A stretch of DNA of 36,462 bases from assembly GCA_024232855.1 (NCBI GenBank), contig JAAEPH010000397.1:1-36462 (forward strand). The letters run 5' to 3'. Under the pieces are notes generated by a model. It saw only the letters and a list, made by a program, of their open reading frames with translations, was not told the DNA's origin and did not search any database. The position numbers were made by a program, and so were the translations under genes. The first letter of the stretch is position 1; each line of letters opens with the position of its first letter. This stretch comes from Gammaproteobacteria bacterium. Its GTDB lineage: Bacteria > Pseudomonadota > Gammaproteobacteria > GCA-001735895. Below, piece after piece: positions 1 to 36,462 of the stretch.

Positions 1-152
1 GCGATAGCTGAGACAAAACCTATGATATAGCCAGACCGCATGACTGATGATCTCGGGAGGAAAACGGTATCCGTGGTAATCTGAGTTTGTTTGATTCATG
101 TCATCAGTCTGACCTATTAGTCCTTAACTTGACAGTACCGTTCCGCCTAAAG

Positions 153-815
153 CTACTCTTCGACGCTGTCAGCAACCCGGTGATTGTGCTCGATGTACAT
201 GACCGCGGCCTCGACGCGCGAGTGCACGTTTAGCTTGCGCAGTACCGCCTTGACGTGCAGTTTCACGGTACCGTCGGAAATGCCGAGGTTACGCGCGATC
301 AACTTGTTGCCCTGGCCTTCGGCCATCAACTCGAGAATCTCGCTTTCGCGCGGGGTCAGTTCGCTGAACGGCCCCTTGCTTTGCGAAACCGTCATGTCGC
401 CCTTGACGAAGCGCACCAGCACCGATGTCAGCGGTGGCGCGACCACGGTTTTGCCGACGTGAATATCGCGCAGCGCCGCCACCAGACCGTCGGGTTCCAT
501 GTCCTTGAGCAGGTAGCCGCTGGCGCCGGCCTTGAGCGCATCGAGCAGGTCCTGTTCGTTGGAACTGGTCGTCAGCATGACGATGGGCATGCTCAGGCCG
601 ATCTTTTTCAAATGTTTGAGCACGCTGATGCCGTCGATGATGGGCATGCGCTTGTCCAGCAGGACGATATCGGGACTCATTTCCTGGGCCAGCCTGATGC
701 CTTCATTGCCATCACCGACGGCGGCCAGCACCTCGATATTGCGGCGTTGCAACAGGCTGATCAAACCCTCGCGAAACAGCATGTGATCGTCGATTAACAA
801 TACTTTTAAACTCAT
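153..815 (-). CDS. NarL/FixJ-type response regulator (REC + LuxR HTH)
   Basis: This is a two-component DNA-binding response regulator of 220 residues. A receiver domain fills residues 4-120, with acidic residues D9 and D10 (LLIDDH), the likely phosphoacceptor D54 (VLLDKRMP) and a conserved K near 105 (YLLKD). A LuxR-type helix-turn-helix follows at about 155-212 (LTPRESEILELMAEG, then NKLIARNLGISDGTVKLHV). An in-frame start 33 bases further upstream is possible, but the ATG at 815 gives the normal start of the family (MSLKVLLIDD) and has an AGGGAC-like ribosome site. It is the last gene of a run with the NarX-type kinase upstream, so the two are probably a cognate pair. Its targets cannot be read from the sequence. 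The dsr operon directly upstream is an obvious guess. The 152 bases beyond its stop show no clear terminator. Confidence 0.93.
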   Translation of the reverse strand: MSLKVLLIDDHMLFREGLISLLQRRNIEVLAAVGDGNEGIRLAQEMSPDIVLLDKRMPIIDGISVLKHLKKIGLSMPIVMLTTSSNEQDLLDALKAGASGYLLKDMEPDGLVAALRDIHVGKTVVAPPLTSVLVRFVKGDMTVSQSKGPFSELTPRESEILELMAEGQGNKLIARNLGISDGTVKLHVKAVLRKLNVHSRVEAAVMYIEHNHRVADSVEE

Positions 816-832
816 GGATGGTGTCCCTTCAT

Positions 833-1108
833 TTATACTGCCTCGCACAGAAGCCGGTGTTTTGGAATCGCCTGGTTTTCGACGAAAAACTCGTGACCGC
901 CAGGGAGGACCGTTGTCTGTGCCGTCATGACGCGTAAAAAGGTTTCGTTAACAAATGGTTGGCCTATTGTATCATCGTCGTTCTCGGCCATGGCGGTTGT
1001 CTGATCGATCCAGTCCCGTAGTTCGCCGAGGCGAATACGTTGCTGCAGGACGCCGTGCTTGACGCCGGCGAGGCGGGCTGCGCGGAACAGTGAAATTTGC
1101 CTGGCCAT
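833..1108 (-). pseudogene. Probable remnant of an HTH-ferredoxin fusion gene
   Basis: This is a 91-residue ORF lying 4 bases after the kinase stop and 17 bases before the response regulator start. Residues 8-30 (RAARLAGVKHGVLQQRIRLG) look like a MerR/excisionase-type helix-turn-helix. The stretch from about 54 to 77 (NETFLRVMTAQ, then LPGGHEFFVE) resembles the segment that leads into a plant-type 2Fe-2S ferredoxin domain in long HTH-ferredoxin proteins I remember from sulfur oxidisers. None of the cluster cysteines is present: the ORF stops soon after HEFFVE, and the usual central segment is also missing. I infer an internal deletion plus loss of the 3' end. It could instead be a small functional HTH protein. 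The family comparison is from memory. Confidence 0.5.
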
Positions 1109-1112
1109 GTCG

Positions 1113-2771
1113 CTACGCGGTCGATTCCAGGGGAGCGGATACCGCCTCGACTTCGAACTGCAACTGGATCCGGGTGCCGTCGTCGGGTTCGCTTTCGACG
1201 TCGATGTTCGCGTTTATCTCGCGGGCGCGGTCGCGCAGTATGTTGAGGCCGAGCTGTTGTCCTCCCTGCGACACGATCGACGATTCCTCGAAACCGATGC
1301 CGTCATCCTCGATCAGGACGATGAATTTGCCGTCGCGGGAACTAAGCAGGACGCGCACGACCTCGGCCTCGCTGTGCTTGCGAATATTGGCGAGACATTC
1401 CTGCACGATACGCAGCACGTTGAGTTCGACTTCTTCGGAAAAATCCTGCTCCGGCCACTCGTTCTGGAAGTAGACAGGGATACCCATCTCTTCCTGGGTC
1501 TGGCGGATGCATTCCTCGATCGATGGAATCAGCCCCTGCTCACTGATGGGAACGCGAAAATGTGCGATCAGTTCGCGCAGCTGGTGATTGGCCTGGTCGA
1601 TGGTATACTCGATGCGCTCCATCTGGTGCCAGATGCTTTTTTCGTCATCCGAATGAAAGGTTTCGTCGATGACGCGGATCTGTATGCGCAGGCTGGCGAT
1701 GGTTTGCGCCAGCGAATCGTGCAGTTCATGCGACAGACGGGTGCGCTCCTGGATTATCAACAGTTCGCTCTCCTCTTCGTGCAGGCGAAATTTTTCCACT
1801 GCGCTACCGAGGTGCTGGCCGATGCTGATCAGGAGTTCGCTGTAACTGTCGAGGTCGAAGGCGGTATCGTCGTCGAAAAAAAGGTGAATCGCACCGAGCG
1901 TGTCCCCGCGGTACTGCAGCAGTATCGAAAGTACCTGTAACTTGCCGCCCGCGCGCTGTCCTTCGGCGCCGAACACGGTTTCACTGGCGAGCCGGTCGAC
2001 GCGGTAAATATGGTCTAAATCGACTTTATCGACAGGGTACCGAATCGACAGAATCCGATCAGCGCTGGCGAGGAAGGTATTGCTTATTTCACCGAAGGAG
2101 GCCACAACGTCCTTTTTCTTTTTACCATTGAACCGGCGAATAATGCCGGCGCGCGCATTCAGATTGTGGCATAGCGATCCGAGGGATTTTTCGAACAGTT
2201 CGTTCAAGTCGTGCGACAGGTTGATACTGGAGGCCGCGTCGTAGAGGATTGCCAGCGATCTCGACTCGCGCGTGATGTGATCGGTATGTTTTTGTAACTG
2301 AACCTCGGTATCGCGTGACAGGTTCTGCATCATGTTGGCGAGCTCGTTGATATCGCGCGCCAGTTCATCGAAATCGCTGCCGCGCCCGAAGTCGACCCTG
2401 GCGTCGAGATTGACGCCGCGCATGAGGTCGGCCCATTGACACAGCCGCAGCAGCGGTTGCAACAATTCGCGCCAGATTCCCCAGACCAGCAACAGCAGTA
2501 GCACGATTTCGAGTCCATGCCGCCACGGCGCCAGTTGCAGTAGTTGCAGTGAAATCGGGTGGGTGGGAAGCATCGCGCCCAGCAGGTTCAGCGACAGCAG
2601 GACCAGCAGTGAGAACGACAGCAGCAACAGGCGCAGGCGGCCGATTTTCAACAGGCTGCGCTGTTTCTCGTCGAGCTGTACGAACCAGGCGTTGAACGGA
2701 CTGATTCGGCGCTGCAATTGTGGATCGTTGGCTGGCATGGCGCGATTGTCGATCGACGATGATAAATCCAC
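1113..2771 (-). CDS. NarX-type sensor histidine kinase (HAMP, GAF, HisKA_3)
   Basis: This is a membrane sensor kinase of 552 residues. It has a transmembrane helix at about 46-66, a short external loop of about 20 residues and a second helix at about 87-104. A HAMP-like linker follows (about 105-160), then a GAF-like region (about 170-325), the dimerisation and phosphoacceptor helix with H351 (SHELHDSLAQ), and an ATPase domain with the N-box (ECLANIRKHSEA), DDGIGFEE and a late glycine-rich box. The order matches the NarX/NarQ and LiaS type kinases. The very short periplasmic loop argues against a NarX-like nitrate pocket, so the signal may be read in the membrane or by the GAF domain. The listed start is GTG; an ATG at 2738 is an alternative. 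It begins 70 bases after dsrR on the same strand, so it may be read together with the dsr operon. Confidence 0.92.
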   Translation of the reverse strand: MDLSSSIDNRAMPANDPQLQRRISPFNAWFVQLDEKQRSLLKIGRLRLLLLSFSLLVLLSLNLLGAMLPTHPISLQLLQLAPWRHGLEIVLLLLLVWGIWRELLQPLLRLCQWADLMRGVNLDARVDFGRGSDFDELARDINELANMMQNLSRDTEVQLQKHTDHITRESRSLAILYDAASSINLSHDLNELFEKSLGSLCHNLNARAGIIRRFNGKKKKDVVASFGEISNTFLASADRILSIRYPVDKVDLDHIYRVDRLASETVFGAEGQRAGGKLQVLSILLQYRGDTLGAIHLFFDDDTAFDLDSYSELLISIGQHLGSAVEKFRLHEEESELLIIQERTRLSHELHDSLAQTIASLRIQIRVIDETFHSDDEKSIWHQMERIEYTIDQANHQLRELIAHFRVPISEQGLIPSIEECIRQTQEEMGIPVYFQNEWPEQDFSEEVELNVLRIVQECLANIRKHSEAEVVRVLLSSRDGKFIVLIEDDGIGFEESSIVSQGGQQLGLNILRDRAREINANIDVESEPDDGTRIQLQFEVEAVSAPLESTA

Positions 2772-2841
2772 TTTTTCGAATTCCGTCAGTATACCGCTTT
2801 AAGCCCGACTGCGAAGCGCTCCGGGGGGTTAGAAATGCGGG

Positions 2842-3156
2842 TTAGTCCAGCGGGGGTACATAGGTGGGGTCGTTCGGGTTGAGGAAAATGAACTCCGCCT
2901 TGCCGGGTTCGAGCTCGACGAAGTCGATGGTCATACCCTCGGCCAGCTCCTTGCTTGCGGTCGCCACCACCAGATCGACACCGTCGAAATTGAAAAAGAT
3001 ATCGCCCGGCAAGCGCTGTTCGTCGAAACCCATGGCGTAGTGGAAGCTGCCGTCGTCCTGTTGTTTGATGGCGATGCGCAATGGCGACGATGCCATGTTG
3101 CCCGCGTCGGCTGAATGCCGGATCTGCTCCAGCGCCGCGGTCGAAAGGCTGATCAC
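2842..3156 (-). CDS. dsrR: DsrR, A-type scaffold-like protein without cysteines
   Basis: This is a 104-residue protein with the fold pattern of IscA/ErpA A-type carriers (MISLSTAALEQIR start, a central GFDEQRLPGDIFFNFDGVDLVV segment read in two pieces, and an ending like FIFLNPNDP). It has no cysteine at all, so it cannot bind an iron-sulfur cluster the way IscA does. That loss is the known mark of DsrR, which in Allochromatium vinosum is needed for normal levels of the Dsr proteins and has been proposed to act after transcription. Its start overlaps the dsrN stop by 4 bases, which points to coupled translation. It closes the dsr series here. I see no dsrS after it; the kinase gene takes that place. 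Confidence 0.9.
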   Translation of the reverse strand: MISLSTAALEQIRHSADAGNMASSPLRIAIKQQDDGSFHYAMGFDEQRLPGDIFFNFDGVDLVVATASKELAEGMTIDFVELEPGKAEFIFLNPNDPTYVPPLD

Positions 3157-4571
3157 GGTCTTGCCTGCCGGAGTTTGTTGCCGTCGCTGCTGTTCGATAG
3201 CTTGTGCGATTGCACGAAGTGCAGGAATCGCTTTACCCAGGGATTCTCCGCGGTGTTACGTAAGTGGGTATAGGACGCGAGCAGGTTGCGGTAAACGAGA
3301 CCATCCTGCTGCTGCCGGATGCCGCTACCGCGCAGCACCCGGTAGGCAAATCCGGCGTCGTCGGCTAAACCGCTTAACTCGGAGTAGTGAAACTCGTGTG
3401 CCTGCAGCGAAGCGTTCGCATTCGGCCGCAACGACCAGGGGTGGTTGTCCCGAATTTCCTCGAGCCTGACGTAGCCGCGGCCCTGGGGGCGTTCGTGCAT
3501 GAGCGCCTGTGCCGGAAGCACGCCGACCATATCGTGGCTGCGGCCATTCCAGGTCAATCCCCGGGCGAGGTACATGAGGCCGCCACATTCCGCGTAAGTG
3601 GGCAAACCGGCCTCGATCGCATTCCGGATCGATTCGCGCAGGTCGCGGTTGGCCGCCAGCGCCGCGGCATGACGCTCGGGAAAACCGCCACCGATGAAAA
3701 GCCCGTCGATCCGCGCCAGCTGCCGGTCACGGGTAGTGTCGATATCGATCAGCTGCGCGCCCGCCTGGCGAAAGGCTTCGAGGTCGCCGGGATAGTAAAA
3801 GCCGAAGGCGCGATCGCGGGCAATGCCGATGCGCAATCCGCGGTATTCGGGCTTCGCCTGCAGCGGCGTTGTCGCGGGCTTGAGGACCGCGGTCTGTCGT
3901 GAAATCTGAATCAGCTGGTCGAGGTCGATATTGTCGTCGATCGTGCGCGCAATCGCCGCGATCTTGCGGTGCGAGTGCGGATCCTCGTAGCCCGGGATGA
4001 GGCCCAGGTGGCGCTCGCCAAGGCTGATCGAGGCGTCGTTTTCGAGTGCGCCGAGAAACGGGATATCGGTATAGGCTTCGACCGCCGCCCGCAGCTTGGC
4101 TTCATGGCGTTTGCCCCCGGTGCGGTTGGCGATGACGCCGGCGATGTTGACCGCCTTGTCGAAAACCTGGTAGCCGATGAGCAGCGGTGCGATCCCGCGC
4201 ATGGTGCCGCGCGCGTCGACGACCATGATGACGGGGCTGCCCAGCGCCGTGGCCAGCGCCGCGTTACTGTTACCGCCGTCGAGGTCGAGTCCGTCGTGCA
4301 GGCCCTTGTTGCCCTCGATCAGGCAGATGTCGGCAGACTGGCCGCGATGGCAATAGTCGTCGATGGTTTCCTGTCGCCCGGCAACGAAAAAATCGAGGTT
4401 GTAGCAGGGCTTGCCCGCGGCCATGCCGAGCCAGATCGGATCGATGTAATCCGGGCCTTTCTTGAACGGCTGTATCTCGAGGCCGCGTTCGACCAGCGCC
4501 GCGCACAGGCCGATGCTGAGCGTGGTCTTGCCCGAGGACTTGTGTGCGGCGGAAAGGAGCAGCGAGGCCAT
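3153..4571 (-). CDS. dsrN: DsrN, siroheme amidating synthase (CobB/CbiA family)
   Basis: This 472-residue protein belongs to the cobyrinic acid a,c-diamide synthase family. The N-terminal half is a P-loop amidoligase with a Walker A (AHKSSGKTT, residues 9-17) and a nucleotide-binding segment (FKKGPDYIDPIW). The C-terminal half is a class I glutamine amidotransferase with its nucleophilic cysteine in the turn TYAECGGLMYL and a late histidine in AHEFHYSEL. In dsr operons this enzyme is assigned to the ATP- and glutamine-dependent amidation of siroheme to the siro(heme)amide carried by DsrAB. A cobalamin role is the family alternative, but no other cobalamin gene is nearby. The gene starts 3 bases after the dsrP stop and overlaps dsrR by 4 bases. 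Confidence 0.94.
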   Translation of the reverse strand: MASLLLSAAHKSSGKTTLSIGLCAALVERGLEIQPFKKGPDYIDPIWLGMAAGKPCYNLDFFVAGRQETIDDYCHRGQSADICLIEGNKGLHDGLDLDGGNSNAALATALGSPVIMVVDARGTMRGIAPLLIGYQVFDKAVNIAGVIANRTGGKRHEAKLRAAVEAYTDIPFLGALENDASISLGERHLGLIPGYEDPHSHRKIAAIARTIDDNIDLDQLIQISRQTAVLKPATTPLQAKPEYRGLRIGIARDRAFGFYYPGDLEAFRQAGAQLIDIDTTRDRQLARIDGLFIGGGFPERHAAALAANRDLRESIRNAIEAGLPTYAECGGLMYLARGLTWNGRSHDMVGVLPAQALMHERPQGRGYVRLEEIRDNHPWSLRPNANASLQAHEFHYSELSGLADDAGFAYRVLRGSGIRQQQDGLVYRNLLASYTHLRNTAENPWVKRFLHFVQSHKLSNSSDGNKLRQARP

Positions 4572-4574
4572 GGC

Positions 4575-5774
4575 CTAATCGATCTCCCGCGGTAATTTTT
4601 CCGGCATGATCGGTAGTATGCGGATAACCAGCAGCGCGATCAGCAATGCGCAGGTAAACCCGCCGCAACCGAGCAGGAATTCCCACAGGCTGGGGCTGTA
4701 GGTATTGACCGCGCCATCGGAGAAACTGCTGTCGACGATGTAACCCGGGAAGATGTTCAACGGAAACGCCTGGCCGCCGATGATGATGACATAGAGCTGG
4801 GCAAAGGCGCCGAGGATGACCAGCAGGCTCGCCAGCACCAGGCTCGCAACCGAATTCTGCAGTCGCGGCGCATAAACCAGCCACAGCGGCAACAGGCTGC
4901 CGAGGCCGATCTGAAAAAACCAGAAGAGGACGGTGTAGACGCCGCCTTCAACCAGGATGAAACGCTCGAAATCATGATTCTGGCTGCCGTATAGCTTGGT
5001 CAGGTGGAACACCACGACGAAGTACAATACGCCGGTGCAGAACAATCCCAGCAGCTTGCGCAAGCGCAGCAGGTGCGCGCCGTCGAGTTCGCGCCGGTCG
5101 AGCCGGAAGCTGAGCAGCAGTAACAGGATAAACACGGCGAGGCCGAAGGCGAAGGACATGACGATGAACATCGGCGCCAGCAATGCCGAGTCGTATGCCT
5201 CGCGTGCCACCAGGAAGCCGAATATCGAACCGGTACCGGTCGTCAGTGTCAGGCGCCAGGCAAGGGCGAACATCCCCGCCGGTCGGCTCCAGCGGTGCAT
5301 GCGGCGCTCCATCATCAGCCACAGGTAAGCCACGACGATAACGACAAAGCCGGAGTAGAGGATGATATTCCAGGCGAAAATCGACTTGAAATTGTAGTGC
5401 GTCATCGCCACGATCAGGCGGTCGGGGCGCCCCAGATCGAGTAACAGAATGGCGAGTCCGCCGACCAGCAGCGCAATCGACAGAACCGCTGAAAATCGCG
5501 CCAGCGGTTTGTACTCCGCGCGCTGGAAAACCGAAGCCAGCGATGCCAGGTTGAGCGCACCGGAGGCGGCGACGATGAGAAAAATCGCGAACACGTGGGG
5601 CAGGCCCCAGACGACCTGGTTGTTCATGCCGGTAATGTGGTGCCCCTCGACGTCCATGTGGTGAGCAGCGGCGAAACCGATCACGGCAATCAGCGCCAGC
5701 AGGATGAGTAGTCCCCAGTAGCGCGCCGTGCTGGTTCTGATCTCTGCATATCTCGGAGTCGCTGCCATCGTCAC
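4575..5774 (-). CDS. dsrP: DsrP, NrfD-like integral membrane subunit
   Basis: This is a 399-residue, very hydrophobic protein with about ten predicted membrane helices, of the NrfD/PsrC family that exchanges electrons with quinones. It begins with a short soluble stretch (TPRYAEIRTST) and a helix, then family-typical segments such as VWGLPHVFAIFLIVAASGA. It is the quinone-interacting part of the DsrMKJOP transmembrane complex, paired with the iron-sulfur protein DsrO and the cytochrome DsrJ. In sulfur oxidisers the complex is thought to take electrons that arise during DsrC turnover. The start overlaps the dsrO stop by 4 bases, as expected for subunits made together. Confidence 0.94.
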   Translation of the reverse strand: MTMAATPRYAEIRTSTARYWGLLILLALIAVIGFAAAHHMDVEGHHITGMNNQVVWGLPHVFAIFLIVAASGALNLASLASVFQRAEYKPLARFSAVLSIALLVGGLAILLLDLGRPDRLIVAMTHYNFKSIFAWNIILYSGFVVIVVAYLWLMMERRMHRWSRPAGMFALAWRLTLTTGTGSIFGFLVAREAYDSALLAPMFIVMSFAFGLAVFILLLLLSFRLDRRELDGAHLLRLRKLLGLFCTGVLYFVVVFHLTKLYGSQNHDFERFILVEGGVYTVLFWFFQIGLGSLLPLWLVYAPRLQNSVASLVLASLLVILGAFAQLYVIIIGGQAFPLNIFPGYIVDSSFSDGAVNTYSPSLWEFLLGCGGFTCALLIALLVIRILPIMPEKLPREID

Positions 5775-6526
5775 AGACCCTGGTAGCGCAGTGCGGGGTT
5801 GAGACCCATGTCTGCGCGCAGTTTCGTTCCCCCGTGCTTGCGCAAGCGCTTGACAATTTCGCTGTCGGAGTCGTTCAGGTCGCCAAATACGATCGCACTG
5901 CGCCCTCCCTGGTTAACCGCTTCGGCACAGGCCGGCACCGCGTCGGCGCCGTCGCGGTCGATGCGGTGCACGCACAGGGTACAGGATTCGACCGTACCCT
6001 TGCCGCGCGGCGCCACGGGCAACTGGTCCTGCAGGGGTTCATGGATAAACGAGCGCGCCTTGTAGGGGCAGGCCATCATGCAGTAGCGGCAGCCGATACA
6101 GATATGCCTGTTGACCAGAACGATGCCGTCGGCGCGCTTGAACGAGGCGCCCGTTGGGCAGACGTCTACGCAGGGCGGGTTTTCGCAATGCTGGCACATC
6201 ATCGGCAAGAAGCGCCGATGTCCGCTTTGCGGGTCGCTGAGGCCGACCTTGCGGATCCACTGCGCATCGGTTTTGGAACCCGCGCGGCTTTGCCAGCCGT
6301 GTTCGCGCTTACAGGCCTGCACGCAGGCATCGACGTCGGCTTCGCTCATGGCGTTGGTATCGATCAGTAGACCCCAGCGTGGCGATTTAGTGGCGGTTTC
6401 GGTTGCGTGGCTACTTATATAGAGTAACACCCCGGGCGCAATCAACGTGCTCGCAAGCGCCGCCGCGCCTTGCAGAAAGCGGCGCCGCGCCGGACGCGGC
6501 TCGACGCGCTCGAGTTCAGTCTTCAC
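5771..6526 (-). CDS. dsrO: DsrO, periplasmic iron-sulfur protein with Tat signal
   Basis: This 251-residue ferredoxin-like subunit of DsrMKJOP has a twin-arginine signal (ARRRFLQGAAAL, residues 13-24), so it is exported folded with its clusters. Cysteine groups for several [4Fe-4S] clusters are visible: CVQACKREHG near 68-77, CQHCENPPCVDVCP near 111-124, CIGCRYCMMACP near 143-154, and CTLCVHRIDRDG plus PACAEAV near 180-202. It belongs to the family of NrfC and the electron-transfer subunits of molybdopterin oxidoreductases. It should carry electrons between DsrJ in the periplasm and DsrP in the membrane. It overlaps dsrJ by 11 bases and dsrP by 4 bases. Confidence 0.94.
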   Translation of the reverse strand: MKTELERVEPRPARRRFLQGAAALASTLIAPGVLLYISSHATETATKSPRWGLLIDTNAMSEADVDACVQACKREHGWQSRAGSKTDAQWIRKVGLSDPQSGHRRFLPMMCQHCENPPCVDVCPTGASFKRADGIVLVNRHICIGCRYCMMACPYKARSFIHEPLQDQLPVAPRGKGTVESCTLCVHRIDRDGADAVPACAEAVNQGGRSAIVFGDLNDSDSEIVKRLRKHGGTKLRADMGLNPALRYQGL

Positions 6527-7013
6527 CGGATCGCTCCAGCTGGCGGTGGAAAGTCTGCGATGATACCAGCCCTGTATTCAGCTCCGGGATCAGGCGGCTT
6601 TGCTGTGAGCGGCTCAGGCCGCGATCGGCATGACACTCGAAACAGTCGATCTTGACGCTGGCGTAGCGGTGGCAGTCGGCGCAGAAATGCCGCGGATCCG
6701 GGTAACGCACCACTTGTCCATCGTTCCGCGCCGGGTTGTGGCAATCCATGCAGCCGGTCAGGCTGTACTTGCTGTCGCGTTCACCCTCCAGCACCGTCGC
6801 GTCGCGCTGGTGCAGCAGAAACTTCATGTGCTCGCGGCGCATGACCTCGACCGGCTCGACGCATTCACTGGCATTGTCCGGTTTGGCGGGTCGCGGGATT
6901 GCGACGCTGCCAAAGCCGGACGAGGCGACCTCGTCGGCGGCCGAAACCGTGCATGACAGCCACACGAGCAGGGCGATCATCAGGATGGGCAACGGATGCA
7001 GGCTTTTCGACAC
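6516..7013 (-). CDS. dsrJ: DsrJ, triheme periplasmic cytochrome c
   Basis: I chose the GTG at 7013, which gives 165 residues and a good signal sequence (SKSLHPLPILMIALLVWLS, ending CTVSAADE). The ATG at 6980 would leave a signal without positive charge. Three heme c sites are present: CMDCH, CADCH and CFECH. An upstream single cysteine in ASECVEPVEVMRREHM matches the position of the unusual cysteine axial ligand described for A. vinosum DsrJ. The protein is the heme subunit of DsrMKJOP and may take part in sulfur chemistry or pass electrons to DsrO. It starts 11 bases after the dsrL stop and overlaps dsrO by 11 bases. Confidence 0.9.
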   Translation of the reverse strand: MSKSLHPLPILMIALLVWLSCTVSAADEVASSGFGSVAIPRPAKPDNASECVEPVEVMRREHMKFLLHQRDATVLEGERDSKYSLTGCMDCHNPARNDGQVVRYPDPRHFCADCHRYASVKIDCFECHADRGLSRSQQSRLIPELNTGLVSSQTFHRQLERSGED

Positions 7014-7024
7014 GATTCTGGCCG

Positions 7025-8977
7025 TCAGCGATCGCCGAGCGCCATGTCGATATAACCGCTCGGACAGACGTCCGCGCAGATGTGGCAGCCGATACAGCGG
7101 GCGTAATCGGTAGCGACGTAGCGGCCCATGGTCTTGCTGTCCTTCTTGACCCGGTAGACCGCGTCCTGCGGGCAGTAAATGACGCAGTTGTCGCATTCGA
7201 AACACATGCCGCAGGACATGCAGCGGCCGGCTTCCTCGACGGCTTCCTGTTCGCTCAGGCACTTGCTTTTTTCATCGAAGTCACCGAGTACGCTTTCCGA
7301 ATCGGGGCCGTGTACCTCGCGCAGGTGGCGCGCCTCGTAATTGAAATGCGACAGGAACTGGCGCTCGGAAGAAATGATTTCGTTGGCGCTGCGGTCCTCG
7401 TAGTTATGCACCGCGAAATCCGCCTCGCTGGTGCCCCAGGTGCCGACGTGTTCGAACTCGGTCGGTTCCAGGTTCGATTCCTTGAGCTTGTCGAGCAGGT
7501 TGAAGTGGTGCACGTCGACTTTCGGGCGCTTGCTTAAACTGGCGCCGCCGAGGTAACGCTCGATACTGTCCGCGGCAATCGCCGCGTGCCCGATCGCGGT
7601 CGTCAACAGGTGCGGGAGAATAATATCGCCGGCGACGAAGTGGCCCGGCCGATCCGGATGCTGAAAAAACTTGTCCGCATCCATCAGATTGCGTTCGTTA
7701 CCGAATTCCTCGATGCCGCTCAAGTCACCACCCTGGCCGATCGCGGACACGATCAGATCGCACTCGATTTCGAATTCGCTGCCCTCCACGGGCGTCGGAA
7801 TACCGTCAGCCATGGTGCATTTGGCAAGTTTCAGCGCGATTGCGCGCCCCTCGTCATTGACGACGATTTCGGTCGGCATGACACCGTCGAGAATACGCAC
7901 GCCCTCACGCAGCGCGTCCTCCACTTCGTGTTCGGTCGCGGTCATCTCGGCTTTTTCGAACAGGGAGGTGAGCGTTACCTCGGCGCCCTCGCGCGATGCG
8001 GCGTAGGCCGAATCATGCGCGACGAGACCGCCGACGACATGCTCGGTAAGCTGGTCTGGCGACAGCGAATCGATCTTACCGAGGCGGCGCGCCACCGAGA
8101 CCACGTCGATCGAGGTATCGCCGCCGCCCACGCAAACCACGCGCTCGGCGGTTACCTGCAGCGCGCCGCGATTAAAGGCTTCGAGGAAGGCGACCCCGGA
8201 AATACAATTGGGTGCGTCGCTGTGCTCCAGCGGCAGGCCGAGGCCGGTCTGGCATCCGATCGCCCATAGCAACGCGTCGTACTCCTGTTCCAGGTCGGCA
8301 ACGCTGACATCGCGTCCGACGCGCGTTGCCATGCGCGTGTCGATGTCACCCATTTCGAGGATGCGATCGATTTCGTGATCGAGAAATTCACGCGGTGTGC
8401 GGTAGCCGGGAATGCCGTAGCGGAACATGCCGCCGAGTTCGTCGTGCTCATCGAAAATTGTGCTGGCGATACCTTTACGGCGCAGCTGGTAGGCGGCCGC
8501 GAGTCCCGCCGGGCCGCCGCCGATGATGGCAACCCTGTGTTTGCCGAGCGCCGGGGCGTCACCGAATTTGAAACCCTCGTTCCTGGCCGAGTCGCCGATG
8601 TACTGTTCGACGGAGTTGATGCCGACGAAGTCATCGACATTGTTGCGGTTACAGCCCTGTTCACAGGGGGCGGGGCAAACGCGCCCCATCATCGACGGGA
8701 ACGGGTTGGCGTCGGTGCAGCGGCGAAACGCATACTCCTGCATGCTCACGCCCTCGGGCGGGAGCTCGATGCCGCGCACGATGTTCAGGTAACCGCGGAT
8801 ATCCTCACCGGAAGGGCAGCCGCTCTGGCAGGGGGGGGTGCGATGCACGTAGGTGGGGCACTTGTAGGTGCTGTCCTCGTTGAAGATATTTTCACCCTGT
8901 GAACGCCAGCGATGCACGCCATCCTCGAATTTTCTGAAGGTGAGCTTGCGTTTCACTTCCTCGTTAGACGCTGCCAT
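7025..8977 (-). CDS. dsrL: DsrL, iron-sulfur flavoprotein NAD(P)H oxidoreductase
   Basis: This 650-residue protein is related to the small subunit of glutamate synthase. In order it shows N-terminal cysteines for clusters (CPTYVHRTPPCQSGCPSGED; PAPCEQGCNRNNVDD), an FAD-binding Rossmann turn (IIGGGPAGLAAAYQL), an NAD(P)-binding turn (VCVGGGDTSIDVVS), and a C-terminal ferredoxin part (CMSCGMCFECDNCVIYCPQDAV read in pieces; CIGCHICADVCPSGYIDMAL). DsrL is the electron partner of reverse-type DsrAB and is essential for sulfur oxidation in A. vinosum. Its C-terminal ferredoxin part is one of the features used to separate DsrL types, so a tree would be informative. The gene lies 23 bases after dsrK. 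Confidence 0.95.
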   Translation of the reverse strand: MAASNEEVKRKLTFRKFEDGVHRWRSQGENIFNEDSTYKCPTYVHRTPPCQSGCPSGEDIRGYLNIVRGIELPPEGVSMQEYAFRRCTDANPFPSMMGRVCPAPCEQGCNRNNVDDFVGINSVEQYIGDSARNEGFKFGDAPALGKHRVAIIGGGPAGLAAAYQLRRKGIASTIFDEHDELGGMFRYGIPGYRTPREFLDHEIDRILEMGDIDTRMATRVGRDVSVADLEQEYDALLWAIGCQTGLGLPLEHSDAPNCISGVAFLEAFNRGALQVTAERVVCVGGGDTSIDVVSVARRLGKIDSLSPDQLTEHVVGGLVAHDSAYAASREGAEVTLTSLFEKAEMTATEHEVEDALREGVRILDGVMPTEIVVNDEGRAIALKLAKCTMADGIPTPVEGSEFEIECDLIVSAIGQGGDLSGIEEFGNERNLMDADKFFQHPDRPGHFVAGDIILPHLLTTAIGHAAIAADSIERYLGGASLSKRPKVDVHHFNLLDKLKESNLEPTEFEHVGTWGTSEADFAVHNYEDRSANEIISSERQFLSHFNYEARHLREVHGPDSESVLGDFDEKSKCLSEQEAVEEAGRCMSCGMCFECDNCVIYCPQDAVYRVKKDSKTMGRYVATDYARCIGCHICADVCPSGYIDMALGDR

Positions 8978-9000
8978 TGGCTTCTCCTGTTATTTTCATG

Positions 9001-10491
9001 TTAATGCTCGCCACCCAGTTGAATGGCGTTGCTGACCAGTTGGTGAATGCTGACGACCTGGTCCATCTCGAACCCATAGTAGGGCAGGATCTTGCTGAAC
9101 TGGCTCTTGCAAATCGCACAGATCGCGGCCATGTGGGTCACTTCGTGGTCGTTGACCACCTGCTGTAGCGCTTCCATGCGTGGTAGCGAACCCTTGACGC
9201 GCAGCTCGACCAGGTCGTCGGTCAACAGGCCACCGCCGCCGCCGCAGCAGAAGGTGGCTTCCCTGATGGTATCGGCCGGCATATCGACAAAATGGTTGCA
9301 ACTTGCCTTGATAACCTCGCGTGGAATCACGAATTGCCCGCCTTCGAAGTTGCCCATGCGCGAGGCGCGCGCGATGTTGCAGGAATCGTGGAGTGTCAGC
9401 ACCATGTCGTCATTGGCTGATCTGTCCATTTTCAGTGCATTGCGCTGCAACAGATCGTAGGTGACCTCGCAGATGTGTTGTGGCATCGGGTAAGCGGGAT
9501 CGAGAAAATCGAACGGTCCGGCCAGCGTGTCGAGGAAATTGTAGGCGACGCGCCAGGCGTGCCCGCATTCGCCGAAGACGATTCGTTTGACGCCGAGTTC
9601 GAGTGCCGCTTCGCGTATGCGCCGGGCCAGCACCTGCATGTTTTCGTAAGAACCGATAAACATGCCGAAATTGGCGGCCTCGCTGGCGTAGCTGGAAATC
9701 GTCCAGGACAGGCCGGCCTGGTGAAACACCTTGGCATAACCGATCAGACCATCGACGTGGGGTTCGGCGAAAAAATCGGCCGAGGGGGTTATCAGCAGGA
9801 TATCGGCGCCTTTCTGGTCGAGCGGCAGTCGCACCGTGACGCCGGTTTCTTCCTCGATATCCTCTTCCAGTCCTTCCAGCGTATTGGCCAGCGCCGGTTC
9901 CGGCAGGCCGAGGTTGTTGCCGATGGTTTGCGCCTTGCCGATGATTTCATTGCAGTACTTCTGGCCGACACCAACGCAGTCCAGGATTTCGCGCGCCGCC
10001 ATCGATATTTCCGCGGTATCGATGCCGTAGGGGCAATACACCGAGCAACGGCGGCATTGCGAGCACTGGTGGAAGTAGCTATACCATTCGTCGAGTACCT
10101 CCTGGCCCAGGTCGCGTGCGCCGACCAGCGAGGGAAAGTATTTGCCCGCAACCGTGTAATAGCGCCGGTAAACCGAGCGGAACAGGTCCTGGCGCGCCAC
10201 CGGCATGTTGTTGGGATCGGAGGTGCCGAGATAGTAATGGCACTTGTCGGTGCAGGCCCCGCATTTGACACAACTGTCGAGGAACACGCGCAGCGCCCTG
10301 GAGTTATCCACCAGTTCGCCCATCTTGTCGATGGCGACCTGTTTCCAGTTATCGATGAGTTCACCCGGAAAGCCGACTTTCTCCTGTATATCGGGCTTGG
10401 CGACATAGGGTTTGCTGTGCGCCATGACGCCGATTTCGATCGGCGGGATCTCGGGGTAGGGCTTGAACGCGGGTGTTTCGAAGTCAGCCAT
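9001..10491 (-). CDS. dsrK: DsrK, HdrD-like iron-sulfur protein
   Basis: This 496-residue protein is the cytoplasmic catalytic subunit of DsrMKJOP, related to heterodisulfide reductase subunit D. Two [4Fe-4S] sites are visible (CVKCGACTDKCHYYLG near 74-89; CSQCRRCSVYCPYG near 158-171). CCG-type cysteines follow (ECGHAWRVAYN, DSCNIARASRMG, CCGGGGGLLTDD), with a further pair CAICKSQF near the end. This is the type of site that binds a noncubane cluster for disulfide chemistry. The expected reaction is oxidation or reduction of the DsrC disulfide or trisulfide, with electrons passing to heme b in DsrM. It sits 14 bases after dsrM. Confidence 0.95.
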   Translation of the reverse strand: MADFETPAFKPYPEIPPIEIGVMAHSKPYVAKPDIQEKVGFPGELIDNWKQVAIDKMGELVDNSRALRVFLDSCVKCGACTDKCHYYLGTSDPNNMPVARQDLFRSVYRRYYTVAGKYFPSLVGARDLGQEVLDEWYSYFHQCSQCRRCSVYCPYGIDTAEISMAAREILDCVGVGQKYCNEIIGKAQTIGNNLGLPEPALANTLEGLEEDIEEETGVTVRLPLDQKGADILLITPSADFFAEPHVDGLIGYAKVFHQAGLSWTISSYASEAANFGMFIGSYENMQVLARRIREAALELGVKRIVFGECGHAWRVAYNFLDTLAGPFDFLDPAYPMPQHICEVTYDLLQRNALKMDRSANDDMVLTLHDSCNIARASRMGNFEGGQFVIPREVIKASCNHFVDMPADTIREATFCCGGGGGLLTDDLVELRVKGSLPRMEALQQVVNDHEVTHMAAICAICKSQFSKILPYYGFEMDQVVSIHQLVSNAIQLGGEH

Positions 10492-10505
10492 GACGGGTTA
10501 CGGCC

Positions 10506-11243
10506 TCAGCCTGCCTGCTTCAGCGACGGGCTCGCACCGGTTGGCATATGCCTTTTTTCGCGCGCGTTGTCGACCTGGTTGCGGGTTGGGCAGAAGAATA
10601 CGCCCGGCGCATGCAGCAGCTTGCTGAACGGGAAGATGATCATCAGCATCGCCACCAGCAACAGGTGCAGGATGAGCACGGGGTCGGCCGGCAGCGGTTG
10701 CCAGTCGAAATACATCAGGCCGAGGAAAAATGCCTTGACGGCGACGATGTCGGTTGCCGCGACGTATTTCATGCCGAGGCCGGTGATGCCGATCGCGATC
10801 AACAACGCCAGCATCAGGTGATCCGACGGCGATGAAATATAGCGTACCCGGTCGACCAGCAACCGCCGCGCCCACAACCCAGCGAGGCCGGCGACCATGG
10901 CGAACGCGGCATAGGCGCCCAGCGGTTGTATCAACGCGACCCAGCTCCACACCGGGTCGGTGAAATAGCGCAGGTGGCGCAGCAGCACCAGTAGCAGGGC
11001 CGCGTGGAAAACCCAGCCGAACAGCCAAATCCACTTGTTCGACTTGAACAGGCTGTTGAACAACGTGATTTCGAAGAACATGCGCCGCCACACCCCGGCA
11101 CCGGTCGTCGGCGCCGGCATGGTCGGAATCCGTAGTGGCGTCGGCGTGGTTGCGTAAAGACGGATACGATAGACCAGGCCGATAATGATGACCGCTGCCG
11201 CGAAGTAGAACAGCAATGCGAATATGATCGTCAGTAATGACAT
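10506..11243 (-). CDS. dsrM: DsrM, cytochrome b-type membrane subunit
   Basis: This 245-residue protein has about five to six membrane helices and belongs to the NarI/HdrE family. Histidines within or beside helices, as in FGWVFHAALLLVLLRHL and LILHLLLVAMLMI, are likely heme b ligands. It anchors DsrK and links it to the quinone pool. The length is typical of DsrM. It lies about 55 bases after dsrC. Residues near the end (FFCPTRNQVDNAREKRH) form the conserved cytoplasmic tail. Confidence 0.93.
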   Translation of the reverse strand: MSLLTIIFALLFYFAAAVIIIGLVYRIRLYATTPTPLRIPTMPAPTTGAGVWRRMFFEITLFNSLFKSNKWIWLFGWVFHAALLLVLLRHLRYFTDPVWSWVALIQPLGAYAAFAMVAGLAGLWARRLLVDRVRYISSPSDHLMLALLIAIGITGLGMKYVAATDIVAVKAFFLGLMYFDWQPLPADPVLILHLLLVAMLMIIFPFSKLLHAPGVFFCPTRNQVDNAREKRHMPTGASPSLKQAG

Positions 11244-11299
11244 GAGTACTTCATCTCCCGGCCGCGGGCATCACGCAACCGACAGCTGCGAAATTCGAG

Positions 11300-11632
11300 C
11301 TAGACGCAACCGGTCGGCTTGGGCAGACCCGCGTACTTACAGGCTTGTTTGGCAGGGCCATAGGGAAACAGCTCGTAGAGATACTTGCTGGTGCCCTTGT
11401 CCTTCCCCAGTTTCTTGCCAACCGCCTTGGTCAGGACGCGAACCGCTGGCGCAATCTGGTACTCTTCGTAGTAATTGCGCAGAAAGTTGATGACTTCCCA
11501 GTGATTGTCATCGAGCGTGGCGCCGTCGACCCTGGCCATTTCGGTTGCAAGCTGGTCGTTCCAGTCGCTCAGGTTGATGAGGTATCCTTCTTCGTCTGTT
11601 TCGTAGGATGTTCCGTTTAGTTCAATAGTCAT
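11300..11632 (-). CDS. dsrC: DsrC, sulfur carrier protein
   Basis: This is a 110-residue DsrC/TusE family protein. The flexible C-terminal arm carries both conserved cysteines, C98 and C109, in CKYAGLPKPTGCV, spaced 11 apart and with C109 the penultimate residue. This is the full redox-active form and not the one-cysteine TusE form. DsrC accepts sulfur from DsrEFH, presents it to rDsrAB and is then handled by DsrK. The place between dsrH and dsrM is the one seen in other sulfur oxidisers. Confidence 0.97.
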   Translation of the reverse strand: MTIELNGTSYETDEEGYLINLSDWNDQLATEMARVDGATLDDNHWEVINFLRNYYEEYQIAPAVRVLTKAVGKKLGKDKGTSKYLYELFPYGPAKQACKYAGLPKPTGCV

Positions 11633-11668
11633 TTCTACCTCTGGATTTTCAAATGATGTGTTTCGTAA

Positions 11669-11977
11669 TTACAGCCATGACTGCAGTTTGTCATATTCGG
11701 TGGTCAGTTTCACAAAGCCGTCGTAGTCGACCAGCGTGATCCCGTCGAGCATGTTTTCTTCGCCGACGCCCCTGGCCTGGAGATCGGGTTGTAGAGCGTA
11801 CACCGGGTGGTTCTCCAGGGCCTGCCGCATCCTGTCGGCGGCGGCGGAATTATCCCGTACCGCGTAAATGCCATCCTCGATCAACAGAATCGCACTGCCG
11901 GGCCGCGCCAGGCGCAGACAGCTGTCGAGCGAGTTTCGATCGAATGGAGATTTGTTGACGATGTGTAAGACAGACAT
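11669..11977 (-). CDS. dsrH: DsrH, sulfurtransferase subunit
   Basis: From the ATG at 11977 the product is 102 residues, the normal size for DsrH/TusB. A TTG 15 bases further up would overlap the dsrF stop and is less likely. The conserved cysteine is C20 (RNSLDSCLRLARPG), followed by the core strand SAILLIEDGIYAV. DsrH forms the cytoplasmic DsrE2F2H2 hexamer with its two upstream neighbours and relays sulfur from TusA or DsrE2 to DsrC. Confidence 0.94.
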   Translation of the reverse strand: MSVLHIVNKSPFDRNSLDSCLRLARPGSAILLIEDGIYAVRDNSAAADRMRQALENHPVYALQPDLQARGVGEENMLDGITLVDYDGFVKLTTEYDKLQSWL

Positions 11978-11988
11978 TTGTTTTCCAC

Positions 11989-12393
11989 TCAAAAATTCAG
12001 GAGGACATCCTGTTGTTCGATAATCTCGGCCAGTTCGGCGCTGCTGACGATATGGATGGAGTCTTTTTCCGCCCAGTCGTCGTCTTCGTCTTCCCAGGTC
12101 AAAGGCATCAGGTCGTCCTTTCCTAGCCCGCGCATTTCCAGCGATTCGCGTTCGACGTAAATCTTGTTGACGTCATAGTCACCGAGCGCACGGAAGGTCG
12201 GTGCAAAATTCTTGGTGGCGATGGCGCTGCTGTCCTGTTTTTGTAACAGCTGGTAGACCCCGTCGTCGATGAATGCGAGCGTCACGTCCTGTTCGAAGGC
12301 CGCCCCGATCAATACCACCTCGAGTGATTCCAGCGCATAGATGCTGCCATGCGGCGGCTTTCGGTTTACATAGAGAAATTTTTTTGTCGCCAT
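11989..12393 (-). CDS. dsrF: DsrF, sulfurtransferase subunit
   Basis: This 134-residue protein of the DsrE/F-like fold belongs to the TusC branch. It opens with MATKKFLYVNRKPPHGSIYA, a usual DsrF beginning, and has the second strand DVTLAFIDDGVYQLL. No cysteine is visible, in line with DsrF having a structural role in the hexamer. It begins 12 bases after dsrE and ends just before dsrH. Confidence 0.94.
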   Translation of the reverse strand: MATKKFLYVNRKPPHGSIYALESLEVVLIGAAFEQDVTLAFIDDGVYQLLQKQDSSAIATKNFAPTFRALGDYDVNKIYVERESLEMRGLGKDDLMPLTWEDEDDDWAEKDSIHIVSSAELAEIIEQQDVLLNF

Positions 12394-12405
12394 TGTAATG
12401 ATTGC

Positions 12406-12798
12406 CTAGTCGCCAAACACGATCAGTCGATCCGCCTGTATACCGGCGTCGACTAATTGTCCGAGTCCTGATATCTCGAAACCCGGTGCGATGTTGTTGC
12501 TGTCCTTGCCGGCCCGCCTGGCCTCGTCCTCGTCGAGCATGCCGCGCCGTTGTGCGGCCGCGACACACAGAATCAGCTCCAGCGAGTGCTCCTGCCCGAG
12601 CGCCGACCAGCGCTCGCTGACATTGCGGTCGTCCTGTGGCGGAACACTGAGACGGGTGCCGTTGTAGACGCCGTCATGGTAAAAAAAGACGCGCACGATC
12701 TCGTGGCCGGCGCGCAGCGCGGCCTCGGTGAAGTGGTAGGCGCTGTCCGACGCCTGGTGCGTGTAAGGGCCTTCGTTGATGAGGATACTGAATTTCAT
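12406..12798 (-). CDS. dsrE: DsrE, active sulfurtransferase subunit
   Basis: This 130-residue protein of the TusD branch of the DsrE family has its persulfide cysteine at C78 (LELILCVAAAQRRG), the same position as the active cysteine of A. vinosum DsrE. The core strands ILINEGPY and IVRVFFYHDGVYNG match the fold. It takes sulfur from upstream carriers and passes it to DsrC within DsrEFH. It follows dsrB by 12 bases. The dsrE, dsrF, dsrH trio is a marker for sulfur oxidisers and is lacking in sulfate reducers. Confidence 0.95.
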   Translation of the reverse strand: MKFSILINEGPYTHQASDSAYHFTEAALRAGHEIVRVFFYHDGVYNGTRLSVPPQDDRNVSERWSALGQEHSLELILCVAAAQRRGMLDEDEARRAGKDSNNIAPGFEISGLGQLVDAGIQADRLIVFGD

Positions 12799-12810
12799 GT
12801 GTCGCTACCG

Positions 12811-13884
12811 CTAGAAACGAATATGCGTGGAAGCGTTGAGCGAACGCCGTGCCCCACGCCAGTTGTCGACGTGAAACTTGGTGAACGGCAGTTCGGTCAG
12901 CTCGAAGAACCGCGGCCAGCCGATGCGTTCGATCCAGTCGTTGAGGCGTTCCCAGTCGCGCGCATTATCCTTGTAAGTCTGCAGGATTTTCTTCACGATC
13001 GCGGTCGCTTCGGGCCAGCGTGGCGGGTTGTTGGGTATGCCGGCAGCGACGAGCTTCTGAAAGGTGGGCTTGCCGCGCGCATTGGAGTGGTTGCCGCCGA
13101 CCCATATCGCCAGCTTGGTGTGCTCTGGATCGTTGATCTGCATCGGCGTACAGGGCGGGTAGCAGGCGCCGCAGCAGATGCATTTCTTTTCATCCACTTC
13201 GAGTGATGGCTTGCCGTTGACCAGTGCCGGGCGAATCGCCGCGACCGGACAGCGCGCTACCACCGACGGCCGCTCGCAGATATTGGCGACCAGGTCGTGA
13301 TTGATCCTGGGCGGTTTGGTGTGCTGGATGTTGATCGCGATATCGCCCTGACCGCCGCAGTTGATCTGGCAGCAGGCTGTCGTGATATGGACCCGGTTGG
13401 GCATGTTCCAGTTTTTGAATTCGTCGATCAGCTCGTCCATCATCGATTTGACCACACCCGAGGCGTCGGTACCGGGGATGTCGCAGTGCAACCAGCCCTG
13501 GGTGTGCGAAATCATCGCCACCGAGTTCCTGGTGCCGCCAACCACGAAGCCTTCTTTTTCGAGCGCCGCGATCAGCGGCTCGACCTTGCTGCCATCGGCC
13601 ACCATGTACTCGATATTGCTGCGAATGGTAAAGCGGACATAGCCTTCGGCGTATTCGTCACCGATATCGCAGAGCTTGCGCAGCGTGAATAGATCGAGAA
13701 TGCGCTGTGTGCCGGCGCGCACCGTGTAAATCGCTTCACCGCCGCGCGCGGTATGTTTTAACACACCGGGTCGCGGGTCCTCATGGTAAGCCCAGTTGCC
13801 GTAGTTTTTACGCATCAACGGATGCATGTACTGAAAACCGTCGGGGCATCCGGATTCGGTCGGGGTACGTTGGCCTTCCAGCAT
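12811..13884 (-). CDS. dsrB: DsrB, reverse dissimilatory sulfite reductase beta subunit
   Basis: I chose the ATG at 13884, with an AGGAG site 7 bases before it, giving 357 residues, close to the usual DsrB size; a longer reading would run back into dsrA. Siroheme-domain cysteines are seen in TACCQINCGGQGDIA, and a ferredoxin domain follows with CPVAAIRP, then CICCGACYPPCTPM. With DsrA it forms the alpha2beta2 enzyme that oxidises DsrC-bound sulfur to sulfite. The presence of dsrEFH and dsrL in the same operon marks it as the oxidative type. Confidence 0.96.
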   Translation of the reverse strand: MLEGQRTPTESGCPDGFQYMHPLMRKNYGNWAYHEDPRPGVLKHTARGGEAIYTVRAGTQRILDLFTLRKLCDIGDEYAEGYVRFTIRSNIEYMVADGSKVEPLIAALEKEGFVVGGTRNSVAMISHTQGWLHCDIPGTDASGVVKSMMDELIDEFKNWNMPNRVHITTACCQINCGGQGDIAINIQHTKPPRINHDLVANICERPSVVARCPVAAIRPALVNGKPSLEVDEKKCICCGACYPPCTPMQINDPEHTKLAIWVGGNHSNARGKPTFQKLVAAGIPNNPPRWPEATAIVKKILQTYKDNARDWERLNDWIERIGWPRFFELTELPFTKFHVDNWRGARRSLNASTHIRF

Positions 13885-13930
13885 TATCGGGCTCCTGCAA
13901 TCATGTCTTTCGTTGTCATCAGCCGAGCGT

Positions 13931-15190
13931 TCACGAGGTCTTTTTCTGTTCGGCCTTGCGCTCGAACCATTTCTTGGCTTCGATATCCCAGTCGTCCATG
14001 CGTACATAGGAACTGGAGCGGGTTTCGGCGATCATGTTGGGATCGACTTCGACGCCGATGCCTTCGAGAAAGTTGACCAGGCCGATGCGTTCGACCATTT
14101 CGCCGCAGCGTTCGTGTTCGAGCCCGTTCTCGGCCCAGTAGTCGATGACTTCCTCGGCGAGCTCGGTCAGGGCTTCGTAGTCATCGTCATCGTCCAGCTT
14201 CATGAAAGGAGCGATCACGGTGCCCATGAGGTCGCCGATCTTGAGCGTGCGCTTACCGCCCATGAGGATCGTGGCGCCCTTATCGTCACCGGGTGAGAGC
14301 GCCTTCGGCACGACGTTGAGGCAATGCATGCAACGCACGCAGTTGCGGTTATCGACTTCGAGGCTGTCATCGTCGTTCAACGACAGCGCATTGGTCGGGC
14401 AGCGCGTGATGATGTTGTCGATGGTGTGCTGGCGCCCTTTTCCGGCCACGTATTCCTTGAAGGCGTCCTGGTCGACCTTCATGTCATCGCGCCAGGTGCC
14501 GATGATGGCGAAGTCGGAACGTTCGATCGAGTTCATGCAATCGTTGCCGCAACCGGACACCTTGAACTTGAATTTGTAAGGCAGGGCAGGCCGATGCACG
14601 TCGTCGGTAAAATTATTCAGCAGGGTTCTGTGGACGCGCATTTCATCGATACATGACTGTTCACAGCGGGCCGAGCCCACGCATGACATGCCGGTGCGCA
14701 CGCAGGGTCCGGCGCCGCCCAGGTCCCAGCCATACTCGTTGACCTCGTTAAAGAAATACTGGGTGTTTTCGCTCGAGGTGCCGATGAACATGATGTTGCC
14801 GGTCTGTCCATGGAAGGTAACCAGGCCCGAGCCGTATTTTTCCCAGCTGTCACCGAGCTGTCGCAGTATGTCGGTGGTGTAGTAATTGCCGGCGGGAGGC
14901 TGCACCCGCAGGGTATGAAATTCCTTCGACTCTTCGAAGGCCTGCGCTACCTCCGAGAAACGCGGGATGATCCCGCTGCCGTAGCCGTAGACGCTGATCG
15001 TGCCGCCTTTCCAGTAACCCTTACGGGTTTCGTAGGAATGTTCGAGTTGCCCGAGCAGGGAGTTGGCGACGCCATTGATGCGATCGTCGCTGTGTTCGTC
15101 GCGCAGGCGTTTGATACCGGAAATGAAACTTGGCCATGGACCATTCTCGAGTTCATCGAGCATCGGTGTGACATGTGCTTTTTTTGCCAT
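13931..15190 (-). CDS. dsrA: DsrA, reverse dissimilatory sulfite reductase alpha subunit
   Basis: This 419-residue protein has the cluster and siroheme cysteines CVGSARCEQSC (C-X5-C-X3-C pattern) and GCGNDCMNS. An inserted ferredoxin domain carries CPTNALSLND, then NCVRCMHCLNVVP. The start at 15190 has a good ribosome site (AAGGAAC). The C-terminus is lysine-rich (WFERKAEQKKTS). It is the first gene of the dsr run, and its upstream region of 571 bases must hold the main operon promoter. Confidence 0.97.
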   Translation of the reverse strand: MAKKAHVTPMLDELENGPWPSFISGIKRLRDEHSDDRINGVANSLLGQLEHSYETRKGYWKGGTISVYGYGSGIIPRFSEVAQAFEESKEFHTLRVQPPAGNYYTTDILRQLGDSWEKYGSGLVTFHGQTGNIMFIGTSSENTQYFFNEVNEYGWDLGGAGPCVRTGMSCVGSARCEQSCIDEMRVHRTLLNNFTDDVHRPALPYKFKFKVSGCGNDCMNSIERSDFAIIGTWRDDMKVDQDAFKEYVAGKGRQHTIDNIITRCPTNALSLNDDDSLEVDNRNCVRCMHCLNVVPKALSPGDDKGATILMGGKRTLKIGDLMGTVIAPFMKLDDDDDYEALTELAEEVIDYWAENGLEHERCGEMVERIGLVNFLEGIGVEVDPNMIAETRSSSYVRMDDWDIEAKKWFERKAEQKKTS

Positions 15191-15761
15191 AGTGTTGTTC
15201 CTTTTTATCGGTTTGAACGACTTTCGGAATCGGTGACCAGGAAATCAGAAAATACCCGGGTAGCATCCTTTTGCGAACCCGCCAAGTCGGTGGCATAAGG
15301 CGTTAGTTTGTTTGAATTCGATCCTGTCGGCTATCTCCCGGTTGGGGTGCAGTAAATCTGAAACTTATCCCCATGGAGATAGGTGAAGTTTACAGGAATG
15401 GTCGAAGCCGCTGCTGCATTCGTCGGTTGTTTTGAAATATCTTTAAATATCAAAAGCTTACAAGAAAATTCTAATTGCTATCCAAACTCCTACCGATGGG
15501 ATGCTCCAATTGCGCTAAAGCTGTAATAGAATCGATGTCTATTCGACCCTGAACTCAGTAATCTGACGAACCCGACTTGAACTCAACATTAGAACAGAAA
15601 ACCGGCATTATCAGCAACGATGATAACCTGTCCTCGCTCTTGCTCGAGAACGAGACCGTCGACCGGGCGTTTCACGATACGCCAGGTCAGTCCGGCCGCC
15701 TGATTTGCCGTGCACGCTACTACGTCGCCATAGACCTCGAGCAAGGTTAGGCGTGGTCGAT
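15191..15761. promoter_or_regulatory. Divergent intergenic region upstream of dsrA and the Cas6-like gene
   Basis: There is no gene here that I can support. The region is more AT-rich than its surroundings, most strongly at about 15425-15490. Several dyads are visible: TACCCGGGTA at 15253-15262, a near-perfect 16-bp dyad centred on CCATGG at 15366-15381, an AT-rich dyad-like stretch at about 15431-15455, and TTATCA/TGATAA arms at 15608-15626. I could not identify -35 and -10 boxes with confidence. It should hold the dsr promoter on the minus strand and a promoter for the Cas6-like gene on the plus strand. Confidence 0.5.
15366..15381. promoter_or_regulatory. 16-bp near-perfect dyad upstream of dsrA
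   Basis: The bases TATCCCCATGGAGATA form a dyad with one mismatched pair, flanked by AAACTT (15361-15366) and AAGTTT (15386-15391). It lies about 176 bases upstream of the dsrA start. It has the size of an operator for a dimeric regulator. No regulator family is assigned, and chance cannot be excluded. Confidence 0.25.
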
Positions 15762-16445
15762 ATGTTCTGGCGCGAAAACGATGATTCCAGACCCGAGTTC
15801 GAGGTACCCGCGGAAGTGTATGACCTGGTTTTCAGCCTGCGCGGCAGCCGCCTGCACATCGACCATGCCCTTGCGCTCGCAGAGGCGCTGCAATGCCGGC
15901 TGAAAGCGGAAACCTGTCGGCGCGTCGGGGTACACGGCGTGCACATGGCCGGTTCCTGCAACGGCTGGAATCGACCCGAGCAGAGCGATGCCGAACTGCC
16001 GCTGTCGAGGCGCACGCGCCTGGTGATTCGAGTGCATCGCGACGACCACGAGGAAGTCGCCGGTCTCTCGCGGCAAACCCTGCAGCTGGGTGCGCGGCAG
16101 CTTCGGCTTGGCGACAGTTCGATCCGCAAATTATCCAGCCTCGGTTGCCTGTACGCGCGCGCCGTCTGTTGCGACCGCGAGCAGTCAGAGTCGGACTTCC
16201 TGGCACAGGTGGCGACGTCGCTGCGGCGACTCGGTATCGATGTTTCGAAGATGATTTGCGGCCGCAGTGGCGAGATTCGCAAGACCGACGGATCGCTGTT
16301 CACGCGCGCGCTGCTGGTGGCCGACCTCAGTCCCGAGGAGTCGGTAACCCTGCAACAGCGGGGGCTCGGCGATGAGCATTTGCTGGGTTGCGGTTTATTC
16401 GTGCCGCACAAGGGGATCGATGCTGTTTACAGCATGCAGGAATAG
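15762..16445 (+). CDS. Cas6/Cmx6-like protein, not associated with CRISPR
   Basis: This 227-residue protein resembles the MYXAN-subtype Cas6 (Cmx6) RNA endonuclease family as I remember it. It has the opening block DLVFSLRGSRLHIDHALALA (residues about 21-40), VGVHGVHMAGSCNGW, SRRTRLVIRVH, the middle LSRQTLQLGARQLRLGD, and a C-terminal LSPEESVTLQQRGLGDEHLL leading into GCGLFVPHKG, the glycine-rich loop typical of Cas6. Cas6 proteins cut CRISPR precursor RNA, but no repeat array or other cas gene is in this window. The start could also be GTG at 15753, which has AAGG 6 bases ahead. It is divergent from dsrA and followed by small unknown genes on the same strand. A role in RNA handling is inferred from family only. 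Confidence 0.7.
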   Translation: MFWRENDDSRPEFEVPAEVYDLVFSLRGSRLHIDHALALAEALQCRLKAETCRRVGVHGVHMAGSCNGWNRPEQSDAELPLSRRTRLVIRVHRDDHEEVAGLSRQTLQLGARQLRLGDSSIRKLSSLGCLYARAVCCDREQSESDFLAQVATSLRRLGIDVSKMICGRSGEIRKTDGSLFTRALLVADLSPEESVTLQQRGLGDEHLLGCGLFVPHKGIDAVYSMQE

Positions 16446-16514
16446 TCCGCAACATCGATAGGCGGAGAGCGCGGTTGGAATGACAGATAAAATGAATTTA
16501 TTGAGGAAAAGCTT

Positions 16515-16718
16515 ATGAGCGAAAAACAGGAAATCATCAGGCAAATGATGGAGTTGCAACGCAAGTTCATCGATCTCGAGCACAACGGGGAATTTTCAGC
16601 GGAGGAGTATTACGATTCCGAGGGTGATTCCGAACTGGCGCGGCACAAACGCAGTTTCGAGGAACTGGCGACAAAGCTGGTTGACCTCGCGCACGCGGAA
16701 AAAGGCTCGCATCGCTGA
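16515..16718 (+). CDS. Small charged protein of unknown function
   Basis: This is a 67-residue soluble protein, strongly charged and mostly helical (KQEIIRQMMELQRKFIDLEH, then an acidic middle with EEYYDSEGDSE and a second helix FEELATKLVDLAHAEK). It has no cysteine, signal or membrane segment. I do not recognise a domain. It begins 69 bases after the Cas6-like gene on the same strand, with a GAGGAAA site 7 or so bases before the ATG. The compact design suggests a small accessory or regulatory protein. It may be one of the small conserved neighbours of dsr in sulfur oxidisers, but I cannot verify this. Confidence 0.7.
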   Translation: MSEKQEIIRQMMELQRKFIDLEHNGEFSAEEYYDSEGDSELARHKRSFEELATKLVDLAHAEKGSHR

Positions 16719-16748
16719 TTTTTGGCCCGCATGCCCCATCCGGGGATG

Positions 16749-16880
16749 TTCTCGCGGAGGCGCGGAGTTGCAGGGTGCGCGGAGGGTATTTTGCAGGGTG
16801 GTGCCTGGGCATCTCTAGTTCAACAACAATAGCCTTTATATCCCTCTGCGCTCCCTGCGCTCTCCGCGCCTCCGCGAGAA
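16749..16880. repeat. Inverted-repeat element, copy 1
   Basis: A perfect 19-bp inverted repeat bounds the element: TTCTCGCGGAGGCGCGGAG at 16749-16767 and its complement at 16862-16880. The interior shares the string GAGGGTATTTTGCAGGGTG and further similar blocks with a second copy at 17558-17703, in the same orientation. It has no ORF of its own. The form fits a short non-autonomous hairpin element (MITE- or REP-like). It lies between the 67-residue gene and the 186-residue gene. Confidence 0.85.
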
Positions 16881-16978
16881 CCCCTCCAAGGGAAGCTCCC
16901 GCAGCACGACTGCATGTGGTGTTGTGGGCGGCATTCCGTCGGTCCGCTGACGGTAACGCAGACTGAGTAACGGGTGTA

Positions 16979-17539
16979 ATGGTGCGAGTCAAGAATCGAT
17001 GGAATCAGAACGCGGCGCCGCGCTCGCTGGTGCAGATGGCGAACGCGGTCAGTGCGACCCTGTGGAAGCTTGCCGCGGACGTCGTGCTCAATCTTGAAAA
17101 TGAAAATTTCGAAACCGCGACCCAGGGCCAACGCGTCGATCTGCTCGAGGAACTGGTCTGCTACCTGGTGCACTACAGCGATCGCTGGATATACCCCAGG
17201 GCCGACGAGAATCAACGCAACGAGTTTATTTCCTGCCTGGCCGGGGATATGGCGCGCCTGCTCGAGGATAGCAGAATCGACGTACAGGGAGACGGCGAGT
17301 ACCGCGCGGCTTTCGTCGACAAGCTCAATCGGCGTTGCGCGGATTATGCCGGGTATAGCTTCAGCGAGGTGGAGGGCTGCAGCTTTGCGATGCGCTGCCG
17401 TCTCGGGGAACGGGTCCAGGACAGCATGGGCGAACGCGACAGACGCTGGATACCGGATTACATCGTCGGCCGCGAGGCGCCCTCGATCGAGACGGCGTTA
17501 CAGCGCTCGCTGTCGGGCCTGGTCAGGTTCGAAGCCTAA
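16979..17539 (+). CDS. Unknown 186-residue soluble protein
   Basis: This protein of 186 residues begins VRVKNRWNQNAAPRSLVQMA and is rich in helices (LWKLAADVVLNLENENF; LLEELVCYLVHYSDRWIYP). It has three cysteines in the second half (NRRCADYAGYS; VEGCSFAMRCRLGERVQDS). The end, DRRWIPDYIVGREAPSIETA, looks conserved in style. No signal or membrane segment is seen. I do not recognise the family and assign no function. It stands alone on the plus strand and is flanked on both sides by copies of the same inverted-repeat element, so it may have moved with them or simply lie between two insertions. Confidence 0.75.
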   Translation: MVRVKNRWNQNAAPRSLVQMANAVSATLWKLAADVVLNLENENFETATQGQRVDLLEELVCYLVHYSDRWIYPRADENQRNEFISCLAGDMARLLEDSRIDVQGDGEYRAAFVDKLNRRCADYAGYSFSEVEGCSFAMRCRLGERVQDSMGERDRRWIPDYIVGREAPSIETALQRSLSGLVRFEA

Positions 17540-17557
17540 CTCCGGACGCTTTCCCGG

Positions 17558-17703
17558 GAGAGGTTCTCGCAGAGGCGCGGAGACGCGGGGAAACGCAGAG
17601 GGTATTTTGCAGGGTGGGTGCCCGGGCGTCTCAAATTCAGACTTCGATAACCTTATTATTCCTCCGCGCGCTCTGCACCTCCGCGCCTCTGCGAGAACCT
17701 CTC
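17558..17703. repeat. Inverted-repeat element, copy 2
   Basis: The arms are a perfect 25-bp inverted repeat (17558-17582 and 17679-17703), outer part GAGAGGTTCTCGCAGAGGCG. The interior carries GAGGGTATTTTGCAGGGTG, shared with the copy at 16749-16880. This copy is about 146 bp and starts 18 bases after the stop of the 186-residue gene. Transcribed RNA would fold into a long hairpin. Confidence 0.87.
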
Positions 17704-17731
17704 GCCGTAGGAAAGCAGTGAGATATGCGGG

Positions 17732-17929
17732 TTAGTTCTCTACCCAGTTGGCGAAGTTTTGCGTGGATTTGGCGCTGCCATCCTCGTAACCTGCCTCGTA
17801 GGCTTCGGTGACGCGTTGCTCCTCGCGCTGCGGGTGGCCCAGAAATCCACCCTGCCAACCGAGGATATATTCCTGCTGCACTTTCAATTCTTCCATCTGC
17901 GTGATGGCGTCGCGGTAGGCCTGGTTCAT
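17732..17929 (-). CDS. Small unknown protein
   Basis: This is a 65-residue soluble protein (MNQAYRDAITQMEELKVQQE, then YILGWQGGFLGHPQREEQRV and an end with EAYEAGYEDGSAKSTQNFA). It has no cysteine or signal. The pattern, a short helix followed by a tight glycine- and tyrosine-rich segment, looks conserved and reminds me of small proteins near sulfur genes in purple sulfur bacteria, but I cannot name a family. An AGGAGAA ribosome site precedes the ATG. It is separated from the YeeE/YedE gene upstream on the same strand by a hairpin repeat. Confidence 0.7.
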   Translation of the reverse strand: MNQAYRDAITQMEELKVQQEYILGWQGGFLGHPQREEQRVTEAYEAGYEDGSAKSTQNFANWVEN

Positions 17930-18004
17930 AGTGTTCTCCTCGTATTCAAATTGTTAAGTTTAGAAAGGTAATAACGGGTTCGTTTACTGCCTGCCGCGAC
18001 TCGG

Positions 18005-18074
18005 AAATAGGGGACAGACCACGACCTCGCAAGGATCGCAAAGTTACACGAAAACCGTGGTCTGTCCCCTATTT
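18005..18074. repeat. GGGGACAGACC-type inverted repeat
   Basis: A perfect 19-bp inverted repeat (AAATAGGGGACAGACCACG at 18005-18023, its complement at 18056-18074) encloses 32 bases. This core is one I associate with REP/BIME-like sequences in gammaproteobacteria, often linked to RAYT (IS200-like) transposases. None is in this window. One arm reaches into the stop codon of the YeeE/YedE gene, so the transcript would end in a strong hairpin. Confidence 0.8.
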
Positions 18075-19219
18075 TAATCATCTTCACGCATCATCAGGTA
18101 GTACTGGTATTTCATCGTCGCCGCGCTGCCGCCGATAATCGCGAGGACCGTGACGATCGATCCCAGTGCCAGCGTCGATACCCCGGTTATTCCCTGGCCG
18201 ATTGTGCATCCCATCGCGAGCACGCCGCCGATACCCATCAACACCGCGCCGAGAGCATGCATGGCGAAGTCGTTCCAGGTAACAAACCACTCGATACGAA
18301 CCCTGCGAAAAATCACCGTGTAGAGAAATGAACCAACCGTGACACCGGCTACCGTGGCGACACCGAAGGTCAGGAAGAGGGCGGAGAAGCCCTCCTTGAT
18401 ATACTGCGCGACGTGTCCGGTCGGGCCGATGAATGTGAACGACTGGGCGCCGGTAAAGAAGGGACGCTCATCCATAAAATCGAGTTCCTCGAGCAGTGCC
18501 TGCCCATTCGCGCCCGCGGTGACATACCAGCCGATAGCGATGAGCAAGCCGATGATCAGTCCGGCGCTCAACAGTTCGTAGTTTGTACGAAAGTCGCCGG
18601 AACTGAGACTCCAGGCCAGTAACGGCAGCGCAACCACCAGGGCGACGGCGAATGCGATGGCGGGACCCGCTTCGATGCCGCTAATTCCGAACAGTACCGC
18701 GGCGATGTCCTGTGCCTCTATGCCCTGGGTTGAAAAATCGATACTCAAGGGCAGCATCCATTGCAGAAACCCGTTGTAGCTGAGGTTGGTGAACAGCATC
18801 CACCAGGCAGTGCTGCCCATGATCGCCAGCACCACCAGTGACTTCATATTTCCTTCGCCAAGGCGCACCAGCGTCTTGTTGCCGCAGCCGCTGGCGAGCG
18901 TCATGCCGATGCCGAACATGATGCCGCCGACCAGGTGTCGTAACCAGATGAAATTGGCGCTGCGATAAGGCGGATTCGAGGTTTCGTTACTGGTGGTCAG
19001 CGACAAATCGATGCTGCCGCTGTATTCGAGCAGGCCGACGCCGAGGATCGCGGTCGCGATCGCCAGCAACCACGAGCGCAGCCGATTCAGATCCCCCATG
19101 TTGATCCAGTCGGAGACCGCGCCCATGGTGCAGAAATTCGCCTTGTTGGCGATCGCCCCGAATACCAGCGAGAGTCCGAATGCCCACAGCAGTGACTGTG
19201 CGTATAAATCCAGCTCCAT
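18074..19219 (-). CDS. YeeE/YedE family sulfur-compound transporter
   Basis: This 381-residue membrane protein has about nine to ten helices. The family motifs are ANFCTMGAVSDW (near 28-39), ASGCGNKTLVRLGEGNMKSL (near 109-128) and AMGCTIGQGITG near the end, each with one conserved cysteine in a membrane half-helix. The family includes TsuA, which takes up thiosulfate through such cysteines. Its place at the end of a tusA-dsrE2 run suggests import or export of a sulfur compound that TusA then handles, an idea from context. It begins 23 bases after the FadL-type gene. Confidence 0.9.
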   Translation of the reverse strand: MELDLYAQSLLWAFGLSLVFGAIANKANFCTMGAVSDWINMGDLNRLRSWLLAIATAILGVGLLEYSGSIDLSLTTSNETSNPPYRSANFIWLRHLVGGIMFGIGMTLASGCGNKTLVRLGEGNMKSLVVLAIMGSTAWWMLFTNLSYNGFLQWMLPLSIDFSTQGIEAQDIAAVLFGISGIEAGPAIAFAVALVVALPLLAWSLSSGDFRTNYELLSAGLIIGLLIAIGWYVTAGANGQALLEELDFMDERPFFTGAQSFTFIGPTGHVAQYIKEGFSALFLTFGVATVAGVTVGSFLYTVIFRRVRIEWFVTWNDFAMHALGAVLMGIGGVLAMGCTIGQGITGVSTLALGSIVTVLAIIGGSAATMKYQYYLMMREDD

Positions 19220-19242
19220 ATATTCGGGGTCCTGCGGCGTTA

Positions 19243-20613
19243 TTAAAGACGTCGATTATACGAAAAAGCGAGCTCGTACTGATCCATTTCCAGTTCAACT
19301 TCCTGCGCTGGATCAAATGGACTCGTGCCCTTGACTGAAACACTGGGGGCGTACATCGCGGCAAAATTGATCGCGCTCTTGACATCCAGTTCACGCGTGA
19401 AGCCGAAGGTGAAGTGATCTTCGACGACACCCGGTGCGAGGATATTGAACACCGTTTCCTCCTCCGGAATCGGTTGATCGGTGGTGCTGTAGCCGACGCG
19501 CCAGGTGTTTTTAACGCTTTTCCACTGGTAGCCGAGCTTCACGATCTGCATGTCTTCCCAGCCGAACCCGGCGCCATCGCTGCCGCCGAGACAACCGTCA
19601 CCGGTACCACCGGTCGCTCCGGGTGCGCAGCTGGTGAAGAGATTGTCGATCGAGTTGGAAACGGCATCGATGTCTTCGTAGTTGATCTGTTGATAATCCA
19701 GGAAGATCATGCCGCTCGCGCCGACATCGACGGTCAGGCCGACGGTGAAGTTCGACGGAATGTCAAAGTCGCCATCGTCGGCAAACAGGCCGGCGTAATC
19801 GTCGAACTCGCTCATGTCAATCTTCGGCTGGTAGGCGGCGCCGATACGAATTCCGGGTGACACCTCGCTTTGAATGCCGAGGCGAATGCCTATTCCGGTC
19901 GAGGTATCGTGGTCGTTGTTGGTCAGGTTGTCGGGGTCCGCGGAAAAGCCCTTGAAATTATCCAGACCCCTGGCCTCGAATCGCTGGTAGGCGACGATAG
20001 CGCTGATGCCCCAGGAGGTGTTGCTCCCGGCCCTGGCGGAATAGGTCGTCGACAGGAACAACTGGGCCAGGTCCACGCCCGCGGTGCCGTCACCGAAGGT
20101 TCCATCTGGCGTTACGGGGGGGGCAAACGAACCCATGGGGTACAGGGTGGCTTCTCCGCCCTTGTACTCGGTATTCATGCCGCCGTTCCCGTAGACCGAG
20201 ATGCCGATGGTGCGATTTGGATCAATAACCCAGTTGTAACCGAACTGGGGAATCAGGAAAGCGTCGTTATCGCTGTCGATGCTGGTGTCGCCGTCTCCGA
20301 TACTGAATGGGCATGGCGTTGTTGGATCGTTAGGAGGGCCAAAACAGCCGGGACTTGGGCCATCAGTAGAGGTGTAGCTGCGCATCGGCGCAAATACGGC
20401 GGCGCCGATATCGTAGCTCGCGCCCTGCCAGACCATGCCGGCGGGGTTGTTGGCGGCGGCGAGCGTGTCCTGTGAATAGGCGACGCCGGCGCCGGCCAGT
20501 CCCTTTTCAGCCGTGCTAACACCGTGGGTAAAGTAGCCATTGGTGGCCCAGGCCGTCATCGGCAAGCCGAGTAGTACAACTGGCACAAGTAAAAATTTCG
20601 AACGAATCGTCAT
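19243..20613 (-). CDS. FadL/OmpP1-type outer-membrane transport protein
   Basis: This 456-residue protein has a Sec signal (FLLVPVVLLGLPMTAWA) and then the start of the mature FadL family, TNGYFTHGVSTAEKGLAGAG. NPAGMVW follows, then many amphipathic strands and a C-terminal aromatic-rich strand (YELAFSYNRRL). FadL-type barrels let hydrophobic molecules cross the outer membrane. In a tusA-dsrE2-yeeE context a hydrophobic sulfur substrate is imaginable, but nothing in the sequence proves it. A 128-base gap separates it from dsrE2, so it may have its own promoter. Confidence 0.9.
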   Translation of the reverse strand: MTIRSKFLLVPVVLLGLPMTAWATNGYFTHGVSTAEKGLAGAGVAYSQDTLAAANNPAGMVWQGASYDIGAAVFAPMRSYTSTDGPSPGCFGPPNDPTTPCPFSIGDGDTSIDSDNDAFLIPQFGYNWVIDPNRTIGISVYGNGGMNTEYKGGEATLYPMGSFAPPVTPDGTFGDGTAGVDLAQLFLSTTYSARAGSNTSWGISAIVAYQRFEARGLDNFKGFSADPDNLTNNDHDTSTGIGIRLGIQSEVSPGIRIGAAYQPKIDMSEFDDYAGLFADDGDFDIPSNFTVGLTVDVGASGMIFLDYQQINYEDIDAVSNSIDNLFTSCAPGATGGTGDGCLGGSDGAGFGWEDMQIVKLGYQWKSVKNTWRVGYSTTDQPIPEEETVFNILAPGVVEDHFTFGFTRELDVKSAINFAAMYAPSVSVKGTSPFDPAQEVELEMDQYELAFSYNRRL

Positions 20614-20741
20614 CGCAATTTCCTCCGCCTCATATCCAGAGGCTCATGGTGTGAAGGCCTGGCTTTTTAATTGCCTTCGAAATTCCCGGGGCAGAAATAG
20701 TCGCAAACCCTGGCTGGTGACTCCGCAGTTAAACTATCTCG

Positions 20742-21221
20742 CTAAATAAAGAGGTTGACGTCAGAATCGCCGGCAAACTCGAAGAAAGTGGCGGCACCGG
20801 CGTAATCGATGCCGTCGATGAATTCGCTGGGCTGCATGTCGAACAGGTCGACCGTCATCTGGCAGGCGATCATCTTGACATCGGCATCGAGGCACAGGTC
20901 GCGTAATTCAGCGACGCTGGCGACGCCCTTGGATTTCATTTTTGATTTCATCATGCCGCTCATCATGGCTTCCATTCCCGGAATGGCGGTGCCGATGGTC
21001 GGGAACCATTTATCCATGCCCATTGGCATCGGCATGCCGGGATTACCCAGCGGTGATACTTTCAGGTTCAAGTCCTTCTTCAGCAATTGAAGTCCGTAGA
21101 AGGTGAAGAAAATCTGCACCTCGTAACCGATAGCGGCGGCGGTGGACGCGAGGATGAAAGGGGGGTAAGCCCAGTCGAGGGTTCCCTTGGTGGCGATCAA
21201 CGCCAGCTTTTTGTCAGTCAT
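20742..21221 (-). CDS. dsrE2: DsrE2, DsrE-like sulfur carrier
   Basis: This is a 159-residue DsrE-family protein. The first strand and helix read KKLALIATKGTLDWAYPPFI, followed by a hydrophobic stretch YEVQIFFTFYGLQLL. The conserved cysteines are C110 and C120 in LRDLCLDADVKMIACQMTVD. The middle (residues about 60-95) is very rich in methionine. DsrE2 proteins are found beside tusA in sulfur oxidisers and are thought to relay persulfide sulfur, possibly at the membrane. The gene follows tusA by 38 bases. A rhodanese gene often heads this set; here it is absent. Confidence 0.92.
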   Translation of the reverse strand: MTDKKLALIATKGTLDWAYPPFILASTAAAIGYEVQIFFTFYGLQLLKKDLNLKVSPLGNPGMPMPMGMDKWFPTIGTAIPGMEAMMSGMMKSKMKSKGVASVAELRDLCLDADVKMIACQMTVDLFDMQPSEFIDGIDYAGAATFFEFAGDSDVNLFI

Positions 21222-21259
21222 GCTACAACTCCACGAGTCGGGTCAGGCAGTATCCGGGC

Positions 21260-21490
21260 TCAGGCTTTCCTGATGTAGTAGTGATACTTGCCGTCGGCTT
21301 CCGAACTCTCGAGAAGTTCATTGCCGGTTTGTTTGCAAAAGGCGTCGAAGTCCTTGACCGATCCCGAGTCGGTGGCTATGACGTACAGAACATCGCCGCT
21401 GTTCATCGTACTCAAAACTTTTTTCGATCTCAGGATAGGTAGCGGGCAATTTAGGCCCGTGGCATCGAATTTTTCGTTGTATTCGGACAT
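21260..21490 (-). CDS. tusA: TusA, sulfur carrier protein
   Basis: This 76-residue protein has the TusA signature around C15 (ATGLNCPLPILRSKK) and the second half SGDVLYVIATDSGSVKDFDA. TusA carries sulfane sulfur as a persulfide; in sulfur oxidisers it hands sulfur to DsrEFH. It heads the run tusA, dsrE2, FadL-type, YeeE/YedE. A perfect FNR-type box lies about 85 bases upstream of its ATG. Confidence 0.96.
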   Translation of the reverse strand: MSEYNEKFDATGLNCPLPILRSKKVLSTMNSGDVLYVIATDSGSVKDFDAFCKQTGNELLESSEADGKYHYYIRKA

Positions 21491-21537
21491 GTTTGATGGA
21501 TTCCCCTGATAGTTGAATGGATTGCATCCCGTTAAAT

Positions 21538-21552
21538 AACCTTTCTAAGGTT
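21538..21552. promoter_or_regulatory. AACCTT/AAGGTT dyad in the tusA upstream region
   Basis: The arms AACCTT and AAGGTT are perfect and separated by 3 bases. Placed between the FNR-type box and the tusA start, it would fall near the expected transcription start if the box works in the class II position. It could be an operator or a chance dyad. Confidence 0.25.
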
Positions 21553-21568
21553 TTATGGCAAACACTAC

Positions 21569-21582
21569 TTGATCTAAATCAA
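21569..21582. promoter_or_regulatory. FNR/ANR-type binding site upstream of tusA
   Basis: TTGATCTAAATCAA is an exact match to the FNR consensus TTGAT-N4-ATCAA. It is centred about 85 bases upstream of the tusA ATG. If it sat at -41.5, the transcript would start near 21534 and a weak -10 (TAGAAA on the minus strand) would lie at 21542-21547. This suggests that the tusA-dsrE2 run responds to oxygen or nitrogen oxides through an FNR/ANR/DNR-type regulator. The regulator is not in the window. Confidence 0.6.
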
Positions 21583-21739
21583 CTGCGCACTACAACACAA
21601 TCTAAAAGTGGCCTCAACATTAGAGTATTTGACGGGTCGATGGAACTGCCCAGTTTGATAGTGGACTTACCCCATTCGAGATAATAAATGCCGGATTCGC
21701 GTCCACCATTCCAGGGTATCCCGAATCGACGGATCAGGC

Positions 21740-22573
21740 TTACTTTCTGCTACCTGGTCCGTTGATCGCTAGCCCGTTGCTCATGTAACTTTGAAAGTAT
21801 TCGAGCGCACGATATTCCTTGCCTTGCGCAACGAAGGGCTTGGCGCGTATCCCCTTGTCACAGCCGATGTAACGGCGATGCGTGGTGCCGAGACCGCCCC
21901 ATCCGGAACGATACACCGGGAAATGGGTCAGGTGGCCCAGGGCCGGACCCAGCAGGTCGGCGCGCGCCCTGTTGCCGACGTAGAACTTGTGGCAATCGGC
22001 GCAGGACATGTTGAGTTGCCCGCGTTTCTGGTAAAAGTGCATTTTGCCGCGTTGATAGGCTTCCAGCGCACGTGGATCGTCCGGAATCTTGACGTCAATA
22101 ATCTTGCCACGCGAGGTATAGGCCATGTAGGCGGAAATGTCGGCAATTGCACCTCTTCCCCAACTCAGCCGTTTCTCTCCGTTAGCGTCGCGGCATTCGT
22201 TGATCGCAAGTTCCAGGGTTACGACTTCACCGCGATCGGTATCGAAAAAGGGATAATTCTGGCGGATGCCGATGCCGTCATTCTCGAAACAGCTGGCGTA
22301 GTTGTTACCGTTGGCGAAAGGGGCATTGAAGAGTGCTTCACCATCGCTGATATTCAATTCGTAAGGAGCAAATTCTTCGATATCCTGCCATTGCGCGCGT
22401 GAGGCGGCATCGATCGAATAAACGCCGTTGGCGAAATCTTCGAAGGGCGTGTCCGGGAAGCGTTTCATATAAAAGTTCTGAAATTCCTCCAGGTCCTGTC
22501 GAGGTGATGCGCTACCGCTGAAAGGCATGGCCACCAGGATAGCCATGCTTAAAATCACTAGTCTTGTTCTCAT
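21740..22573 (-). CDS. soxA: SoxA, thiosulfate-binding cytochrome c subunit
   Basis: This 277-residue protein has a signal peptide (LVILSMAILVAMPFSGSA). One heme c site, CADCH, lies near residue 180. A later single cysteine in HRRYIGCDKGIRAKPF matches the active-site cysteine that ligates heme and forms a bond with thiosulfate. The N-terminal heme of diheme SoxA is missing: only one cysteine is seen in NNYASCFENDG. With SoxX it forms SoxXA, which joins thiosulfate to the SoxY cysteine. It is the last gene of soxXYZA, 55 bases after soxZ. Confidence 0.95.
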   Translation of the reverse strand: MRTRLVILSMAILVAMPFSGSASPRQDLEEFQNFYMKRFPDTPFEDFANGVYSIDAASRAQWQDIEEFAPYELNISDGEALFNAPFANGNNYASCFENDGIGIRQNYPFFDTDRGEVVTLELAINECRDANGEKRLSWGRGAIADISAYMAYTSRGKIIDVKIPDDPRALEAYQRGKMHFYQKRGQLNMSCADCHKFYVGNRARADLLGPALGHLTHFPVYRSGWGGLGTTHRRYIGCDKGIRAKPFVAQGKEYRALEYFQSYMSNGLAINGPGSRK

Positions 22574-22628
22574 GCGAGTTCTTCCCTAATTATAATTTCT
22601 TGACGCAAATTACAATTTTTGACACAGC

Positions 22629-22940
22629 CTATTTTATCGCAGCCTCGGCGCTCTCGCCCTCGCCCTGGTTATCGATCCAACTGATTTTGATCGTGTCACC
22701 CGCGGCGCCACCTTTGAATTTGAACGAAAGGTAGGGATTCTTCGATATGCCGCTACCCCAGTTGGCCGTCATTACCAGGGTACCGTTGTGCTCGGCGGTC
22801 ACTTCTGTGACATGGTGGGCCGGGATCAACTTGCCGGTCTTCTTGTCTTTGCGTAATCCCGTTTCCATGGGATGGCTTATCAATGTTTTGACGGTAGTGA
22901 TATCGTTATTTACCTGTGCGCGAATCTTTATAGAAGCCAT
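22629..22940 (-). CDS. soxZ: SoxZ, sulfur carrier partner
   Basis: This 103-residue protein has the standard SoxZ pattern: IKIRAQVNNDITTVKTLISH, then PMETGLRKDKKTGKLIPAHH and SGISKNPYLSFKFKG. SoxZ has no cysteine and supports the SoxY carrier arm. No export signal is present, so it should cross the membrane with SoxY. It starts 32 bases after soxY. Confidence 0.97.
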   Translation of the reverse strand: MASIKIRAQVNNDITTVKTLISHPMETGLRKDKKTGKLIPAHHVTEVTAEHNGTLVMTANWGSGISKNPYLSFKFKGGAAGDTIKISWIDNQGEGESAEAAIK

Positions 22941-22972
22941 GTATATTTCTCCGAATGCTTTAAAGTCTGAAT

Positions 22973-23443
22973 TTAGCCGCCGCAGCCACCAATGGTGACC
23001 TTGACTTCCCTGGTTGCCGAATAGAGTTTGCCGTCGGCCTTGACGACCGCGATGACGTCGGCGGTTTTGGCCATCTTGATACGGATCGAGACGTAAGGTT
23101 CGCAGGCGGAGGACAGCGTAAAGGTGGACGTCAGTGGAGCAACGTTAGCCGAGGCGAGGATCGAGATTGCGTCAATGTTATCCATGCTCGACGATACCGT
23201 AACCGGTACAACTGCGCCGTTTTCGGCGATTTCCGGGGCTTTCAGTTTGATTGCGTCCGACGCTGTATGCTGGTCACTGCCGAGTGAGGCGCTGATTGCC
23301 TCATTTATGTCCCTGGCTTCGAATGCGGCCTTGGCGTAAGCGCCCAGGACGCGCTGAGGTAGCAATACCCCGGTGCCAATGGCTGACGCCGTGACACCGA
23401 CGAAGGTGGCTGTTTTAACAAACTTGCGACGTAAAAGGTTCAT
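22973..23443 (-). CDS. soxY: SoxY, sulfur carrier with GGCGG arm
   Basis: This 156-residue protein has a Tat signal (LRRKFVKTATFVGVTASAIG) and ends in VTIGGCGG, the complete flexible arm whose cysteine carries the substrate. It is the canonical SoxY of the window, in contrast to the SoxY-like protein at 27693. It follows soxX by 37 bases and precedes soxZ. Confidence 0.97.
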   Translation of the reverse strand: MNLLRRKFVKTATFVGVTASAIGTGVLLPQRVLGAYAKAAFEARDINEAISASLGSDQHTASDAIKLKAPEIAENGAVVPVTVSSSMDNIDAISILASANVAPLTSTFTLSSACEPYVSIRIKMAKTADVIAVVKADGKLYSATREVKVTIGGCGG

Positions 23444-23480
23444 CTTTGATATATCTCCTGCAATATTGAGCCTTGCTTTG

Positions 23481-23864
23481 CTAAAGGCTGTAAATGAATT
23501 CGGTAATCAGGTCGACTTCCTTTTCCGTCAGGATCAGGTGTTTCCCAAATGGAGGCATGATGGTGTTCGGGTTGCCGACCGTTGCATCCCAGATTTGCTT
23601 GCGCAGAAGGGCTTTGTCGGGGAATCGCGATTTCATCGCGATCAGCGGCGGCCCGATATCACCCGGCAGCGATCCACCGGCGATCATATGACAGGCCAGG
23701 CAATTTCCCTTCCTGCGACTGAATGCCAGTTTTTTGCCGTCGGCGATTGCATCGGCGGATGCTACCGATATGCCTGCCACCGACATGCCTGCTACCAGTG
23801 TAGTGCAGCAGATCAGCGTGCACCCCGCTATTTTGCGCAAAAAATTACTGATCACGACGCTCAT
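23481..23864 (-). CDS. soxX: SoxX, cytochrome c subunit of SoxXA
   Basis: This 127-residue monoheme cytochrome has a signal region rich in small and hydrophobic residues (CTLICCTTLVAGMSVAGISV). The heme site is C55-L-A-C58-H59, and the likely axial methionine lies in NTIMPPFGKH. The sequence between (GSLPGDIGPPL) matches SoxX. It begins the run soxX-Y-Z-A on the minus strand. The 502-base region before it holds a palindrome and a long hairpin. Confidence 0.95.
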   Translation of the reverse strand: MSVVISNFLRKIAGCTLICCTTLVAGMSVAGISVASADAIADGKKLAFSRRKGNCLACHMIAGGSLPGDIGPPLIAMKSRFPDKALLRKQIWDATVGNPNTIMPPFGKHLILTEKEVDLITEFIYSL

Positions 23865-24207
23865 CCTCGATGCTTTCCCATTTATCTGTTTGTACGAGTA
23901 ACGATTTTACCTTTTCCCGAGATGGTTCTGCTGATCCACGTCAGGCACATTCCGATAGGTGGAAAGTACTTAACCCGGTGGGCAAATACCATCCCCCAAT
24001 TTGGATAACCTGTTTGACGATCGCACTAACGATGCGACCGTATTCGGTTTTTCGATACGCCTGGCCGCATTTTCGAGGCGGCTGCAACGAATATGCAGCC
24101 TTTGACCAGGCAGCTGTCGGTTAACACCATTCAAATGCCCCGGGAAAGGGCTTCAGTCGACAATCCGGTTTGTTATTCCGCTGCTTAGCCCGGAAATTTC
24201 ATAAATT

Positions 24208-24224
24208 TGCGCGAATATCGCGCA
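24208..24224. promoter_or_regulatory. 17-bp palindrome upstream of soxX
   Basis: TGCGCGAATATCGCGCA is an uninterrupted perfect palindrome around a central T. It lies about 350 bases upstream of the soxX start. The size fits an operator for a dimeric helix-turn-helix regulator. The distance is long for direct promoter control. Confidence 0.35.
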
Positions 24225-24250
24225 GGCTATTGTTTTCATAATGAAATGGG

Positions 24251-24324
24251 ATTTCACAAGGAAATTCCCGAAGAAGCCTCGTATCAGTGATTACGAGCGA
24301 CTGAGGGAATATTTCTTGTGGAAT
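24251..24324. repeat. Nested imperfect hairpin 3' of soxK
   Basis: Outer arms at 24251-24269 and 24305-24324 pair with two mismatches and one extra base (core CACAAGGAAATTCCC against GGGAATATTTCTTGTG). Inside them CTCGTA (24278-24283) pairs perfectly with TACGAG (24292-24297). It starts 43 bases after the soxK stop on the minus strand. It may end or stabilise the soxK RNA, or be a small mobile-repeat relic. Confidence 0.5.
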
Positions 24325-24366
24325 CAATAGACAAGCGAGATCGTGCATTAGTGTGAATTTTCCGGG

Positions 24367-24678
24367 TTAGATATGCAGCTTATCGATGGTTTGTGAAGTG
24401 GCCTGTATGTATCCTAGTCTCGCTTGCTCCTCGGCTTGTTCGGCCAATTTGATGGCACCCTCGGTCTTTCCCTGTGCCAGTAACTTCTCGGCCTTTCTAA
24501 TTATTTTTCCGACGTCGCGCCATTCGCCGCCAACTGAATTGGCCTGCTTCTGGGCATCCCTGGCAGCGGCAATCGCGGCTTCGGGGCTCATGCCACCGGC
24601 GCTGGCCGGTGCCAGGTAAGCACCGCTGATGCAGGTCAGGCCGGCAGCGAGCAACAAGGTTTTCAGGTTCTGTTTCAT
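24367..24678 (-). CDS. soxK: SoxK, SoxXA-binding protein
   Basis: This 103-residue exported protein has a signal sequence (LKTLLLAAGLTCISGAYLA) and a mature part that is nearly all helical: PEAAIAAARDAQKQANSVGG, EWRDVGKIIRKAEKLLAQGK, AIKLAEQAEEQARLGYIQA. This is the pattern of SoxK, the small subunit that holds SoxXA together in several sulfur oxidisers. It lies ahead of soxX on the same strand but 502 bases away, so it is probably transcribed separately. An AATCAT/ATGATT dyad (24708-24722) lies 30 bases before its start. Confidence 0.82.
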   Translation of the reverse strand: MKQNLKTLLLAAGLTCISGAYLAPASAGGMSPEAAIAAARDAQKQANSVGGEWRDVGKIIRKAEKLLAQGKTEGAIKLAEQAEEQARLGYIQATSQTIDKLHI

Positions 24679-24998
24679 GATGATCTTCCTCTCGTTTCAG
24701 GGCATTTAATCATGAAATGATTCGAAACCCCAGATGTCAGTATCAAATCCGGCATCGCGAATGTGTTTGGCACGAGGGTTCTATCAAGTAGAGCAACGAT
24801 GGGAAAATGGGGGTGTGCTCACAGGCTCGTTCCTGTTCAACAGGTTCAAGTCCCCGGTTTCAAGTATCCCACTTTATTTCCAGCCTGGAATGGCATATAC
24901 CCCAAAATGGTTAAGAGATTATTCCTCATGGTTAATTGACTTGTTGACAAGCAATCGGGCAGTCTTGATTGCTTAGATTAATAACCACTATTCTTATA
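24679..24998. promoter_or_regulatory. Divergent intergenic region soxK / YeeE-type gene
   Basis: This region of about 320 bases has no supported gene. It has AATCAT/ATGATT arms 3 bases apart at 24708-24722, a perfect -35-like TTGACA at 24944-24949, and AAGCAATC/GATTGCTT arms 10 bases apart at 24949-24974. A TATAAT at 24995-25000 overlaps the chosen start codon of the next gene, so it is probably not its -10. The two promoters of the divergent genes should be here. Confidence 0.4.
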
Positions 24999-26192
24999 AT
25001 GGCTGAAGATTCGGAACGAGGCTTTGTTCACGCCTTGCGTGAAGACCATGCTGTCCTGTTCAGCAAGCAATGGCCTGCCTGGGTTGGAGGTCTGCTGCTG
25101 GCCCTGATCAATATCCTGCTATTCGCCTATGAAAAACCCTGGAGTGCCGCAGACGGGGTAAGGAGTTGGGGAAACTGGGTCTTCAATTCCCTGGGTATTA
25201 CCGATATCACCATTATTCCACCCTACCTGTATTCCACGTCCCTGTTGAACTTCGGTGTAATCGCTGGTGCCTTCGCGGCAGCTCTACTCATACGAGATTT
25301 TCGCATTCAGGGTGCGCCTGCCTTTGAAATCTTTAAGGCAGTGATCGGGGGGTCGCTGATGGGTATCGGTGCCGTCATGGCTTTTGGTTGCAATATTGGC
25401 GGTTTCTTCAGTGCTTCCAGCGCTTTGTCAGCGGCCGGGCTGGCGATGATGCTCGGCCTTCTAATCGGTACCTATATCGGCCTGCGTCTGCTGATTCTGG
25501 AAGTGAATTACCTCGATTTTACCCCTTCCACCAGCGCCTCGCAGGCGACAGGCAAAAAATCGACTGGCTGGAAGCAAAACCAGCCGATCTTCGGTCTACT
25601 GGTTCTGATCGGAGTTGTTAGCCTGGCATTTGTTTACGATGCCTATGATTACCCGGTTCGCGGTGGCTTTCTCGCCTTCGGCCTGCTTATCGGTATCGTT
25701 ATGCAGCGCACCCGTTTTTGCTTTGTACGCGCTTTTCGGGAACCGTTCATGACCGGCGACACGGAAATGACCAAGGCAGTAATCCTCGCCGTAATCGTCT
25801 GTACTATCGGATTCACTATTTTGAAGTGGACCGATTTACGTGATCCCATCGAAATGGTTTCGCTCGGTTTCTGGTTCGGTAGCCTGGTCGGTGGCATTAT
25901 TTTTGGCATCGGCATGTCCTTGAGTGGTGGTTGCGCTACCGGATGCCTGTGGAGAGCCGGGGAAGGACAGGTTAAACTCTGGGTGGCAATCGTGGCTTTC
26001 ACTTTTTCTACTTCCCTGTTCAGAAACTGGCTCGATGAAAGCGGCTGGTTGATGAAATTGGGTGAAGAAACATTCCTGCCTGATATCATGGGCTGGAAAT
26101 TGGCAGTTGCCGCGGTAATTGGAGTGATGCTGTTGTGGTACCTGGTAATAGTATGGAACGAGGTCAAGAGAAAACTTGTGGTTGGCTGGTAG
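24999..26192 (+). CDS. Second YeeE/YedE family transporter
   Basis: From the ATG at 24999 the product has 397 residues and about ten membrane helices. The cysteine motifs of the family are present: MAFGCNIGGFFSASSAL, a turn RTRFCFVRAFREPFM between the two halves, and SGGCATGCLWRAGEGQVKLW. The CATGC site with two cysteines differs from the first YeeE protein, which has SGCGNKTLVR. An upstream in-frame start would add ten residues. Family members such as TsuA move thiosulfate, and DUF395-type proteins are common beside sox and dsr genes. Located between soxK and the SoxYBZ-like cluster, it may supply or clear a sulfur compound for either. Confidence 0.9.
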   Translation: MAEDSERGFVHALREDHAVLFSKQWPAWVGGLLLALINILLFAYEKPWSAADGVRSWGNWVFNSLGITDITIIPPYLYSTSLLNFGVIAGAFAAALLIRDFRIQGAPAFEIFKAVIGGSLMGIGAVMAFGCNIGGFFSASSALSAAGLAMMLGLLIGTYIGLRLLILEVNYLDFTPSTSASQATGKKSTGWKQNQPIFGLLVLIGVVSLAFVYDAYDYPVRGGFLAFGLLIGIVMQRTRFCFVRAFREPFMTGDTEMTKAVILAVIVCTIGFTILKWTDLRDPIEMVSLGFWFGSLVGGIIFGIGMSLSGGCATGCLWRAGEGQVKLWVAIVAFTFSTSLFRNWLDESGWLMKLGEETFLPDIMGWKLAVAAVIGVMLLWYLVIVWNEVKRKLVVGW

Positions 26193-26199
26193 ACGCAGG

Positions 26200-26225
26200 G
26201 AAAACGGTTTCAACCGGTTTTTGTG
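26200..26225 (+). terminator. Possible terminator after the YeeE/YedE gene
   Basis: AAAACGGTT and AACCGGTTTTT form a hairpin with a small bulge and a T run, 8 bases after the stop. A second clean hairpin (GCTACCT at 26233-26239, AGGTAGC at 26247-26253) follows. Together they could separate this gene from the lipoprotein gene. Confidence 0.4.
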
Positions 26226-26328
26226 AATAATGGCTACCTGATACGAAGGTAGCTTGTCAATAACCAGCGAGAAAATGAAGAAGCATTACAAGAAGAAACT
26301 AATTTAATACTCTAAGAGGGGGTTTATC

Positions 26329-27606
26329 ATGAAAAACAGATCGATGTTTATTTTGTTACTACTGGCAATGTTCGTGGTGTCAGGTTGTACCACCGGTGGT
26401 AAAAAGTTTGGCGCGCCTAGCGAGGGCATGAGCAGCGAGGAATACCAGTCCCTTGTATTTCTCGATCCGCAAAACACGGTGCGCATGGATTGGGACGCGG
26501 TAAAGGGCATGCCAGGCAATTTTCTTATAGATAACCAGGGTCACCCCTCGGTTTCGGTAGTGGATTACGAGGCGGGCGAGACCATCAAACTTATCGATAT
26601 GGGTGAGACCGGTAACCACCACCTGTGGATAATCCCCGGTGTTCAATATGCCTGGTCTTCACAGCGCTATGAGAGCGATCAGTTCTGGACTATCGACCTG
26701 ACTACCCATGAAGTCGTCGACAAATTCCCGCTCAGCATGGATGGCAAAACCGTCATCGCTCCCCTGCATGTCGGCTTCGCTTACACCCAACCACTCGCCG
26801 TTGTCGGTAATATCCTCGACAAGGAGCATGGATACCTGACATTACTCAGCACGGCTACCAGAAGGCCGGTAGAAATCATAGAGCTCAGTTGCCATGGCGC
26901 ACGCGACGCGATGTTCACCCTGGATGACTCGAAAATCTTCTCAACCTGTCAACAGGAACCAAAAGGCGTATCAGTAGTCGATGTTGCCTCACGCAAGGAA
27001 ATCAAGATGATCCCCATATCGGGTGGCCGGGCCGGTGGTATGTCGCCTGATGGCAAGTATTTCATGGCGGCAGGCAAAGGTAGTGTCACCTTCTTCGATA
27101 CTGCAAGCGGCGATGTAGTCAAGACGATCAAAGTTCCCGGTGGCGGCGGTAACTTCACCTGCCTGGCTGACAGTTCGAAGTGTTATAACGGCCTGCGCAA
27201 AGCTAACAGTGTCGGGGTCATCGATATGAAGACTCTGGAATTGATTAAAGTGATCGAAACCGGACCCGATGGAAACCGGCTCTACATAAACCCGGCCAAC
27301 CCTCGCTATGGCCTGTTTGCCAACGAGTCAGGAAAGTCGGACATCATTACCGTGATCGATACCCGGGAAGACGTTGCTATGAAAAATATCGAAACGGGTC
27401 TCGGCCCACACAATATAGCCTTCAATCCTGAAGGAACACGTGCCGCGGTTACTACCAAAAAGGAGACGGTTGCGACTCTGCTCGATACCTCCTCGGCGGA
27501 TCCGATGGAATGGGATGTAATTACCACGGATCTGGAAGCCGGTATTCAAAATAATGGCGTACGTTGGGTTCCAGCACCTGCGGCACTGAAAGCCGCGATC
27601 AACTAA
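26329..27606 (+). CDS. Beta-propeller lipoprotein (YVTN / cytochrome d1-like repeats)
   Basis: This 425-residue lipoprotein has a lipobox around cysteine 20 (MFVVSGCTTGG). The rest is a chain of propeller-like repeats such as GVSVVDVASRKEIKMIPISG, GSVTFFDTASGDVVKTIKVP and NSVGVIDMKTLELIKVIETG, typical of seven-bladed YVTN or cytochrome d1-type propellers. Histidines in GNHHLWIIPG, SCHGARDAMF and GLGPHNIAFNPEG could bind a metal or heme, but no CxxCH is present. A strong AGAGGGGG site precedes the start. It opens the plus-strand cluster that goes on to the SoxY-like gene. It could be an accessory, sensor or catalytic protein. Confidence 0.85.
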   Translation: MKNRSMFILLLLAMFVVSGCTTGGKKFGAPSEGMSSEEYQSLVFLDPQNTVRMDWDAVKGMPGNFLIDNQGHPSVSVVDYEAGETIKLIDMGETGNHHLWIIPGVQYAWSSQRYESDQFWTIDLTTHEVVDKFPLSMDGKTVIAPLHVGFAYTQPLAVVGNILDKEHGYLTLLSTATRRPVEIIELSCHGARDAMFTLDDSKIFSTCQQEPKGVSVVDVASRKEIKMIPISGGRAGGMSPDGKYFMAAGKGSVTFFDTASGDVVKTIKVPGGGGNFTCLADSSKCYNGLRKANSVGVIDMKTLELIKVIETGPDGNRLYINPANPRYGLFANESGKSDIITVIDTREDVAMKNIETGLGPHNIAFNPEGTRAAVTTKKETVATLLDTSSADPMEWDVITTDLEAGIQNNGVRWVPAPAALKAAIN

Positions 27607-27633
27607 TGATGTAAGAAATATCCCGGCTAAAAA

Positions 27634-27662
27634 ACCCGCAACCGCATGACGCGGTTGCGGGT
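27634..27662. terminator. 12-bp GC-rich hairpin between propeller and SoxY-like genes
   Basis: ACCCGCAACCGC pairs perfectly with GCGGTTGCGGGT across a 5-base loop. A run of A lies on the upstream side, so a T tract exists only for minus-strand transcripts. For plus-strand RNA it may reduce readthrough or protect the 3' end of the propeller message, giving unequal expression of the two genes. Confidence 0.5.
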
Positions 27663-27692
27663 CAGCCACTTCTTTAAATTCGAGGAGAAACA

Positions 27693-28157
27693 ATGATGGA
27701 AAGTCACCATACGCGGAGAGATTTTCTGCGCTACGCCACGGTTGGCGGCGTCGTCGTCCCGCTTGCATTTACCCCGGGGTTTTTCCAGCAGGCGCAGGCC
27801 AATGCGTTTAATTTTGCTGCCGACCCGGAGAATTTAACGGATATGGAGCGCATGCACCTTCCAATAATCACCCTGCCGCCGGTGGTGGAAGACGGTAGCC
27901 AGGCACCGATCCTGATAGAAGTCGATCACCCAATGGATGAGGATCACTATATCAAGCGGATACAGATTATCGGCTTTAACGATCCGGTGCAGACCAAGGG
28001 TAATTTTTACTTTTCTCCGCTGAATGGTGAAGCACTTATCGGTGTCCAGATCCGCCTCAACGGCGGTGAAAGCACGGTCTGGGCGGTTGCCGAATGCAAT
28101 CAGCACGGCTCGTGGGCGTCGAGCACGGATACCAAGGTAGCGGCGGGCGGATGTTAG
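27693..28157 (+). CDS. SoxY-like sulfur carrier, variant C-terminus
   Basis: This 154-residue protein has a Tat signal (TRRDFLRYATVGGVVVPLAF, arginines 8-9) and a SoxY-like mature part: PIITLPPVVEDGSQAPILIE, VDHPMDEDHYIKRIQIIGF and GVQIRLNGGESTVWAVAECN. It ends in KVAAGGC with the cysteine as the last residue, while canonical SoxY at 22973 ends in GGCGG. The carrier cysteine thus seems kept but the arm is two residues shorter. A further cysteine occurs in AECNQHGSW. A GAGGAG site is 5 bases before the first of two ATGs. It is 40 bases ahead of the SoxB-like gene and is probably co-transcribed with it. Confidence 0.87.
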   Translation: MMESHHTRRDFLRYATVGGVVVPLAFTPGFFQQAQANAFNFAADPENLTDMERMHLPIITLPPVVEDGSQAPILIEVDHPMDEDHYIKRIQIIGFNDPVQTKGNFYFSPLNGEALIGVQIRLNGGESTVWAVAECNQHGSWASSTDTKVAAGGC

Positions 28158-28197
28158 ATTGATGCCTGGTTTCAGCATCTTCAGGCCTGGGTTTGAC

Positions 28198-29781
28198 ATG
28201 CGATTACTTACCCTGCTGCTGGTTTTCGCGACATTCCAGCCCGCAACAGGGTTTGCCTCGGAATCGGAAAAAATCCGAATCATCAGCACCAACGATATCC
28301 ATTCCTATCTGCGACCTGTTTATTACCGGTACCAGGATGAACCGAAACCCTGGGGAAAGCAGTCCATCGAGGGTGACTATGCCAACAAATCCGAGTACGA
28401 AGGCAAGATTGGGGGCATGGCCTACGCCGCAACCATAATCAAAAGGTTTCGCTCGGAAAAACCGGACAGCACCCTCCTGGTCGATAGTGGCGATACCTGG
28501 CATGGTTCTGGCCTTTCGGTTTTAGATCGTGGCGTATCGATGGTCAAAATCATGAATAAAATCGGATATGACGCCATGGTTCCCGGTAACTGGGAGTATT
28601 TTTACGACAAGGATCACTTGCTGGATCTTATCGATCAGGCAGATTTTCCGGTCGTGGCTTTCAATCTGGTGGATAAGGAGTGGGGCGATCCGGTGCTGGA
28701 TCAATATACGATCAAGCAAGTCGGTAAATTGAAGGTCGCTATAATAGGAATGACCTATCCCTGGACAGCACTCACTTCGTCAATCGTCGGTGCCGCAAAG
28801 TGGTGGAAGTTTGGTATCCAGGAAAGAGAGGCCGAGGAACTAATTGCGCAAATCAGAGAAGAAGAAAATCCGGATCTGATCGTGTTTATCTCGCACGGTG
28901 GTTACGGTTATGATCAGAAGTTCGCGCAACGTGTCGATGGGATCGATGTACTGGTCAGCGGTCATACGCACAATGCGGTCTTCGATCCGGTTATCTGGAA
29001 TAACACCATAATCTATGAGGCTGGTGCGCACGCCGAAAATGTTTCGGTCCTCGATGTCGTGGTCAGGGACAAAAAGATCAAGAGTTACAATTACCAGTTG
29101 GCCAAGGTCAATCAGCAATTTGTGTCCGCCGATCCCGAAATCGAGGCAATGGTGGAGGAGGCTTACCGGCCGCATGCGAAGATACTGGATGAAGTCATCG
29201 GCCAGGCCGAAGGAATTTTCTTCCGTCGCGATTACTTCCAGAGCACGCTGGGCAACCTGATTACCGATGTGCTGCGTCACACGCACGAGACAGACATCAG
29301 TCTTTTCCCGGCATGGCGCTACGGCGCGACCCTGATGCCGGGCAAGATCACGGTAGAGGACGTATACAATATCATCCCTACCGGGGGCGAAGTCTCCACC
29401 TACGACATGCAGGGCAAGCATGTCAAAACCCTGCTTGAAAATATACTGGATGGTGTTGCCGGCGACGACGCCTACTCCAGAGTCGGCGGTGACATGATTC
29501 GATTTTCCGGGTTGAACATTGTTTATGACCTCGCCAATGTGCGCGGAGAAAGAATCGTAGCGATCACCATGGCCGATAATCAGCCTTTCGATGACGACAA
29601 AGTTTATTCCATTGCATCGGTAAGCACCCGGTTTCAGAATAATCCGCTTTTTGGCGCCGCCAATGTTGTCGATACCGGCAAGGTCTTTGCCGAAGAACTG
29701 ATTGCCTATATTCGGGCTAATTCACCAATCAGCGCGGCACTGGACAAGAGAATTACCCCGCGCAGGGATTCCGGAAGCTAG
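28198..29781 (+). CDS. Divergent SoxB-like dinuclear-metal hydrolase
   Basis: The ATG at 28198 gives 527 residues and a Sec signal (RLLTLLLVFATFQPATGFAS), unlike the Tat signal usual in SoxB; starts at 28162 (ATG) or 28159 (TTG) exist. Metal-site motifs of the 5'-nucleotidase/SoxB superfamily are present: STNDIHSY (D33, H35), VDSGDTW (96-101), GNWEY (N131), ISHGG and SGHTHN. SoxB hydrolyses sulfate from the SoxY-bound intermediate. Family signatures differ here: DSGDTW for DGGDTW, IGMTYPW (near 183-189) for IGQAFPY, and RVGGDM (428-433) for QHGGDM. The gene lies between SoxY-like and SoxZ-like genes, so its substrate is probably a SoxY-bound group. No other soxB is in this window. Confidence 0.85.
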   Translation: MRLLTLLLVFATFQPATGFASESEKIRIISTNDIHSYLRPVYYRYQDEPKPWGKQSIEGDYANKSEYEGKIGGMAYAATIIKRFRSEKPDSTLLVDSGDTWHGSGLSVLDRGVSMVKIMNKIGYDAMVPGNWEYFYDKDHLLDLIDQADFPVVAFNLVDKEWGDPVLDQYTIKQVGKLKVAIIGMTYPWTALTSSIVGAAKWWKFGIQEREAEELIAQIREEENPDLIVFISHGGYGYDQKFAQRVDGIDVLVSGHTHNAVFDPVIWNNTIIYEAGAHAENVSVLDVVVRDKKIKSYNYQLAKVNQQFVSADPEIEAMVEEAYRPHAKILDEVIGQAEGIFFRRDYFQSTLGNLITDVLRHTHETDISLFPAWRYGATLMPGKITVEDVYNIIPTGGEVSTYDMQGKHVKTLLENILDGVAGDDAYSRVGGDMIRFSGLNIVYDLANVRGERIVAITMADNQPFDDDKVYSIASVSTRFQNNPLFGAANVVDTGKVFAEELIAYIRANSPISAALDKRITPRRDSGS

Positions 29782-29841
29782 TTAGGCGGGTGCGTATTTC
29801 AGTTCATTTTTAAGAATTATTGTTGAGACAGGAGCAGTAAA

Positions 29842-30195
29842 ATGTCAAGCAAAGTAAAGCCACCGAGAATGAGAATCGGGAGGCGAATCAAAAAAGATCA
29901 TGTGTTTAAAGTTAAAGTCAGATTTGAGCACCCATCGTTTACCGGACTAGGTCAGGCGGAGCCTGAAACCACCCCGGCATTTAACCGGGCCATACCGGTC
30001 TCCTTTATCAGAAACATGCTGGTTTATTACGGCGAAGATCTGGTTAGCCGATTCAACATGACCTCGGCCATTGCGGATAATCCCATGTTCACTTTCAAGT
30101 TGAAGGCGGTCAAGGAGGCACCGGTCAAGGTGGTATTTATCAATAATGCCGGTGAACGCTGGGAAACCTCCAAGGACATTAAGTTTTCAGCTTAA
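29842..30195 (+). CDS. SoxZ-like protein
   Basis: This 117-residue protein is related to SoxZ: the VKVRFEHPSFTGL segment matches the place of the SHPMETG region, and ADNPMFTFKLKAV matches SKNPYLSFKFKG. It is longer at the start (a basic KVKPPRMRIGRRIKKDHVF stretch) and lacks the KDKKTGKLIPAHH block of the canonical copy at 22629. It has no signal or cysteine, so it would be exported with its SoxY-like partner. A GGAGCAG site precedes the ATG. It follows the SoxB-like gene by 60 bases. Confidence 0.85.
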   Translation: MSSKVKPPRMRIGRRIKKDHVFKVKVRFEHPSFTGLGQAEPETTPAFNRAIPVSFIRNMLVYYGEDLVSRFNMTSAIADNPMFTFKLKAVKEAPVKVVFINNAGERWETSKDIKFSA

Positions 30196-30264
30196 GTCAA
30201 GTTGCCGCGATAGCAGCGACTTCTGTTTGAATTTCCTGGAATCAGTTTGATGTTGGATATAATT

Positions 30265-30966
30265 ATGAAAAGAGTATTTTCTGCAAGCATGTTTATTTTC
30301 CTGCTTACCCTGTTAACCGGTACCAGTACCGTAGCTGCTGGTAAGATTGGTAATTTTGAAATCGAGGGCCTTATCTCGGCGGCGAGTCCGATGGCGCTGA
30401 TCTCCGAACTGGAAAAAAAGTTAGAAGTAAATGTGGTAGAAATAAATTTAAAGAACACCGAAAGTGGCTGGCCAGTGTTCGCGATTGAGTTTGACCCGGG
30501 CCAACTTTCTCGAGAAGACATTGAGAAAACCATCGCAACTATAGAAGATCCGGCGGGGCAAAAATACAAGGTTCACAAGGGTCCGCCAATCAACAATGCC
30601 GCCTTTACCGATGAAGAATTAAAGGCTATGGAAATATTTGCTCCAACAACACCTGATATAGCAAAGGTGACTAATCCGATAGCATCTTCAGACGAATCGC
30701 TAGCGCGTGGCAAGGAGATATTCGAGATCAATTGCTCTACTTGCCATGGCACGAATGGCAGTGGCCAGGGGCCCGCATCCCACGGTATTACGACTTTTCC
30801 TCGCCAGCTCTGGTCCTGGTACAACACGGACTCCGGAACCGACGCTTACCTGTACTGGTTTATCACCAATGGTCGTAACGAAATGCCACCCTGGGGTTTG
30901 ATCCTGTCTGATAACGAACGCTGGGATGTGATTAACTACGTCAAGACCCTGAAGAAACCTGAATAA
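30265..30966 (+). CDS. Cytochrome c with N-terminal ferredoxin-fold-like domain
   Basis: The ATG at 30265 gives 233 residues with signal MKRVFSASMFIFLLTLLTG. Residues about 27-108 alternate strands and helices (GNFEIEGLISAASPMALISE, LEVNVVEINLKN, VFAIEFDPGQLSREDIEKTI) like a heavy-metal-associated domain, but without its CxxC. A class I cytochrome c domain follows, with CSTCH near residue 157-161 and a late methionine in NEMPPWG as possible axial ligand. It is placed to accept electrons from the SoxYBZ-like proteins. It follows the SoxZ-like gene by 69 bases. Confidence 0.85.
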   Translation: MKRVFSASMFIFLLTLLTGTSTVAAGKIGNFEIEGLISAASPMALISELEKKLEVNVVEINLKNTESGWPVFAIEFDPGQLSREDIEKTIATIEDPAGQKYKVHKGPPINNAAFTDEELKAMEIFAPTTPDIAKVTNPIASSDESLARGKEIFEINCSTCHGTNGSGQGPASHGITTFPRQLWSWYNTDSGTDAYLYWFITNGRNEMPPWGLILSDNERWDVINYVKTLKKPE

Positions 30967-30990
30967 GGGTGAGGTATCACAATCCAGGTT

Positions 30991-31413
30991 ATGAATGTAG
31001 ACGAGGACATTGTTAGCCGAAAATATCAAATTGTAGATTTTGACGATTTGATCGATGATCTGGTGGTGGAAATTCAACAGCATAACTTCCACATAAGCAG
31101 AATAAATCACATCGATAACATATACGACCGGCTCGAAGCAGGTATCGATGTAATAGTTAATTTCAAGCACTATAAAATTGTAGAAATCTGTAACCTGAAT
31201 ATCTGCAGTGAATTGATCTCGGCAGATCTGCGTGCGGGTGTATTCATGCCCGTGCGTTTTATCGTATATCAGAGACAGGAGGAAACCTCTGCACATGTCG
31301 CTTTCTTAAAGCCGACTGCATTTGCGCGTTTATTCGACTCGAAACCGCTGATGCAAGTAGCCACCCAACTCGAGGAAGAGATGATCGATGTACTCGAAGA
31401 AATGGCATACTAA
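30991..31413 (+). CDS. DUF302 family protein
   Basis: This 140-residue protein has the DUF302 fold (NFHISRINHIDNIYDRL; VIVNFKHYKIVEICNLNICS; ADLRAGVFMPVRFIVYQRQE). DUF302 proteins are small alpha/beta proteins that often occur near sulfur and redox genes; their reaction is unknown. There is no clear signal, so it may work in the cytoplasm. Its end overlaps the start of the SCO1/SenC gene by 26 bases, which indicates coupled translation. Confidence 0.82.
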   Translation: MNVDEDIVSRKYQIVDFDDLIDDLVVEIQQHNFHISRINHIDNIYDRLEAGIDVIVNFKHYKIVEICNLNICSELISADLRAGVFMPVRFIVYQRQEETSAHVAFLKPTAFARLFDSKPLMQVATQLEEEMIDVLEEMAY

Positions 31414-31987
31414 TCTTATTCTGACTATCGCATGCCTGACAGTACTGACAACCACTGTTGCTGCCGATAACCTGTCGGCACCGGATACCCGGTTCCCCGG
31501 GGGGGACTTCACCCTGCAGTCATTTCATGGCCCGGTTTCACTCAAACAATATCGTGGTAATGTGGTGCTACTGTTCTTTGGATATACGTCATGCCCGGAT
31601 GTATGTCCGATGGCACTTTCGATTCTGTCCGGCGCATTTTCCAGGCTGGAGCCGGAGGAGCTTGGAAAAATCAGGGCTCTGTTCGTGAGTCTCGATCCCG
31701 ACCGGGATACACCCGAACTACTGGGCAGGTACACCGGTTTCTTTCATCCGAATATTGTCGGTATTACCGGCGAAGTTGACGTCATCGATCAAATCGTCGG
31801 CAACTATGGCGTGGTGTACAAAAAAAAGCGGAACCCCGATTCGCCGACAGGTTATTCGATCTCGCATACACCTGACATCCTGGTGGTAGATGGGGAAGGG
31901 CAACTTTTAAAGTGGAGAATCGAGCCGGCAACCAGTAGCGAAGATATCCTTGCATATCTTCGAAGGCTGTCATCACTCCTGCAATGA
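31388..31987 (+). CDS. SCO1/SenC family protein
   Basis: This 199-residue protein has an N-terminal membrane or signal segment (NLILTIACLTVLTTTVAA) and a thioredoxin-like fold. The copper-binding motif is GYTSCPDVCPMAL and a later histidine is in YSISHTPDILVV. SCO proteins carry copper or act as thiol-disulfide reductases on the outside of the membrane. In this cluster a role in keeping carrier cysteines reduced or in metalating a partner is possible. It overlaps the DUF302 gene. Confidence 0.93.
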   Translation: MYSKKWHTNLILTIACLTVLTTTVAADNLSAPDTRFPGGDFTLQSFHGPVSLKQYRGNVVLLFFGYTSCPDVCPMALSILSGAFSRLEPEELGKIRALFVSLDPDRDTPELLGRYTGFFHPNIVGITGEVDVIDQIVGNYGVVYKKKRNPDSPTGYSISHTPDILVVDGEGQLLKWRIEPATSSEDILAYLRRLSSLLQ

Positions 31988-32015
31988 TATTTTTCGGAAT
32001 GCAGGCGGTAGATTC

Positions 32016-33608
32016 ATGAAAAGTATCATCAAGCTTGTGGCTGCATTATGCCTGAGCAGTCTGATCTCTCCCTCCTTCGCCTTCGAGCACAAGGATTCCC
32101 TGGTAAATTTTATTGAATATTCCGATGACGTGGTGCTCAAAAGCAAGCGCAAAAATAAACCCTACTTTCTTCTGTTTTCGGCGGAGTGGTGTCATTGGTG
32201 CCACGAGTTTGCCGAGAGAACACTGGTCCGTCAGGATGTGGCGGACTATCTGAATCAGCATTTTGTCAACGTATTCATCGACGCCGATATACACAACGCC
32301 GCCTACATCAAGTACCGGGCCGTAGGCCTGCCGTACTCTGTGTTTCTCAATCCTGACGGATCTCTTTATTACCAGTATTCCGGCACCTTATACGCTGATA
32401 GTTTTCTCAAGGTAATCAAGGAAGTTCAGGCTAAATCCGGCGTTGGTAAATATGCCCTGGGAATGGATGCAAACCATATCAGCTACGCACCACCTGCAAA
32501 TTTAGCGGTTGATGATTTGAGGGGAATGCCGGACATATTTAGACAGGGCCTGTTAGATAATTTTGATTCCAGCGAATACGGATTAGGCAGAGGTCAAAAA
32601 GCCATTTTACCCCGCTCCTTTTTATATTTGCTGAAAACGGCAGACGTATCCGAACGCGAGGCGGCGCTACAGTGGCTCAGGAAAACCCTGGAACGTGCGA
32701 TTGACAGAATATACGATCCGATTGAAGGGGGGTTTTTTCGCTACGCGGAAAAATCCAACTGGGAAATACCCCACTACGAAAAATTTGCCGATTTAAATGC
32801 AGGGACGGTTTTGTTGTTGTACCAGGTAAACCAGTTATCTCCTTCACCCAAATTAAAACAGGCCGCGGATAAAACCCTGGATTACCTCACTTCCACCCTG
32901 TTCGATGATGAGGTCGGTACCTTCCTCAGCTTCCAGGTCGCCGATAACTTTTACTACTCTGTCGATAAAAACAAACGCGAGTTAGTAACCAGGCCCCGGG
33001 TCGTAGACAGGGTATTCACCGACCGTCTCGCCGTCACCCTCGGTTACCTGATCGAGGTCCTCGAATACACCCAGGATCCGGAGCTGGAAAACAGGTTAAG
33101 ACAGTCGCTCGACTTTCTGGCATCGATGATTATGCGGGATATTGGCATGAGTCGTTACTATTCCGTCTCGGATAAACGTTGGCTGACATCTAGTGGAATG
33201 TCGGACCACGCTTACGTGGCAAAGTTGTTTGCCGATGCCGCGACCTATTTCCAGAACTCATCCTATGCGGAAGTTGCCGCGAGGGTATTGAATGTAGCCG
33301 TCGCCAATTTTTTTAACGTGGAAAAAGGGATATTTATCCAGCCCGAGGTCGATGACAGCACCAATGTAGAATACCTGATGGAGATCAACGGATTGTTTGC
33401 CCAGTCGATAATATCCATGGATGGCAGCCTGGGTTCCGGCGGCAGGAAGGTAGCAGGATCACTAGTCACCTATTTTTCGCGGATGGTAGAGCCGCTGGAA
33501 GATCGCCTCTGGAACGCGGTTGCCTGGGAATTCGCCGAGAGCTATGTACCCTACCTGCGGGCCGTTGGAAATTACCTGTCCTACACAACTGCGAATCATA
33601 GTGAGTAG
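32016..33608 (+). CDS. Exported thioredoxin-domain / six-hairpin protein (YyaL-like)
   Basis: From the ATG at 32016 the protein has 530 residues with a Sec signal (SIIKLVAALCLSSLISPSFA). A thioredoxin fold with the CxxC site SAEWCHWCHEFAERTLV lies near residues 50-66 and a cis-proline-like turn in AVGLPYSVFLNPDGS. The long remainder is helical with features of the six-hairpin glycosidase or epimerase fold seen in YyaL/DUF255 proteins (EGGFFRYAEKSNWEIPHYEK, MSDHAYVAKLFADAATYF). The substrate is unknown. CHWC suggests thiol-disulfide work in the periplasm, possibly on the SoxY-like cysteine. The gene begins 28 bases after the SCO gene. Confidence 0.83.
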   Translation: MKSIIKLVAALCLSSLISPSFAFEHKDSLVNFIEYSDDVVLKSKRKNKPYFLLFSAEWCHWCHEFAERTLVRQDVADYLNQHFVNVFIDADIHNAAYIKYRAVGLPYSVFLNPDGSLYYQYSGTLYADSFLKVIKEVQAKSGVGKYALGMDANHISYAPPANLAVDDLRGMPDIFRQGLLDNFDSSEYGLGRGQKAILPRSFLYLLKTADVSEREAALQWLRKTLERAIDRIYDPIEGGFFRYAEKSNWEIPHYEKFADLNAGTVLLLYQVNQLSPSPKLKQAADKTLDYLTSTLFDDEVGTFLSFQVADNFYYSVDKNKRELVTRPRVVDRVFTDRLAVTLGYLIEVLEYTQDPELENRLRQSLDFLASMIMRDIGMSRYYSVSDKRWLTSSGMSDHAYVAKLFADAATYFQNSSYAEVAARVLNVAVANFFNVEKGIFIQPEVDDSTNVEYLMEINGLFAQSIISMDGSLGSGGRKVAGSLVTYFSRMVEPLEDRLWNAVAWEFAESYVPYLRAVGNYLSYTTANHSE

Positions 33609-33873
33609 CACCCGAATCCGTTGCTTAACAGGGATAAGATAGACGCTCCATCCTTACCTGAACCGAGGGCTAGCCGATTTCCTGCTACGGTGCCGCTATG
33701 CGACCTGCCACTAGCCGATACCTGATAAATGTCATTGAATATGGATATTGTAAGTATTAATAACCACTATATGGATAGGTTTTTGGGTCACCATACCCAA
33801 TGATAGGTATAGGCTGTAAACCTGTTTTTTGATTATCTAACATTCCCCGATAGCTGTACGGAGTGACTTGCAA

Positions 33874-34083
33874 ATGAAGCGCTTATTTTTTGTATTCTGT
33901 GTCTGCCTGCAGGCATTTATTTCTTCAGCCGCGCTGGCGTGGTCGCCGCTGGAGATCTATCGCTCTGTCATCGAGCCCGGCCCACAATGCTATGTACTCG
34001 TTGCCGGCAGCGAAGGAAACCAGGAAGAGAGCGAAAATAATGAAGAAGAAGAAGAGGAAGAGGAAGAACCTGATTGTGATTGA
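33874..34083 (+). CDS. Small exported protein with acidic tail
   Basis: This 69-residue ORF starts at the ATG at 33874 (GGAG 10 bases ahead); a TTG lies two codons earlier. A Sec signal (KRLFFVFCVCLQAFISSAAL, cleavage after ALA) is followed by WSPLEIYRSVIEPGPQCYVL and a tail with nine glutamates in a row ending in PDCD. It could bind metal ions or be an anchor. I do not recognise a family. It precedes the rhodanese gene by 56 bases. Confidence 0.6.
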   Translation: MKRLFFVFCVCLQAFISSAALAWSPLEIYRSVIEPGPQCYVLVAGSEGNQEESENNEEEEEEEEEPDCD

Positions 34084-34139
34084 AGATAAGAGTCAAACCT
34101 GTTCGAACTTAACTATATAATCCGCGAGGAGAATAAAAC

Positions 34140-34796
34140 ATGAAATGCTGGAAATCGAAAATAGTCATGCTGGCGACCGTGCTGATCTGGTCCGCTGGCG
34201 CCGTTGCCGGCAAGCCGGTCGGTATTACCCCTGACATGATGAGTGCCAAGGTCATGCACGGCGGCAAAACGGTCAAGATAAAGCGTGACCAGAACAACGA
34301 TGCCACCGTCATTCCGGCCTTTGCGAAAACGTCGCGGCCCTGCCCACCTTTATGTATCCAGCCAATCGTATTGGCACCGGGCATCGAGACCCTGGGTGAG
34401 CGCGAAATCATCGACTACCTGCTAAGAATGAAAAATGGCGACGATACGGTGCTGGTGATCGACTCGCGCACGCCCGACTGGGTGGAAAAGGGCACCATCC
34501 CCGGAGCGGTTAATATTCCATGGACCGCGCTCAACCCGGCCAAGGGCGCCGACCCGATTTCGATCGGTGAAATCCTGGAAGATCGTTTTGGTGCAGCCTC
34601 GCTGGAAGGCCTGTGGGATTACAGCAAAGCGAAAACCCTGGTCATGTTCTGTAACGGCATGTGGTGTGGGCAATCTCCCAACAACATCAAGAACCTGCTC
34701 AAGTTCGGTTACCCGGCCCACAAGATCAAGTGGTATCGTGGCGGTATGCAGAACTGGTCCAACCTCGGCCTGACAACCGTCAAGCCTGCAAGCTAG
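34140..34796 (+). CDS. Exported rhodanese-like protein
   Basis: This 218-residue protein has a signal peptide (IVMLATVLIWSAGAVA). The N-terminal part has SRPCPPLCIQPIVLAPGIET with a CPPLC pair. A rhodanese domain follows: VLVIDSRTPDWVEKGTIPGA, then the active loop MFCNGMWCGQS and the closing YRGGMQNWSNLG. The loop has a second cysteine, so it could form a disulfide or move sulfane sulfur by persulfide. A GAGGAG site leads the ATG. It lies after the SoxYBZ-like cluster and may act as its sulfurtransferase in the periplasm. Confidence 0.88.
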   Translation: MKCWKSKIVMLATVLIWSAGAVAGKPVGITPDMMSAKVMHGGKTVKIKRDQNNDATVIPAFAKTSRPCPPLCIQPIVLAPGIETLGEREIIDYLLRMKNGDDTVLVIDSRTPDWVEKGTIPGAVNIPWTALNPAKGADPISIGEILEDRFGAASLEGLWDYSKAKTLVMFCNGMWCGQSPNNIKNLLKFGYPAHKIKWYRGGMQNWSNLGLTTVKPAS

Positions 34797-34822
34797 TTCG
34801 CTCTTGCGACTGCAGCTGATAA

Positions 34823-35137
34823 GACGGCGTACAGGGATGTGCCCGTCGTCAGCGAACCGGTCGCGCCGCTTACCCGCAGACCGAGTTCGCGGTGGTGTCG
34901 CATGGCCGCGAGGAATTTGCGTTGCAGACCCGGTACCGGGATGAAAATGCGCAAATCCATCAACAGGTGCAGGCACTGGTCGCCGAGGATGTTCCGGTGC
35001 ACGTCTGTGAAACCCATGCCGGCTGGTATGGCGTCACCGCGGAGGATTTTCCGGACTATGTCGGCGTCGCGGCAACCGGGCCAGGTCAGGTAAGACTTTA
35101 TCGGGAACTGGGCTACGACATGATAGTGGTTGAGTAA
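34823..35137 (+). pseudogene. DsrE-family (DUF1791-like) fragment without clear start
   Basis: The open frame runs from just after a stop at 34820-34822 to 35137. It reads FAVVSHGREEFALQTRYRDE, then VQALVAEDVPVHVCETHAGW and GPGQVRLYRELGYDMIVVE. This matches the second half of exported DsrE-like proteins, with a cysteine in VHVCETHAG. The N-terminal strand and signal are missing, and the only good start is a GTG at 34892 or 34895. The neighbouring frame reads ALATAADKTAYRDVPVV, like a mature start after a signal. I infer a deletion or frameshift; a short functional version from 34892 is the alternative. Confidence 0.5.
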
Positions 35138-35155
35138 TCGGAGCGACAGCGAGAC

Positions 35156-35395
35156 ATGCCTTACTACCTGTATAAAATAACTTCCCGCGACAGCCTCGAG
35201 TTGGTCAAACGTCTTCAATTGCTGGAGGTCCATGAGGTTTTCAGGGCCGCAAAAAACGAGGCCAGGCGGTTGCGCGCCGAACAACCGCTGGAGGGTGTCA
35301 GATACAAGGTAATGTTTGCAGAGTCCCGGTTAACGGCCGAGGAGAAGCTGCTGGAAAAGCGCGAAAAACCGGTACTGATGGAATATGAGCGTTAA
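35156..35395 (+). CDS. Small charged protein of unknown function
   Basis: This 79-residue protein begins PYYLYKITSRDSLELVKRLQ and continues LEVHEVFRAAKNEARRLRAE with an end EKLLEKREKPVLMEYER. The start looks like a strand and helix, the rest a charged helix. It has no cysteine or signal. I have no family name for it, although the opening looks conserved. Its last 11 bases overlap the next gene, so the two are probably translated together. Confidence 0.75.
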   Translation: MPYYLYKITSRDSLELVKRLQLLEVHEVFRAAKNEARRLRAEQPLEGVRYKVMFAESRLTAEEKLLEKREKPVLMEYER

Positions 35396-36167
35396 CCCGC
35401 TTGTCGTGGCGCTCGCCTTGATCGCGGCGTCTTTGCCACCGCGGCTCGCCGCCGCGGAACCCGACTACCAACGGGAGTCGCGGCTGGCGGATGAAATCGG
35501 TGACATGATTCTGGATGGTGATCCGGTCTGGCTCGATGCCGGTGAGCGTGAATTTCTGGGCATCTATACCGAGGCGGATGACGCCAGGGTTGCGATCGTG
35601 ATTTTGCATGGGCGCGGCTTCCATCCCGACTGGGCCGATACCGTTAACCCGCTACGGGTCGGTTTGGCCGAGCTTGGCTATAACACCCTGTCATTGCAGA
35701 TGCCGGTGCTGGAAAAGGATTCCAGCTATTACGATTACGTGCCGATTTTTGATTTTGCGCATGCCCGTATAGAGGCCGGTATCGTTTTTCTACGCGATAA
35801 CGGCAACACCAAAGTAGTGTTGCTGGCGCACAGTTGCGGCGTGCACATGTCGATGGACTGGATACGGGACAAGAGTGATCGAACCATCGATGCCTACATT
35901 GGCCTGGGGATGGGTGCAACCGACTACGAGCAACCCATGCGCGAGCCATTCCCGCTGGCGCAAATGCGGGTGCCGGTACTGGATTTGTACGGCGCCGACG
36001 AGTATCCGGCGGTAATGCGCGGCGCGGCCGAACGCAAGGCCATGATCGAAGCTGCCGGCAATGCGCGGTCACGCCAACTCATGCTGCCGCGGGCGAATCA
36101 CTATTTCACCGATCACGGTGATGCCCTGGTTAGCGCCGTGGCTGACTGGCTCGACCAACTGGAGTAA
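35385..36167 (+). CDS. DUF3530-type alpha/beta hydrolase, exported
   Basis: This 260-residue protein has a signal (LVVALALIAASLPPRLAAAE) and an alpha/beta hydrolase pattern: AIVILHGRGFHPDWADTVNP (oxyanion region), LGYNTLSLQMPVL, VVLLAHSCGVHMSMDW where the nucleophile position GHSxG is replaced by AHSCG, MRVPVLDLYGADEYP and the late histidine in PRANHYFTDH. DUF3530 proteins act in the periplasm or at the envelope with unknown substrate. It overlaps the previous gene and has no plain link to sulfur. Confidence 0.85.
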   Translation: MSVNPLVVALALIAASLPPRLAAAEPDYQRESRLADEIGDMILDGDPVWLDAGEREFLGIYTEADDARVAIVILHGRGFHPDWADTVNPLRVGLAELGYNTLSLQMPVLEKDSSYYDYVPIFDFAHARIEAGIVFLRDNGNTKVVLLAHSCGVHMSMDWIRDKSDRTIDAYIGLGMGATDYEQPMREPFPLAQMRVPVLDLYGADEYPAVMRGAAERKAMIEAAGNARSRQLMLPRANHYFTDHGDALVSAVADWLDQLE

Positions 36168-36173
36168 ACCGAG

Positions 36174-36449
36174 GTGTTTACCGGGAAGCTAAAGGCAGGA
36201 CTGTTTAGCCTGGTTGTCTGCTTTGCAGGCACCATCAGTCCCGCATCTGCGGCGCAAGACTTGCTGCGGCTCGATTTGTCTGGCGGGCAGGAAGTCGAAA
36301 TAAATTGTTTTGGCCCGCATATCTCACCAGGGGGCGGGATGGCGGTTCTCGGCTCCTGCCTCCACCGCATTCGTGCTTCCTTGCACATCATCGCGCAGGG
36401 CTTTGGATTCACAAGGGATTTTCTGAAGGAGCGGAATAACCGTGCGTAA
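36174..36449 (+). CDS. Possible small exported protein
   Basis: This is a 91-residue ORF from a GTG 6 bases after the hydrolase stop. It has a good signal-like start (LKAGLFSLVVCFAGTISPAS) and then AAQDLLRLDLSGGQEVEINC. The last part is basic and ends NNRA. No family is seen. It overlaps the likely start of the next gene by 8 bases. It may be real or a chance frame. Confidence 0.35.
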   Translation: MFTGKLKAGLFSLVVCFAGTISPASAAQDLLRLDLSGGQEVEINCFGPHISPGGGMAVLGSCLHRIRASLHIIAQGFGFTRDFLKERNNRA

Positions 36450-36462
36450 CCCGCCTGAAGAA
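36442..36462 (+). CDS. Possible start of a gene cut by the window edge
   Basis: An AAGGAG site at 36426-36431 is followed 10 bases later by GTG at 36442 and an open frame to the window end. Only seven codons are seen, so no product can be named. Confidence 0.35.

Follow-up and report, generated by a model that had tools for sequence, protein, structure and literature searches.

The soxB gene is a standard marker for thiosulfate oxidation, and a complete Sox system is made up of SoxXA, SoxYZ, SoxB, and SoxCD. In Erythrobacter flavus, a SoxB homologue was proposed to cleave tetrathionate with no need for SoxYZ, setting a precedent for a SoxB homologue that works without the usual SoxYZ/SoxXA set (PMC7608252). 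A second cluster of the Campylobacterota, soxCDY2Z2, was proposed to employ SoxH in place of SoxB (PMC10045233, PMC11237559), and divergent SoxY homologues of lucinid symbionts were discussed in connection with other sulfur compounds (PMC11237559). Import by YeeE-type proteins has a precedent in SoxT (PMC11582611).

The stretch of DNA analysed here (contig JAAEPH010000397.1, 36,462 nucleotides; the window) comes from a gammaproteobacterial draft genome. A first-pass annotation had placed adjacent SoxY-, SoxB- and SoxZ-like genes on its plus strand, and canonical soxX, Y, Z and A on the minus strand nearby. Both sets of genes were found as open reading frames (Table 1). The genes of the trio, designated SoxY', SoxB' and SoxZ', are separated by 1 bp (SoxY'/SoxB') and 60 bp (SoxB'/SoxZ'). 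The soxX-soxY-soxZ-soxA block (21740..23864, minus strand) is intact by profile score, each of its genes passing the curated cut-off, and soxB is not among them. The gene called 'soxK' has no Pfam match, and is therefore a candidate by position only. Judged from its gene content, the window is otherwise a sulfur-oxidation island. The dissimilatory sulfite reductase (dsr) cluster gave profile scores of 604 bits (TIGR02064), 533 bits (TIGR02066), 599 bits (DsrK), and 291 bits (DsrO), and TusA, DsrE2, and YeeE are also encoded. The presence of DsrE-family genes and the company of sox genes suggest that Dsr runs oxidatively (reverse type), and the cluster is likely the downstream sink for the sulfur released by the module described below.

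Table 1. Genes and gene clusters of the window discussed in the text
Feature	Position	Strand	Evidence
dsr cluster (dsrA, dsrB, DsrE-family, DsrM/K/O/P-like, others)	4575..15190	-	
soxA	21740-22573	-	passes TIGR04484
soxZ	22629-22940	-	passes TIGR04490
soxY	22973-23443	-	passes TIGR04488
soxX	23481-23864	-	passes TIGR04485
'soxK'	24367-24678		
YeeE/YedE-family (SoxT/TsuA-like) sulfur transporter, first module gene	24969..26192	+	PF04143, 183.6 bits
Lipoprotein beta-propeller	26329..27606	+	AF2 model (pLDDT 73.8), Foldseek
SoxY' (divergent sulfur carrier)	27693..28157	+	PF13501, TIGR04488, alignment, tree, arm table
SoxB' (divergent thiosulfohydrolase-like metallohydrolase)	28159..29781	+	TIGR04486, PDB SoxB 2wdc, alignment, trees
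SoxZ' (divergent SoxZ subunit)	29842..30195	+	PF08770, TIGR04490, tree
Exported monohaem c-type cytochrome (CSTCH), extra N-terminal domain	30247..30966	+	PF13442, 62 bits
DUF302 protein	30991..31413	+	PF03625, 37.6 bits; 69% identical in L075
SCO1/SenC-type copper/redox chaperone	31388..31987	+	PF02630, 124.5 bits; present in L075, L079
DUF255/DsbH thioredoxin-domain protein	31950..33608	+	PF03190, 54 bits; 61% identical in L079
Exported rhodanese, adjoining the module after a 531-bp gap; module membership only putative	34140..34796	+	PF00581, 50.9 bits

Sequence features and phylogeny of the trio

Profile searches placed SoxY' within the SoxY domain family (PF13501, 57.8 bits against a cut-off of 28.4) and SoxZ' within the SoxZ domain family (PF08770, 53.5 bits against 25). 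The scores on the curated models were lower than required: 47.5 bits against 125 for SoxY' on the 'true SoxY' model TIGR04488, 382.9 against 550 for SoxB' on the equivalog TIGR04486, and 49.4 against 76 for SoxZ' on the equivalog TIGR04490. The SoxB' copies of two related loci, L075 and L077, scored 412-414 bits on TIGR04486, also below 550, and the closest NCBIfam model for SoxY' was TIGR04487 (63.9 of 172 bits). By these scores, each trio protein is a member of its Sox family, far under the 'true Sox' cut-off. The earlier suggestion that SoxZ' is missing a conserved block was not confirmed; alignment of the SoxZ profile over positions 6-96 of 98 indicates that the stretch has diverged rather than been lost.

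The difference reported for the SoxY arm was borne out. SoxY' ends in ...KVAAGGC, compared with VTIGGCGG in canonical SoxY; the C-terminal GGCGG swinging arm thus lacks its trailing GG, and all copies seen have the AAGGC end, with Cys154 as the final residue. The reactive cysteine is, therefore, predicted to be the last residue of the protein. SoxY' carries a twin-Arg signal and SoxZ' is without a signal peptide, a pattern that would be expected of a co-exported carrier. The probable start of SoxB' is the ATG at 28198, from which a Sec-like signal, MRLLTLLLVFATFQPATGFA, was read, unlike the twin-Arg signal of canonical SoxB, MNLNRREFIRLMG; this reading of the sequence agrees with the difference in signal type that had been proposed.

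Alignment of SoxB' located the metal-ligand positions at D46, H48, D112, N144, H246, H269, and H271, an assignment of residues to ligands that we take from established knowledge of the SoxB family. All seven positions are kept, with Asn144 in place of the canonical histidine, as in nucleotidases (GNHE/D). The altered SoxB signatures noted in the first reading were recovered: the motif PGNWE, found in 4/4 trio SoxB' copies, replaces the His-containing [G/A/P/S]HWE (GHWE) of canonical SoxB, and TNDxH, shared with 5'-nucleotidases, replaces TDxH. The 5'-nucleotidase motif GNH[E/D] is not present either, since SoxB' reads GNWE. The SoxB-type Arg387 is retained (RYGA, compared with RWGT in canonical SoxB), as is GGDM at residues 443-446, part of the SoxB-specific GGDM-R motif; both R387 and GGDM-R were absent from the 5'-nucleotidases compared in the alignment. 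Pfam matches were to 5_nucleotid_C and Metallophos, and comparison with the PDB structure of SoxB (2wdc) gave E 3.6e-52. The AF2 model of SoxB' (mean pLDDT 52.9) was kept out of the fold search. This mixture of residues argues for S-sulfonate hydrolysis as the predicted activity of a SoxB-line enzyme with a changed metal site.

Phylogenetic analysis with 5'-nucleotidases as the outgroup divided the SoxB relatives into four groups, each supported at 100/100: canonical SoxB, which excludes SoxB', the trio type, a stand-alone lipoprotein type, and a plasmid-borne Alphaproteobacterial type. The stand-alone type is sister to SoxB' (95/95). The SoxB family, trio included, separates from the nucleotidases at 100/99, and this grouping, with R387 and G443-M446, places SoxB' within the wider SoxB superfamily. 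A tree in which trio and canonical proteins form one clade was weakly rejected by the AU test (p 0.041). The ~640-residue proteins L071-L073 were considered as nucleotidases, and rejected; they represent a long type of canonical SoxB. SoxY' and SoxZ' form clades of their own (99/96 and 94/87, respectively) on very long branches, outside the canonical SoxYZ and outside the second SoxYZ paralogue of the genus. Thus, in the trees that had been proposed as a check, all three proteins fall in separate deep clades, outside the canonical ones.

The conserved module and the loss of canonical soxB

The trio lies within a module with the order YeeE - propeller - SoxY' - SoxB' - SoxZ' - cytochrome c - DUF302 - SCO1 - DUF255. 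About five other related genomes carry it, and the order is repeated, as far as the contigs extend, in L075 (genome G280), L076 (G275), L077, L078, and L079 (G281). Identity to L075-L077 is 69-81% for SoxB', 80-87% for SoxZ', and 77-81% for the propeller; the YeeE-type gene is 67-74% identical and at the same position in L075, L076, L077, and L078, and the cytochrome gene 56-67% identical and at the same position in L075, L077, and L079. The dN/dS between the window and L075 is 0.07-0.13 for genes with measurable dS, and the module genes are under strong purifying selection. The recurrence of the order in about five genomes, together with these dN/dS values, indicates that the trio is not due to chance. 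The module is preceded by soxXYZA in the window, by XseA-like and guaBA-like genes in L173, and by a LysR-type gene in L077 (names from sequence reading). Since the upstream genes differ between genomes, the module appears to move, or to have been rearranged, as a unit.

The YeeE-type protein also matched the TsuA model NF041049, at 110 bits, under the cut-off. In the propeller, His97, His98, His147, and His361 are invariant among five copies. Foldseek searches with the propeller model returned generic YVTN propellers, NirF/NirN, and nitrous-oxide reductase, from which a function could not be assigned. The HH motif resembles that of copper propellers such as SELENBP1 (PMC10362175); this likeness is only a lead, because no SBP56 (methanethiol oxidase) match was found in Pfam. 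No further propeller match at E<=1e-50 was found among 369 genomes of the class. A scan of GTDB r220, with one genome per species, yielded four loci, and a phylum sample of 398 genomes gave, besides the window, only 305-337-bit matches, which look like other SoxB types by score and coverage. The trio was found neither on the plasmids nor on the viral contigs searched, and no description of the operon context was found in the open-licence literature searched.

Canonical soxB was not found anywhere in the genome (a 97.27% complete MAG of 546 contigs), which encodes SoxXYZA. A position adjacent to soxA was considered for the canonical gene, and discarded: in genus mates, soxB has cbb genes and homologues of the left end of the window (narXL-like genes) as its neighbours, and soxA lies ~30-38 kb away in those cases in which one contig holds both. 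Contig C77 keeps the cbbM/cbbQ/cbbO cluster as far as the gene before soxB. The soxB relic on this contig, known from the MAG assembly, consists of 21 bp of the soxB start (about 6 codons, with ATG changed to ATA), fused directly to codons ~532-587 (the final ~56 of the gene), contains a frameshift, and is 75-80% identical at the protein level. On this sequence, the remnant is a deletion relic, not the trace of a missing contig. The draft state of the assembly, and the soxB site near the contig ends of both the window and C77, might suggest that the organism does have a canonical soxB, which the MAG assembly dropped or mis-joined. However, the relic is internal to C77, and canonical soxB is also missing from the three other carriers of the trio; an assembly loss is judged highly improbable, because the relic has lost its start codon and has acquired an additional frameshift.

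Within the genus, canonical soxB was found in 0/4 carriers of the trio SoxB and in 23/25 non-carriers tested, some of the 23 being fragments at contig ends (Fisher p 6.3e-4, uncorrected for shared ancestry). Not one of these genomes was found to have both the module and canonical soxB, and the second canonical soxB that had been expected alongside a distinct system is not present. The other reading of the first-pass annotation, that the trio simply holds the one SoxB of the organism beside duplicated carriers, was right in part. SoxB' is the only SoxB of the genome, because the canonical gene has been deleted; the trio did not arise by recent duplication of the canonical set. In the other three carriers (G275, G280, G281), soxA was not found; G281 has kept canonical soxZ, with soxY reduced to its C-terminal part, and G280 has kept the cbb cluster, next to which there is no soxB. 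The proposal of a separate carrier-and-hydrolase system, as part of a distinct module, is supported by the deep clades, the conserved operon, and these carriers in which soxA was not found.

Proposed mechanism and rival explanations

The reading that we favour, with somewhat better than even confidence, is that canonical soxB was displaced by a divergent SoxYZ-SoxB module, self-contained and sulfate-releasing, which supplies the rDSR pathway encoded in the window. Deep clades, a conserved operon, purifying selection, metal-site and pocket residues, the soxB deletion, and the genus-level mutual exclusion are directly supported; we infer the substrate, the loading step, the electron acceptor, and that SoxB' also serves the canonical SoxYZ. 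The module would have been transferred as a unit from one genomic site to another, displacing canonical soxB in the lineage, as judged from four draft MAGs that are possibly related by descent. SoxY' and SoxZ' would together make up a carrier exported by Tat; its reactive cysteine, Cys154 at the extreme C-terminus of SoxY', would receive a thiosulfate-type sulfur unit. The loader may be SoxXA where present, as here, or the redox proteins of the module (the propeller and/or cytochrome c); loading by the canonical step cannot hold for all carriers, since soxA was not found in three of the four. SoxB', as a di-metal hydrolase, would cut the terminal sulfonate off SoxY' as sulfate, and the sulfane sulfur would pass via thiol or transfer partners (the DUF255 thioredoxin, YeeE) to TusA/DsrE and on to Dsr. 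Candidate proteins for copper-dependent loading, or for a sulfane-oxidising step, are the propeller with its four invariant histidines, SCO1, and cytochrome c. A bolder and rather doubtful proposal is that of a SoxXA-independent Sox-type system, with its own loading via the (possibly copper-linked) propeller and cytochrome. Such a system would provide Dsr-dependent sulfur oxidation with a complete alternative front end, making first canonical soxB, and then soxXA and soxYZ, dispensable.

One possibility, less probable than the favoured reading though to be taken seriously, is that the module serves a different compound (tetrathionate, an organic thiol or sulfonate, sulfite, or thiocyanate-derived sulfur). 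The loss of soxB would then mean that canonical thiosulfate oxidation has been abandoned, with soxXYZA on the way out. The carriers in which soxA was not found and the degraded soxY of G281 fit this view, as do the unusual accessories (HH-motif propeller, SCO1, DUF302), the different SoxY arm, and the metal-site Asn. The proposed tetrathionate activity of the E. flavus homologue (PMC7608252) and the discussion of divergent SoxY homologues in lucinid symbionts (PMC11237559) point the same way. However, soxXYZA is not visibly decayed, given its intact profile scores and a soxB relic still 75-80% identical; the module adjoins soxXYZA and dsr, and SoxB' has kept SoxB-specific pocket residues.

That the trio is an ordinary case, a SoxB that has simply diverged and carriers that have been duplicated within the canonical families, is improbable. 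SoxB' is the sole SoxB of the genome and a member of the wider SoxB family, but the three trio proteins lie on long branches apart from the canonical clades and score under the equivalog cut-offs, the AU test weakly rejects a single clade of trio and canonical proteins, and no account of the operon context was found in the open-licence papers searched. It is still harder to regard SoxB' as a periplasmic nucleotidase or phosphoesterase whose SoxYZ neighbours are unrelated to the reaction. The metal-site Asn and TNDxH are as in 5'-nucleotidases, and the Pfam matches are 5_nucleotid_C and Metallophos, but GNHD/E is changed to GNWE, Arg387 and GGDM are present, the tree groups SoxB' with SoxB at 100/99, and its gene constantly lies between those of SoxY' and SoxZ'.

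Surveys that rely on canonical soxB would call this sulfur oxidiser incapable. Given the either/or pattern seen in the genus, the replacement of a central sulfur-cycle enzyme can be tested directly, and a naturally occurring SoxB variant whose metal ligand is changed, together with a SoxY arm that ends in cysteine, offers probes of the roles of the metal-site His and of GGCGG.

Comparison with known systems

SoxB' resembles canonical SoxB (TIGR04486; 2wdc, Thermus thermophilus) in its ligand positions, in the SoxB Arg and GGDM, and in the pairing of its gene with SoxY and SoxZ genes. It differs in sequence (~31% identity), in the Asn for His substitution, in a Sec-like rather than Tat signal, and in belonging to a separate deep clade. 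Its closest relatives are stand-alone lipoprotein SoxB-like proteins of other Gammaproteobacteria (L010-L013), which are 38-40% identical over the full length and also have PGN at the metal site. Unlike SoxB', these have thioredoxin-like or unrelated neighbours in place of SoxY and SoxZ, and the type coexists with canonical soxB in G015, G033, G043, and G045. The SoxB-like enzymes of Alphaproteobacterial plasmids (Bradyrhizobium, Bosea, Sphingobium) are likewise non-canonical SoxB relatives, and several of their genes lie near those for DUF302, YeeE, cytochromes, MBL hydrolases, or rhodaneses, whereas the proteins form a clade of their own (100/100), with an HWE motif, no evident signal peptide, and no SoxYZ neighbours. 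The gene content of these plasmid sulfur operons is like that of the tsdA-soxB cluster of E. flavus (PMC7608252).

Altered arms, as in SoxY'Z', are known from other SoxYZ paralogues, including the AACIE-arm SoxY (TIGR04487), the fused quinoprotein-associated SoxYZ (TIGR04557), and the second SoxYZ of the genus. SoxY'Z' is distinguished by its AAGGC arm and by a clade apart from the fused and second SoxYZ compared, and none of the paralogous SoxYZ seen here flanks a SoxB. The soxCDY2Z2 cluster of the Campylobacterota shares with the module a second SoxYZ set and an alternative hydrolase; however, SoxH carries the annotation of a beta-lactamase-type metallo-hydrolase, and SoxCD belongs to the cluster, whereas the module combines a relative of SoxB with a SoxCD-free set of genes.

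Remnants of canonical sox genes

A remnant of the canonical soxB adjoins the cbb genes on another contig of the source genome, and consists of about six codons of the gene start, in which ATG has become ATA, followed by the final ~56 codons of the gene, and bears a frameshift. In G281, a module-carrying genome of the same genus, canonical soxZ is intact, while the upstream soxY is reduced to its C-terminal part, with the arm TDGCGG; no soxXA was seen near this soxZ. The locus is a sox cluster in decay.

Coordinates of the features
Feature	Location	Position
SoxY'	window	27693-28157
Exported rhodanese, downstream of the module (531-bp gap)	window	34140-34796
soxB remnant	G000:C77 (L044)	11480-11670
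soxZ and partial soxY	G281:C13 (L174)	1418-1902
Fused SoxYZ	G000:C55 (L043)	4951-5787
Further propeller protein	G000:C55 (L043)	9196-10164
Second SoxYZ paralogue, genus mate	L175	103-857

SoxY' and other SoxYZ carriers

SoxY' also matched the desulfoferrodoxin domain PF01880 (45 bits vs a cut-off of 22.2). The source genome encodes a fused SoxYZ and, on the same contig, a further propeller protein. Many genus mates carry a second SoxYZ paralogue with unusual arms (VGRNSC.., VGDICAV, SADNSCLA; L122-L128, L133-L135, L175), near which, at L175, rhodanese-like and TusA-like genes are found.

Other SoxB types

In part of the family, the 587-aa SoxB is replaced by a long canonical-type SoxB of ~640 aa with an insertion (L069, L071, L072, L073). 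Conjugative Alphaproteobacterial plasmids (L200-L203) encode SoxB-like enzymes that show no clear signal peptide and are annotated only as 5'-nucleotidases, in surroundings with MBL hydrolase, rhodanese, TauE, YeeE, DUF302 or DsbA genes. The stand-alone lipoprotein-type SoxB-like proteins (L010-L013, L039-L042) have the metal-site motif GNV[D/E], adjoin a two-thioredoxin-domain protein in two genomes, and coexist with canonical soxB.
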